Source: Galaxea fascicularis (taxonomy: Eukaryota; Cnidaria; Anthozoa; Scleractinia; Euphylliidae). Taken from it: a DNA stretch of 64,000 bases. This document shows, one piece after another, positions 1 to 64,000 of this stretch; the stretch's first letter is position 1, and each line of letters begins with the position of its first letter. The position numbers were made by a program, and so were the translations under genes. Where the stretch lies: the NCBI GenBank assembly GCA_948470475.1, contig OX419337.1:35534470-35598469 (forward strand), in the 5' to 3' direction. The notes beneath the pieces were generated by a model that was not told the DNA's origin, searched no databases, and saw only the letters and a program-made list of their open reading frames with translations.

Positions 1-532
1 GGACCACAACTTATTTGGCCTGCACTCTTGACCTGATATTGTTCATCAGACACTCTAAGAATGTCAGACACCCTGGCTATATTTGAGCATGGCATTAGGA
101 GTTATGTTCTTGTGTGACTCTCTAGTTTGCCTTTTCTTTTCTGTTCTTTCACACTACTATAGGTGTTGTGTCCAAGTACAGATGAGGTGTCTGTTATATG
201 AAATACATATATTTTTTTATTTTTATTTGTAAAGTTCCACTTTGTATGTATGTAATAGTCTTAGTTTTTCTCATTTTAACTTTGCATTTTGAAAAGAAAG
301 AATTTTGTTTTTACAAACAAATTATTCTGGTACAGTACCGTTCAAAAGTAAGTCACCACCATTGCACGCTACACGAGTTGCTGTAAGTAAAATGGTTTGA
401 AGCTCTCGCGTGATCTTAACTGACCTATTGTTAACTGTAACAATTAGTTTATTTCCTATAGTACGTTTGTTCTGAAAAGCCCATGGTAAAGAAACTAAGA
501 CTGGTTTGGAAAACTCGTACATGTATACCTCA

Positions 533-857
533 ATAAACGCTCTGAATAAACAGGTCAGTACAGTTGATAAGAAGACGGATGGTCAAAATGTTTTTCTGAC
601 AAGTACCAGTGTTGAGAACAGCATCAATACTGTAACGTAACCGAAGATATTTTCAACTTGTTTCACTTTGACAGTACTGTTTAGTATATTTGTTTGCTTT
701 CTCAAACTGTGCTCGTTGCATAGGATTGCTTATTTCGATCAAGTTAGGGTTGAGTTTGTTTACTTTACTGAACGTGCATTGTTTATAAATGCTCTGAATA
801 AACAGGTCAGTACAGTTGATAAGAAGACAGACAGTCAAAATGTTCTGCTGACAAGGA
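533..857. repeat. Duplicated ~73-bp segment
   Basis: The block beginning with the GCTCTGAATAAACAGGTCAG motif occurs at about 533-605 and again at about 785-857. The copies differ at only a few bases and are separated by about 180 bp of unrelated sequence. It looks like a local segmental duplication of unknown origin. Confidence 0.6.
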
Positions 858-904
858 TTGAGTGACTTTTCTTTCATGCAAAGCTTGCTTGATTTGTTTT
901 GATT

Positions 905-1480
905 GATTGTTTTTGCGGTTATGCAGATCTCTTATCCATGTGTCTGGCGCTTGATTTTATTTTGCATGAATTTTTATTTTAGAAAACCAGACTATTCTAC
1001 CGACAACAACAGATTTGAAAAATTCCTGCTAATGCGCTAGCAGGGTACACCAAACGACGACGATCATTTGCAACAAAGATCAACAAACAAGGGTCATTCA
1101 ATCTCTTATCTGTGGATGGATTTTACTTCACACAAATTTTAGAAAACTTGATCATTCTACCGATCAACGCCAGACTCAAACGTTTAAGCTTCTTGTGCGG
1201 CCATGTCTATGAATATTGTATGCACGTAAAAGGTTTCAAATTACACATGCCAATATTTTTGCGGTTATGCTAATCTCTTATCTGTGGATGGATTTGTTTG
1301 TCTGACGCTTGATTTTACTTCGCACAAATTTTATAAAACTTGATCATTCTACCAATGACAGACTCAAAAGTTTAAGCTTCTTGTGCAGCCGTGTCTATGA
1401 ATATTGTATGTACACCAACATTTTTGCGGTTAAGCAAATCTCTTATCTGTGGATGGATTTGTTTGTCTGATGCTTAATTT
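905..1480. repeat. Degenerate ~170-bp tandem repeat
   Basis: A unit containing TTTTTGCGGTTATGC, AATCTCTTATCTGTGGATGG, TTGATCATTCTACC and GTCTATGAATATTGTATG recurs at roughly 912, 1098, 1257 and 1427. Individual copies are truncated at different points. It looks like an old minisatellite and has no coding potential. Confidence 0.6.
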
Positions 1481-2556
1481 TACGCCATTTCAACTCACAA
1501 AGACCTCAACAAAGGGCACAACATGTACAGGAGTGGACAGCTCAAATTTCAGTAGGACAACAGCTGCAATTGTAAGGCCGGGCTACGCAAAATCGATACA
1601 CGATATTAATTGATTTTGCATTGTGGTAATCTATAATTTATGCCAGAAATTTTCGCTTCAATGAGTCTCGCGCTGCGCGATTCACGTCCCGCAGGAAACG
1701 TGACGCGACCGGTAACTTACTTTTGAGCGGTACTGTAGGTACATAATGTTTGGGTAAAGAAAGTTACCTTACAAACTAGTCACTGAAATAAGATAACTAG
1801 GAAAGCACACTAAAGAGGCAGCTTTATCATAGTAGATGGTCAGTTACATTTTAGATGGATATTGAATTTGATACTACTTCTGAATGTGAGAGTGGCTAGA
1901 CATGTTGGAAATTAATTTAGCATGGTGTAGGTTTCTCCTGAAGTTCTGGTACCTGGCAAAAGATTGGCTATATTAAATTTTCAGCCCCTTGATTTTCAGT
2001 GAAAATGTTTCCATGTTTCCAAATTCTCAAAGACACCTACTGCTACTTCTTTTTTTAGTCTTTAATACCAATTGTATAATGTGCATAATTCTCTTTGCTT
2101 ATGCAATACTCACTACTAGATTTATCTTATCTCTTTACTTATGAAATGCTCACAACTAGATCTACTCTCTAAGCTATCCTATATGCTACCCACTTAGATT
2201 AGCCTTAGCTATTTGTGGGTTAGCGTTGTTTTTGTATTTATTTGTTAAAATCCTAATAAACTTGAACTTGACCTTGAACTACTGTACATCTTAAGTTGCC
2301 ACTCTAAAACTTGAAGAACCTGGAAGCTGCAAGACTTATGATAATCACCACATTACCCAAAGATATTATGCCTCGAAAACTATCAAGAAAACTTTATTCT
2401 AAGCAAACAAAATAAATACTGGTGGTACACCGTAGAATATCCCACAGTCACTTTTATTTTCTGGTACACATGAGCCTTGAGGCGAGTGTGTATGCAACGA
2501 AAAAAAAAAAGCGACGAGTGAGATATTCTACGGTATACCACTCTAAAGCATTGCAT

Positions 2557-2743
2557 AACTATTTTATACCATGCCATAGAAAATACGTAGCCTCACATAA
2601 TCGATGCAGTGCACGATGGGAAGGTTGGGTGTGATAGCGTTGAGTTGCACTGGTCGACAGGAAGGTTTGGTGGAATACAGGCAAATATACAACGGCTTTC
2701 CTGTATTCTGATTGGCTGTATTTTCTATGGCATGGTGTAAATA
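2557..2743. mobile_element. MITE-like element, copy 1
   Basis: The ends are inverted: ACTATTTTATACCATGCCAT on the left and its imperfect complement ending at about 2743 on the right. The interior contains a GGGAAGGTTTGGTGGAATAC-like stretch. A second copy with the same ends and interior lies at about 63452-63622, which supports a dispersed non-autonomous DNA transposon. It has no coding content, and the target duplication is not clear. Confidence 0.6.
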
Positions 2744-5169
2744 CAATATTATTATTACAAGGGCAATGCCCTAAGGGAAGCTTCTATGGTTACCCATGGT
2801 CCTTTGCATAAAACATACTTCAAATGTGCAAGAAACTAAAAACCTGGTTCCCTAATTATGTGGAAGGGGTGTGATCTCATTGGAGAAATGAGCTCCACAA
2901 CTCTAAGCACTCATTGTTTTATAATGTCTACACTTGAGAGGATGGGAAGACAACCACTCATAGAAGAAAGTCAACTTGCAAACTGTTTAATTTGAAAGTT
3001 TGCAACCTTTAAGTAGCAGCACAACCTGATTAAGGAACACGTTTTCAAAACTTAAAATTAATCTTTTGACTGAACTCCTGTTATAGTTCATGAGAACTTA
3101 ATCAGCAATTATCACAGCTGTTGGGCAATCTACAGTTTTTGTGCACACATTAGGAAATGAAGCATTTTGGTCAACAGGTATCACTAAAAACTCTACACAC
3201 TGAATAATACCAATAATTCAATGCCCCATGTACCAAGGTGTAACTGTAGATAAGATAAATTCTTCATGAAAGGTTCCATAGACGATGCCGCAATCATAAT
3301 TCAACTCAAGTTTGGATAAGATATCGAAGAAGCCAGTAGCCAAAGTTCCAGGAGTGGCTCACTACCTGTATGCACTGTAAGTAAACCAGAAAAACAGCGC
3401 ACATCAAACACAATTACTATGCATCAAAACCAATCGATCAATCAATATCAATTGATAAAATTAGTTAGTTGGTATTGACTGGTATTGGTCAATCGATGAT
3501 AAATCGATAACCACCCAAAAGCGTTCATCGATTGCCATAGATTACTTTGGCACAACAACCTTGATGTCACGCATGCTTCCTGTCCAATCATCCGCCTTTT
3601 TTTAGGAAGCCCTGGGGACGAAATTGGTAAAGCAATTCCAACCCAGTCTTCTCAACGCAAAGAATATACTGCGTTGCACATGTACTTGAATTACCCACTT
3701 GCCCACCATTGCCTTTCTGTGTCATTGTCTATGCAAGAAGTTCTATCAACTGTTCTTGAAAGTTGATACCAATTGATTGATAACCACATGAATCTTCACC
3801 ATCAGTTGGTCATCGATTATTGATTTCATCAACGCGATATGCCAGGGTACATGCAAGACATCTTGGTATCTTTTAGAGCATTTCTTTGTACAAGGGAAGA
3901 ACTTGGGAAAAAGAACTTTAGACCAGAAACTATATTGCACTACTCAGTCAGACCTTATCAGTTGTGCTGTTTACATTTTAATGTTGTCTCAGAAAATAGC
4001 ATGGTGTGCATTTTTAATTTAGAAACATTTTTTTTTAGAAAAAGAAACGAAAGTAAATAATCTTGTAAATACACGCTGGATTGTATACTAAAACAGCACC
4101 TGTTAGTGAACTATCAACTTGTTGACTGACACAATTTTGTCTGACTGATACAGTGTACATTGTTGTTTTAGGAAGGAGGTGATGAAATATTGAGAAATTC
4201 TGTGTCCATGTGCATCTTGGTAATCTGGAGCAGCACTTGGAATAGCAAAGGCACAAGGTGCAGAGAAGCATTACCTGGATCTTTTGGTGAGCCAGATTTT
4301 AGGATGTTTTGTGGAATGCTTAAGCTTCTCTCAGTGTTGAGCTCAACCAAGTTTAATTATGCTATTTGATTCATTGCTTTTACTTTGCTTAGTGGAGAAG
4401 CACTCCAAAGGAAATGGTTCTTTAACCCTTTAATGGCCAGAAGTGATTAACATGTAACTTCCGACATTGCACAGAAGGTAGGTGACGAGAATAGACAACC
4501 AGAGGGTGTTATCTTGGTATAACCACAAATTCTCTAGTTGATGTACAAGGAACTGTACAGCAGCTAGAAAGGAAAATTAATAATCAGATCTTGGGAGTTA
4601 AAGGTCAGTGATGATTCAAAGCAACACCCCTGTTCAGTGGAAGGGGCCAGTCTTTTTCTGGGTCCTGAACCCCATTTTTTACCTCCATTAGGGACACTAA
4701 CCAAAAGGGATGTGGCTCACCACCAAAGAGGGTTAAGAATAGTGTGTACTAATCACTGTAATTGATAACAGCTTTTAAAGCATCCACCATAGAGTCGAAC
4801 ACTTAGAGACTTAAAGTGCATCTACATGTGATAGCAAGTTGTTCAAGTTTCTGAAATACCCAGTGCAGTCTATTTTGTCACTGCAAGTTGTTGAGTTAGA
4901 ATACCGAGAATGAAAAAACAAAATTAACCAACAATCAACTTGACTCATATGTTTAATCCTCTAGATTCTTAAGTAAATTACAGTGCATGCTTATTACATC
5001 TCTTAGGTAGTGATTCATGTCACCAAACAGCACAGCCATGCCAGCAAGATTGTGACTCCCGGCTTACACCTGCATAGCCAGGGCTGTAAACGATTGTGAG
5101 TGCAGCTCTGATCTCATCAAGTGGAGCGACCCAGGTCCTTCTTACACTACCCTCCTATAAAATGATAAG

Positions 5170-5440
5170 TCAATCAATCAATCAATGATATTAAATATTT
5201 TACCCAGGAAGCTCCACTCACCGCGAAGTGGTTTTCAGGGAGGTCCTGCATCCAGATTGAATTGGAATTTGGAAGTGTTGGTTTTTGGGGAGAATGGAAA
5301 ACCGGAGTACTCAGAGAAAAACCTCTCAGAGCAGAGTAGAGAACCAACGACAAACTCAACCCGCATATGACGTCGAGTCCAGGAATCGAACCGGGGCTAC
5401 ATTGGTGGGAGGCAAGTGCTCTCACCACTGCGCCAACCCT
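5170..5440 (-). mobile_element. tRNA-derived SINE (minus strand)
   Basis: On the minus strand the head at 5440 starts GGTTGGCGCAGTGGTGAGAG (A-box-like), followed by a GGTTCGATTCC B-box about 50 nt later. The body ends in a (TTGA)n-type tail near 5170. This is the standard layout of a polymerase III SINE with a tRNA-like head. I recognise the arrangement from anthozoan genomes, but I cannot confirm the family here. Confidence 0.7.
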
Positions 5441-7160
5441 CTCTTGAAATAAGGATCTGGGAGTCTGTTGAGTACTATGACACAGTCATCGTGGCTTGTG
5501 TTTGCAGCCATCCAGAGCATGGCATCTTCAAAAGCCTTATTGTTAGCACAGAAAACTCTTGTACGCCCATGTTTAGCTGCACACCAACCGTATTCAAGCC
5601 TTCTGCCCATCCAAACATCCCCCCCCCACCCCCACCCCCTACTAAGCAGTCACCCTTCAGTTGTGATAGTCATTCTGTCGCCTTTCAGTAATCTGAAAAC
5701 AAATCCTCAAGCAAAAAGAATAGAGTCAGCATAAATCTTGTGCATAAATAAAAGGTTCTCGTATGCATACTTTTACTGATTGGAAATGGTATGTGAAACG
5801 AAAAGCAAGGACATGAAAGAACAAGGGTCAATTGTTTGTTTGTTTTTTTGCATTAATAAATGCACACCCCATTGACAAAAAAATGGTTCCATTTTCTTTC
5901 GACAGCACAAGTTATGGGCACTGGCACACAGAAAATGGTGAGGAGCTGTTAATAATAATAATAATAATATTTAATACTTATATTGGGCTTTTTCTATAAA
6001 AATACTCAAAAGTGCATTACAATATTATTAATAAACTAAATTTTAAAAACCAGTAAAATTACCATAATTACAGTATTTACAACAATTCCAGATAGTATAC
6101 ACCCCTGGCCTTTTCTCAGGCAGATGCCCCTTACTAAGGGGTTTCCATTTTAACTACAGATGCTCTGGAGATAATCCATTGCCCAGCCTACAGTCCAAGT
6201 TGTCTGCTGAAGCTATCTGTGTAAGTATAGAATCTGTTTCTTGGCTCGTGTTCCTTTCATCAGTTCAGTCAGTTCTCAGATACAAATGCAGCTGACTAGC
6301 AGAACTGGTGTTTATGAACATACCCACTTCTGTGAGAATGAAACTCCATTTTGATTCGAAGCAGGCAGGAGGGAATTAAAATATTTATATCAGTAGGAAT
6401 GCAACGAAAAAATTGATTGTGTGAACCAGGTTCAGAATATTAAAATAAGTTGCTTTAGCTTTGGCTTTAGTTTAGCATTCTCTTTGAAGAAAAGAAGTTC
6501 TGACTCTGTCACCCTCTTTGGTAGGGTGATAGCCTGCAAGCAAGCTCTTCGGGCAGTCTTGCAGCGGGCAGGAACAGGAGAGCTTGCAGTTTCATCTCTG
6601 TAATTTGAATATCCACCTTCAATTTCCATGTGGCTGAGCTGTCAGATTTTCACCAATCAGTGCAAAGCGCAAACAAATTTGAAATGTAAACAAACATCTG
6701 CCAATCAGCATTTTGCATCAAAAGATTTGATGCAGATATTCAAATTACAGAGACATAGTTGCAAGATCTCCTTTTCCAGCCCCGGCGCCAGACTGCCCCA
6801 GAGAGCTTGCTCGCAGGCTAGTAGGGTGACTTGTTTTTACGTACACTTTCCCATAGGAAGCGCAAGTTATGGTATGCGTGCTTCCCATTGCAATTGGCTT
6901 TTTGTGTTGGTTCTGTTTGTTGTGGTTTGCCAGATTGTCCCCATGGTATTGCTACACAAAACTGAAGCCATTTAGTTGGTGTCCACTACTTAGCAGGAAG
7001 TTAGGGATTAAATTGCTAGTACAATATGGGTCACATTATGCAAAACCTGGTAAACTAGACATTGCATATTTCTTTCCTTTTTGTGCCAGCCAATTCCAGC
7101 AGTGCCCACCCATAACCCACTCTGAGTATTAGCTGGGAATTTGCTCTTGATCTAATCCCA
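5441..7160. other. Intergenic, no gene seen
   Basis: There is a C-rich run at about 5620-5640, an (AAT)n microsatellite at about 5949-5970, and otherwise unique-looking AT-rich sequence. Open frames are short and resemble no known family. Confidence 0.4.
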
Positions 7161-7371
7161 GAGGGTCCCCTATACCACTTTGGAAAATGCATTCACGTAA
7201 AAATATTGAGACTGTTCACGCGTCACGGATAATTCCCAAAACTCGTTCACGTTCACGATAAAGCAAATATCGGCAATCACGAATCACGAATGAACAAATA
7301 AACCTAAATCACGTTTCACGAGAAAAAAATAGTCCCAATCACGTTTCACGAAAAAAGTATAGGGGACCCTC
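7161..7371. mobile_element. Small MITE with 6-bp target duplication
   Basis: The element starts GAGGGTCCCCTATAC and ends with its exact complement GTATAGGGGACCCTC. It is flanked on both sides by ATCCCA (7155-7160 and 7372-7377), consistent with a target-site duplication. The interior is a run of degenerate CACG/TTCACG motifs. At 211 bp it is a non-autonomous element. A 6-bp duplication does not by itself fix the superfamily. Confidence 0.75.
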
Positions 7372-7482
7372 ATCCCAGAGGTGGGGCATTTGAAGTTTTA
7401 ATACTGGGGTTTGCCTGCCCAGGGATGACTCCGCTTCCTAAGTTGAAAATTCTGTGGTGCAATCACTGCCAACCAAGGATTA

Positions 7483-8841
7483 GGGACGGACCATTAGAAA
7501 AGTGATGGGCCGAGGGGGGGGGGGAGCGGGGTGGGGGTATACCAAAAAAAAAAAAAAGAATGCATGCAAAGAAGAAGTGAAGAAAAAAAAATTCCTGCAG
7601 AGTGAATTGCACTATTGAGCTGACAAACTGTACCTGCCTGAAGGGCACTTTGGCAGGTAATTTATACACAGTATTGATCCCCATTTTTCTGCAATTAGGA
7701 AAACACATATTTCCCTTTCTAGCTGATACATTTTGTGTGCAGCAACCCCATCATGGATAAAAGCCCTTGGAGAAAAACCCTTGGCTCAAAAGTGATAAAA
7801 CCATGTGCTATAAATGGCCATCCTGCTTGATTTGTTTGCACTTTAAAGCAAGCACACACCAAGTTTTGAAAGCCTCAACATCATCACAGGAAAGAGTTTA
7901 CAACTGAAATGTATAAATGAAGATTGTGGGCACAGATATGCACATGCATACCAAACTGTAACGCTTTCTTACACAAGTTTAATCTTCTGCTATGGTTTAG
8001 GGTTATTTATGTTGCAGGTACCAATAAGTATTTAAAAAAAACATGTAAAACCGTGATGTTGTGCCTTTTAACTTTGCCACTAAGTACCGACACTTTTCTT
8101 CTGCTTTTTAGTCCCAGTGGGGTCGATATTTAATAGCAAAGTTCTCTTGTATCAGTTAGTCAACAGTTCAATGTATCACTGAAAGCATTTTTATTTGACC
8201 ATTTTTTATTTGATACTTATACGTCATAGTGAAGCCTGTCAAGAATTTGCTGCATCTCAATGATGAATTATATTACAAGAGTAATAAACGAAATAATAAA
8301 ATTTATAATTTCCAAAATGCAATGCAGGGCCATTTGAGGCAGTGGCACTTCATGTAAACCATTTTCAACTTGGAAGTGTCTGAGACCTCAAAATGTACTA
8401 TAAACTTGACTTCAACCTATTAAATAAAATTAACATTTGCATCATTGACCAGAGGTGGATAAATGCCTGGTCTCTGATTGGCCAACATTTATATGTCTGA
8501 CTATTATGATAACAATATTATTCAGTTCTAACAGTATCATAACAATATCACATACACCGAACAATAACAAAATTAAGTGATTATGACAATGTTTTAATTA
8601 ATGTGTACTAAATGTAACATTTATAACAAAAACCCATTGGCATGAACTTAATACTCACTAGTTAAAGCATCAAGCAAAAGGAGAAAAACAAATAAACCAA
8701 ACAAAATGCCAAAAATAAATTCGTGCAGGGGACTTAACCCCCCTCAAAAAAATCCTGCAGAGGCAATGGCCGTGAAAAAAATTATACAATCTGAAAAAGT
8801 CCTCCCCCCCTCCACCCACCACTTTTCTAATGGTCCGTCCC
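7483..8841. mobile_element. Non-autonomous Harbinger-like DNA transposon
   Basis: Terminal inverted repeats of about 27 bp begin GGGACGGACCATTAGAAAAG at 7483, and the complement ends at 8841. Both sides are flanked by TTA (7480-7482 and 8842-8844), which matches the 3-bp TWA duplication of the PIF/Harbinger superfamily. Subterminal G-rich runs and a shared CCTGCAGAG/CTCTGCAGG motif also mirror each other. No transposase frame is present in its 1359 bp, so it would depend on a transposase made elsewhere. Superfamily assignment rests on the duplication and on the GGG-starting ends. Confidence 0.7.
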
Positions 8842-10556
8842 TTAAACAAGTTAGTAGAGGTTTCTAAATGTATGTGTTGTCAATTCAAATACATTGCTGT
8901 CATGTCTCATGCATTTATTCGTTCAAAATGAACAACGATCCGGTTTCACATTATCACAGATTATCAGTCTGCAGTGTGAAAACAGTCAAGAAGAATATGC
9001 CGACCGATTATTATGATCAAACACGCACAAATTTTGCATTCAAAGTAGGGAGGCTATGTGATTTGAACATAACCTCGAGAAATGTTTGTATATGGAGCAC
9101 TATAGAAAAATGCGCGAATTTGCTTCTTTATGATTTGTTTGAGCAGCAGCGACGCCCACTCTGAACAGACCCGGGCATGCAAAATTATGATGATTTATCC
9201 AATTTTTAAGAGTTGTTTCTCCCAGAGCATTTCACCACCTTTGTTGTCCTCATCCCTGGGAATTTTCCAATTGGTTTAAATGCTCATGCCCGGGGATTGG
9301 CCTGGAATGGGACAAGGGCACTGCTGGAATTGAGTGGTACAATTATAACAGTTCCACACTTTGTACATTTATTGCTGTTTTTGAGTTCCTGCTTCCCGCC
9401 AGCCTATGTTAAAACATTGGGGCCATCCATGAACTAATCTTGCTTTTACCTTGAAGACAGAACTGTAACGTTTTCATTTCCTTTTAGGTTATGAAGGAGA
9501 TGACCAAAGACCCATTGGTGCATTTGGCCCAAAGATGCGAATAAACAAAAGGGTCACCCTTCAGGGAAATTTCATTTTATTTAGAAAGACTGGAAACCAG
9601 CTTTATCTGACCGGGGTTTTGTGGAATAAAATATATTTTCGCTTCTTAGCTCCGGAGAGTTATAACGTGTAGACTTTGAACGGTAAAAGCCGACATTAAC
9701 GCTTGCTTCTTAATTGAGCTACAATGCAAACGTGGAAACAGTTTCTAAAAGATAGTCCTGCTCTCCCATTCAACGTTTTTTCAACTAAAACCCGCAGAGT
9801 AAATGGGAGGATATGATGACCAAGCTATACATTAATAATGATTAAACGGCCACAAACCTTAAGAAGGGCAACGTGGCCAACCCTCTGTGTCTGAGCAATT
9901 TATTTTACACAGGTAATTGTTAAAGCCTCATGGGTTGCAGGATTTATTTGTATCATTTATCGTGGTCCATAGAATCCCACACAAGAATTTTTTATCGTAG
10001 AAATTAACACTAGTCGCTAACCTCATATTTTCTATAAATCGGGATTTTCAAGACAGAAAAAGAATACCATCTCGAAAATGACTTGAACAATCGTTAAAAA
10101 TATAGAGTTGTTATTAAAAGCGAAAATGGTCGAGAGAGGAAACCTGGCCATGTATAAAGACGGGGTGGGAATCGAAATGGTTAACCTAGTATTTACGCAA
10201 ATCGATGTCTTAAAAAAACTCAAGTGGAAAAGTAAAAAATACGAAGTGTCAAAGACGGAAAAGAAAACTCGACAGCATAAGGAGAGCACGAGTAAGTGTA
10301 ACTATCAGAAACTTACGTCGGAAATTGGAAAGCACCCCAAGCAAAAGAACTTAAGCCCTGCGGAGGGCTGGGTAACTTTCTACCCCTCCCTTGAACAACT
10401 CGAATTACATCCGGGAAACAGCAAAAATGGCAGGGCTTTTGTCACCACAGATAGAGTGTTTTGATATGACGTCCTGGTAGCTATGTTGGTTTGCCAAGCT
10501 AGCCCTCTGGGAAATAAACTCTGTTTTAATACTAAATATTTTCTTTTGTGCCGTCA
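8842..10556. other. Intergenic; possible terminal host exon near 9488
   Basis: At about 9488, after a pyrimidine tract ending TTTTAG, a plus-strand frame of about 60 codons runs to a stop at about 9670. It could be the last exon of a host gene, but I recognise no family and no upstream exon was found. The rest is AT-rich without a supportable gene. A frame at 10108-10464 is lysine-rich and resembles nothing known. Confidence 0.2.
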
Positions 10557-10945
10557 CCGCCGACCGCTTAGCTCAGTTCAGGTAGAGGACCAGACTGCTG
10601 TGCGGGAGGTCGCAGGTTCAAATCATGACCGGACCAAAACCCGGGGCCTTTAAATAGCTGAGGAGAAAGTGCTGGCTTTGTGATGACTTCTGCAAATGGT
10701 TAGACTTTCTAGCTTTCTCGGATAACGACGTACGATAAACCGGAGTAGGGAACGAAGTCCCCGGTGTGATCGTCTATAACTTATCCTGTTCTGAGGGCAC
10801 CTGTGTATCTTACCACTCAATAAGATTGTAAACTGCGAGGCTGCAACTTGCCCCTAAAAAGCAGTCTGGCAAAGTCCCCCATAAAGTCTTGTAAAGCGCT
10901 TTATTGTAAAGTGCTATATAAATCTCTCAATATTAATTATGAAAT
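10557..10945 (+). mobile_element. tRNA-derived SINE (plus strand)
   Basis: The head has an A-box-like TAGCTCAGTTCAGGTAGAG and a B-box GGTTCAAATC with tRNA-like spacing. An unrelated body follows and ends AGTGCTATATAAATC, a LINE-like 3' tail. The tRNA part lacks a clean cloverleaf, so this is a SINE and not a tRNA gene. Confidence 0.7.
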
Positions 10946-11528
10946 CAGTATCGTCGTTGACCCTATGAGAGAAAACATTTAATAACAAAGAGGAAGTCGC
11001 ATCCCAAAACCTCTAAGGAAAAAATTGTTTGTGTTCTTTCAATCCACTTATGCCAATTCAAACCTTGACGGTGAGAAAGCACAACAAGAGTAGCTCAGTC
11101 AAACAAGGAAAGCTCCTTACTGCAAACATAATAGCAACAGCTCTAAAAAAAAAGAGCACACGATTTATGTCTATATGTAAATCTTTAAAAAAAATCAATA
11201 AAAGCCAGGGTTCCAAATATAAAAACAAATCAGTCTTCTTTTTTTCTTGAATACACTAATCCCATTATACCGTTCATCTTGGAGGGTCATTTGCATTAAA
11301 ACAATGGGTATCCTGTTTACTAGAGCATGACACAGTCCCAAAAGTACATAACTTCTATTGTTATTATGTAAAGAACCCCAAAACAGATTGCATTATGGTA
11401 TTGTGCAAGATGTAAATATGTAAAAACCTTAGCTATTCTAACTCATTAATGCGTCAAATGTCTATGAGCTAAATATGTAAAGGAAGTAGCACCTAATTAA
11501 AGTGACTGAATTAATGAGCACCCAGCAG
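10946..11528. other. Intergenic, nothing recognised
   Basis: AT-rich sequence with only short, low-complexity open frames. I see no gene, repeat structure or regulatory element that I can support. Confidence 0.4.
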
Positions 11529-14500
11529 GGCAGTGGGTGGGACTACGTCCCACCCACTCCACCTCACCCCCTCCGGTTGGTCCTGTAGGAGAGGGCAGTG
11601 GGTGGGACTACGTCCCACCCACTCCACCTCACCCCCTCCGGTTGGTCCTGTAGGAGAGGGCAGTGGGTGGGACTACGTCCCACCCACTCCACCTCACCCC
11701 CTCCGGTTGGTCCTGTAGGAGAGGGCAGTGGGTGGGACTACGTCCCACCCACTCCACCTCACCCCCTCCGGTTGGTCCTGTAGGAGAGGGCAGTGGGTGG
11801 GACTACGTCCCACCCACTCCACCTCACCCCCTCCGGTTGGTCCTGTAGGAGAGGGCAGTGGGTGGGACTACGTCCCACCCACTCCACCTCACCCCCTCCG
11901 GTTGGTCCTGTAGGAGAGGGCAGTGGGTGGGACTACGTCCCACCCACTCCACCTCACCCCCTCCGGTTGGTCCTGTAGGAGAGGGCAGTGGGTGGGACTA
12001 CGTCCCACCCACTCCACCTCACCCCCTCCGGTTGGTCCTGTAGGAGAGGGCAGTGGGTGGGACTACGTCCCACCCACTCCACCTCACCCCCTCCGGTTGG
12101 TCCTGTAGGAGAGGGCAGTGGGTGGGACTACGTCCCACCCACTCCACCTCACCCCCTCCGGTTGGTCCTGTAGGAGAGGGCAGTGGGTGGGACTACGTCC
12201 CACCCACTCCACCTCACCCCCTCCGGTTGGTCCTGTAGGAGAGGGCAGTGGGTGGGACTACGTCCCACCCACTCCACCTCACCCCCTCCGGTTGGTCCTG
12301 TAGGAGAGGGCAGTGGGTGGGACTACGTCCCACCCACTCCACCTCACCCCCTCCGGTTGGTCCTGTAGGAGAGGGCAGTGGGTGGGACTACGTCCCACCC
12401 ACTCCACCTCACCCCCTCCGGTTGGTCCTGTAGGAGAGGGCAGTGGGTGGGACTACGTCCCACCCACTCCACCTCACCCCCTCCGGTTGGTCCTGTAGGA
12501 GAGGGCAGTGGGTGGGACTACGTCCCACCCACTCCACCTCACCCCCTCCGGTTGGTCCTGTAGGAGAGGGCAGTGGGTGGGACTACGTCCCACCCACTCC
12601 ACCTCACCCCCTCCGGTTGGTCCTGTAGGAGAGGGCAGTGGGTGGGACTACGTCCCACCCACTCCACCTCACCCCCTCCGGTTGGTCCTGTAGGAGAGGG
12701 CAGTGGGTGGGACTACGTCCCACCCACTCCACCTCACCCCCTCCGGTTGGTCCTGTAGGAGAGGGCAGTGGGTGGGACTACGTCCCACCCACTCCACCTC
12801 ACCCCCTCCGGTTGGTCCTGTAGGAGAGGGCAGTGGGTGGGACTACGTCCCACCCACTCCACCTCACCCCCTCCGGTTGGTCCTGTAGGAGAGGGCAGTG
12901 GGTGGGACTACGTCCCACCCACTCCACCTCACCCCCTCCGGTTGGTCCTGTAGGAGAGGGCAGTGGGTGGGACTACGTCCCACCCACTCCACCTCACCCC
13001 CTCCGGTTGGTCCTGTAGGAGAGGGCAGTGGGTGGGACTACGTCCCACCCACTCCACCTCACCCCCTCCGGTTGGTCCTGTAGGAGAGGGCAGTGGGTGG
13101 GACTACGTCCCACCCACTCCACCTCACCCCCTCCGGTTGGTCCTGTAGGAGAGGGCAGTGGGTGGGACTACGTCCCACCCACTCCACCTCACCCCCTCCG
13201 GTTGGTCCTGTAGGAGAGGGCAGTGGGTGGGACTACGTCCCACCCACTCCACCTCACCCCCTCCGGTTGGTCCTGTAGGAGAGGGCAGTGGGTGGGACTA
13301 CGTCCCACCCACTCCACCTCACCCCCTCCGGTTGGTCCTGTAGGAGAGGGCAGTGGGTGGGACTACGTCCCACCCACTCCACCTCACCCCCTCCGGTTGG
13401 TCCTGTAGGAGAGGGCAGTGGGTGGGACTACGTCCCACCCACTCCACCTCACCCCCTCCGGTTGGTCCTGTAGGAGAGGGCAGTGGGTGGGACTACGTCC
13501 CACCCACTCCACCTCACCCCCTCCGGTTGGTCCTGTAGGAGAGGGCAGTGGGTGGGACTACGTCCCACCCACTCCACCTCACCCCCTCCGGTTGGTCCTG
13601 TAGGAGAGGGCAGTGGGTGGGACTACGTCCCACCCACTCCACCTCACCCCCTCCGGTTGGTCCTGTAGGAGAGGGCAGTGGGTGGGACTACGTCCCACCC
13701 ACTCCACCTCACCCCCTCCGGTTGGTCCTGTAGGAGAGGGCAGTGGGTGGGACTACGTCCCACCCACTCCACCTCACCCCCTCCGGTTGGTCCTGTAGGA
13801 GAGGGCAGTGGGTGGGACTACGTCCCACCCACTCCACCTCACCCCCTCCGGTTGGTCCTGTAGGAGAGGGCAGTGGGTGGGACTACGTCCCACCCACTCC
13901 ACCTCACCCCCTCCGGTTGGTCCTGTAGGAGAGGGCAGTGGGTGGGACTACGTCCCACCCACTCCACCTCACCCCCTCCGGTTGGTCCTGTAGGAGAGGG
14001 CAGTGGGTGGGACTACGTCCCACCCACTCCACCTCACCCCCTCCGGTTGGTCCTGTAGGAGAGGGCAGTGGGTGGGACTACGTCCCACCCACTCCACCTC
14101 ACCCCCTCCGGTTGGTCCTGTAGGAGAGGGCAGTGGGTGGGACTACGTCCCACCCACTCCACCTCACCCCCTCCGGTTGGTCCTGTAGGAGAGGGCAGTG
14201 GGTGGGACTACGTCCCACCCACTCCACCTCACCCCCTCCGGTTGGTCCTGTAGGAGAGGGCAGTGGGTGGGACTACGTCCCACCCACTCCACCTCACCCC
14301 CTCCGGTTGGTCCTGTAGGAGAGGGCAGTGGGTGGGACTACGTCCCACCCACTCCACCTCACCCCCTCCGGTTGGTCCTGTAGGAGAGGGCAGTGGGTGG
14401 GACTACGTCCCACCCACTCCACCTCACCCCCTCCGGTTGGTCCTGTAGGAGAGGGCAGTGGGTGGGACTACGTCCCACCCACTCCACCTCACCCCCTCCG

Positions 14501-15563
14501 GTTGGTCCTGTAGGAGAGGGCAGTGGGTGGGACTACGTCCCACCCACTCCACCTCACCCCCTCCGGTTGGTCCTGTAGGAGAGGGCAGTGGGTGGGACTA
14601 CGTCCCACCCACTCCACCTCACCCCCTCCGGTTGGTCCTGTAGGAGAGGGCAGTGGGTGGGACTACGTCCCACCCACTCCACCTCACCCCCTCCGGTTGG
14701 TCCTGTAGGAGAGGGCAGTGGGTGGGACTACGTCCCACCCACTCCACCTCACCCCCTCCGGTTGGTCCTGTAGGAGAGGGCAGTGGGTGGGACTACGTCC
14801 CACCCACTCCACCTCACCCCCTCCGGTTGGTCCTGTAGGAGAGGGCAGTGGGTGGGACTACGTCCCACCCACTCCACCTCACCCCCTCCGGTTGGTCCTG
14901 TAGGAGAGGGCAGTGGGTGGGACTACGTCCCACCCACTCCACCTCACCCCCTCCGGTTGGTCCTGTAGGAGAGGGCAGTGGGTGGGACTACGTCCCACCC
15001 ACTCCACCTCACCCCCTCCGGTTGGTCCTGTAGGAGAGGGCAGTGGGTGGGACTACGTCCCACCCACTCCACCTCACCCCCTCCGGTTGGTCCTGTAGGA
15101 GAGGGCAGTGGGTGGGACTACGTCCCACCCACTCCACCTCACCCCCTCCGGTTGGTCCTGTAGGAGAGGGCAGTGGGTGGGACTACGTCCCACCCACTCC
15201 ACCTCACCCCCTCCGGTTGGTCCTGTAGGAGAGGGCAGTGGGTGGGACTACGTCCCACCCACTCCACCTCACCCCCTCCGGTTGGTCCTGTAGGAGAGGG
15301 CAGTGGGTGGGACTACGTCCCACCCACTCCACCTCACCCCCTCCGGTTGGTCCTGTAGGAGAGGGCAGTGGGTGGGACTACGTCCCACCCACTCCACCTC
15401 ACCCCCTCCGGTTGGTCCTGTAGGAGAGGGCAGTGGGTGGGACTACGTCCCACCCACTCCACCTCACCCCCTCCGGTTGGTCCTGTAGGAGAGGGCAGTG
15501 GGTGGGACTACGTCCCACCCACTCCACCTCACCCCCTCCGGTTGGTCCTGTAGGAGAGGGCAG
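11529..15563. repeat. 65-bp GC-rich satellite, 62 units
   Basis: A 65-bp unit repeats 62 times in direct orientation; unit starts step by exactly 65 bp from about 11533 to 15498, and units read as identical. Each unit contains a perfect 25-bp palindrome with 11-nt arms GTGGGTGGGAC/GTCCCACCCAC around TAC. The array is far richer in G+C than its surroundings. The unit length is not a multiple of three and apparent 61-codon frames use GTG starts, so I do not read it as coding. The last unit breaks off at GGCAGTTGGGTG. Confidence 0.97.
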
Positions 15564-15618
15564 TTGGGTGAGAGGGGAGTGGGTGGCAGTCTTTTCTTGC
15601 CAGAGGGTGTGGGAGAGA

Positions 15619-15653
15619 CTCCTACAGAACCAACCGGAGGGGTGAGGTTGAGG
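15619..15653 (-). repeat. Inverted, diverged half-unit at satellite edge
   Basis: Just outside the array, the complement of the unit's right half (CTCCTACAG, then AACCAACCGGAGGGG) appears in reverse orientation with a few changes. It suggests that the ancestral locus was larger or inverted before amplification. Confidence 0.7.
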
Positions 15654-18600
15654 AGTTTCGGTGGAAAAGTAGGTGAGATTCCCGGTTGGAGAGGGTTGTT
15701 TTTGAGAGGTCAGGTTATGGGACTAAGTTGTATTTTTTAATAGAAAGTCATGGAGACAGAAGACAGGTTGGCCGCATGTTTGGATGCGGTTGTTTTATTT
15801 GTTGTGGTATTTTTTTCTTGGTTTTTATTTTCAATGTCTTTCGTTTTAATTGTAGTAGTTGTTTTATCATATGTTGTTTTTGTGTTGACATTTTGTACTT
15901 GCAAATATGCGGTGAGTGTTTAAAAAGTCTATTTTTTATATGATTTTAAGATAAGCTGCACGATATATATTTGCTTTTTAAGCAGTTAATATATTTTTAT
16001 TTTCTGTGTTACAATACGGTGATACAGTAAAATGTTTGAATCTATTTCTTGGTATGAACAGCAACTGTACCTTGTAATTGAATTTGGCCGAAACAAACGA
16101 AGCATCGCAGTTTTAACTATCTTTTTTCGCAGTGATATTAGTTTTTTGTAGGCTATCGAGCGTGTTTTACAACACATTAATCGCTTGTCTTTTAGAAAAC
16201 GTAAGTTTGTGTTTATTACCTCAATTTTGTGAAATTATTTTTTTACAATGTGATGAAATTGTACCTAACTAATCTTTTCTAGTTCTTGGTATTAAAATCA
16301 AACCTTGACTGAACAGAATTTGGTCATACAATAGTCATCGTTTTATATTATATCAGTCATTTTAAAGGCTATCGAGTGTTTCACAATCCCAAGACTCTTG
16401 TTCTAAAATGTCTTTCTTGAAAACAATTTAGCTTAGCTTTTATTTAGTAAAACGGAAGAAAATGAAGCCAAAAATTGCTGTCTTAACTTAATTCATTTGA
16501 ATCTATCTTTTCCTGTCGAGACGAATTTTTTCGTTCGTCTTATGAATAATTTATTCAGTCCGCTAGTATTTGTGCAGCTTGAGAAGTGTAACGTACTGCG
16601 CATTATAAAAATTGGCGACAAAAGTTATCTAAAATGTGCTTTCCCGACGAGCACTAACGATGTTATTTGAAAGCTACTACGGATTCAAATTGAAAATGTC
16701 CACTTACCGTAATTTGATCTTCAAGAAACTCCATCATAAACATCGCACGGCAGCACTACAAATTAAAAGTTATCTGTTGCAGTACTATTCATTCCTAGTC
16801 TCTCTCTGCGGTCTCTTTCCCCCCTCCTCTATCCAGACAAGCAAAGCGAAGAATAAGGCAACGGTAACCTTCATTGAATTGTTCTCTTCAGACTGAAGAC
16901 AAAACTGATTATCGCAAAACTTACTCGCTATGGCAGAAGTTGAAAGTAAATCGCCTGAAACTCTATTTTGTATGTATTATTGCTGTCTTCAATGCCTTTT
17001 ACACAACTATGACTTACAAGTACGGTAAGAAAAACATCTTTGCAATTTTAACACAGCGAAAGAAGAAACTAATCGCAAAATCAAGACTTTTGCCAAAAAA
17101 TTTCTTTTTTGTTTTAACCGAGTCTAGACTGCAAAAGCAGAACTCGATAGTAACGGACAACTGAGGAAAACCAAACAAATGACACTATATTAATTGGTAA
17201 ACTATTTGCACCGAAAAAAACTTTTGATGCGAAATTCTAAGTTCGGTTGCTATCCGTGAAAGGAAATAACTTTCAGCATAAGTGACAATAAATCCTAATT
17301 TCAAATTTCAAATTAAAAGAAAATAAAACGCGCCTTCTACAAACGATGCAGTAGAGTGCCTCTATTTCAATTTCGATTCTTTTCCGATTTTGGCATTTTT
17401 CGACTTGGAGGCAAAGTAATTACACTTACAGTTTTGCCCTAAGAACATTCCAAGTTGTTTTTTAATTTAGCTGAGTCTAGCGGATTGTGAAAACAGAACT
17501 CGATAGGAAGGCAAGCCAACCAGATTAAATGTGAAAATAAAATGGATTCGAAGAATTGTTCTCAATTTCATTTTAAAATTTTAAGTTTCGTTGCTGTTCA
17601 TGCAAAAGAAATAGATTCAAAATTCTTCTACTTAAGATAATATAGAGTGCCTCTATACCAATTTCTTGTCTGATTTCCGCCATTTTTCGGCTTTGGGTAT
17701 GAATTTGGTGGCACAAATAAATATACTGTACTTCCAGCGTACTTGGCCATATATCAAGTGTTTCTTAATTCATCAGGGCGGCTGCAGACTCTTAATGGTA
17801 AGAGCTCTTCAATCAAAGCAGAAATCGGGCTTAAATGCTTGTAGCCAGCCATGTCTAAATTGTATGCACTTTCTTCAACATCTTGGCTTTGCGTAAAATG
17901 CATTGTCTTTTGTCAGCCAGGAAACAGCTTGAGTACAACACAGCAACTCCATTGTATCTTGACAAGGTGGCACTGGCGTCCTCGGCTTAATCACTCTTTC
18001 CCAGTCAACCTGAAAACAGAACGTGAGCCTTAAGTTTCAGTTAAGAACAGTTTATGCTATACCTGTTATATAGATTATAAGCTCTAGAAGGTCAATCAAT
18101 CGGTCAAATCAATCACAAATAAACAAATTGAAGGGAGTCTTTTCTAACACCTGTAATACGTCCAATTGTGCTTAAAGAAATGAGAATTTTGTAATTATGA
18201 GGTCCTGTCTTATTGGGAAAACAAAAGAGTTCTTCAATTAATAACAAATCAAACTGTAGATGGTCGTTTCATTTTCCTTTTTCCAGAATCTCAATAGTTG
18301 ATTCTAGTTTAGTTAGAACTGATAATTCTCTTTTGAATTCTTTTAGATTTATGACAATATGCAAAAACGCATTTTTTAAAGCGAGTAACAACGGAAGGTC
18401 GTTTCCTTAGAACTGAACACAATTCCATGTGACCACGCTATCGATTTTCTCGCGTTTACCGTTTGTATATCAAAGCGAGCACCAATTTGCTTTGGCCGGT
18501 AAAGTGAGAATTTTTAGACAGGTTTTTTGTAGATACTTATATTATTCTTTCAGAGAAAGTACTAATTGCGATTTTGTAACAATTAAAAGTGATGTCACGC

Positions 18601-19754
18601 TTTATCAAAACAATGTTTGATAAACAGAACAACAACAACAATAACGTGACAACACAACGCAAACATCCCCACAAGAATACATGGGCAGGCGCTCAAGTTC
18701 CAGCCACAGCCTTGAAACGGTAATTAAAGGTAAGCTTAAGTGTCAAAGTTAGTTTTGCCTGTTAATTTAAGTGCAAATTATCATTCTTGTTATATCAATG
18801 GAAATGTTTGGTCATTTTCATTTTTTTTTTTATTAAAACATTGCTAAACAGCCAAGAGATGTTGCCGACTATATTTGTTTAGAGACAATGTACTAACGTC
18901 ATGTGAAGAGGTAAAATTTCGTTTTCGCAAAGTTCGGTCCCTAAACGTGGACTTTTTAAATCTCTTCGAAAGTTTCAGAAAACCAGCTCAAACAAAAGCG
19001 ACACTATCGAATTTAAGCAATACAAAAATTAGGTTATCAGTGCCGGAAATTGAAAGAACGCATTTTGTAGTTCTGCAGTTTACTCTTGGTTGGCTTGTCA
19101 ACAAATTACCAAGCTTAAGCGGCTTAAATTAAAGTTTCAAATGGCTGCCGGAACGTCAGAGTGCAAGATTAACTCAGAATTGAAACGTTTTGCGAAAACA
19201 GCTAAACGACTTCATTTTGTTTTGATACGTCTCGAGGTATTTTGGTCTAGGACGAATTTTTTCAAATTCTGTATTATAAAGCAGCATGATTTATTCCATG
19301 AATATTTGTGAGGGTACCAGTATATGTAAATTTTTTACAAACATTTTAAAACTTTCTTGCATCGGACCGGCTACGTTACTGACCAAATTTCAAAGTGTTG
19401 TTCTTGCAAAGAAAAGCAACGCTTTTGCAAGAAGTGTGACAATATTAAAGAAATCGTACCTTGCCAAAGTTAGATGTTTTACCAAACGTTATCCTTGCTT
19501 GCTTTATCTGCCACTTGGTTCATCATCTCGGTTCTGTGACTAAAACAAATAAACCAGCATTAGCATGGGTGGGGTGCATCAGGGTGGAAAAACTAATGAA
19601 GTCCAAACTGAAATTCTGTTTAGATTATTTAAGGTCAAAGTAAATGATCAAAATGAGACTCTTTTCGTTCTGTTTGCTTTTATGAAAAAATTTAAGTAAT
19701 TTTCTAGAATTTTAGTATAATCATTTCCATGCCAAGTAGCACATAAGGCCTCCT
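15654..19754. other. Intergenic, no gene; degenerate repeats
   Basis: AT-rich sequence. Similar blocks recur at about 17110-17200, 17340-17540 and 17640-17710 (CAGAACTCGATAG, AGAGTGCCTCTAT, CATTTTTCG motifs), which looks like an old tandem duplication. Open frames are short and rich in K, N, F and L, with no recognisable domain. Confidence 0.4.
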
Positions 19755-20090
19755 AAGAAGTTTCCAAGCATGTTTCTGTGACCCAGCAAAGACTCTTAGG
19801 GACAGGTGGTCAGCCCATCACCCGGCCTAAACCCAACCGTGATGTGTGGGAGTGCAACCACAGCACCGGGTACTACGTCCCCTTCTCTTCGATCAGGTTG
19901 TGGGTTCTTCTATGTCCTCCACCAGTTTTACGTATGGAGATGAGGGCGACAAGGCCAGCTGCTTAAACGTCACTGCCCAATAACGCGATCATCTAAACTG
20001 AGGCAGATGTTGAGCACAGCTAGCATGCCCTTACCCAAGACCGCGGTTAGTGGTCCGGACAAGAGTTAGACCCGTGACCTTATAAATTGG
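19755..20090 (-). mobile_element. SINE body fragment (minus strand)
   Basis: Read on the minus strand, this is homologous to the element at 22984-23345. Shared stretches are the GATGATCRCGT region, the ACGTAGT-CCC region and the terminal GGGTCACAGAAAC. Its tRNA-like head is degraded or missing. Confidence 0.6.
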
Positions 20091-21850
20091 TGTCAAGAAA
20101 AAACGCGTGAATTGAATCTAGATCGATAATGGGACACCTAACACGTGATAAATAAATCCTATAATCCTATGGTGCCATGTTAAAATAAACCTTTGAAAGT
20201 GATGAAAGGAACAATCAATAGAAAGAATTCGTGTACATTCAAAGAATCTTCAGTCGTCTTAAATAAATGTACTTGTTCCTTTGGTTTGAGAATCGCTATT
20301 TCCAGGTGTGTTTTTCATTTCGGCCTGCAACTTAGCAGGTAAGTGTCGTCCATTCAGTTTCCGTCGCAATCGAATTAGGCGTTGCATTTTCTTGACGATG
20401 AATTGGTCCTTTTACCGAAATTTCCATTATACAGTTATGAAAATGTTCTAACGTTAAGAGAGGAATATAGGAATATTCCAGGTAAACATCAACCTAAATT
20501 CCACAATTACCAATGCATGATGAACAATTTATTCAGAAATTTCTCAGTTCTGGGAATAAAATTAACTTTAGCGCACCCGGCAAACCAATTCATACAAATA
20601 CCAAATCCGAAAGCTTGCCATCATAGTAATTTACTGTTCTCTACCGATAAACGTTTTATAAAAGATAGATGTTTTTCGAAAGGTTTTCGTTCATCTTGTC
20701 CCGATAATACAATAAGCTGACAAGAAAGCAAGGTATTACTTTAATCTTGAAAGTTAGACCTTAGTTTTGCCCTAGCTAGTAGCTAGTAACCATTTCCGAA
20801 AACGTTTTTTCTTTGTATATTTTGAGAGGACTTGTTGCGAAAGTGAAACTCTGCAGCAGCTTACTAAACAAAGAAATGTGAACTAAGCGGATATGCGCTT
20901 TGTCGACTTCCAGAAAACGAGACAACTCCGGCCGCAAAAAAGTTAGAGTAGTTAGACTACAAGTGATTCATTGGAATGGAAAATCGGAACTTGATTTTCA
21001 TGTTACGAAGAATAACGGAAAATAGTGATAGAGCGAGAGGTGAAGTGTCCGATCCGGGAAATAGAACGATATACCTTTTGGTCAAGAGTTTACGATTGTT
21101 ATCGACTGCCATCGCCGAATTCCATCGGAAAAGTTCGGTCATTTGTACACTGGCAAGATTTGTCCGTAGACAGTGATCTCGTTTCTCCGTAAAGCAGCGT
21201 TTTGCAATTAATTCATCTGCTGCAAAACATACGGAGGTTACACCATTGCTTATAAGCCATATATGGATCAGCAATATTCTTATTGTTATCTACTTTGTTC
21301 TTAGATAACAATTCAAATATTTTTATTCAAGGTTTGTTATCTGTTTTCTACTTTTGGTAACAATAATGATTCAGTTCAACTTCAATTTGTTTTGGATCAT
21401 CCAATCGATTTTCTATTTCTATGAAAAAAAATTAAAACGATTCTAACGTTAAGAATAATTCTTTTTAAGCGCCCTCCCTCCTTCCCCCCACAGGTTGCTT
21501 TGGCGGTTTGTTGTCGGAAACGATTTTTATGTAGTGACCACCCCAGAGCCCAGTCACAAATTCAGGGGAAAATTTCAAACGTATGAGAAATGTTCGAGGC
21601 ACCTTCCCTTCTTACCCTCAGTGGCAAATCGCCCTCGATCCTTTTTACTGGTATATGCAGTTTTATATCGATTTTACGGATCAACTACGTTAATATGAGG
21701 TGTTAAAAATCAATTCAGTGACATTCAAAACGTTGGGGACAAATTATCTTAGCGACTTAACAGCCTTCCCCTGACTGGAAAATCTCCTTAAAGTTATATC
21801 AGGCCAAAGAAGAAAGCGAGGAAGTGACAAAAGAGCTAATTTTTTGATGA
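20091..21850. other. Intergenic, no gene seen
   Basis: AT-rich sequence with short open frames on both strands and no recognisable domain. Confidence 0.35.
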
Positions 21851-21925
21851 CGTTATTGTAATAATAATAATTATTATTATTATTAATTATTATTATTACT
21901 ATCACTATTATTGTTATTATTTGTT
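21851..21925. repeat. (ATT)n microsatellite
   Basis: Runs of ATT/AAT trinucleotides with interruptions, adjoining the 5' side of a retroelement-like fragment. Confidence 0.8.
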
Positions 21926-21964
21926 CTTCCCCTTCAAGAGCAGGGTTTTAACGTCAGTAAGAGA

Positions 21965-22677
21965 TAGTTTCGCGATGCTGTTAAGCTACGTTATGATTGG
22001 CCGATCGAAGACATTCCATCAGTATGTGCGTGTGGAAAAAACTTCACAGTAGATCACGCTGAATGATTTGCAAACGAGGAGGTTTCGTAATCCAACGTCA
22101 TAATGAGTTGAGAGACCTCGAGGCCGATCTCTTGAGTATGGTGTGTGGTGACGTCGAGGTCGAGCCAGTTCTCCAAGGCATCACTGAAAAACAGTTCAGT
22201 AGAGGGTCCAATAGAGCACAAGACGCAAGATTGGACATTCGGGCGCGTGGCCTCTGGGATTCCCAGAGCTCGGCATCCTTTGATGTGAGGATTTGCCACC
22301 CTAATGCCGAGTTTTACAGGGACCAGGAGCCGCAGCAGATCTATCACATCCATGAAAACGACAAGAAGCGGTTGTATTCGAGGAGAGTGTTGGATGTTAA
22401 GCATGGCTCGTTCACGCCGCTTGTATTTACAACTACTGGAGGGATGGGGAAGGAATCTATAAAGTATCATAGTCGACTGGCTGAGCTGATAGCCGCCAAG
22501 AAAGGAGAACAATACTCTCAAACAATTTCCTGGATTCGAGCAAGGACATGCTTTGCACTCCTTCGGTCGGCCCTGGTTTGCCTCCGAGTATCGCGGGTGA
22601 AGCGCCGTACTGCGTTTGACTACAACAATTGTGATATTGAAATCGCAGCTGTCGAAGGAGCCATTGACGTTGTTTAG
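21965..22677 (+). pseudogene. Retroelement C-terminal zinc-finger/nuclease-like fragment
   Basis: The fragment begins with a C-x-C-G ... VDHA motif at about 22025, then needs a frameshift at about 22060 to reach ICKRGGF. It then continues open for about 200 codons to 22677. Visible parts are a CxC...H...C finger, RHN, an RLDI motif at about residue 55, and FDVR about 20 residues later, spaced like a PD-(D/E)xK-type nuclease core. Fragments with this CxCG/HxxxC/RHN layout are common near mobile elements in cnidarian genomes. I infer decayed retroelement protein, not a host gene; the nuclease reading is a guess from motif spacing. Confidence 0.5.
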
Positions 22678-22983
22678 TGTTTGTTTTCTTTTCTTTTTTT
22701 TTAGCAGCCTTGTATAGGGTTTTAGTTTTACTATTCGCCTTTCCCTTTTCTAGTTTTGTGTCTCGAGAATAAAATCTAAATCATCGAACTCCAAGAAACA
22801 AAGGGACTTGTAATTTTGCATATATCAGTAACAACGTTTTTTTAAAAAGGATAATGCATGAACACTTTTTAACATGAAGTGCAGAATTTGAAAGCGTTTA
22901 TTGAATTTTTATCCGAAACTTTTCTGTATTTGTTTTCGAAGAATTGTAAATAAAGTTTGCTACTATTTGTAAGCATAATTTAA

Positions 22984-23345
22984 CCGCCGCCCGGTTGGCT
23001 TAGTTGGTAGAGCACCAGACTGCTGGGCGAGAGAGGGTGGGTCCAAACCCCAGGCTGGATCACAAACCAGGCTTAGGTAGGATCATGCTGGCTGTTTGCT
23101 TAACATCTGCTCTTCAGTTCGGATGATCACGTCACTAGGCAGGTAAGCCGTTAGCGTTGTCTCCTTTACCCCCACACGTGAAACTGGAAGGAGACGTGAA
23201 AGAGCCCACACACCGAACGAAACTGGAGTAGGGCACGTAGTCCCATGTTGTGGTCTGTCCCGACGTACATCAGGGCTGGGATAGAGGCGATGAGCTGGAC
23301 GGCATCCGTCCCCAAGGGCCTCTTTTGGGTCACAGAAACTAGTCC
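22984..23345 (+). mobile_element. tRNA-derived SINE (plus strand)
   Basis: The head has GGCTTAGTTGGTAGAGCACC (A box) and GGGTCCAAACCC (degenerate B box), followed by a body ending GGGTCACAGAAACT. The copy at 19755-20090 shares this body. It is tRNA-like only at the head, so it is a SINE and not a tRNA gene. Confidence 0.7.
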
Positions 23346-25283
23346 AAGGCGAAATTCAAAACATTTTCTGTATTTGCAAATTTGGCGGAAAAAAGAAAAA
23401 AACAAACAGCTTGAAGCACTGCGGGGAGATGCTTGTCTCCACCCTCCAACCGATATAAATTTCAGAGAAACTTCTTAATTCAAATAAACGGAAATTAAAC
23501 AACTATCTGCTGAATATCACTCATTGAATTGGTTACCAAAGGTTCACCCTTGTTTTTCAATTAAATTTGAAACCAAAACTTATGTTCTTGTAACCACGTA
23601 AGATTTTCGTGAACGCGCAACTTTAGTTTTCTTTCCTGTGACTCAAAATTATATGTCTCCATTTTGTGGTAATTCTAATTACATTACTCCTAACTGAATT
23701 GAATAACACGTGTTGGACTTATCTGAATAAGTTGCGCTTGAGTGGCGGAGTGATGGAACATTCTTGGCTTGCGTTCCCCAATCGTAGGTTTATCATAACC
23801 GTTCATATTTTGACCTAAAAGATGAAAACCAATTGATTAGACAATAAGACTGCGGTGCCCAACGTAAACTCAGACCAGACCATATAAACGGACCCTAGGG
23901 CATCTTAACCACTCCTGATTCAATGGAATTTCTAATGATAGTAGTAAATTTGACGCCGTGTGTTTGTAGCAGGATAACAGCACAACGTTGCGGGAATACG
24001 GTGCATGTTTCATGCCAGGGAGAGACAGAGGAACATACAAATAAAAACAATTCTGGTCAAGTCTTACCTTAATTCTGGAACCTAAGGTTTGTAACAAATG
24101 TGTTTTCAGGTTCCAATCATCGTGTAAGTTCTTTCACGGTCATCTAACGAGAAAGAGATAAAGAAATTTACTGACATATACTGTGATGCGGATGCGAAAT
24201 GTTCGCCAGTTTTGCGAAAGAAAATCTTACGTCGTTGACATTATTTAATTTAGATCTCTGAGCTGAACGAAACCAGGTGGAGATCACTTGCATCCTAACA
24301 AGATTTAGTGACGATTCAGCCGTAGAAATAAGTGTCATGTTCATAAACGAAACTAAAGTCAGTTCCTAACGAGTTCACTCGATGTTGCTTGCAATACCTC
24401 GACAACGAAATATTTTGGAAACGAAATAGTCATAGTAAGACCAAATACAACTAATTTCTAGGAGAACTAACCTGCAGACGCCTCTGGTCTTTGACGCAGT
24501 GCACATCAAGAAGACCTCAAAATGAACTTCAACAACACATGGCGGACACCGCCAGAAGTAATGGGTGCGCCTTTTGACTCACCTGTTTTTATACCGTATT
24601 AAAAATTCATAACGTAAAAGTGTAAAATATTTGGATCGACCAGGAAACACTGAGCGATTACTTAACACGTTACCGCAACTCCCTTGTTGGAATTTGTCTC
24701 ATGTTGCTTCTGGTATCTTTTGTCAGTTGGGAATTCATATTTTGCATGGCAGTGACAAGACCAACACAGGCTACTGAATTACATCCTTTCCGAGAGTGAA
24801 AAGTCGTTTCTTTATGAATAAATCAATATATTAAAATAGCGAATGCGTCTTCAGCTTAAAATTAATAATTGACTCTTTCGTTTACGTCGCGTTTTTGCTC
24901 CAACTACGGGACAGGCGCTTAATCCGCCAGTGAAGGAAAGGATTAAGGGAGAAATTTAAAGTTTGGCATGGATTCCAGCAAGTTCAGGCACCTTGAATCT
25001 GACTTGAGGTGTGTATGGTGATCCACACAAAGAAACAAATGAAAATTAGTTTTAACTTAAGCGCCGGTTCCTTCGATCGTCTTTAGAAGGTCATTGCCTG
25101 GTTTTATGAAATCTCTCCTTTCCTCATTTTCTTACTCAGGTACCATGACGCTGTCTTTCTTCTTCTTCTCTCAGTTTATGTGGGTAAATAGTCTTCAAGT
25201 CTGTCAAACAATTTATCTTGAAAAAAGGACGAAGGAAGCAAAGAACTAAGAAGGGAAAAAAAGAAAGGAAAAAATCTGACACA
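23346..25283. other. Intergenic flank of the Polinton
   Basis: AT-rich, with no gene, repeat or mobile element that I can support. It ends in an A/G-rich run directly before the element's left target duplication. Confidence 0.4.
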
Positions 25284-25289
25284 TAAATA
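25284..25289. repeat. Left target-site duplication TAAATA
   Basis: TAAATA here is repeated exactly at 43656-43661, immediately outside the inverted-repeat ends. A 6-bp duplication is the hallmark of Polinton/Maverick integration. Confidence 0.93.
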
Positions 25290-25444
25290 AGTAGTATTAT
25301 ACGTTACATTACGGCAAGCAATGAAATCAGTAGGGGAAAAAAGAGACTGCGTTTGCCGCTGCGTTCAATTCGATACGAATTTCCCTATACGGCCATTTTG
25401 GACGTACCAGCCGCCCTAGCGCGACCCTGTGTACCACGTGACCT

Positions 25445-25530
25445 TTTTTGCATAAATTAAAAAAATTAGCATAAATGAAAAAATTAGCATATATGCAAAT
25501 GATGTCATTAGCATAAATGCAAATGAGAAG
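25445..25530. promoter_or_regulatory. Octamer-like repeats near left tip
   Basis: ATTAGCATA occurs three times and ATGCAAAT twice within about 80 bp, plus a TTTGCATAAATT variant. ATGCAAAT is the classic POU/Oct octamer. In adenovirus, a POU-factor (NFIII/Oct-1) site lies beside the terminal replication origin. The cluster lies 155-240 bp from this tip. The functional reading is inference. Confidence 0.5.
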
Positions 25531-25691
25531 ACACACACAAGAATAAATGGCAAACGGGTTTTTAATAACAGCAGCTCCTTGATTTTTTTTTCACGAAAAA
25601 AGAAAAGTGGCGGAAAAAAAACAAGGACGACAGCAGGAACAAAAAACCGCCACGTCTGACAACAATGAAAAAAAGAAAGAAAATCAAATGT

Positions 25692-25925
25692 TCAACGTGT
25701 GCGCCTCCTTCGCCTCCTTCTGCCTCCGGTGTGTGGGTGGTTGGCCGCTTGCATGTTGGACATGAAGTTGATCAAATTGGGGATGGTGGCTCGAGAGGGA
25801 ACCAAGTCTCTCAGGGGTTGTGGAAAATAGGCGGTATGGTCCATCACGGTACAATAGGGGAACAGCATGCATACGACCAGGGAGGAGGTGGCGATGTGGG
25901 GTAATTTCCTTTTGGCTGTCATCAT
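25692..25925 (-). CDS. TIR-encoded 77-residue basic-tailed protein or last exon (left copy)
   Basis: Identical in sequence to the frame at 43020-43253. It follows a CTCTGCAG acceptor-like site by three bases, so it may be the last exon of the TIR gene rather than a free-standing gene. Residues 15-30 are hydrophobic and include two cysteines. The last nine residues are almost all arginine, after a GG. The GG-Arg pattern recalls small core proteins of this element class, but I do not recognise the family. A stop codon ends it about 400 bp inside the element tip. Confidence 0.45.
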   Translation of the reverse strand: MMTAKRKLPHIATSSLVVCMLFPYCTVMDHTAYFPQPLRDLVPSRATIPNLINFMSNMQAANHPHTGGRRRRRRRTR

Positions 25926-25928
25926 CGG

Positions 25929-26958
25929 CTGCAGAGAAGAGGGGAAGGTGTCAATCCATTATCGTGGGCTGTGAAGAAGGGGGAGGAGGAGGTGAAACGC
26001 TTTGTCCACCGGGAAGGCTTCACGCAGAATGGGTACTGCTAATCGCTGGGAAAAAAAGGAAAAATTGATTAGCACTTACTTGTTTTGGCGAAAGTGGCGC
26101 CGAAACAATCTGAAATGACATGTGCAGTTGCGGTAAAATGGGCACCATGTGACACCTGAGATTTTGAAAGCCAATTTACCGTAAGTGAGATCTATCTGAA
26201 AAAAAGAAAAACGCGGGAAAAAAAAGACTTACTCGGCGGCGGGGGCGTTTGGAATCATGCGAACGCATGCACGTTTGATGGTGTGCGACCGAAATGGCGA
26301 CACGTGCACTTGTATCGGTGAGGCCAAATGTGTTTGATCCTGCACGTCAATACGTGACCGGGGATCTGAAAAGAACCAGAGGAAAGACTTACTAATGCTC
26401 GCACATGCACGTTCGGTGGATACCGAAGATACCGAATTCACAAGTCAATGCGTGACCGGGGATCTGAAAAAACAGGAAAAAAAGACTCACGCATATGCAC
26501 GTCCAGTGTACGCGTACGAACATATGCACGTTTGATGGAAGTCGGGCCATTCGATGATGAATTTGCATGTGAGGATGTGCGCGGGGATCTGAAAAAAAAA
26601 ACTTACGGGTCAGGCCCCACCATCCGTCTTCCGTGAAGCACATGCACGCGACGTGGCTCCACGGATCGACCACGCACGTCAAAATGTGGCCGGGAATCTA
26701 AAAACAAGAAAAAAAAAAAAACTTACGCTCAGGATCCGGTGCATGTGTTCGCATGGCAAACGACGCAGAGGTGGATCGTGCCGCAGAGAGCGCACAGCAT
26801 GAGACGATGCGGATTTAACTGAAAGAGAATGGTTTTGGAGAATACCTTTGATACAATCGAATTAAACCCCATTTGTAGGTGAACCCGTAGGCGCTGGGGC
26901 ATGTGCATTTGTATATGAATCCCTGTAGGGTAGCGATCTGTCCGCGTTAAAACTAGAG
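25929..26958 (-). other. Array of micro-exon-like Cys/His modules (left TIR)
   Basis: Mirror copy of 41987-43016, read on the minus strand. The same GT-AG bounded modules are present. The 18-nt interval (26589-26606) is identical in length to that on the right. The first interval is 29 nt here (26698-26726) and 27 nt on the right because the homopolymer lengths differ. Modules share I-P-G/A-H ... C ... H ... CxC. Confidence 0.55.
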
Positions 26959-28160
26959 ATCTGAAAAAAGAAAAAACAAAGGAAAAGCAAACAAGCGAAA
27001 CGAGAAAACAAAGGGAATCGCTTCTCTCGGCTAGCAAAACATGTTATTTTCGTAACGGAGCCAATTTGGTCGAGCGAGCACACCGCTCTGAATTTTTTTT
27101 TTGAAGAGCACACACATAAGATGGACATCGACTTACAACGAAAAAAAAAATAACAGAAGAAAATAATAATCACGATGGTTTAAGCTCGTTGTCGCCGGAG
27201 AAATCCATCATTGAACTACAAACGAAAACGTGAGCACTGCGAACGGTAAAACGGTACATCAAAAGAAAGCTAACATAAATCTTCAACTGTCGTTTGAGCG
27301 AGTCCGTTTTGAGGATTATTGCAAAGGAAAAAAAAATATATGGCAGAGCTCGGAGGCCTTTTCTTTTTTATCGAGGTTTAGTAAGTCGTGGTCATGAAAG
27401 CAAAGGATTTGAACCACTCACCAATTTCTGTGTTTTCCTGGAAACATCCACGAGAGCGGTCAGGGTTTTCTCGGAAAAAGTATCGGTCTTTGAATGTGCT
27501 TTGTTCGCACCACCGACTCGTTTGAATCTTCTGGAAAAAAAAACAAACAAACAAACGAAAATAAGAATGGGGGTTGTTTCCTCGGATGACCAAACGTAAG
27601 CTTTTAAAGGGAAAAAAAAAAATTGTGGCCGCCAACGCTTCCCGCATTGCGAGCGAGTGTTTTTGCAAAGAAAAACAAAAAAAAATTATGTTAGCTTGAA
27701 AAACCGCTTCAAACCCAACCTATGCAACGCTTAGGTAAGAGTCATGGTGATTTTAAGGAAGGTTTTGGAGTTCGACAAACGTTGGAACGAAGAAGAAGAA
27801 GAAGAAGAAGAAGAGAACTTACCTCGAGCTTGCGTTTCTTTTCGAAGGTCGTTTGAAATGAGAAAATCGTTTGTAAAGATCCTCTTTCGATTGTACACAA
27901 AAAACAGAGCTTGCAGAAAGGTCTTGTCGCGTTACCGGTGGATCAAATCAAGCTGTGAAAAGTCTTTTTTTAACGCTGAGGATCAAATCAAGCTGCAAGC
28001 TTTCACGCCGCCCAAAAACTAAACCCCGCATCTCAAGTGCTTGGCAAGTAATGTTTCGATGGCGTGGATGTGACGCAGTCGGTCGACTCCTTTGTCCTGA
28101 TTGGGCATCTCGCCCACGTGGGTGGCACAAAGGCTAGATTACGGAGAGATTACGGCGACA
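26959..28160 (-). other. Inner TIR, possible 5' exons of the TIR gene (left)
   Basis: Mirror of the right-repeat region 40790-41986. It holds GT-AG-like junctions but no long open frame. A (GAA)n tract at about 27790-27815 is one unit longer than on the right, and a poly-A tract at about 27612-27622 is one base longer. These shifts change the reading frame across the junction, which argues against an unspliced frame here. Confidence 0.35.
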
Positions 28161-28163
28161 AAT

Positions 28164-28200
28164 GGAAAATAGGCCTCTGAAAAAAGGCCTATTGTTTTCC
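28164..28200. repeat. Hairpin (AATAGGCC...GGCCTATT), left TIR
   Basis: GGAAAATAGGCC, a 10-nt loop and GGCCTATTGTTTTCC form a stem of about 13 bp with one bulge. The mirror copy is at 40751-40788. It lies between the 111-bp array and the small-exon region, and could be a terminator or structural element. Confidence 0.6.
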
Positions 28201-28239
28201 GTAGCGAGAATGCGTTTTCCAATGGGGTCAGTGGTATTT

Positions 28240-28765
28240 GGTCAGTGGTATCCCACCCCAGCCGGGGGGGTGATTTCGATACGTCAGGTAAGACGTCACG
28301 AAGGGTTCCCTCTCTGAGAAATAGGGGCCTGCGAGGTTATTTCCACTTGGAGTCAGTGGCATCCCACCTCCACCCAGGGGGGTGGTTTCGATGCATCATG
28401 TAGGAGGTCACGACGTGTCCCCACCTGGGAAAGAGAAGCCCGCTAGGCTATTTCCACACGGAGTCAGTGGTATCCCACCCCCACCCAGGGGGGTGGTTTC
28501 GGTGCATCATGTAGGAGGTCACGAAGGGTCCCCCTCTAAGAAATAGGGGTTTGCGAGGCTATTTCCACACGGAGTCAGTGGTATCCCACCCCCACCCAGG
28601 GGGGTGGTTTCGGTGCATCATGTAGGAGGTCACGAAGGGTCCCTCTCTGGAAAACAAGGGCCTGCAAGGTTATTTTCACTTGGAGTCAGTGGTATCCCAC
28701 CCCCACCCAGGGGGGTGGTTTCGATGCATCATGTAAGACGTCACAAAGTGTCCCTCTCTAAAATA
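28240..28765. repeat. Five 111-bp tandem units, left TIR inner edge
   Basis: Units start at 28240, 28351, 28462, 28573 and 28684, an exact 111-bp period despite sequence divergence. Each begins (A/G)GTCAGTGGTATCCCACC, contains a C-run/G-run inverted pair around CCCAGG, then GATGCATCATGTAGGAGGTC or a variant. The last unit is truncated. The array has no coding content. The conserved spacing suggests a structural or protein-binding role. Confidence 0.9.
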
Positions 28766-28917
28766 GTAATATCCCGACCTATATGTGAATCACACGCATT
28801 GCAAATCGTTTTTTTTAAAGAACCTTTTATTGTCAATTGCTTTTTCAAAAAAGAACCACTGATGGTCAACTAGTTTTTAACCTGGTTTTGAAAAAAAAAA
28901 ACACAGGTTTTTATATT

Positions 28918-29280
28918 TTAAACGTTCAACTTGACTTTGGTTTGCATGATTTTCTTGACGATCCTTTCCGTGAGGGTCCGCTTGCCCGGCAATCCCTCGA
29001 TGGCTTTGATCATGCGACGATCGGCGGCGTGCTTGTCCCTCAAAGTCTTGGCCTTGTCGTAGTCGATGTCGTGTTGTTTGGCAATCTTGTCCAACCGGTT
29101 GATGCCCGGGTCCCCGCGTTTCAAACGTTTCTTCAAATGCGTGCCGGGGCCCATGTACTGATAGCCCGGCCAATGAAATTCCAGGCCCGTTTTGCCCAGC
29201 CATTTTTGCACGTCCACCCCGCGACCGCCCTGAGACGGCTTCTGGCATCGTCGCTTACTCGTCATCGTAGTCTTCTTCAT
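28918..29280 (-). CDS. Phospholipase A2-domain virion protein
   Basis: This 120-residue protein has the parvovirus-VP1-type PLA2 signature. A YMGPGTHL calcium loop lies at about residues 42-49, and the helix IAKQHDIDY, with the catalytic His-Asp pair, at about 66-74. In parvoviruses this domain helps virions leave endosomes, and PLA2 domains are known in Polinton-type elements. The N-terminus is basic; the C-terminus is Lys-rich and ends with the core gene block. The start overlaps the 3' end of the upstream 303-residue gene by 26 nt in another frame, and I see no promoter box of its own, so it may be expressed from the upstream transcript or from an alternative start (Met6). The catalytic residues are intact. 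Confidence 0.8.
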   Translation of the reverse strand: MKKTTMTSKRRCQKPSQGGRGVDVQKWLGKTGLEFHWPGYQYMGPGTHLKKRLKRGDPGINRLDKIAKQHDIDYDKAKTLRDKHAADRRMIKAIEGLPGKRTLTERIVKKIMQTKVKLNV

Positions 29281-30166
29281 CGAGTCGGCGTCGCGTGCGC
29301 TTCCCTCGCTCCCAATCTTCCCACCCTGGTTGGGTTCTCAACCGTCTCACTGCCAAGGGTGTTTTCGACGTTTCCTCCATGGCCCGTCGCCTTTTATCCA
29401 TGGCCCTGGCGACAGCCCCCCATAAATCGTCCTCACTCCTTGGACGCTCGATCTGGGGCGTCTTTTTCAATCGGCGTTTACCCTGTTCGAGGTCCCACGC
29501 ATCAAAGGGGGTCTTCCGTGTAGGCTCTTCCTCCTCCTCCTTTTTCACTTTCACGTCCTGAGGGGGTGGGAACGACCCGTCGTCTTCCTCTTCCTTTTTG
29601 ACTTCCACCCAAGGAGGGGGTGGGCGGGGCCAGTCGTCTTCCTCTTCCTTTTTGACTTCCACCCAAGGAGGGGGTGGGAGGGGCCAGTCCTCGTCCTCTT
29701 CTTCTTCTTTTGCCTTTTTGAACAACCGTTTGGGTTTTCTTGGCACTCTGGGTTTCACGTCCGTCCCTATGGCTTTGCTCACCGTTGTCTTGGCAGGGGT
29801 CCTACCTGTAGGGGTTCCCCCCTCCGTTTTTTGGGCCACTCTCACCATGCGTCGCATCCATTTGTCGAACGCACTGCTCACCAAGTCCGTTTCGGGAGCG
29901 TCGTCATCGTCGGCTGTCCCCGCCGTGCCTGCTGCGGGAACGTCCAAGGTTCGCAGTTTTTTCGTGGCTCGATGCAGGGCGCGCGATACGGGCTTCAACT
30001 TCATGCGTTTGGCGGCAGGCGACAGGTGGGGATCCTTCAACAACCGTTCCTCTTTGGCCGCCAAGGTGGCTGCATGGGTTAACAGATGGTTCTGCAACAA
30101 ACCGGCCTTGTGTTTAGCCACCCAAGGGGCGAATTCGCGTTTGGGTACGATCAACATTTCTTCCAT
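29255..30166 (-). CDS. Acidic/proline-rich repeat protein, 303 residues
   Basis: I do not recognise a catalytic family. The N-terminal ~100 residues are Ala/Leu/Lys-rich and probably helical. The middle carries three imperfect repeats of PPPPWVEVKKEEE type (DNA period about 54 bp, near 29560-29700). The C-terminus is Arg-rich and ends in an acidic tail. Its place between a small conserved protein and the PLA2 gene suggests a virion or scaffold component. The start (ATG 30166) is the first in frame. A TATAAGAG box lies about 95 nt upstream, farther than for other genes here. The repeats could bind WW- or SH3-like host modules, but that is a guess. Confidence 0.6.
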   Translation of the reverse strand: MEEMLIVPKREFAPWVAKHKAGLLQNHLLTHAATLAAKEERLLKDPHLSPAAKRMKLKPVSRALHRATKKLRTLDVPAAGTAGTADDDDAPETDLVSSAFDKWMRRMVRVAQKTEGGTPTGRTPAKTTVSKAIGTDVKPRVPRKPKRLFKKAKEEEEDEDWPLPPPPWVEVKKEEEDDWPRPPPPWVEVKKEEEDDGSFPPPQDVKVKKEEEEEPTRKTPFDAWDLEQGKRRLKKTPQIERPRSEDDLWGAVARAMDKRRRAMEETSKTPLAVRRLRTQPGWEDWERGKRTRRRLDEEDYDDE

Positions 30167-30342
30167 GACGAGACGGTGATGCGACCGGTCACGCGTGCTT
30201 CACCGACAGGGGTCGCACAGTAGGCGTCGTCTGAGTTCACAACACTCACGTTGCCACCTCTTATAGGTTCTTGTCGGCCGGACCTTCGAAGGTTCGACTG
30301 TTTTTTCTTCCTTGGCCGCTTGCAACAAGGCCACAAGAGCTC

Positions 30343-30660
30343 TCATCGTTGGAGACATCGACACACCGCTTGCAGTCCCCGCCATAAGCCACTGCCTGTC
30401 TGTCGGAGCAAGAGAGCGCGTCGTCGGGTCACCGAATGTTTCCGCTTGGCCAACTCGCGCAAGACCTTTTTATGCCTTTTCAACCGGGCCACGACGTCCG
30501 GGGTGACCCTGGCATGCCCTTTCAACGTGTTCAACACCAATTCGCTGATGGCATTGATCTGATCGGCGTTGGCGTGCCGTAGGAGGTCGTGACGGTATTG
30601 CCCGCGGGCATCTCGAAACAGACTTTCCAAAAACGGCAACTGACGTCTGAGACGTTTCAT
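30343..30660 (-). CDS. Small conserved Polinton protein, 105 residues
   Basis: Basic, helical protein: Arg-rich start, LPFLESLF, then an ISELVLNTLKGHARVTPDVV core and a KRHKKVLRELAKRK basic stretch. I recall proteins of this pattern (ELxLNxLxG...LTP...LKRHKKxLRxLA) recurring in animal Polintons, with unknown function. Relatives often end in a Gly-rich hydrophobic tail. Here the frame instead ends after RQTGSGLW, and an overlapping frame (30200-30385) encodes an Ala/Leu-rich stretch, so a frameshift is possible. A TATAAAAG box at 30701-30708 is 41 nt upstream. Confidence 0.65.
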   Translation of the reverse strand: MKRLRRQLPFLESLFRDARGQYRHDLLRHANADQINAISELVLNTLKGHARVTPDVVARLKRHKKVLRELAKRKHSVTRRRALLLRQTGSGLWRGLQAVCRCLQR

Positions 30661-30700
30661 CTCGAGGGGAACCGTCTGCGTCGACCAGGGTCCACGTTGT

Positions 30701-30708
30701 CTTTTATA
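30701..30708 (-). promoter_or_regulatory. TATA-like box of the core gene set (example)
   Basis: TATAAAAG on the minus strand, 41 nt before the 105-residue gene. The same octamer or a one- or two-base variant precedes most core genes at 30-50 nt: 31088, 31412, 31942, 32619, 32966, 33706, 35141, 35543, 38049, 39121 and 39970 (left coordinates). Another at 37749 lies farther from the integrase ATG. Confidence 0.65.
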
Positions 30709-30750
30709 CCCTCTTTTCTTGTGGCAACTTCCAGGGCTTTTCTGGGGGGG

Positions 30751-31056
30751 TCACATGAGGCAACAAGGGCTGGCTTTCTTGGCGATGAAACCTTGCGATC
30801 GAGCGTATTGGAGCCACGATTGTTTGCCCCCTCTTGCTTTGTGAGCCTGCCAGGCCGCTCTCATGCTGTCGTATTGCCGTTTGGCCTTCGTCATATCCGT
30901 GTTTTTGACGGCGCGAATCATGTCGCGCGTGACCTCATAGGCTTTTTTGGGATCCACCACCCAAGGCATCTTGCCCCCTTGCTGAGTGGAGGGTCGTCTC
31001 CGCCGACGTGTCGAGGAGATGGTTTTCTTCTTCTTTGTCGTCGCACGTTTGGCCAT
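30751..31056 (-). CDS. Basic GG-containing core-like protein, 101 residues
   Basis: The N-terminal 26 residues are nearly all Lys, Arg, Thr and Ser, followed by QQGGK, a plausible adenain-type cleavage context. Then comes a PKKAYEVTRDMIRAVKN helix and a Trp-containing C-terminus ending CCLM. DNA packaging or core function is inferred from the basic tract and from the protease in the same element. The start was chosen at ATG 31056 because a GATAAAAG box lies 32 nt upstream (31088-31095), inside the longer open frame. A decayed paralogue is at 31450-31595. Confidence 0.65.
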   Translation of the reverse strand: MAKRATTKKKKTISSTRRRRRPSTQQGGKMPWVVDPKKAYEVTRDMIRAVKNTDMTKAKRQYDSMRAAWQAHKARGGKQSWLQYARSQGFIAKKASPCCLM

Positions 31057-31090
31057 GGTCTGAGGTTGCGAGGACAGCGTCCCTTCCCTT

Positions 31091-31372
31091 TTATCGCGTC
31101 CACGAAAAGGTGGAACCATCGGGATGACGCACCAACCCAGACCTCCGTCGTTTCATGGCAGCACGTTCAACACTGCTTGCATTGTACCGCTTTTTGGTGG
31201 CGGCCTCTAGGGCTTTTTTGGCACCGTACCCCGCGGCACCACTGACGGCTCCTACAGCGGCCGCTTTGCCCGCCGCAATGGCTGCAGGCAGGAGGGCTAG
31301 TAGAGGAAACAGGCCTCCCTGGTGACGTCGCCGTCGAGTCGTCCGTCGTCGCGACACTCTTTGCTTGGGCAT
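31091..31372 (-). CDS. Basic/hydrophobic membrane-active-like protein, copy A
   Basis: 93 residues. An Arg-rich N-terminus ends HQGGL (likely protease site), then about 35 residues of Ala/Gly/Leu-rich hydrophobic sequence (LLALLPAAIAAGKAAA...), then a basic C-terminus. The arrangement resembles adenovirus pX/pVI-like minor virion proteins, which are cut at GG sites and contact DNA or membranes; the assignment is by layout only. A CATAAAAG box (31412-31419) is 40 nt before the ATG. It is paralogous to the gene at 31636-31902 through a local tandem duplication. Confidence 0.65.
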   Translation of the reverse strand: MPKQRVSRRRTTRRRRHQGGLFPLLALLPAAIAAGKAAAVGAVSGAAGYGAKKALEAATKKRYNASSVERAAMKRRRSGLVRHPDGSTFSWTR

Positions 31373-31449
31373 GCTCGCTTGTTGAGTGACCCCTCGTAGA
31401 CAGTGCGTTCCCTTTTATGTCGGACGGTGGGGTTTGGAAAAGGCACCGT

Positions 31450-31595
31450 GATGTTTTTCACAACACGAATCATGTCGCGCATGACCTCGTAAGCTTTTTT
31501 GGGCTGCACCACCCGAGGCATCTTCCCCTTGCTAAGTGGAGGGTCGTCTCCGCCGACGTGGTCTTCTTCTTTGTCATCATCGCACGTTTGGCCAT
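31450..31595 (-). pseudogene. Decayed copy of the basic GG-containing core-like gene
   Basis: From ATG 31595 the first residues match the 101-residue protein (MAKRA, then KKK). An internal deletion and a further 2-nt deletion then shift the frame, leaving an early stop. The downstream PKKAYEV-DMIR-VKN segment survives in another frame. The remnant runs into a copy of the ATPase 3' end at about 31450. It marks the second copy of a 530-540 bp tandem duplication. Confidence 0.75.
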
Positions 31596-31635
31596 GGTCT
31601 GACGTTTTGAGGACGGTAACAATGTTGGAGGGATT

Positions 31636-31902
31636 TCATCGCAATGAGGTAGAACCGTCAGAATAACGTGTTAACACGGTGTTCCCTCGTTTTGTGACGC
31701 TCGTTATCCTCCTCTTTTTCCTTTTTGTGGCTGCCTCGATGGCTTTTTTGGCGCCGTACCCCGCGGCACCACTGACGGCTCCTAAAGCGGCCGCTTTGCC
31801 CGCCGCGATGGCCGCCGGAAGGAGGGCTAAGAGAGGAAACAGGCCTCCCTCGTGACGTCGCCGTCGAGTCGTCCGTCGTCGCGACACTCTTTGCTTGGGC
31901 AT
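31636..31902 (-). CDS. Basic/hydrophobic membrane-active-like protein, copy B
   Basis: 88 residues, nearly identical to copy A for the first 57 residues (one His-Glu for Gln change before GG, one Ala-Leu change), then a diverged C-terminus. A CATAAAAG box (31942-31949) lies 40 nt upstream, overlapping the ATPase stop codon. Both copies are open, so the duplication may have doubled the dose or allowed divergence of this virion component. Confidence 0.65.
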   Translation of the reverse strand: MPKQRVSRRRTTRRRRHEGGLFPLLALLPAAIAAGKAAALGAVSGAAGYGAKKAIEAATKRKKRRITSVTKRGNTVLTRYSDGSTSLR

Positions 31903-31944
31903 GCTCGCTTGTTGAGTGACCTCTCATAGACAGTGCGTTCCCTT

Positions 31945-32589
31945 TTATGTCGGACGGTGGGGCTTGGCAAAGGCACGGGTGTACCCTTCGTCCTCCAAGA
32001 GGTCCGAAAAGACCCGGTACGTATCGTCGGAGGCCGGATGCAGATCCAAGAAGACGTACCCAAAAGGTCGGGCCGTCACGGTGTCGTAGACGTCTAACAC
32101 GTCGGGCCAATGTTTGGGAAAGGCTTGCCTGATGAGGTTGGTGAACCCCAACTGATCGCGAGGACTCTTGAAGGCCACGATGTAATGCGCATTACGCGAA
32201 ATGGTCTTGGCGTACTTGCCAGGGGGAAACATGTCTTGACAGAGATACAGCACGGTGATGTTGCGATGGTGCGAGTCTTTGGTGAACAGATCCAACACGC
32301 GTTTGTCGTTGCCCCCTTCCTCCATCAGATCGTCGAGGACCAAGACCCCTCCTTTCGTGCGACCGAACCAACGTTGTAATTGATCGCTCTCGGGTATGCC
32401 TTTGTGCATGTGTACCCCCAGTCGAGCCAACGGGTGAAATCCCTCTTGCCACACCCCGTAACAATAGTGGACGTTGGGCACCACGTCGCAAAAGTACCGG
32501 TGAGGCGCTTTCAAGAGTTTGGTGACAAATACCGTCTTGCCACACCCCGAGGGTCCCACCACCAACAGGCTACTCGGTGTCCGAATCAT
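31945..32589 (-). CDS. A32/FtsK-HerA-like genome-packaging ATPase
   Basis: 214 residues. Walker A GPSGCGKT is at residues 12-19 and Walker B VLVLDDL at about 82-88, followed by a CQD motif near 117-119 at a position expected for the sensor region. The length and the closeness of Walker A to the N-terminus match Polinton and NCLDV A32-type packaging ATPases, which pump DNA into capsids. A TATAAAAA box (32619-32626) precedes the ATG by 30 nt. The 3' end (last ~10 codons) is duplicated downstream at about 31440-31460. All motifs are intact. Confidence 0.88.
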   Translation of the reverse strand: MIRTPSSLLVVGPSGCGKTVFVTKLLKAPHRYFCDVVPNVHYCYGVWQEGFHPLARLGVHMHKGIPESDQLQRWFGRTKGGVLVLDDLMEEGGNDKRVLDLFTKDSHHRNITVLYLCQDMFPPGKYAKTISRNAHYIVAFKSPRDQLGFTNLIRQAFPKHWPDVLDVYDTVTARPFGYVFLDLHPASDDTYRVFSDLLEDEGYTRAFAKPHRPT

Positions 32590-32595
32590 CTTTGT

Positions 32596-32934
32596 TCAAC
32601 TCCACAGCAAGGCGTCGATTTTTATACTGCCCGCTTTCAGACGTCTGAGCATGGAATTCAACGTCAGACGCCCCGTGAGAGGCACCTTTTGCGTCTTCAA
32701 GGTCTTGGGGAGTTTCCGAAAGACCTCGGCCAACGTCACGGTGTCTTTGACCATCTTGATCTTTTTCTTTTTGCTCCGCACGCGTTTAGGTGGGTCGGGG
32801 TCGGGACCGTATTGTTCCTGCAACCGTTGCATCATACCCATCCACGAGGCTTGACTGGGTAAGGGAACCGCCGAGGTAAGTCGCGGAGGTACGAGCCCCG
32901 TCACAGGTTGCAAGTCGAGGCGTCGTTGGGCCAT
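32596..32934 (-). CDS. Unrecognised 112-residue protein
   Basis: No family recognised. The N-terminal half is Pro/Leu/Gln-rich with a WMGMM patch. The middle has a strongly basic KRVRSKKKKIKM tract, a possible nuclear signal. The C-terminal part is probably helical and ends ALLWS. I chose ATG 32934 over an in-frame ATG 54 nt upstream because a TATAAAAG box (32966-32973) lies between them. It sits between the protease and ATPase genes, only 6 nt from the ATPase start, so a small virion or assembly factor is likely. Confidence 0.6.
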   Translation of the reverse strand: MAQRRLDLQPVTGLVPPRLTSAVPLPSQASWMGMMQRLQEQYGPDPDPPKRVRSKKKKIKMVKDTVTLAEVFRKLPKTLKTQKVPLTGRLTLNSMLRRLKAGSIKIDALLWS

Positions 32935-33040
32935 ACTGATACGGTTACCCAAAGAGTGCGCCCCCCTTTTATATGGACAAAGGACCACACAGTCACCGCT
33001 TTTTTTTAATGTTTTATTAAGAACGACCTCGTTGTTGTTG

Positions 33041-33670
33041 TTAATACACGGTATCGTAGTTTTGGCCTTCCGGGTTCCCCGTCATCGTCATGAGCATGTC
33101 CATCAGACGCACGGGCACGTGGTTACTCTGGCGAATGGGGCCCGTCAAACGATGCCACGCCAAATCGCGTCGCACCAACCGCTTGAACCAGGCAGCCGCG
33201 CGAGCGTCGTTCTTCACGAAATCGTAACGACTAAAATACTGTTGAAACGTCTGTAACGTGCCTCCCAGACTGCAATGCACCAAAAACAGAAGGGCATAGG
33301 CACCGCACGTGTTGCTGTCGATGGCTTGCAAACTGCGCTCGTTGAAACGAAGGGTGGACCAATGCTTTTCCAACCAGTCTTCCAGGGCAGGCGCCCCGTA
33401 ACGCCACAACGGTAACCCAAAACTGTCCATCACCAAGCAGGTGTCCTCCTCTTCGTCGTCGTCGTCAGGGCCCGGCGTCCAAAGGGCCATCCAATGACTG
33501 CCGGGACGATCGTGAGGGTCCACGTTGACGATATACCCTTGCGCACGGTCTCGGATGGGTCGAGGGGGCAGTCGGTCGCTGGGAAAGACCCCGGCAAAAT
33601 GAGGACCAAGGTGGGGGTCGTCTTCGGCCAAATGCCGCAACTGTTCGTCCGTGGTGGGCACCAACTCCAT
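33041..33670 (-). CDS. Adenain-like cysteine protease
   Basis: 209 residues. The catalytic order of adenovirus protease/Ulp1-type peptidases is visible: His59 in GSHWMALW, Asp82 in VMDSFG, Gln115 in LQAIDS, and Cys122 in NTCGAYALLF. Such enzymes cleave capsid and core precursors, often at GG-containing sites, and several small proteins in this element carry QGG or QQGG motifs that fit as substrates. A CATAAAAG box (33706-33713) is 36 nt upstream and overlaps the end of the major capsid gene. The length is typical for the family and no key residue is missing. Confidence 0.88.
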   Translation of the reverse strand: MELVPTTDEQLRHLAEDDPHLGPHFAGVFPSDRLPPRPIRDRAQGYIVNVDPHDRPGSHWMALWTPGPDDDDEEEDTCLVMDSFGLPLWRYGAPALEDWLEKHWSTLRFNERSLQAIDSNTCGAYALLFLVHCSLGGTLQTFQQYFSRYDFVKNDARAAAWFKRLVRRDLAWHRLTGPIRQSNHVPVRLMDMLMTMTGNPEGQNYDTVY

Positions 33671-33708
33671 GGTGGGACTGACCTTAGGCCTGCCTTCTAA
33701 TGGCTCTT

Positions 33709-35091
33709 TTATGTGCCATAGGCATTGTACAACACGCCTCCGTCATGGGTGATTTGCATGACGTTCTCAAATTCGCCGTAAATGACCACCGTGGCGACGT
33801 GACCCAACCCGGCATTCAAGTGAAATTGCACGCGCACGTTGCCCTCTTTTTGCGGGTTGAGAATTTTGCCGTCGGCATCCCCACTGGCCACGTTGTCGAA
33901 GACGTACAAGGTGCAATTCTTGCCGTACCCCCACTCTTGGGGCCGTACCAGGTTGGGTCGCCTTTCTTTCCAAGCCGAGGTGGCCTGCACGAAGCGGAAA
34001 TATCCCACCAGATCTTTGTTGCCATTGCCCGCATTCAATTCGAGGGTCGTGCCGTAGGGATACTCTTCCCCGTCCACAAACTGTTTGATCCACTGTAACC
34101 CAAACTGTTGAAAGGCAAACGGCGAGTACGTGTAGTCGCCGTTGTAACTGCTCTGGTGCAACAACCCCACGATCATCCGATCGGGCACGCAGTGGAGAAA
34201 GATGCGATCTTCGTCAAAATCCGTCTGACCCGCAGGGAGGGCATACGCGCGAATCTCCGAACGCACCAAGGGGTACTTGGCATAATACCCCTCGTTTCTT
34301 TGTAATTGCAAGGTATTGGCGAGGGGGTCGGACAATTGCACTTGACACACGTGAAACTTGATTTTGATGTCGGCGTCCGTCAAACGGCCTTGCTCTGCCA
34401 CTCCGTTGAGGAAGAAGGCCGGTTCGTGAAAGAAGAAACGCACCACCACTTCTACAAAGGGTACCAAGGGTTTGCCCATGTAAAAAGCTTCCGAGTGCGG
34501 CTTGAAGTACAGCGTGCGTCGTTTGCCAGCCGTGTAGTGCCCTTGTTCTCTCTTCATGGCCTTCACGGCAGCTTTTTGGGTGGCACTGAGAGCCGTGTAG
34601 TCGGCATGAGGGGTCGTGTCGTCCAAGTTGTTGGCCGTCAAGGGGGTGGCCACATCCAATCCATCTTGTTGGAAACCCTGCAAGGGCAAGAGGGTCTCTC
34701 CATCCAGGCGATCGTTGTTGATGAGGGTCTCAAAGTAAGCTTTGTACGGGTAGGTGTCCGTCTGGGAACTGATCAACGTGCCATTGAAGGTGACGCTGCA
34801 TTGTTTGATCATGGTGTGGCACAAATTCTGTGCGGGGAACAGATTGTCCGCGTCTGCGACATTGTTGCCATTGTGTTGTTTCATTTGAAATTCCATTTCG
34901 AAGAAACTCCGATTCAAGTCCACGTACTCGTTGACGCCCGACATGACAAATTGCATGGGTTGAATGCCCCCACTGTCCGCTTTCACCAACACCATGCGAT
35001 ACTTTTCGTAGGAAGTATCCGTCGGGGGGACGTCGAAGATTTGCATGGTGGGATGCCAGGTAGTGGCGGTAGGTGTCCTTCCCTCACTCAT
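33709..35091 (-). CDS. Polinton major capsid protein (double jelly roll)
   Basis: 460 residues. Recognisable Polinton MCP features in order: an N-terminal strand with GVNEYVDLNRSFF, an NGTLISSQTDTYPY segment near residue 100, a LYFKPHS...FFLNGV segment, a middle stretch with SYNGDYTYSPFAFQQFGL, and the C-terminal VVIYGEFENVMQIT hallmark. In related elements this fold forms the hexagonal capsomers. I use ATG 35091; the frame is open a little further upstream but with a GTG codon. A TATATAAAAG box lies about 50 nt before the ATG (35141-35150). The frame is uninterrupted, supporting a recently functional virion gene. Confidence 0.92.
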   Translation of the reverse strand: MSEGRTPTATTWHPTMQIFDVPPTDTSYEKYRMVLVKADSGGIQPMQFVMSGVNEYVDLNRSFFEMEFQMKQHNGNNVADADNLFPAQNLCHTMIKQCSVTFNGTLISSQTDTYPYKAYFETLINNDRLDGETLLPLQGFQQDGLDVATPLTANNLDDTTPHADYTALSATQKAAVKAMKREQGHYTAGKRRTLYFKPHSEAFYMGKPLVPFVEVVVRFFFHEPAFFLNGVAEQGRLTDADIKIKFHVCQVQLSDPLANTLQLQRNEGYYAKYPLVRSEIRAYALPAGQTDFDEDRIFLHCVPDRMIVGLLHQSSYNGDYTYSPFAFQQFGLQWIKQFVDGEEYPYGTTLELNAGNGNKDLVGYFRFVQATSAWKERRPNLVRPQEWGYGKNCTLYVFDNVASGDADGKILNPQKEGNVRVQFHLNAGLGHVATVVIYGEFENVMQITHDGGVLYNAYGT

Positions 35092-35096
35092 CGTGC

Positions 35097-35288
35097 TCAC
35101 CGGCGTCCTCGTCGCCTTTGCCGTGTTCGCTTGTGCATCTCTTTTATATACGCGCGTGTCCAGGAAGGCACCATGTCAGGAGCCCCCGGCCAAATTCGTC
35201 CCCCGACTTGAGGCGCCACGCCTTTCAGACCGTGCCGTTGAAGCCCCCTCGAGGGCATGGGTGTCATGACGATGCGCCGCTTCACCAT
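35097..35288 (-). CDS. Possible small basic protein, 63 residues
   Basis: The frame starts 2 nt after the stop of the 72-residue gene and ends just before the capsid gene. It is Arg/Lys-rich at both ends with a GGRIWPG middle. The capsid promoter-like box lies inside it. It could be translated from the upstream transcript or be a chance frame; no family recognised. Confidence 0.3.
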   Translation of the reverse strand: MVKRRIVMTPMPSRGLQRHGLKGVAPQVGGRIWPGAPDMVPSWTRAYIKEMHKRTRQRRRGRR

Positions 35289-35290
35289 CT

Positions 35291-35509
35291 TCAGGGTCCC
35301 AAGATATCGTGCACACTGTGCTTGACGCGTTTACTCACTCTGTCGAGGACTTCGTCAGCTTTGCGTTTCAAGGCCCTCTTCACGTGCTTTTGTACCTTTC
35401 TGGCGACGACTTGACCCCCCCTTTCGAGCACGGGTCCGACAAACCGACTGAAAAGCCCCGACCCGTCTTGCGACGTGGGGGTGTACCGTGTCAGACTGCC
35501 TCCTCGCAT
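35291..35509 (-). CDS. Small Gly-rich/basic virion-like protein, 72 residues
   Basis: It starts MRGGSLTRYTPTSQDGSGLF, followed by RFVGPVL and a long basic amphipathic helix (KVQKHVKRALKRKADEVLDRV). I recall small Polinton proteins with the same GSGL-hydrophobic-basic layout, thought to be minor core or membrane-interacting components; function unproven. TATAAAAG at 35543-35550 is 34 nt upstream, and a second TATAAAG lies at about 35574. It lies between a minor-capsid candidate and the major capsid gene. Confidence 0.6.
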   Translation of the reverse strand: MRGGSLTRYTPTSQDGSGLFSRFVGPVLERGGQVVARKVQKHVKRALKRKADEVLDRVSKRVKHSVHDILGP

Positions 35510-35574
35510 GACTCACAACTGCTTTGGGTGTTGGGGAGTGTCCTTTTATACACGTCGACTGGATTGTCTTCTCT

Positions 35575-36612
35575 TTATACACGCTGGCGAAAATGCAAAG
35601 TCAAGTTGGAGGGTCCCTCCCCCAGATGCGCCAAGGCACCGGCCATCTCGGCGATTTGCACTTCCATCACCTCGAACGAGGGTTGACGCACCGGCAGGTA
35701 TTGCACGTGGGTGGGTTCGAAGTAGGCGTACCCATTTCGGTCCGTGGTGGAAAGGTGGACTTCTCTGAGGAGATCCGTGATGCGTTCGCCCACGATGGTG
35801 CTCTGACCCGCATTGCAGTAGACACGCAGACTGCGCGAGGGGGGGAAGAAGGTCTTTTCAAACCAACCCCAATTCAAGTTGGTAAACTCCCAGGTCTGTT
35901 GTTGCGTGAAAAGGACCCACTCTCCCTGGATGGTGGCCGCATCGATGGGCTGAGTGTTGATCTTCTCGCTGGCGGGAGGGGACTTGTAATGAATCTGACG
36001 GATCTGGGGTCCGGGAAAACTGTGGTTTGAACCAATGCCTCCTAACAACACCATCAAGTCGTACGCAAAGCCCACTGTGATGTTCTCGGAAGCGCGCTCG
36101 CATCCGCTGCCGTCGATTTGCAAGGTGGTGGGACCCGTCCAACGCAGGGTTTGAAAGTACTCCGCATCGGTTTCCGGATGCTTCCATTCTTCGAGGTCCG
36201 TGCTGTCTTTTTCCGTGTACTTGAAATAGTAGGCGATTCCCTTTTGCAACTCGAACACGAGGGACCGCATGAAAGAGACCCCGTCGTGCACCGACTCGTC
36301 CTGCAACAGGTCGTCCACGGTGACCACGGCCCTCACGTTATTGTTGGCCACACTGCGTGTCCCGCGCGCATCCACCTTGGTCGTGTACCCCCGTTGATAG
36401 GCAAGTTGGGTGCCCGAAGGAAACTTTTGCAACAGGGCGGACCGAAATTCGTTCCGAAGGGGTAGCGACAGGCTCGCCAACCCCACTTGCCAGTCTTTGC
36501 CTACGAACTTTAAGGGGGTGGGCAATTGCACCTTGTAACTGTTGTTGCGATTGGCCCTCGCGAATTGAGCTCCTCCGCCATCGCTGGGCAACGTCACGTA
36601 GAGCTCTTCCAT
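35575..36612 (-). CDS. Minor-capsid-type protein 1 (YVTL family)
   Basis: 345 residues from ATG 36612; the frame is open further but without an upstream ATG. The N-terminus has LYVTLPSDGG, a polar stretch, then PLKFVGKDWQVGLASL. The C-terminus has a VGERITDLLREV segment, YFEP, and a final LTLHFRQR. This pattern is shared by an abundant family in animal Polintons, usually regarded as minor capsid (penton-like) or virion-surface protein. The start overlaps the integrase 3' end by 19 nt. It is paralogous to the protein at 38052-39089 (same length, same end motifs). No clear TATA-like box precedes it, unlike most genes here. Confidence 0.7.
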   Translation of the reverse strand: MEELYVTLPSDGGGAQFARANRNNSYKVQLPTPLKFVGKDWQVGLASLSLPLRNEFRSALLQKFPSGTQLAYQRGYTTKVDARGTRSVANNNVRAVVTVDDLLQDESVHDGVSFMRSLVFELQKGIAYYFKYTEKDSTDLEEWKHPETDAEYFQTLRWTGPTTLQIDGSGCERASENITVGFAYDLMVLLGGIGSNHSFPGPQIRQIHYKSPPASEKINTQPIDAATIQGEWVLFTQQQTWEFTNLNWGWFEKTFFPPSRSLRVYCNAGQSTIVGERITDLLREVHLSTTDRNGYAYFEPTHVQYLPVRQPSFEVMEVQIAEMAGALAHLGEGPSNLTLHFRQRV

Positions 36613-37667
36613 GCCTTGAGGTCCGAAGTGGGGATCCAACTATCGTATTTGGCCGGCCACCCTTTCCATCTCACCAACGCTCGCTTGCCACGCCGTTTAA
36701 GTACTTTTTCGATGCGCCACAAAGTGTCGTCGTCCACGGTGACTTTTTGTAGATCCTCTTCGTAAAACGTCCCCTCCACGGGTGTGCCATCCATTTCTTC
36801 GATTTTGTAGGTGATGGGAACCCCCGACACCACGCGTTGCACGACAAACACTTCCTCCGTCCATTGGGGCAAATACCCTTTCTTGAAGAGTCTCGTGCGT
36901 TTGCTCAAGCGCACGCGATCCCCTCTGGCCAATCGAGGTCGCCTCCGATCAGGTTTCAACCGCAAACCGTACAATCGCTGCCACACAAACTCTTCGTTCT
37001 CCGGCGTCACTTGTCGCGGTGCCAAACCAATGCTACGGTGCTTGGAGGCATTATACCCAGCCACCAAGTCGGGGAGGATGTCGATGTACTTCAAGGTGTT
37101 GGCTGCAGTGAAATAGCGGTACATGCGACCCTTGACCGTGCGATTGAACCGTTCCACCACGGCGGCTTTGGCATCCCCTTTCGTGGAAAAATGATGAATG
37201 CCTTCTCGCTTCAACCAGGCCTGCACGGTAGCGTTGTAAAATTCTTTACCTTTGTCCGTCTGCAAGGTTTGTGGCTGGCGTCCCCCATCCTTGAGAATGC
37301 TTCGAAAGGCTCGCACGACCTCGGCGCCCGTCTTGTTTTTTAACGGACGCACCCACGCGTAATTCGACAAGACGTCCACCACGGTCAGGAGGTAACGTAT
37401 GCCGCGGTTGTGGCGGGCCACGCGCTGCATTTCCACCAGATCGGCCACCCATTGCTGGTCGCGCTGAAACACCAAGACGGGCAGCGTCGAAAACCGCCGA
37501 CGCGGGGGTTTGTGCAACGTGTAGGCCAAATTCTTTTGCAACAAAGTGCGTGCCTTCTTCAGGGACCACCCGTGAGCGCGTGCGAACCGGGCCACCCCGC
37601 CCAAGGCACCGGGTGCTGCAGGGTCCTCGTAGGATGCTGCCGTTGTAGGCTTCTTTTTTTTCTTCAT
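36594..37667 (-). CDS. RVE-type DDE integrase with chromodomain
   Basis: 357 residues from ATG 37667. An N-terminal region (SYEDP ... FARAHGWSLKKARTLLQK) leads to the retroviral-type core: Asp in WVADLVEM, Asp in LQTDKGKEF, and Glu in VVERFNRT about 34 residues later (D,D-35-E type). The C-terminal 40 residues form a chromodomain (LWRIEKVLKRRGKRALVRWKGW ending DSWIP). The enzyme would insert the element and make the 6-bp duplication seen at its ends; the chromodomain may bias target choice to modified histones. An in-frame ATG at 37739 is possible, but it lies only 10 nt from the CATAAAAC box. The ATG overlaps the upstream gene's stop (ATGA). Confidence 0.9.
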   Translation of the reverse strand: MKKKKKPTTAASYEDPAAPGALGGVARFARAHGWSLKKARTLLQKNLAYTLHKPPRRRFSTLPVLVFQRDQQWVADLVEMQRVARHNRGIRYLLTVVDVLSNYAWVRPLKNKTGAEVVRAFRSILKDGGRQPQTLQTDKGKEFYNATVQAWLKREGIHHFSTKGDAKAAVVERFNRTVKGRMYRYFTAANTLKYIDILPDLVAGYNASKHRSIGLAPRQVTPENEEFVWQRLYGLRLKPDRRRPRLARGDRVRLSKRTRLFKKGYLPQWTEEVFVVQRVVSGVPITYKIEEMDGTPVEGTFYEEDLQKVTVDDDTLWRIEKVLKRRGKRALVRWKGWPAKYDSWIPTSDLKAWKSST

Positions 37668-38008
37668 GGTCGTCGAAGTCTGTCCGTCACCCACAGGCAA
37701 ACTCGACGCCACGCCAACTCTCGAATGGTGGGCAGGCATAACCCGTACGTTTTATGTATCTTGCGGTACCATTGCCAACTTTCTGGCCAAGGGTACCCCT
37801 CGTCCAACCACACCACAAAGGCCGTGAAGGTCCCCCAGTGCAACTCCTCGAGAAGGTATTCGAAGACGTCGAGGGGAGTGCCATCGGCGGCCGCGTCCAT
37901 GGCGAACACATCCTTACTTGGTACCCCTATGACGGCCACGAGCGATCGACATACCGTGCGCAACATGACCCAACGGCATCGACTCCACACGTCTGCGCAC
38001 GTCGTCAT
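37664..38008 (-). CDS. Unrecognised 114-residue protein
   Basis: No family recognised. The N-terminal third contains a VMLRTVCRSLVAVIGV hydrophobic stretch. The middle is acidic (DVFEYLLEELHW), and the C-terminus is Trp/Arg-rich. ATG 38008 was chosen because a CATAAAAC box (38049-38056) lies 41 nt upstream, whereas the longer open frame begins upstream of it. The stop overlaps the integrase start by ATGA. The position suggests co-expression with the integrase. Confidence 0.55.
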   Translation of the reverse strand: MTTCADVWSRCRWVMLRTVCRSLVAVIGVPSKDVFAMDAAADGTPLDVFEYLLEELHWGTFTAFVVWLDEGYPWPESWQWYRKIHKTYGLCLPTIRELAWRRVCLWVTDRLRRP

Positions 38009-38051
38009 GGTTTTCGCACACTGACGAGTCAAGGTGGCAGACGGCCCGGTT

Positions 38052-39089
38052 TTATGGCTTCCTGCGTCTGAAATGCAAGGTGACCGTCGTGTGCGTGCGA
38101 CCCACTTGTGCCGTGGGCAACGCATGCCCCAACCCATCCCTCAAACTCACGCTGGCCACCTCCAGTCCGTAATAGCGCACGGACCGAAATCGTTCTGGCG
38201 AGGGTTCGTAATACACACCCCCCTCCCCTCGCTGCAAGTGCGGCACCTCTTGCAAGAGATCGGTCGTCCGATCCCCCACCATGACGGCACGTCCCACGTT
38301 GGAATAGATGTGCAGACCCTGCGTGTGGTGCGTCTTGCCCACCACGCTGTCGAAGGCGTCATTCAGACGCACGAAGCGCCATTTCACTTTAGACGAAAAC
38401 ATGACCGTGTCACGCGTGGAATCGTATTTTAACAGCACGTCACCGTGAGCAATGATGGAGTCCACCGTGTGACCCCACCTTGGGGCCGGGCCCGTGACCA
38501 CTTGACGCAATTCGGGAATGGCATTGTGGCCTAGAAGAAATGACAAATTTTGCGATGGGTCGGGCATCAACCAACCCATCTTGAAACACAAACTCTTGTT
38601 CAATTCAAAGGTCGTTTCATCGAGTCCATCGACAATCATCTCCGTGGCGCCATTGGAGGTGTCCCAACTCACGCGGGGGCGGATCTGCAGGGTTCCGTCT
38701 TCGTAGTCAAACAGATTGACTTTCAACAACCATTGTTCGATCAAGGCTTTCATGAACGCTTCGCCCGATGGCAAGGGATGTCGAGCATTCGAGGCCACCA
38801 TGTCACTGACAAGGACTTGGTTCTTGATCGTCCAGGGAAAGTCCGAATCCCCCTCTTTCAATAATCGGGTGGTCGTGACCAACAAGGCCTTGCTAGGTTG
38901 GTCGTGCAAGAGGGTGACGTCCATCCCACGATCGCGCATGACCAGACTGCTCAAGGCCACTTCCCACCCAGGCTCTCCAAACGTCAGGGGAGTGGCTAAT
39001 CGCACTTGAAAGGACGCCGCCGTGTTCTGGGGAAATTCGGGCGTCGTGTCGCTCGACAGGGTCACGTACATGTCCCTGAGTCCCCTCAT
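38052..39089 (-). CDS. Minor-capsid-type protein 2 (YVTL family)
   Basis: 345 residues. It has the same plan as the protein at 35575-36612: MYVTLSSDTTPEFPQN near the start, PLTFGEPGWEVALSSL, then a C-terminal VGDRTTDLLQEV, YYEP, and a final VTLHFRRRK. The shared length and motifs show a duplication within this lineage, but the middle regions differ strongly. ATG 39089 lies 32 nt after an ATAAAAAG box (39121-39128). The frame is open a few codons further only with a GTG. Two penton-like paralogues could form different vertex or fibre-base proteins; this is inference. Confidence 0.7.
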   Translation of the reverse strand: MRGLRDMYVTLSSDTTPEFPQNTAASFQVRLATPLTFGEPGWEVALSSLVMRDRGMDVTLLHDQPSKALLVTTTRLLKEGDSDFPWTIKNQVLVSDMVASNARHPLPSGEAFMKALIEQWLLKVNLFDYEDGTLQIRPRVSWDTSNGATEMIVDGLDETTFELNKSLCFKMGWLMPDPSQNLSFLLGHNAIPELRQVVTGPAPRWGHTVDSIIAHGDVLLKYDSTRDTVMFSSKVKWRFVRLNDAFDSVVGKTHHTQGLHIYSNVGRAVMVGDRTTDLLQEVPHLQRGEGGVYYEPSPERFRSVRYYGLEVASVSLRDGLGHALPTAQVGRTHTTVTLHFRRRKP

Positions 39090-39209
39090 CTCGACTGACC
39101 CCCGTGCCACGGCGTCCCATCTTTTTATGCTATTTGTCTAGGGTCGTGGGTGAGGCATACATGCACACACTGCAAGAACCACCCACCTCGAAATGAGGTC
39201 TGTAATGGT

Positions 39210-39923
39210 TTAATCTTTAAAAATGGACCGCACGCGATTACAAGGCCAACTGCAATTACAGGGTTTCCAGCACAACACTTCTTCGGGGGTCCCACGCTGG
39301 TACACCCGGTTTTTCTCGTCCTCACATGACTCACACAACACCAGGTCCAACAGGTCGTCACACCGTGCACGCCACAGATCGCGTTCTCGCAAGGCCTTTT
39401 CGTAAAGGGGCTCGACGACCGAGGCGGGGGTGGCCACATCCTCCTCCACCTCTGCTTTGGGTTCGGGTTTCGGGGTGTAGTCCTCGCCCATCGTTCCCCT
39501 GGCCCATCGCGTCACGTACTTCACAATGGATTTTTCCAAATGGTACTGGGTGCGGCCGATAGATTGCACGTTTTCCCACAATCCCTCTTTTTCTCGCAAC
39601 TCTTTAATCCCTTGGCACTCGTCCATCTCTCTGACCTTGTCCTTCAATGTGTGAAGCAGATGAAACGACATGGGCTCGAACTGGGGAGGAGCCTCCTTTC
39701 GCGCTAGGGGTGCCAGGGCCGCCGGGTCTACCTTGGCCCACGCCTTCACGCAGTTCACAATCTCTTTCTCCAAGTCGTACCGAGCCTTATCGAAAGCATG
39801 CGCGACCTCCCATCGTCCTTTCCTCGCCCACCCTTCGTACGTTTCGTCTACACTAAGCATGTCCAAGACTTTGTCGTGCAACCCCCATTGCAGTGGGTCT
39901 GGCATCTCGGGATGTCCGACCAT
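39210..39923 (-). CDS. Internally duplicated protein with Cys-rich tail, 237 residues
   Basis: Unrecognised. Two copies of a [HY]-x-LEK-[ES]-IV-x2-V-x2-WA helix occur at roughly residues 50-65 and 130-150, pointing to an internal duplication. An acidic Pro/Glu linker follows. The last 40 residues hold seven cysteines in CxxC ... C-x3-C-x-C-x3-C spacing, which could bind zinc, though a regular RING order is not met. It is the first gene after the right TIR and has a TTATAAAG box at 39970-39977, 47 nt before ATG 39923. Regulatory or early function is possible but only by position. Confidence 0.6.
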   Translation of the reverse strand: MVGHPEMPDPLQWGLHDKVLDMLSVDETYEGWARKGRWEVAHAFDKARYDLEKEIVNCVKAWAKVDPAALAPLARKEAPPQFEPMSFHLLHTLKDKVREMDECQGIKELREKEGLWENVQSIGRTQYHLEKSIVKYVTRWARGTMGEDYTPKPEPKAEVEEDVATPASVVEPLYEKALRERDLWRARCDDLLDLVLCESCEDEKNRVYQRGTPEEVLCWKPCNCSWPCNRVRSIFKD

Positions 39924-40187
39924 GGCGAAGAACAAAACAAAAATGATCAACAATGTCAAACAACGCGCTCTTTATAAGGTCCGTGGTGCCTGCAATGCGC
40001 GCAAAGCCACTCAATCGCAGCCAGGCCCGTGAGCTCTTTTCTTGGCCATGGATAAAAGGCAACGGGCCATGGAGGAAACGTAGTTTACCGACAGTGGTTC
40101 TTTTTGAAAAAAGCAATTGACAATAAAAGGTTCTTTAAAAAACGATTTGCAATGCGTGTGATTCACATATAGGTCGGGATATTACTA

Positions 40188-40715
40188 TTTTAGAGAGGGA
40201 CACTTTGTGACGTCTTACATGATGCATCGAAACCACCCCCCTGGGTGGGGGTGGGATACCACTGACTCCAAGTGAAAATAACCTTGCAGGCCCTTGTTTT
40301 CCAGAGAGGGACCCTTCGTGACCTCCTACATGATGCACCGAAACCACCCCCCTGGGTGGGGGTGGGATACCACTGACTCCGTGTGGAAATAGCCTCGCAA
40401 ACCCCTATTTCTTAGAGGGGGACCCTTCGTGACCTCCTACATGATGCACCGAAACCACCCCCCTGGGTGGGGGTGGGATACCACTGACTCCGTGTGGAAA
40501 TAGCCTAGCGGGCTTCTCTTTCCCAGGTGGGGACACGTCGTGACCTCCTACATGATGCATCGAAACCACCCCCCTGGGTGGAGGTGGGATGCCACTGACT
40601 CCAAGTGGAAATAACCTCGCAGGCCCCTATTTCTCAGAGAGGGAACCCTTCGTGACGTCTTACCTGACGTATCGAAATCACCCCCCCGGCTGGGGTGGGA
40701 TACCACTGACCAAAT
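40188..40715. repeat. Five 111-bp tandem units, right TIR inner edge
   Basis: Mirror copy of the array at 28240-28765, in inverted orientation. The two arrays bracket the core genes symmetrically. Confidence 0.9.
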
Positions 40716-40750
40716 ACCACTGACCCCATTGGAAAACGCATTCTCGCTAC

Positions 40751-40788
40751 GGAAAACAATAGGCCTTTTTTCAGAGGCCTATTTTCCA
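40751..40788. repeat. Hairpin (AATAGGCC...GGCCTATT), right TIR
   Basis: Mirror of the left-TIR hairpin at 28164-28200, with the same stem and loop. Confidence 0.6.
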
Positions 40789-40789
40789 T

Positions 40790-41986
40790 TTGTCGCCGTA
40801 ATCTCTCCGTAATCTAGCCTTTGTGCCACCCACGTGGGCGAGATGCCCAATCAGGACAAAGGAGTCGACCGACTGCGTCACATCCACGCCATCGAAACAT
40901 TACTTGCCAAGCACTTGAGATGCGGGGTTTAGTTTTTGGGCGGCGTGAAAGCTTGCAGCTTGATTTGATCCTCAGCGTTAAAAAAAGACTTTTCACAGCT
41001 TGATTTGATCCACCGGTAACGCGACAAGACCTTTCTGCAAGCTCTGTTTTTTGTGTACAATCGAAAGAGGATCTTTACAAACGATTTTCTCATTTCAAAC
41101 GACCTTCGAAAAGAAACGCAAGCTCGAGGTAAGTTCTCTTCTTCTTCTTCTTCTTCTTCGTTCCAACGTTTGTCGAACTCCAAAACCTTCCTTAAAATCA
41201 CCATGACTCTTACCTAAGCGTTGCATAGGTTGGGTTTGAAGCGGTTTTTCAAGCTAACATAATTTTTTTTTGTTTTTCTTTGCAAAAACACTCGCTCGCA
41301 ATGCGGGAAGCGTTGGCGGCCACAATTTTTTTTTTCCCTTTAAAAGCTTACGTTTGGTCATCCGAGGAAACAACCCCCATTCTTATTTTCGTTTGTTTGT
41401 TTGTTTTTTTTTCCAGAAGATTCAAACGAGTCGGTGGTGCGAACAAAGCACATTCAAAGACCGATACTTTTTCCGAGAAAACCCTGACCGCTCTCGTGGA
41501 TGTTTCCAGGAAAACACAGAAATTGGTGAGTGGTTCAAATCCTTTGCTTTCATGACCACGACTTACTAAACCTCGATAAAAAAGAAAAGGCCTCCGAGCT
41601 CTGCCATATATTTTTTTTTCCTTTGCAATAATCCTCAAAACGGACTCGCTCAAACGACAGTTGAAGATTTATGTTAGCTTTCTTTTGATGTACCGTTTTA
41701 CCGTTCGCAGTGCTCACGTTTTCGTTTGTAGTTCAATGATGGATTTCTCCGGCGACAACGAGCTTAAACCATCGTGATTATTATTTTCTTCTGTTATTTT
41801 TTTTTTCGTTGTAAGTCGATGTCCATCTTATGTGTGTGCTCTTCAAAAAAAAAATTCAGAGCGGTGTGCTCGCTCGACCAAATTGGCTCCGTTACGAAAA
41901 TAACATGTTTTGCTAGCCGAGAGAAGCGATTCCCTTTGTTTTCTCGTTTCGCTTGTTTGCTTTTCCTTTGTTTTTTCTTTTTTCAG
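40790..41986 (+). other. Inner TIR, possible 5' exons of the TIR gene (right)
   Basis: One credible exon lies at about 41417-41527, between a long T-tract ending CCAG and a GTGAGT donor; it encodes a Lys/Arg/Thr-rich stretch. Another acceptor-like TTTGTAG precedes a short ATG-containing segment at about 41732. A GGTAAGT donor is at about 41127. I cannot define the start codon. Two copies of CAGCTTGATTTGATCC sit at about 40957 and 40996. Confidence 0.35.
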
Positions 41987-43016
41987 ATCTCTAGTTTTAA
42001 CGCGGACAGATCGCTACCCTATAGGGATTCATATACAAATGCACATGCCCCAGCGCCTACGGGTTCACCTACAAATGGGGTTTAATTCGATTGTATCAAA
42101 GGTATTCTCCAAAACCATTCTCTTTCAGTTAAATCCGCATCGTCTCATGCTGTGCGCTCTCTGCGGCACGATCCACCTCTGCGTCGTTTGCCATGCGAAC
42201 ACATGCACCGGATCCTGAGCGTAAGTTTTTTTTTTTCTTGTTTTTAGATTCCCGGCCACATTTTGACGTGCGTGGTCGATCCGTGGAGCCACGTCGCGTG
42301 CATGTGCTTCACGGAAGACGGATGGTGGGGCCTGACCCGTAAGTTTTTTTTTTCAGATCCCCGCGCACATCCTCACATGCAAATTCATCATCGAATGGCC
42401 CGACTTCCATCAAACGTGCATATGTTCGTACGCGTACACTGGACGTGCATATGCGTGAGTCTTTTTTTCCTGTTTTTTCAGATCCCCGGTCACGCATTGA
42501 CTTGTGAATTCGGTATCTTCGGTATCCACCGAACGTGCATGTGCGAGCATTAGTAAGTCTTTCCTCTGGTTCTTTTCAGATCCCCGGTCACGTATTGACG
42601 TGCAGGATCAAACACATTTGGCCTCACCGATACAAGTGCACGTGTCGCCATTTCGGTCGCACACCATCAAACGTGCATGCGTTCGCATGATTCCAAACGC
42701 CCCCGCCGCCGAGTAAGTCTTTTTTTTCCCGCGTTTTTCTTTTTTTCAGATAGATCTCACTTACGGTAAATTGGCTTTCAAAATCTCAGGTGTCACATGG
42801 TGCCCATTTTACCGCAACTGCACATGTCATTTCAGATTGTTTCGGCGCCACTTTCGCCAAAACAAGTAAGTGCTAATCAATTTTTCCTTTTTTTCCCAGC
42901 GATTAGCAGTACCCATTCTGCGTGAAGCCTTCCCGGTGGACAAAGCGTTTCACCTCCTCCTCCCCCTTCTTCACAGCCCACGATAATGGATTGACACCTT
43001 CCCCTCTTCTCTGCAG
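41987..43016 (+). other. Array of micro-exon-like Cys/His modules (right TIR)
   Basis: Modules of roughly 71-133 nt (41987-42101, 42129-42220, 42248-42338, 42357-42454, 42482-42552, 42580-42712, 42750-42865) are separated by intervals starting GTAAGT, GTGAGT or GTATTC and ending T-rich plus AG. Interval lengths are 27, 27, 18, 27, 27, 37 and 34 nt. Four modules open in the same phase with I-P-[GA]-H-x-L-T-C. These four fit H-x3-C-x(6-9)-H-x(2,3)-C-x-C; the preceding module has CxxC pairs and the following one a CxC end. Stops in the shared phase fall at or near the donor in several modules, so simple joining in order does not keep one frame. I read this as a duplicated-exon gene with very short introns; no transcript evidence is available. 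Confidence 0.55.
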
Positions 43017-43019
43017 CCG

Positions 43020-43253
43020 ATGATGACAGCCAAAAGGAAATTACCCCACATCGCCACCTCCTCCCTGGTCGTATGCATGCTGTTCCCCTATTGTACCGTG
43101 ATGGACCATACCGCCTATTTTCCACAACCCCTGAGAGACTTGGTTCCCTCTCGAGCCACCATCCCCAATTTGATCAACTTCATGTCCAACATGCAAGCGG
43201 CCAACCACCCACACACCGGAGGCAGAAGGAGGCGAAGGAGGCGCACACGTTGA
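43020..43253 (+). CDS. TIR-encoded 77-residue basic-tailed protein or last exon (right copy)
   Basis: Right-repeat copy, transcribed outward. It begins with two methionines directly after an acceptor-like TTCTCTGCAG at 43016. It has a hydrophobic Cys-containing stretch, a middle rich in N, P and M, and an Arg-rich tail following TGG. It is preserved intact in both TIRs, but near identity of the repeats means this is weak evidence of selection. It is either an independent small gene or the 3' exon of the micro-exon series upstream. Confidence 0.45.
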   Translation: MMTAKRKLPHIATSSLVVCMLFPYCTVMDHTAYFPQPLRDLVPSRATIPNLINFMSNMQAANHPHTGGRRRRRRRTR

Positions 43254-43414
43254 ACATTTGATTTTCTTTCTTTTTTTCATTGTTGTCAGACGTGGCGGTT
43301 TTTTGTTCCTGCTGTCGTCCTTGTTTTTTTTCCGCCACTTTTCTTTTTTCGTGAAAAAAAAATCAAGGAGCTGCTGTTATTAAAAACCCGTTTGCCATTT
43401 ATTCTTGTGTGTGT

Positions 43415-43500
43415 CTTCTCATTTGCATTTATGCTAATGACATCATTTGCATATATGCTAATTTTTTCATTTATGCTAATTTTTTTAATTTATGCAAAAA
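43415..43500. promoter_or_regulatory. Octamer-like repeats near right tip
   Basis: Mirror copy of the cluster at 25445-25530: ATTTGCAT twice and ATGCTAAT three times, 155-240 bp from the element end. It could be a host-factor site for terminal replication or for transcription of the TIR gene, or simply AT-rich sequence drift. Confidence 0.5.
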
Positions 43501-43655
43501 AGGTCACGTGGTACACAGGGTCGCGCTAGGGCGGCTGGTACGTCCAAAATGGCCGTATAGGGAAATTCGTATCGAATTGAACGCAGCGGCAAACGCAGTC
43601 TCTTTTTTCCCCTACTGATTTCATTGCTTGCCGTAATGTAACGTATAATACTACT

Positions 43656-43661
43656 TAAATA
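43656..43661. repeat. Right target-site duplication TAAATA
   Basis: Exact copy of 25284-25289, immediately after the element's last base. Confidence 0.93.
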
Positions 43662-43829
43662 AGGTACGATTCAACAATGCCTTGGTCTTCGTTGTTTTAG
43701 AATGCTTTGATACCTCTCACGGTCTTACGATACGATTTGTTGTTTTAATTTATTGAAAACCGAATATGAACTACTATTTTTGACTATTTTTATGACTATT
43801 TTTATGTGCTATTTCATCAGATTTGAACG

Positions 43830-45560
43830 AAGTACCACCACATCCTAATGTGGAATGCATGTGCGAAAGTATTACGATCATTTGAGTTATTGACTGAACG
43901 TGATACTAGTGCGATCATAAAGAAATGCACCAAAAAATCATGCAAGTTAGACCCAATGCCAACCCAACTGGTTGTCGACTGTCTTGACCAGTTGCCACCT
44001 GTTATAACTACCATCGTTAATTGCTCACTATCCGGGACAAGGTGTTTTCCCTGAAGCGTGGAAGGACGCGCTCGTCAAGCCTCTTCTCAAGAAACCTGGT
44101 CTTGGTCCTGCTTATAAGAATTTGAGGCCCGTAAGCAATCTGCAGTTTCTATCAAAAGTAACAGAGAAAGCAGTTTTTGACCAATTACATTGTCATCTGG
44201 CTGAGAATGATTTGTATCCCCTACTACAATCCGCATACAGAAAGCAACACAGCACTGAAACGGCAATTCTAAAAGTTGTAAATGACATCAAACGAAGGAA
44301 AAACGGAATTCTTAGTAATTGGGACTCGACAACAACTAGACAAAGTATCCCTTGATGAAATGACAATTGGACATACTAAAGTTAAAACAACTACTTCAGC
44401 GAGGAGCCTTGGAGTATGGTTTGATCGTAACATGCAATTCCACACCAATATAACGAAAATGTGCGCTGTGGGATATTTCTATCTATACAACATAAGGAGA
44501 ATAAGGAAGCATCTCACATATGAGTCAACTCGTGTACTGACACAGGCAACGGTAATAGCCCGATTGGATTACTGCAACAGTCTTCTTTATGGATGCTCTG
44601 ATGGTCAAATTAAAATACTTCAGCGTTTGCAAAATATGGCTGCGAGACTTATATGTAACTCTACACGTTTTTGTTCGTATCACGCCGTCGCTTTTCAAGT
44701 TGCACTGGCTACCAGTCAAACTCAGAATTAAATACAAAATTTTATTGGTGACTTCAGTACAAGGCAATACATGGGCTATCACCTGTTTACATACAAAGTC
44801 TAGTTCAAGTCAAAAAGAAATCACGATACAATCTCCGATCTAATGATAAACTATTATTGGCTCCACCAACTTTTAAATCAAATTAAATTTAAATCAAATT
44901 AAATTTAAATCAATGGATTACTGCAACAGTCTTCTTTATGGATGCTCTGATGGTCAAATTAAAATACTTCAGCGTTTGCAAAATATGGCTGCGAGACTTA
45001 TATGTAACTCTACACGTTTTTGTTCGTATCACGCCGTCGCTTTTCAAGTTGCACTGGCTACCAGTCAAACTCAGAATTAAATACAAAATTTTATTGGTGA
45101 CTTCAGTACAAGGCAATACATGGGCTATCACCTGTTTACATACAAAGTCTAATTCAAGTCAAAAAGAAATCACGATACAATCTCCGATCTAATGATAAAC
45201 TATTATTGGCTCCACCAACTTTTAAATCAAACAAGACAACAGGAGATAGAGCTTTTCAAGTGGCTGCACCCTCTGAATGGAACAAACTTCCAAAATCACT
45301 CAGATTAGAGAACGATTTAAAATCTTTTAAAACAAAACTTAAGACATTTAAGGCTTATTATTAATTCAACTCATTAACTCATTAACTTCTTACCACTGTA
45401 AATATTATCATAATCATGATTAGTTATAATTTAAATATTGTAAATAATGTTATTGTTAATTTTAAGCGCCTGAGATAATCTATTTATGGATCATGCGCTA
45501 TATAAGTAATTTATTATTATTATTATTATCATTATTATTATTATTATTATTATTATTGGG
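43830..45560 (+). pseudogene. Decayed CR1/L2-like non-LTR retrotransposon
   Basis: Pieces in order: FPEAWKDALVKPLLKK and NLRPVSNLQFLSK (RT region) at about 44050-44160, AYRKQHSTETAILKVVND to about 44285, then an abrupt jump to the late RT/connection region (TEFLVIG ... SLGVWFD ... RLDYCNSLLYG ... AARLICN) at 44300-44680. A frameshift precedes LHWLPVKLRIKYK, and the coding remnant ends with GDRAFQVAAPSEWNKLP at about 45250. The central RT, including the catalytic YxDD block, is missing. The 3' tail GCGCTATATAAG plus (ATT)n is typical of the group. The element is 5'-truncated, internally deleted and frameshifted. Confidence 0.8.
44566..45232. repeat. 349-bp tandem duplication inside the LINE
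   Basis: The segment 44566-44880 recurs at 44915-45230 with about one base change, joined by AT-rich copies of AATTAAATTTAAATC. Its near identity indicates an event much more recent than the LINE decay. Confidence 0.85.
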
Positions 45561-48216
45561 GTCTTTTTTGAGAGCAATCTGGCTTCGAAGGTTCATGTCT
45601 TTGGTAGGGTCTGAAAAAAACTGAATTCTGTCTTAAACGGGATAGGGAAATTAGAGATTTGCGCCTTAAACAGGTGCGAGTAACAAGAACACCACACAAA
45701 TTAATACCTTTGGTAAGCTGAAAGCCACTCATTGTGCACTATGGCCACATGGTAGCGGGCATTACCTCTTAAATCTACCAAATAAAGTTTGAGCCAGAGC
45801 ATTAACAATGAAAATGTGAAGCTTGTGGGATGTTGCTTCGAGTGAGCTATGCCATGCTGATGAGGTCTAAAAAGGCCGAAGCAGCTGTCCACGGCCGCTA
45901 ATGCTCGGGCTCAAACTTTACTTGGTAGCGATGGCCATAGTGCGCAATGACTGGAATGGCTTTCAGCTTACCTAAACTCATTAATTTGTTGTTAAGCAAG
46001 AGAGAGAGAGACAATGCCATCATTGTACCTGAAATGATTCGAGTCTCGGAGGATCTGTAAGTACTTGTTAACGGATTTTTTCCAACAGGCAACAGTTAAA
46101 TCGTTTTCAATACAGAAAGTATCCTCAAAAACCTACTCTACTGGGGTTTTACTAATAACGGGCCTGCAGCCCAGCGACCACGGCCCTCGGCACACGGCTC
46201 CCGCCATGGTCCGCACGCTGCAGCCTGCGACCCAGGGTTGGGGATGCTCTCGAAAATTTGGTTTTAGCAACGGAGTTGATAATTTAAATTGACCAACGTA
46301 CCGGGATTCTAAAAGCTGACGTTCCAAGCGTTAGCCCTTCGTCAGAGCGAATCAGAGGGAATTGTTTAAATGAAAAGCCTTGAATGCGCGAGAAATAGTT
46401 TCAGCGTGAGAGAGTAAGATTGCATTCGTTTGCATGAGTATCAATGCGTGAGACTTCAGAGCTCTGTTGTTAACTTTGTCGAGACAGGATGAGGCACCTC
46501 ATCCTCTCTTGACTTTGTTTATTATTCGCCCGGTTTTGTCTGATCATAGACTTCACTGAGACTTTATCAGGGATTCAACATGATTGATAAAAGACGTAGT
46601 TTGAACCATTAGTGTAGAAGAGTAATTTCTGACGTTTGAATAAATTAGTCGGAAATAATTATTCTGACGGCACGATTGAGAGGTTCGCGGGTTGTTATGG
46701 GATGTATTGGAATATTTAGGCTTTGCGCGGGAGATTTGGGTCATTCTAGGTCAGTCAGTCATCGCGTTCGCTCGCTTTTCTTTTTCTTTTGTAATTTTTG
46801 TATGAGTGAGTTTATCTTGTAATGTATTTGTTGTATATTGATTAGTCGTACCCTTTCCTCTGGGTCTTGTGCTGCTGCATTAGATGAGGAATACGTTTCC
46901 ACATATTTTTTGGCCACATCTAAAGGGTGGTTTTTTAGTGGTTTTTCGTATCTGGCGTAGCACTGTTTCTATTTTCCAGAAACAACAGTTGTAACTTCTA
47001 AAGGTCTGTCTCAGGATACATTGTACATCTGATGACTGACTGACGCATCCTCAATAAACTTACACATTGAATGTCTCGTGTTAGTGTAGTCAGAATCTAG
47101 TTGTTTGATCTATTTTGCCGCTAATTCCCTGATGACGTCTGTGTTGTCAGACAAAACCAGCCGGATAATAAAGTATTAACAAAGTTGACAAGATCCGTTG
47201 CTGTGTGCTACCCACTAGTTTTTAGAAAAAAAAAATGCAAACGAAAATATTAAAAAAATTGAACAAAATGTCTAAGTTCCACGATTCGTACTTCAAAACA
47301 AACAAAATCCGTCAAATCCATGTTGAAATATTGAAGGAGTTCGTGATCCACTGAGCTTTTGAATTCCGCCAATCCGTGAAATGTATCCTCAAAATCCGAA
47401 ACTGAACCGAGTAACTTTTTTAGCCAAATCCGTCGATCCGCGAACCAAGTATTCACCCCCGTCATTTTGACATCAGGGTAACACGTTTAAAGTGCAAGCA
47501 GAAACTATCAGGAGCTTTCCAAGGGGCTGTCACAATTTTTTTGCTTGACCATCTATACACGGCATTCTTGTAAAGGAGGTTTATTAATTTCCTGGGGGTG
47601 GGGATAATTTATACATATTTAAATATTTTAGCTTTTTATTACAAGGAATTTGATACTCTTAGATAGATTTGACTGAGCTTGTAGTGTTGTCATACCTGAC
47701 GAATACACCACATCTAAATAAAGTTATTACTTACTTCCTCACTTACTCACGCTTCGCGCCTTCGCCCTCAACGTCTTGCGCTTCGCGTTCGGCTAAGTAA
47801 ACGCCGGGTAAGAACGCGCATACTGTTTGGAACAACTCCAGGCATGTTAACTCCAGAAAACAGAGGCTGTGCTTGTAAGGATCCCATCCAATGCAGTAAT
47901 ACGTGTCTCGCGTGTATCCGTGTGGAGTACATGAACTTAGTTATTCAGTTTACGGCTGCTGGGCCGATATATGCAGGGTCAGGAATATCGCCCAGAGCTA
48001 GCTTTACGCGCCTGTCCTCAATTTATCTTTGAATGAAACGTTAACCGCCGTTGTTTGAGCTTCGACTGCTCTTTAAGATTGAGCTTCACCATCTCGTTTT
48101 CCAGGGCCTGCATTTGCTGTTCAACAGCAGCTTAACGCCCGTATGACGTTAGTTGGTGCAAAGGTACTGGAGAAGAGGATGGAGTTTGCTGGACATTACC
48201 TTCGCCGCCCCGGCAG
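45561..48216. other. Intergenic; fold-back and dispersed repeat, no gene
   Basis: A fold-back (45705-45990) and a repeat-like block at 46240-46360 (containing AAAGCTGACGTTCCAAGCGT and CCCTTCGTCAGAGCGA, which I recall as widespread in coral sequence) are the only structures I can name. The rest is AT-rich with short open frames. Confidence 0.4.
45705..45990. repeat. Imperfect fold-back element
   Basis: The left arm has GGTAAGCTGAAAGCCA, CACTATGGCCA and AAGTTTGAGCC; the right arm repeats all three in inverse order and complement, with about 110-nt arms and mismatches. Probably a MITE. Confidence 0.6.
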
Positions 48217-48500
48217 ACCTTGCAGCAAGTCCTCTCAAACTTTTGGAATAACTCAGTTTTCGATATGGTTGCAGACGTGCCGCATTCTTTCAAAAGAAAA
48301 CTATTTAGCAATGGAAACCGCCTTAGGCCTGAAGCCAGCAGACAACTCTAACTTCAGAATCCAAATAAATTTTTGTTGCCTAATGGCGAAGCACTCTATC
48401 TGGATATGCCGTTCAAAAGAACGGCATCCGACTCAAAACAACTTCTCGTTTTTCCTGAAACATATTCACCGAATGAAAATAAGACACCGCCAAGTAATTT
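48217..48500 (+). pseudogene. L1/Tx1-like LINE 3' fragment 1
   Basis: The translation contains WLQTCRILSKENYLAMETAL, LGLKPADNS, RIQINF and IWICRSKERHP, which align in order with the fragment at 51772-52060. It is the tail of a reverse transcriptase zf-RVT region, frameshifted and lacking upstream domains. Confidence 0.6.
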
Positions 48501-49067
48501 ATGGAAATTACTTATCGTTATTGCTGTGTACCACTTTGTAAGCAAAAAGGATCGACAGGTCCGAATGGCGAGAAAGTTGGATTTTTTACCATACCTACCG
48601 ATAAGTACTTGAAGGAGCAATGGCTGCACGCTATCCGAGGAGACCCGGGAAAACATTTTTCGATTACAGATTCTACAACAGTTTGCTCTCTACATTTTAC
48701 GAAAGAACACCTGAAAAAAAATTGGGTATAAGGCGACTGAATTACGTCGATGGAGCAGTTCCATCAGTTTTTGCGTGGAAAAGGAGCTCATCGAGAAAGA
48801 GACCGGCGCCTAAAGTCAGGATTCCTCTCTCGAGTCTAAAGAAGAGTAAAACCCGAACATCCCTGAACATGAGTGCAACTGAAAGTTCATCGTCAAAAAC
48901 GTTAGGTATGGATGTAAATAATGCCAGGAGAAATTCGGATTGTTCGGAAGAAAATGAATCAAGACTAACAACCAGCGAGACTGGTGTGGCATCACCCATT
49001 CGGAATAACAGTTTGTCCTACGAAAATCTTCAGAGAAAGGTGGCTGAAATACTGAGAGCATTTACTT
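48501..49067 (+). pseudogene. THAP-domain gene with a frameshift
   Basis: Residues 1-70 show a THAP zinc finger: CCVPLC at the start, FFTIP, a QWLHAIR tryptophan, then CSLHF for the final Cys-His pair. The frame closes at 48731 just after a run of eight A. The continuation (AVPSVFAWKR, the THAP AVP tail, then a Ser/Lys-rich region) is in the neighbouring frame to 49067. One homopolymer indel would explain the break, so this is either a pseudogene or a sequencing error. A coiled-coil-like remnant continues past 49067 with stops. THAP proteins bind DNA and are often transposase-related; the flanking LINE and Harbinger remnants suggest a mobile context. Confidence 0.7.
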
Positions 49068-49569
49068 GAAGAGAGCTGAACGAGCAACGCTAAACTAGAA
49101 GCTGAAGTGGAAAGAGTAAGGGCTCATACATTCAAACCTTCAGACAACTGCAAAAAAAAAAAAACAGAATGTTAACATTAGGCAATTTTATTTTAGATGA
49201 AGACATTGCATTTTACACAGGATTTCCTTCACATTAAGTTTTCATGGCAACATTTACATGTAAGTTCTTAAATCTGGGAAATAATGGTCAAAACATTCGG
49301 TATTGGCGTTCTGTTCCCATGTGTCATATTACTGTTCCACACAGACTCCCGACTGAACCACAACGCTTTAATTACTCTAAGTCCTGAGTGTACATTTTGT
49401 TTGAAAACTCTCGGCGGCCACGACAATCTCGTACCTCGAGTCTTCGTTCCTTACTGCGCATGCTGGCTTGACGAAACGAGCGACTCTCGGCAGAGACGTT
49501 CGAGGGGCGGTTTTGATTGGTTGTTCAGAAACAATGCAAATGTCCGGAACTAAATACGGACACTCTCTT

Positions 49570-50580
49570 GGCTGAGGTCGCACTAGAGACAAGTCTTTAA
49601 AATGTCTGAAGATAGCGCGGACAATTTTGTCTCAGAACTTGTGCGAGACAATTGAAATGTTGTCATTTGAGGTCGCACTATAGACACAATCATCAGAGAC
49701 GTGAACTTAAGTAAACATAAGACCTGTCAGTACAAGAGCACTCACGCATGTATATTATTTCCCGCTCATTTCGCGCTCAACGATCCGTCGCAATGAATCC
49801 GCGCCAGCTCGCTCTATTCCTTGGTTTTTATTTCTATGTTCTTAACGTGAATGCAGCTAATGATGCTCAAAGGATCATTCTCCTTGCTTCCCTCGTACAA
49901 ATACGGGCGCTTCAAGCCCAAATTCTTTTGTGGAACCAACGACGACGAAGAAGACGTCGAGGACGCCGCGTGCCTTGTTTTGGGTCTTGCCACGACCACA
50001 GCAGTCGTGATTTGACATTCATTATTTTGATGCCACAATTCCTGGAGAATATTTTAGGCGACAGCTCCGGTAAAACAGGAATACGTTTTCGCTGCTGTTG
50101 AATATTCTTCGCCCGCGCCTAACAAGGCAAAATACGCACAATTTGTTGATGCTTTGATTCCGCCTCCAGAATAACTGCCCTGGCCTATATCGGTCTTGCG
50201 CCTCGTTTAGGTAAGTTTGGTCCTGATCGATGTTAAAATAAAAGGGATAACTGGGATTCATGATTATGTGACTGTGAAGAAACACTGCACTACAAAGTTC
50301 GCGAGGAAAAGTGAAATGTGGACCAAAGAAAACTCAAGTTTTACAGAATTGACTGACAGGTTTATCACAAGAAAAACAATTTTTGTTTGTTGTTCGCAAA
50401 AAGTCTTGCTCCGAGGTAGGACGACGGCGCCTTTGAAGATTTGTCTCCGTGGACAAGTTTTTGTCCGCGTCGAGACAAGTAGGTCGCACTTGCCGTGGCC
50501 AACTGATGACAGAATTTTGACGTATTTTTTGGTTATCTAAACAAACTTGTCTCAGTTTTGTCTCTAGTGCGACCCCAGCC
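49570..50580 (+). mobile_element. Harbinger-like element with broken transposase
   Basis: Ends are inverted: GGCTGAGGTCGCACTAGAGA at 49570 and its near-complement ending at 50580. Inside, a plus-strand frame from about 49793 has a leucine-rich start and a seven-arginine run. After frameshifts it shows LLLNILRPRLTRQNT and FVDALIPPPE pieces typical of the N-terminal part of Harbinger transposases. The catalytic DDE part is absent, so it cannot mobilise itself. The target duplication is not clear (CTT left, TTA right). It interrupts a helicase-like frame on the other strand. Confidence 0.6.
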
Positions 50581-50885
50581 TTAGTCACCTGGTCCCTTAT
50601 TAGAGCATTTAGAGGTGGTACAACCAATACAATCGAGTTAGTTTCTGTCGGTCTGAAGCCAGATTCCACGAAATCTGCGAAGGGTGCCATAAGTTGATAA
50701 ACTAACGACTTGCCAAAACCGGTTGGCAGCATGGCCAGGGCATCCTTTTTCTCCACAATAACAGTCTTTAGGATCTGCATTTGTTCCTCTTTGAGCGTTA
50801 CATTTTCTCTTCCGATTACTTGTAAACCGAAATTTACACCTTGTTCTTCAGAGTCCAACGACAAGGAAGTCGGCGAACTCACCAT
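50581..50885 (-). pseudogene. RecQ-like helicase N-terminal fragment
   Basis: About 100 residues. LKEEQMQILKTVI (Q-motif-like), then helicase motif I ALAMLPTGFGKSLVYQL and motif Ia VVPPLNALIRDQV. The frame runs into the inverted end of the Harbinger-like element at 50580, so everything after motif Ia is lost. RecQ-like fragments of this kind are numerous in coral genomes in my recollection. The start is ATG 50885. Function is unlikely given the truncation. Confidence 0.7.
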
Positions 50886-51010
50886 GTTTATTGCAGACTG
50901 ACCAAAGCTACAGGCATGCGCAATTCAACCGGAAGTCCGGTATTTTCGGACTTCAAATGGGATCTTTCCAGGGTCGTGCGGTAGGTACTTTAAGTAAGGT
51001 GAATTTCTGG

Positions 51011-51433
51011 CCATTGCCTGATTTCATACCGTGAAGGACTAAGTACGAGTCTGTAAATTATGGGATTAGCAACTATTGATCCACATAGTCAGAAAGAGCA
51101 CACCGAGATTCACAAAATCCCCAAGTTTAGTGTTAATCGGGCTAGTTTTGACTGAGATACAGGCATTTAAAAACGTAAAAAATTACAAAGAAATGTATGG
51201 AAATCCGGACAAAAGTCCGGATTTGTCCGGATTTCCATACCATGCATACATTTCTTTGTAATTTTTTACGTTTTTAAATGCCTGTATCTCAGTCAAGACT
51301 AGCCTGATTAACACTAAACTTGGGGATTTTGTGAATCTCGGTGTGCTCTTTCTGACTATGTGGATCAATAGTTGCTAATCCCATAATTTACAGACTCGTA
51401 CCTAGTCCTTCACGGTATGAAATCAGGCAATGG
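51011..51433. repeat. Large fold-back, ~205-nt arms
   Basis: CCATTGCCTGATTTCATACC at the left is complemented at the right end (51433). The arms pair almost completely around a short centre carrying the repeats AAGTCCGGATT and TTGTCCGGATT near 51215-51235. No coding content; a fold-back transposon or a recent palindromic duplication. Confidence 0.85.
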
Positions 51434-51457
51434 GCTTCCCCTTTAGAATTTTACGGA

Positions 51458-52160
51458 ATGATCTCAGCAATTAAGTGTCTACGTAGACAGATAGAGGAAA
51501 CACAGGATGGCTATGAAAGCTTTCATTTAAAATCCTTAGAAACGCCAAAACCATCAAGACTCGTTTGTAAAAGGCTTGTGTCTAATAAAAGCGAACAACC
51601 AAAACTAAGCCAGGAAAAATGGCACAAAGAAATAAATATTGTACCAGACAAAAGTATCACCTGGAAAGCAGCTTATGAATTGGCTTTTAAATGTGCAAAA
51701 AACTCCAAGCTTATAGTTTTTAATTTCAAATTCTTACATCGGCGATTAGCGACCAACACCTTTCTCAAAAATTGGGACTAGTGGACGATGAGGTCTGTAA
51801 TTTTTGTCAGAGCGAGAGAGAAAGCCTTTACCACTTATTCTGGGAATGTGACAAAACAAAGATATTTTGGGAAAGCATTTTCTCTTGGTTGCAGGCTTTC
51901 AAAATTGTTTCTAAAGAGGATAATCTGCAAGTTGAAGTTGCTTTGGGTCTAAGGCCAGACAACTCGAAACACAAACTGCAGATCAATTTCATTCTTCTAT
52001 AAGTAAATACTTCATATGGTTGTGTAAGTCTAACCAACGCATCCCACGCGTGGATGAATTCTTACAATTTGTGAAGTTTAATCGCTTAATAGAGAAAAAA
52101 GATCCACAATCCTCCCGAAAATGGGAGCCTTTTTCCCCCTTTTTGAAAAACTGAATAGGT
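51458..52160 (+). pseudogene. L1/Tx1-like LINE 3' fragment 2 (zf-RVT)
   Basis: The first piece (to about 51780) ends VFNFKFLHRRLATNTFL. After a frame shift the second has CNFCQSERESLYHLFWECDK, a reverse transcriptase zinc-binding (zf-RVT) C-x2-C-x7-H-x4-C pattern, followed by IFWESIFSWLQ. A further shift gives YFIWLCKSNQRIPRVDEFL and a 3' tail. The RT core is missing, so this is a truncated LINE end. Confidence 0.7.
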
Positions 52161-54870
52161 TGCATGCCGTAGTCTCCAGTAAACGATCTGTAGTAGTACG
52201 AATCTTTAGAACAAATTCAATTTCTTGGTTTCCCAATCCAAAAGCATTCTTATTGTTTTTAGTAGGTTATTTTTTTTCTAATTATTGTAAGATTTACAGT
52301 GTATGTGAAATTTTGTAGGTAATAGGTAATTAGTAATAACCGTGAGTACATTGTAATTAGTGTGTTTAAAAAAAAAGGTGCTCACCATTTCATATGCAAA
52401 TCAATTTCCATTCACACGTAAATTAAACTCATTTTCATGTGAATGAAAGTTGATTTTTCAATATGAAAAGATGAGCACCTAGACTCGCTTTGAAAAAGAG
52501 GCCTGAGGTAATTCGGAAATGGCCTATTGCATTTCATTGAATTGAAAGAAAACGACCATTTCTGTGAAATATATTTTTGTCTAATTTGATTTGATTTTGA
52601 AATAATTCACATGACAGCGTACAAAGTATAATCTTCTGAGGGCACATTTGAAAATTAAACGATCTGAAATAACAAAACTAAAGACTCACGAGACTAAAAT
52701 GGAATGCGTTTGAGGCCGACTAACACTCGGTGACCTCGGTGTCTCAATGTTTATAATGAAGGATTATAGCAGGAAACCACAGGCTTCCCAACTTTCTCTC
52801 TGTGTGGTAGAATGTATTATTAATGAAATCACTGACAGTCAACTGAGCATTTTTTTTAATGAAAGAAAAGACAGCGTAAGGAGTCCTCAAACGGATTAAA
52901 CGGGATAAAAACAGTGCAAAATTAAATCTTTTGTTGCACGTTTTGGTGGCTTGCTCGCGAAAGAGCCGTTTTACAGCACTCATTGTATATATGTTTGAGA
53001 AAAAAAAACATTTCCAGTTCTGAGGCTTTGTGGGATGATTATGTTTATCAAGCCGATATCACAAAATTGATTATAAAACTCATTTTCAATTCCAAAGGCT
53101 TTGTCCTTTTAGCAGGTACTCGCACCTTAACAAAACGCTTAACGATCAGGAACTCTATGGTGCCTGAATTATTAACTTTTTAATTTTAAATCTGAGAGGA
53201 GCTCTATTCGAAAACTCGCTGGACAAATTTTTGTACAATGTTCCAGTTAAATAATAAACATTTCCAAGTTCAACTTATTGGATAAAAGAGCCTGTCACTA
53301 AAATCGTTCCGTAATATGATTTAACGCGTTTACCCAGTTATATCTCTCTCAGGGGATTGTTTACCACTGACGGAATTTTCGCCCATTTAACAGGCGTCAT
53401 AAATTCCAACCCAAGTATGGAGCAAGGATGTAAATGTGTGTATGTCTTTATTCTTCATCAACAGATTTCATATTCAACTTAATTAATCCTGGCGGAATAA
53501 ATTCACTCCAAAATCTTAACCCAGTTCTCCATTGACTGTGCGTGAAATGTTCTCCTCACTCGATGTGATTCGTTACAAGAATCAGTGCAGAAGGTTCGCT
53601 TTGCCTTAAACATGCAGGGTTATCCTGAAATTGAAAATGACTGCAGAGCTTTTCAGCATTGCAATTCGGTGCGTATTCAGTGAAAACGTCAAAAATGCTC
53701 ACGCCAAGTTGTGAAAACGACGACGGTGTGGAAAGCGGGCAAGAGGAGCCAATTTTCTCGTCTCAAAGGCTTCTCCGTTGAATAATAAAAGTTCAATTAT
53801 GGCGCGCAAAAAAAACCTGCAGGAGCGAAATTTCAAGTGCGTATTGAACAATGCAACTGAAACGGGCTTTTGTTAACAACACCTTCACTTCTTTTTAATT
53901 GTTTAATAATTAATAATACTCTTGAAAAAATTACTTAGTTCTGATTGGCTAAAATGTATGGTCTGACGCTTTTATCAGTGGTCTATTTTTTCAAGTGTAT
54001 TATTAATAAGTAATCATATGCTTTTTGTTGTGCAACTTGGAATAAATAAGTACTTGTAAATTGTAAAGACCACAAATTGCACTCGCCCTACGGGCTCGTG
54101 CAATTTCCTCGTGCTTATTTATTCCAAATTGCAATCGAAACCATGTGACCTGTACAATTAAGGACTGTCAGGTCATTCAAAATCCGGCCATTCTCCAATG
54201 AGACGGCTGTCAAAAGAAGGTTTCCATGGTGCTTGTATTTTGAATTGTTACAGTGAAGTTTTTGGCTCAGTTGAAAATTTATTGAAACAAAATAAAGGAG
54301 TGCAGGACGAAATGTGTTGCCTACCAGCATCACTGCAATTTAGAGCTCGATATACGTCCCTCGAGAAACAAAATACGCAGGAGAAATGTGTTCATGAATT
54401 TGGTGTGAAGATATCTCTCAGTTAGTACGCTCGCGGTGATTGGTCAATTTTGTGGGCCGTGTTCCGCTGTACGACCAGTTAAATTTAGACTGAGTGGCCG
54501 CTTGACTTCAACTAGTTTTTTCTGCGCGCTCGATTAACCTAGCCTCAGAGACTTTACTTACCTCGTTTTCTCGATCCTTACTGTAAGTTAAGGATCCTCG
54601 TTGTTGCCTCGCACGCGATCAGTGGAGGAAAGATTCGGTCCGTAGCTTTTATGCAGTATTTAGTGTGCGAATCCGAAAACCGTTAACACTTTGATTTGAT
54701 TTGGACATTTCTTATTGTACAACAACCAATCAGAAGCAACATGAAACCACAACGTAATTACCGTTTCTATTTGCTGTTTATTTTTCTCGCGTGATTGGCT
54801 TTTTACTTGAAACACCATAACATCCCACAAATATTTCTAGTGTGCACGGTTTTCGAATTGTCACAGTGAG
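52161..54870. other. Intergenic; small fold-backs, no gene
   Basis: It contains a 103-bp inverted element (52377-52479) and an inverted pair around GGAATAAATAAG (54037-54128). A minus-strand frame at 52744-52983 resembles no known protein. Otherwise AT-rich. Confidence 0.4.
52377..52479. mobile_element. Short MITE/fold-back
   Basis: GGTGCTCACCATTTCATAT at the left is imperfectly complemented by ATATGAAAAGATGAGCACC at the right. The inner halves also pair (AATCAATTT and AGTTGATTT). 103 bp, no coding content. Confidence 0.6.
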
Positions 54871-54876
54871 GACTAA

Positions 54877-55222
54877 GGCCAGAGGTTCAGACGCCGCGCC
54901 ACTCTCACGTGCCGAACCTAATAGGCCATATTCGTATTCTCGGTATTGAACTGGATCTAGCATGAAGTGGAGGCTCTTGCGGGGGAATCTTTTCATATGT
55001 AAATGTATTCCCCCGCAAGAGCCTCCACTTCATGCTAGATCCAGTTCAATACCGTGAATACGAATATGGCCTATTGAATTAGTTTCCACTTTGGAGCGAC
55101 ATTGGCGCGACAGCTGATTCAGACGGCGTACCGTGTGTCGAACCTAATATGCATTTTATATACGGAGAACGCATTATACGTTTATACAATGTTATAACTA
55201 ATGCATTTGGTTTGACACGTGA

Positions 55223-55269
<47 letters not shown>

Positions 55270-55270
55270 A

Positions 55271-55324
<54 letters not shown>

Positions 55325-55368
55325 CACTGATTCAGAGGCCGCTCTTTTGCCGGACTTAATTCATCAGA

Positions 55369-55402
<34 letters not shown>

Positions 55403-55408
55403 CGGGCC
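54877..55408. mobile_element. Harbinger-like MITE with nested palindrome
   Basis: The left end GGCCAGAGGTTCAGACGCCG and the right end pair imperfectly over about 45 nt. TAA flanks both sides (54874-54876 and 55409-55411), as expected for Harbinger. Inside lies a second inverted repeat (54920-55075) with 67-nt arms differing at about one position. The remainder has degenerate repeats of the GTGTCGAACCTAAT motif. Confidence 0.6.
54920..55075. repeat. Near-perfect inner inverted repeat
   Basis: Arms from AATAGGCCAT inward to GCGGGGGAAT pair with the complement on the right, around an 18-nt AT-rich loop. One visible mismatch (CGGTATTG against CAATACCGTG context). Very young or maintained palindrome. 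Confidence 0.85.
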
Positions 55409-58208
55409 TAACGGGCAAAGGTGCGCTTGTATCCAAATACGCGCGCAACGTTGCGCTAGTTATCAGCTCATATGTTAAAAGGCCGTTGTTAAGGGAATTC
55501 TTGTTACAGGTTTGTTCAAATTGTGAGTAATTCCAAGCACATATTATTTATCAGTACCTTCGTATTTGGGTTAAATCCCCTTAAAGAGACTTCCACGAGT
55601 GTTGAAAAGCCAATGTTAGTCACACTTGGACCTATGAAATCCCTTAAAAAACACATTTCAGTCATAATATAAGTGCATTTAAAATACCTTGAGGTTCTTT
55701 TGCTGGGGGGTCAAGATGGAAGTAGAATCCAACTTTAAAAAATCAGCCAAGTCCCTTCCGTTGTTTTATCAACTCCTTTCTTCTTTGAGAATCCTACTAA
55801 AGGAGTCTCTGCGTTCGAAGCTCACTTTGGTCTTCACGAAATATATGTTATTCACCGGCTGGGAGGTCATTATAGGGAAAAACTGTGCCCAAGGTTTTGA
55901 GCCGCAGGCCGAGGGCACAGTTTCTCCCTATACTGACCCACCTAAGCCGGCGAATAACACTTTTTTCTTTTTGTTTTTTGTCTGAAGACGAACGAGAAAT
56001 GAGTTTGCGTCTTCATAAGCGCGCTAAGTCAGCGTCCGCAAATCTCAAACAAACAAAGACAGTCTTAACGATAAAAAAGAAATGAAAAAATAAATTGAAG
56101 CAATAACTGGTGCAAAGAAACAAAATGTGATATTTCGTAGAAATCATGAACTACGTATTCACCTGACTTATGAAAAAATCTGAAAAACACAAGCTTTGTC
56201 CTCTTCAAAACGAAACTTCACGTTCAAATTGGGTCTTAACTGAAGTTCCTCAAATATGAGAAGGGCATCACATCAGTGTCTTTTTTAAGTAAATGTGTTT
56301 GCTTTCCGTCAAGACATTCACACGGATAAATGTTAAAATAAGGAAACTAAGCGAGAAAAACAATAGTTTATGCCAACGACCCAACTTTGCTAGGTTTCTG
56401 TTTGACTATTTTAGCTAATAATTTCTTTGAGTGAATGAAAATGGAACGAGATAAAAAAAAAATTAAACTCCGAAGGAAATAACGAATATCTGGCGAACAC
56501 CTTAGCTCTGAAGTTAGTTGTATACAGCTAAACGGAGTATCAATAGTCTCAGAAAAACAACAACCCGGAAAACAGCAAAGCGGCAGCAAAGTGTTGTTAA
56601 CAAAATCAAATGAATACTCGCCTTTTCAGGAGAATTATTGGCTTTTATTCCACCGCTGATGTTTTCCTCACTTCACAATGTTTAGTAAGCGAAAGGTTTC
56701 ATTTTAAAAGGAAAAATGTACTCTTCCGTTGCGCCGGTGTAAAAAGATTTCACTTCAGGGTTTCCAGCGGATTCACAGAGCGAAAGCGTTACCGTAACCG
56801 TGGGCAGAGATAGGAAATTCCGGACCGCCCTAGGAACCAATCAGATTGCAGGGCAACAACGTCGGTGGCTGTGTATTTGGCAATTGCATTTGGTAGTTGT
56901 TCGCGCGACCGTAGAAATTAAGCCTGATCGAATTTGAACTCTAAACACGTTTTAGTGAGGTTCTCGATCGCTTTGACTGCTGTGTTTGTGCTGTATGTGA
57001 TAAAGCAAATGCAAGAATAGAAAATAAAGCAATTGTACTTTCCGAATGAGGTTGGCAACGAAAGGACACAAGCTCTTTCGACAAAAGAGTACAACTGTCT
57101 TCCGATTAGTGACGTCATTCTAGGAAGTTCAATTAACCATACTTACAACAACTCAATCATTGCGCAAATGAAGTTAAAAAGGGAAAACGTGGAATCGCTG
57201 AGTACTGTATTAACTACTATCAAGTATTAAACACATAAAGCCCATTATTTAATTGGTGCCTTGAGTAAACTAATTCCCAAGTTGACAAAAAAGATTTATA
57301 AAATACACATGGTTGTAATGTACAATTTTACTTGCTAAAAATTAAACTAAAGAACTGTATTACAACTATGTTCACAAAATATTAAAAACGTTTTAGTGTA
57401 AATCGTGGATTCTGTTAGAAAAAAAAAATCAAGATCGGTCTTAATCCATACTTACAGCACGAACCTAAATTGAATTGCGGTCGGTCTACCTCACATCTTA
57501 GTGGATCCACCTCAAATTTGAGTCGATTTGCCCAGAAAATAATTATGCTAGCTTGCTAGTAAGAATTACTTCAGTAAAATTTGAAGAGAGACTTAAATTG
57601 TTTGAGAGTGAATCTGAAGTTTACTCAATAAACAGATTCCATCTGTCGGTACCTTTGTACTCAGACAACGTTCGGATGACGTCAAAACGTGATTAGAAGA
57701 AAGAGGTATGTACGAGCCACAGGCGATTACGTGACTGGTGTTCTTACCACGTTTTGAAGTACAGTAATCCGTGCGTTATCAAAGTGCGCACGCACTGACA
57801 AATGGAATCTATTTGTTTTACGCCTTTTTTTTTTACTTTCTTTGACTCATGACGTCATTCGTGCGTCTATACTTTAATCGCAAACTCTTCTAGACCAATA
57901 AAAAACGCGAGGTTTACACAGTTCATTGTATACAGCACTTAATAACATAGATTTTGACTGTCAATGAAAAAAGAAATCCCCTCCGGGAACAGAGAGCATG
58001 AAAAGTTCCCTTTTTAGTAATAAAACAAGCTTCTTGTACCGAAAAGATTATTAACAACATGTAAATAATTGATGTAATAAATAATTATTAATATATAAGG
58101 TTATTGATATACCAGCAATATAGTATAAAACTTTGCATTATATCAATAACAAAATGAAAAGTGAATTTGTGTGAAAGTACATGTGTTTGACCAGACAGAA
58201 AGAAATTT
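55409..58208. other. Intergenic, one small fold-back
   Basis: At 55848-55962 arms of about 45 nt (GTTATTCACCGGCTGGGAGG and its complement) form a fold-back with GGGAAAAACTGTGCCC inside. No gene was recognised in the remainder. Confidence 0.4.
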
Positions 58209-61200
58209 CTACTCAAATCTTTCACTAGGAGGGGGAAGCTTTCCTCTTGCAGGTAAGAGATTTCCCAAAAGCCTGTGGAAAGATGAAAAGATTTACAGCA
58301 TTAACTGAAGTGGGCAGCATCTGACATTTACCGAAATCAACCCTTTAAATCCACTTGTTCAGTGATCAGTATAAAATTTCTCCTTGTAGTATGAGTGCTT
58401 TACAAAACAGAGTGGTCACGAGAATTAAGAACAGGATCACACAAGATGAATTTGTTTGATATTTTAACAAACTCCCTTTTACTTCTGCAGGAAATGTGTA
58501 AGGGGCAACAAATGGGAATTGCAATTTTGAACTTAGGGTTGAAAGACTTAAAGGAATGAATTCACTCTGATTTGGCTTTACGTTACAATATAGTGCTCTG
58601 CTAGCTGTAATCTCTAAAAAGTGAAAACAAAGTCAAACTAACGGTTTGGTTTTTCGTTGTTTACAATTTCTGTTATAGAAGCAAGCTTGTCAGAAAACAG
58701 TAACGTTTTTCCTTGCTGTCAATCATTGAAGACGCCTCGGAGAAAACAACAAAGTTCTCAAATAGTGGTGAGATGGTTGCGTCCATGAACTATGATTGGT
58801 GGACTTTAATCCACGTTGTTGGTTTCTGTCTTATTATAGTTCCTGTTTTTTTTTTTTTTTACTGTATTTTATGATTGGCGGAAGTAAAAAAAAAACAAAA
58901 CTAAATTTAAAGCGTTTTCTCTTGTTTAAATTATAAACTATTAAAAAGTTCTATTTCTCATTGTTCAGATCGGGGAAGACATGCTGTCACCAAACATTCC
59001 CAGAAACAAAAGTACATGATGAATTCAGTTGGTTGTAAAACCTCTGACTAGTGATTGCAAGTAGTTTTGAGTAATTTTGAGACAAATTCATGACAGAAAT
59101 TTCCTTATCAGAGGTAAAGCTTTTAATTAAAAAAAAATGTATTGGCAGGCCAACAATAACATTTGTAACTTTTCACATGTACGTTCAACAAAGGAGAAGC
59201 CTTAATCCTATAAATAAGTACAACGGATGAAGGCACAAACCTAATTCCATAGCCAGCCAACCCAAATGCTATAACAAGGGCCACGGAGGCATCGAAATAC
59301 CAAATATGTCTGCTGTACTCATAGACTATCGTACTTAGTATTATTCCCAAAGCCATGCAGGCACCGGCTGTTGAATTGAAAGCTTGAAAGTGAAAAAGAA
59401 AGAAAATAGTAAGTGGAGTACAAAACAAGTCCAGCAAGTTGCTGCAGTGTATATGGGAATCCATTGAAAACACTACCACGCTATTCTTGGTTTTCAACCA
59501 CGTGACAGGGCGGCCATATTAAGGGTCAAAACAAAAGAGCGTTTTCACATGACGTCACGGCGGCCATGTTGGTGTTCCAAAACAAAGGAACGGCGGCCAT
59601 ATTGGTGTAACAAGCTAACCCTCTGGGAATTGAACTCAATTTGTATGCAAATACTTTCTTTTGTTTCATTAAACCAATATAGCCACTGGTCACGTGGGTG
59701 AGAACGCTCTATAGAAAATTCTTTTGAAGAAATTACATAAAAATAGAATTTAGTTCCCAGCGAGGAGAAAGGCTCTTGTTCTTGACCACCAACATGGCCG
59801 CCATGACGTCACTTGCAAACCAGCAATAGGACATTTCTGGTTGTTTTACGGGGAGACATGCTACATAACCGTACATCCTACGAAAACCAACGATCTCAAG
59901 AATGGGCCCGAATTTACGCATCGAATTCCTTTCCCACGTAGCTGCCGAGAAGGAGCATCGACGAAACAAGTTACCGCAAACATGGAAAGATACGTTTTCA
60001 AAAATGATGGGTCCGGGGGGAAAGTGGGTATAAGATTGTTCTTGTGCGGCGAAGAAATGGCAAGTCTTACTATGGACTCGCTGTTGCTTCGCTCAGCTCA
60101 GCTCTGTCATAGCGTCGAACACCACACTTCTCAGGAATTTGAACACAGATCGGTGGTTTTCGTAGTACAAAAACACGAGAGAGATGCACGAAAGAGTAAA
60201 ATGGCATATTGAACATTAGATCCCAAATCATATCGTCGATGCGTCAATTTGACTGCAAGTCTATTGCGAATTGATCAGCGTTCTTTTGTTTTAAGTTTTC
60301 AGATTAATATTAAAACTTAAGCGTGTGTTTTTTATCGTGTTCGTTCGGTATGGAGAAATCAATTTTATCATCTGCCAGGTATTTAATCCTTTTTGATACA
60401 CAGTAACGTAGAAAAACACAAGCTTTATTAAGTCTTTACGCCTGGTCGTGTAAAGCTGACGTTTACGAAAGCTTTACAAAGTGGCGTTAAGAAGCGAAAA
60501 TATGGCCCAAGGCCTTAACCCTAACTTTACGACAGCTTGACATCTGCCGCGTCAAACTGACATTTATATAACTTTACTTACATTTAAATACTACTTCGCG
60601 TAAAGTTTGTCAAACAACTTTAAGTAGATTTACGCCAACTTTATTTCCCTATAAATCTGCATTTGTGTGCTGTGATCATTGCAGACGGTATCAATAAGAA
60701 CCTTTTTTACCAAATTAAGATTGAGATAATTTTCAAGAGACAATTTCTTTGCAGATGGAGCAGGGCCTTAATTAACGGTTAGCATGTTAGACTCCAATTG
60801 AAAATAATAAGTAGTGATTAAACTATAAATTATAAGACCATCATTACTTATCAAGGATAATGATACAAATATTCGAGAGAGATATTTTAAAATAATATAA
60901 CTTAACCCGTTAAGAAGAGGAAAAGAGCTGAACTTGGGGCTACTTACAAACAGCACCAACTAGTGTTAAGAGTGCAACTTCCAACGCCCTATTTACCACT
61001 TGACCTCACTGCCTCCCCTATTTCTAATTCCCTAATTGTAGGAATTCCTAATCAGAATGCCTCCCTTATTCTCCCAAATGGTAGGACTTACCATCAGTGC
61101 GGAGAGATTCACTCTGAAGTTTTTCCGCTATAACAAATTTCATCCAGGCGAGTGAAGCATATGCCACTAAACTGACAATAGATATTGCCTCAATGCCTGT

Positions 61201-63161
61201 GAACTACGGGAAAAGAAAAGAAGATTATTACCAATTTTCACACATTGTTTTGCATTGAAAATCCATAGATTTTAATGGAAATAAACAACTTTGTCTACCA
61301 GAGAGTGTAATGCTGTTTGATCAAAAAAAAAAATTTTCCACAGGGCTGTGTCCTGCCTGCATGCACATGATATGGTCAAGGTTGTCATTGACAGACATGT
61401 GTCTGGTCATCTGGTAAATAATATTTATTTTCTGTCTACACTTGAGGTAATTTGGGTGCTTCTTATCTGAAACCATATAACAAAAAGTGACATGACCTGT
61501 ATAGACTTTGATTGATTTCAACATTTGGCTCTGACCTTTGACATTAAAATTGATGTAACTTTGATTGACTATAAGGCCTTTCTCATACTGACATTGGCTT
61601 AAATATTTTGACATTAACTTAGACTGACTTTGACTATCTACATTGGTTTGAATTTGCTCAGAATGACTACTCCGTTTGAAGATGACTTTCACATTTTGGT
61701 ACTTACTTACATTGACTTTGACTTTGACTTTGACTTTTGAGAATGCCTTTAATTGAATGACCCAACCTTTTTGGCATTGCATTTAAACATTTTTAATGTC
61801 CTTGACTTGGACATTGACTGTGATGGTTTCACAAGACTTCAGCTGACATTGGCTAGAGTTGGATACTGATTTGACAGCCTGAAGTATCGTTTACTTTGAG
61901 TATAGAAATAATTATTAATAAACCGTTTTGACAATAACTGACATTGGCTTCAACTTCTCAGTATTGACTTAAAATGACTTTTAACATTGGTTTTTAAAGA
62001 CTTAGCCTCTTTGACATTGCCTTTGACTTTTGACATTGAATTTTTGCATTGATTTTGATTGACTATAATTTTGATATTTGCAAATTGGTTGACTTTCACG
62101 TTTTATCCCTCTGGATTTGTTTTGACATTTGGCTCAACAAAAGGTCTCCCAATATCTCTTTTGAGCTCCTTCATTTTGACCAAAACTTTGAATTTTTTAC
62201 CAAACGTTTGGTCTTGAAAAGTGAAGTCAATCTTGCTGCAATTCCTTGGATAAAAACACAACCTACGAGTTATCCTTACCCTGATGGGATGCTTCTCCAC
62301 AACTAAAGATCTGATGGCTCTAATGAATATACCAGTGGCAGATAAAACAAACAATGCCGCAATCGCTATACAGGCTCTGCAATAAACAAAAGTATTAAGA
62401 GCCTTTGATCAAAGAGACTGACAGCATCTGCATGTACATACAATTTCTCCTCATCACTAATCTTAAAGTCACATTAGAATGAGAACATTGGAATAATCAG
62501 ATCACTAAAAGTTGAAAATCAAAATCTACTTATTTTGCTCCACACCCACACTAATAGTGTACTTGTAAAAAATTTTACCTTCTCTCTCTTTCCCAAGAAT
62601 ACGACTTGCCAGCTAAACCACAAAATCTCCAAATTACAACTAATGATGAACAGACATCTAAGAAAGAATCAAACTGCAGAAAAAAGAAGCAGTTAATAAA
62701 ACTTTAAGCAAAATCATGTCATTTGCATCACATTCCACTTGAATGGCCACAGCAAGCAGTCATGTTTGCTCTCTTGGCTTTCCGACCGTGAGCCAAGGCC
62801 CTGATTTCCACTGGGCTGAGAAGTTCAGCAATGCATTTTTGCTGTACAATTTTAGGGCGACCCTTCTGTGGCCTCAGATATATACAAGTACTTATTTTGT
62901 ATGTATACATGTACTTGCATGAAAAAAACAAGCAGGGCTGTCATAAAGTTCTGTTTACGTACGGGAGTAAAGCGAAAATATATGACTGCACATCAATGAA
63001 CATCACCCATGCTTTACTTGTTACAGCCTTTGACAATGATGACTCTGACAATGTGATTATAATTATTAATATTATCATATCAATATTTTAATAATTATTG
63101 GTGTCTGTAGTACTCACTGCAAAACCAAAGGCAGCAGAGCTTTTGGCAATACTGGAAACAA
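58209..63161 (-). CDS. TMEM163-like multi-exon membrane protein (partial)
   Basis: Six exons join with matching phases and GT-AG borders: 63118-63161, 62579-62673, 62280-62376, 61092-61203, 59241-59382, 58209-58272. Landmarks: FDSFLDVCSSLVVIWRFCG, the exon-junction motif SLRTDAFNSTAG, hydrophobic helices around YASLAWMKF, CMALGIILSTIV and ASVALVIAFGLAGYGI, and a short Pro-rich end before TAG at 58209. The D-x3-D and S-L-x-TDAxNS-x-G patterns match TMEM163, a cation-efflux-related zinc-binding/transport protein of vesicle and plasma membranes. The 5' exons lie beyond the window; a donor-like GTAAGC at 63992-63997 suggests the previous exon ends at 63998. I infer orthology only to the family. 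Confidence 0.75.
61490..62110. repeat. Degenerate TTGACATTGACTT-type simple repeat
   Basis: An intronic stretch built from variants of GACATT, GACTTTGACTTT and TTGATTGAC. A 153-codon minus-strand frame with KVKVKV and similar stretches is only the translation of this repeat. Confidence 0.75.
62674..63117. other. Intron of the TMEM163-like gene
   Basis: Between a GTGAGT donor (minus strand, ending at 63117) and a CTGCAG acceptor at 62674-62679. No other feature recognised. Confidence 0.6.
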
Positions 63162-63451
63162 CTGAAAAAGAATCAAATGAAATCATGTACCAGTGTAAAC
63201 TACACAATCTTGCACATGTGAATTTCAGAATCAATCAACATACTGTATATACAGGTAAATGTACTTATAATAGTTATGAAATTTGTTTTTGAGTCACTGA
63301 CTATACCATGGAATATCTGGCAAGTCACATAATTTTTCTTCATGCATTAGCCTTTAGGCAATTGTGTTTGCAAAGAAAAAAATAATTGTATTTAATACAA
63401 ATGACAAGAAGGATAAAGTTCAATGCTCATGATAATAATTTATCACCTTCA

Positions 63452-63622
63452 CACAACTATTTTATACCATATATCCCAGAAAATACACACATGTACATGT
63501 AGGCATTAAATAATGCAATACACAATGGGAAGGTTTGGTGGAATACCAAGTAACAGAGTCACAGCTTTCATGCATTCTGATTGGCTGTATTTTTTATGGT
63601 ACATGTATAGTATAAATACAGT
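63452..63622. mobile_element. MITE-like element, copy 2
   Basis: Second copy of the element at 2557-2743, with the same left end (ACTATTTTATACCAT), the GGGAAGGTTTGGTGGAATAC interior and the TTCTGATTGGCTGTATTTT right half. It lies upstream of the TMEM163-like exons within the presumed first intron. Confidence 0.6.
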
Positions 63623-64000
63623 TATTGTAACTGAGTGCTGTTGTTTCCTGGTCAAGATGAAGCTTGGAATACTTTCATGGATGCATTGACTGAAGGACTG
63701 ACTGACTGTCAGAGTTGTGACTGACTACCAGATGACCGAACAGACTGACCAGGGATGTGAATTTTAACATACAGAAATCATCAGTTCACAGCTGGTTTAG
63801 AAGAAACCACTGTTACAGAGTGTTAAGACTGTAAAAGGATTAAAATTCAGGTGGAATTTAAAACCAAGTTGACAGCCGCGTATTTTCCCTGGCTCATGGT
63901 TATTATCCACATCCTGCTGACAGAGAGATGGAGGATAGAGAGACTGACTGATGACCAACTATTACAAAATTTATGATTGCATGATCAGTGTGCTTACCAA

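Follow-up and report, generated by a model that had tools for sequence, protein, structure and literature searches.

A row of duplicated Cys/His coding exons, probably used one per transcript, in the terminal inverted repeats of a Polinton-related element of Galaxea fascicularis

Introduction

Polinton/Maverick elements reportedly go back to work by Kapitonov and Jurka in 2006 and by Pritham in 2007. The polymerase pPolB is one of the proteins that define a Polinton. Intact vertebrate Mavericks are reported to be free of introns and to carry terminal inverted repeats (TIRs) of 46–1,447 bp (PMC8097293). In contrast, the element from the genome of Galaxea fascicularis described here has TIRs of 3.6 kb, which contain an array of spliced-looking exons. 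A location at the genome end, splicing and small, variable accessory genes are features of the early regions of adenoviruses. Small and variable accessory genes of DNA viruses are also represented by the adintovirus "Oncoid" genes, to which the array is similar in this respect; in contrast to both groups, no sequence match was found, and the accessible part of PMC11071296 contains no such module array. The first-pass annotation of this locus knew of no Polinton gene like it, and literature searches, most subscription papers lying outside their scope, found none either.

Protein repertoires based on exon choice are known from animal genes. For exon 17 of Dscam, a short distance between donor and branch point is said to render the exons mutually exclusive. 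In the literature searched, no such repertoire was found for mobile elements of the Polinton kind. For mutually exclusive exons, PMC7969005 describes a steric threshold when the branch point is roughly 50 nt from the donor. The OGDH exons 4a/4b treated there resemble the array in being tandemly duplicated, in sharing one entry phase and in having gaps that do not exceed this proposed limit. In contrast to OGDH-type exons, the gaps of the array are shorter, most exons have stops of their own, the exit phases are unequal and the whole is located in a mobile element. Due to the unequal exit phases, the array is not classified here as a cluster of mutually exclusive exons, although its working would be similar.

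The stretch of DNA analyzed (the window) comprises 64,000 nt of contig OX419337.1 (assembly GCA_948470475.1, positions 35,534,470–35,598,469 of the forward strand). We read its array as a row of duplicated coding exons under purifying selection, which are likely alternative, with one exon per transcript (probability roughly 0.6).

The element and its genes

The element (Table 1) ends in AGTAGT...ACTACT, the (AGT)2//(ACT)2 motif of Polinton/Maverick ends, and is flanked on either side by a 6-bp target duplication (TAAATA, 25284–25289 and 43656–43661). Its TIR arms are 99.58% identical across 3590 alignment columns, and all identified internal genes are located on the minus strand. The integrase matches the RVE family PF00665 above the cut-off (E 2e-13, 50.9 bits). 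For the capsid protein an AlphaFold2 model with a pLDDT of 88 predicts the double-jelly-roll fold, and its top Foldseek matches are the capsid proteins of iridovirus, PBCV-1 and mavirus (best E 3e-16). On sequence level 195 relatives were found, two of the 120 listed being named F54H12.2-like and coming from the corals Oculina patagonica and Acropora millepora, in keeping with a stony coral as the likely host; a comparison with PDB sequences returned just two neuraminidase matches (E 0.57). The ATPase ORF matches Pox_A32 with an E of 2.6e-4 and 21.0 bits vs. a cut-off of 22.8, and the protease ORF matches Peptidase_C5 below the cut-off (E 0.05–0.07). The phospholipase A2-like gene adjoins the left TIR. 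Scans of viral contigs with the capsid, integrase and ATPase yielded no confirmed relative.

The rve integrase, the predicted double-jelly-roll capsid, the 6-bp duplication and the terminal motif are shared with Polinton/Maverick elements (PMC8097293; PMC4028283), to which a putative A32-like ATPase would add. In contrast to these elements, no pPolB was found here. PF03175 has no match in the window (149 matches listed genome-wide, with 74 of 380 candidates scored), the window was also without a match when a close PolB served as query (81 of 307 candidates scored), and a scan of 17 window ORFs of the element revealed no polymerase match, the longest open frame in the element having at most 488 amino acids. 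Therefore, the element is named Polinton-related and not a complete Polinton.

In both TIRs, 111-bp repeats in 4.7–4.8 copies (40192–40710 and 28241–28766) separate the array from the block of minus-strand genes. Their position is enhancer-like, i.e., that of a putative shared enhancer. Outside the element, a G+C-rich repeat of 65 bp occupies 11397 to about 15700 with some 62 copies, those listed being mostly 100% identical, and a 189-nt inverted repeat with 98% complementarity and a 45-nt loop is located at 51011–51433.

Table 1. Features of the Polinton-related element and of its exon array (positions of the window).
Feature	Positions	Strand	Remarks
Polinton-related element	25290..43655	.	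18.4 kb; sequence and TIR alignment
Left TIR	25290..28876	-	same array, outward-facing
Left-TIR copy, E2 to element end	25290..26697	-	0 mismatches
Left-TIR copy of E1	26727..26818	-	0 mismatches
Left-TIR copy of E0	26846..26960	-	1 mismatch
Phospholipase A2-like protein	28918..29337	-	PF08398, E 1.6e-11
A32-like packaging ATPase	31945..32589	-	under Pfam cut-off
Adenain-like protease	33041..33670	-	weak match
Major capsid protein	33709..35100	-	double-jelly-roll fold, predicted
Integrase	36594..37739	-	rve core, weak chromodomain match
Right TIR	40076..43655	+	about 3.59 kb, array reads outward
111-bp repeat	40192..40710	.	4.7 copies, upstream of array
Leader exon, 3' part	41050..41128	+	donor GAG/GTAAGT at 41129, 11.8 bits
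E0	41987..42101	+	acceptor 41987; AUG 42039 in frame leaving in phase 0 via GTATTC 42102
E1	42129..42220	+	LNPHRLMLCALCGTIHLCVVCHANTCTGS-stop, own in-frame AUG
E2	42248..42338	+	IPGHILTC... module, left in phase 1, open up to donor
E3	42357..42454	+	IPAHILTC...CIC module, stop inside GTGAGT
E4	42482..42552	+	IPGHALTCEFGIFGIHRTCMCEH-stop
E5	42580..42712	+	IPGHVLTC...CTC module, donor 25 nt after stop
E6	42750..42865	+	IDLTYGKLAFKISGVTWCPFYRNCTC... module, stop inside GTAAGT
E7	42900..42986	+	RLAVPILREAFPVDKAFHLLLPLLHSPR-stop, phase-0 entry
Last exon	43017..43253	+	(P)MMTAKRKLPH...RRRRRRRTR-stop

The exon array in the window

The exon boundaries proposed by the first-pass annotation were borne out, with GTATTC at 42102, GTAAGT at 42221, 42339, 42553, 42713 and 42866, and GTGAGT at 42455. 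After every one of these donors a T-rich stretch ending in AG follows, and the intervals measure exactly the 27, 27, 18, 27, 27, 37 and 34 nt reported. Furthermore, the modules starting at 42248, 42357, 42482 and 42580 do share one phase, the start I-P-[GA]-H and the pattern H-x3-C-x(6-9)-H-x(2,3)-C-x-C, as had been read in the sequence. The outward-facing array is indeed present in both TIRs, with no mismatch over 42248–43655 and E1, and one in E0.

E1 at 42129 is a Cys-rich module of a different type from the IPxH modules. Beyond the modules described before, the array continues with two more conserved ORFs, E7 and the last exon, and a poly(A)-like signal ATTAAA is present downstream of the latter (43379–43384). 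A Pfam scan of the E0–E1 ORF and of the last exon gave no match, and no homologue of the last exon was found in the protein collection searched.

Relatives in the host genome

The host genome was searched over 416.6 Mb in 170 contigs. An exact 21-mer of one module was found at 64 genomic places, many of which are inverted pairs 13.8–17.9 kb apart. These places were grouped by eye into clusters, and 38 arrays, one per cluster, form together with the window the first set of 39 arrays. Since this set was picked by a module 21-mer, the presence of modules in it is partly a result of selection. This is corrected for by a test set, for which the tail of E1 served as handle (88 places at 74–95% identity over 18–23 residues). 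It comprises 20 arrays of about 22 clusters not covered by the 21-mer, and in 20/20 the 21-mer is absent from the stretch read. All 59 arrays are related by descent, and the counts given below are not numbers of independent events. Donors were searched as GT[AG]AG, so that their form is given by definition. The architecture figures count every donor once (213 exons in the first set, 93 in the test set); the row tables (221 and 98 rows), which are the basis of the IPxH and E0 tallies and of the interval range and median of the first set, contain 13 duplicate entries caused by a second AG.

Each array lines up modules built on a common plan: a pyrimidine-rich AG, a frame open from the first base, a C-x-C and a stop at or near GTRAGT. 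The commonest module start is I-P-[GAS]-H-x-L-T-C, besides which LNPHR, ID and ITRW occur, and the number of modules differs between arrays. Modules are entered in phase 0 and left mostly in phase 2: exon lengths are 3n+2 in 252, 3n+1 in 44 and 3n in 10 of the 306 exons (first set 170, 38 and 5 of 213; test set 82, 6 and 5 of 93). Tandem homologous exons with a single entry phase are present across the arrays; a common exit phase was not found. In the first set the intervals range from 15 to 51 nt with a median of 27 nt, 212 of 213 being shorter than 50 nt; this also applies to 92 of 93 in the test set, where the longest has 61 nt.

Own stops lie at the donor or at most 55 nt before it in 280 of the 306 exons, and in 140/306 a TAA or TGA within GTRAGT itself serves as stop. 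Within the first set, the stop is at the donor in 114 exons, at most 55 nt upstream in 73 and absent before the donor in 26, and all 93 test-set exons carry it at the donor or within these 55 nt. In the first set, 24 of the 165 IPxH modules, including E2 of the window, are without a stop before the donor, and 23 of these 24 are of the "GWW" type with a length of 3n+1. A Cys at position 8 was found in 165/165 of these modules and a later C-x-C in 162/165; in the test set both are present in 68/68. The first-pass annotation had named a lack of conservation of phase and Cys/His positions in related elements as one outcome that would refute it; both are conserved.

None of the 306 exons of the 59 arrays has G as its final base, directly before GTRAGT. 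G is the usual base immediately before a donor. Therefore, the module donors are weaker than the consensus, and they may be held weak.

In one array (L021, oriented positions 1391–2019) a block of three modules is duplicated in tandem, the copies being 97.5% identical over 316 columns in a gapped comparison; in an ungapped shift test the duplication was not visible. The first module of the copy starts with IPGHVLTC like the module that follows, as if an exchange had occurred within the shared start.

Codon-level selection

For the 24-nt module starts of the 39 arrays (60 distinct), pN/pS is 0.22 in frame vs. 1.47 and 1.40 when the two remaining frames are read. The test set alone (31 distinct starts) gives 0.23 vs. 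1.46 and 1.40, and all 59 arrays (73 distinct starts) give 0.23 vs. 1.41 and 1.39. Values of 0.23 for E1 (28 distinct rows), 0.10 for E7 (15 rows) and 0.35 for the last exon (21 rows) were obtained, the controls being 0.53–1.08 for introns and 0.77–0.95 for the poly(A) flank. Cys codons alternate between TGC and TGT among modules, and of 107 distinct proteins 104 were counted, 103 of which have a His 1–3 residues ahead of C-x-C. The spacer that follows Cys 8 up to C-x-C is variable, with 7 to 17 residues. Judged by their codons, the module starts are under purifying selection. The in-frame pN/pS and the relatives bear out the earlier description of the modules as duplicated small Cys/His exons that are real coding sequence. 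They likely encode small H..C..H..CxC peptides, for which the residues suggest zinc binding.

Here, the array might also be a decayed or unexpressed relic that is maintained by repeat turnover on DNA level. In line with this, 4 of the 20 test arrays (L092, L100, L103 and L104) give just 1 or 2 rows, and the conserved frame of E0 in the window contains a stop. Nevertheless, the low in-frame pN/pS and the silent exchange of Cys codons argue against decay, as do the frames of the last exon and of E7, which stay open at about 74% and 79% DNA identity, respectively, and are kept in both subfamilies of arrays, a few members (L019, L044) showing decay. We consider such a relic quite improbable.

The intervals as introns

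According to the first-pass annotation, the intervals would be introns of 18–37 nt; the host would then remove introns of 15–50 nt, and all modules would become part of one multi-zinc protein. The GTRAGT and T-rich AG borders of the intervals fit to this, and the modules are real coding exons. However, frame, stops and missing branch points argue against the proposal. After removal of the interval, none of 203 adjacent pairs keeps the conserved frame (0/147 in the first set, 0/56 in the test set), and most exons carry the own stops described above. Furthermore, no A is present between GTRA and the final AG in 126/213 intervals of the first set and 60/93 of the test set, in total 186 of 306, as in the example GTAAGTTTTTTTTTTCAG. 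No lariat branch point fits inside an interval without A; therefore, the branch point of its acceptor has to lie upstream of the neighboring donor and can serve only a donor farther upstream. In one host family, the chaperonins (48 matches), the gaps between consecutive exon matches range, from their coordinates, from about 125 nt to kilobases. A gene with such micro-introns is therefore very improbable.

The loss of frame, the intervals without A and the short gaps speak against a chain; the modules look like either-or exons. Intervals below 50 nt account for 304 of the 306, and neighbors could not be joined in frame or, through a presumed steric block, across such distances.

Upstream exons and start codons

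In the either-or reading, an upstream exon would supply the donor. The donor of the leader exon at 41129 is the strongest one upstream. The leader was read in 21 sequences, from the window and from 20 of 28 placed elements, and 20 of them retain this donor. In all 20 sequences that keep it, the phase-0 frame of the leader is open and ends in QTTFEKKRKLE; the remaining sequence has lost the donor. The leader has no in-phase AUG, and an ATG in another frame is present in 5/21 sequences. In E0, the first ATG opens a frame leaving in phase 0 in 46/59 arrays. The 13 exceptions comprise 6 arrays in which no E0 donor was found, 1 that lacks the acceptor, 3 that lack an ATG and 3 with a broken frame or another phase. 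The second frame of E0 (KCTCPSAYGFTYKWGLIRLYQ) is the conserved one, with a pN/pS of 0.19 vs. 1.76 for the AUG frame (18 sequences), and due to these values the AUG frame is a candidate coding frame at most, despite its phase. Two frames of E0 look used, and the window copy (41987–42101) has a stop in the conserved one. From the predicted splicing, the leader, with or without E0, would be joined to one module.

Two candidates were rejected. Exon 2 (41417–41525) is not a common coding exon, since its donor at 41526 reads CTGAGT in most aligned relatives and 5-nt indels occur. A spliced retrocopy was sought in the genome via a junction of exon 2 with a module, i.e., with a donor that is itself not conserved, and none was found, the junction giving 12 places, all with 2 mismatches (control: 3). 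P0121, a 98-aa ENA protein from a contig of 825 bases, ends in the E1 tail, but its residues 1–79 match a host locus (C4, 96%), and they meet the E1 tail at a point other than the acceptor. Since this junction also lacks splice signals, P0121 is treated as a chimera (or insertion) and not as evidence for splicing.

Since none of the conserved exons found would offer every module an in-phase AUG from upstream, a short spliced-leader RNA, added in trans to every acceptor to yield separate mini-mRNAs, was also considered. A leader ending in AUG would explain the phase-0 entry everywhere, and module types of unlike sequence share this entry right at the acceptor, each with a stop of its own. On the contrary, the conserved GTRAGT donor after each module would be left without explanation, and E1 as well as the last exon possess an AUG of their own, which renders trans-splicing improbable.

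The modules might also be mainly regulatory, similar to poison exons, the inclusion of which would end translation early and lower the output of the last ORF (MMTAKRK...). Stops at or near the donors would suit this, and the last exon is conserved and has a pair of ATGs right after its acceptor. Nevertheless, poison exons need no conservation of a Cys/His protein, yet the residues of the modules are under strong purifying selection. A mainly regulatory role appears unlikely.

Array-bearing elements and PolB

For the integrase, 108 of 1255 candidates were scored. Among the 87 listed loci at least 87% like that of the window, two arrays lie within 20 kb at 27 loci and a single one at 18, a PolB lies within 16 kb at 15, and 27 have neither; array (45) and PolB (15) do not co-occur at any of them. 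The 21 listed distant loci (67–72%) comprise 5 with PolB and one array, 15 with PolB only and 1 with neither, and the integrases of those carrying both are 67–68% like that of the window. None of the 30 inverted E1 pairs, 13.2–17.3 kb apart, encloses a PolB among the matches listed, and among these matches six single arrays have a PolB within 10 kb.

Since array and PolB never occur together at the close loci listed, the elements of the window type look like polymerase-less satellites, which would need a polymerase in trans. Their long TIRs may go back to a duplication of the array-bearing end.

A model of either-or exons and its meaning

The preferred reading of either-or exons starts from what is directly established: the modules, their phase-0 entry and own stops, the intervals, the codon selection and the presence in 59 arrays. 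Here, an upstream exon would be joined to a single module per transcript, every acceptor being served by the leader donor at 41129 or the E0 donor at 42102. A donor less than about 50 nt from the next acceptor would sterically forbid the joining of neighbors. With gaps of 15–61 nt that would probably not permit splicing, and with a chain that would be off-frame, one module per transcript is predicted. As most stops are at or close to the donor, splicing onward would add few residues to such modules. Each product would be a small protein, in which the residues H-x3-C...H-x(1-3)-C-x-C presumably bind zinc. The array would represent an accessory gene set of the early type, diversified by duplication and loss of modules in conflict with host factors. 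Against this model stand the exit phases, which are unequal among the modules, unlike those of classical mutually exclusive exons. The 24 IPxH modules without a stop, the weak donors, the lack of an in-phase AUG in the leader, the selection on the second frame of E0 and the four test arrays with 1 or 2 rows count against it as well.

A more far-reaching picture, which we regard as tentative and rather doubtful, is a Dscam-style switch in the element ends. Each reactivation would draw one zinc mini-protein from a shuffled cassette, with exclusivity arising from intervals too short to be spliced. The satellite lineage would have gained the cassette a second time at the price of its DNA polymerase, and would live off its PolB-bearing relatives and outnumber them.

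Intact Polintons have been described as compact viruses or transposons that are free of introns. If the reading as either-or exons is true, Polintons would use the alternative splicing of the host to obtain a repertoire of small proteins. Furthermore, the intervals would represent a natural test of the minimum distance between a donor and the next acceptor, and the split between array and PolB would open a route to studying satellite elements in animals.
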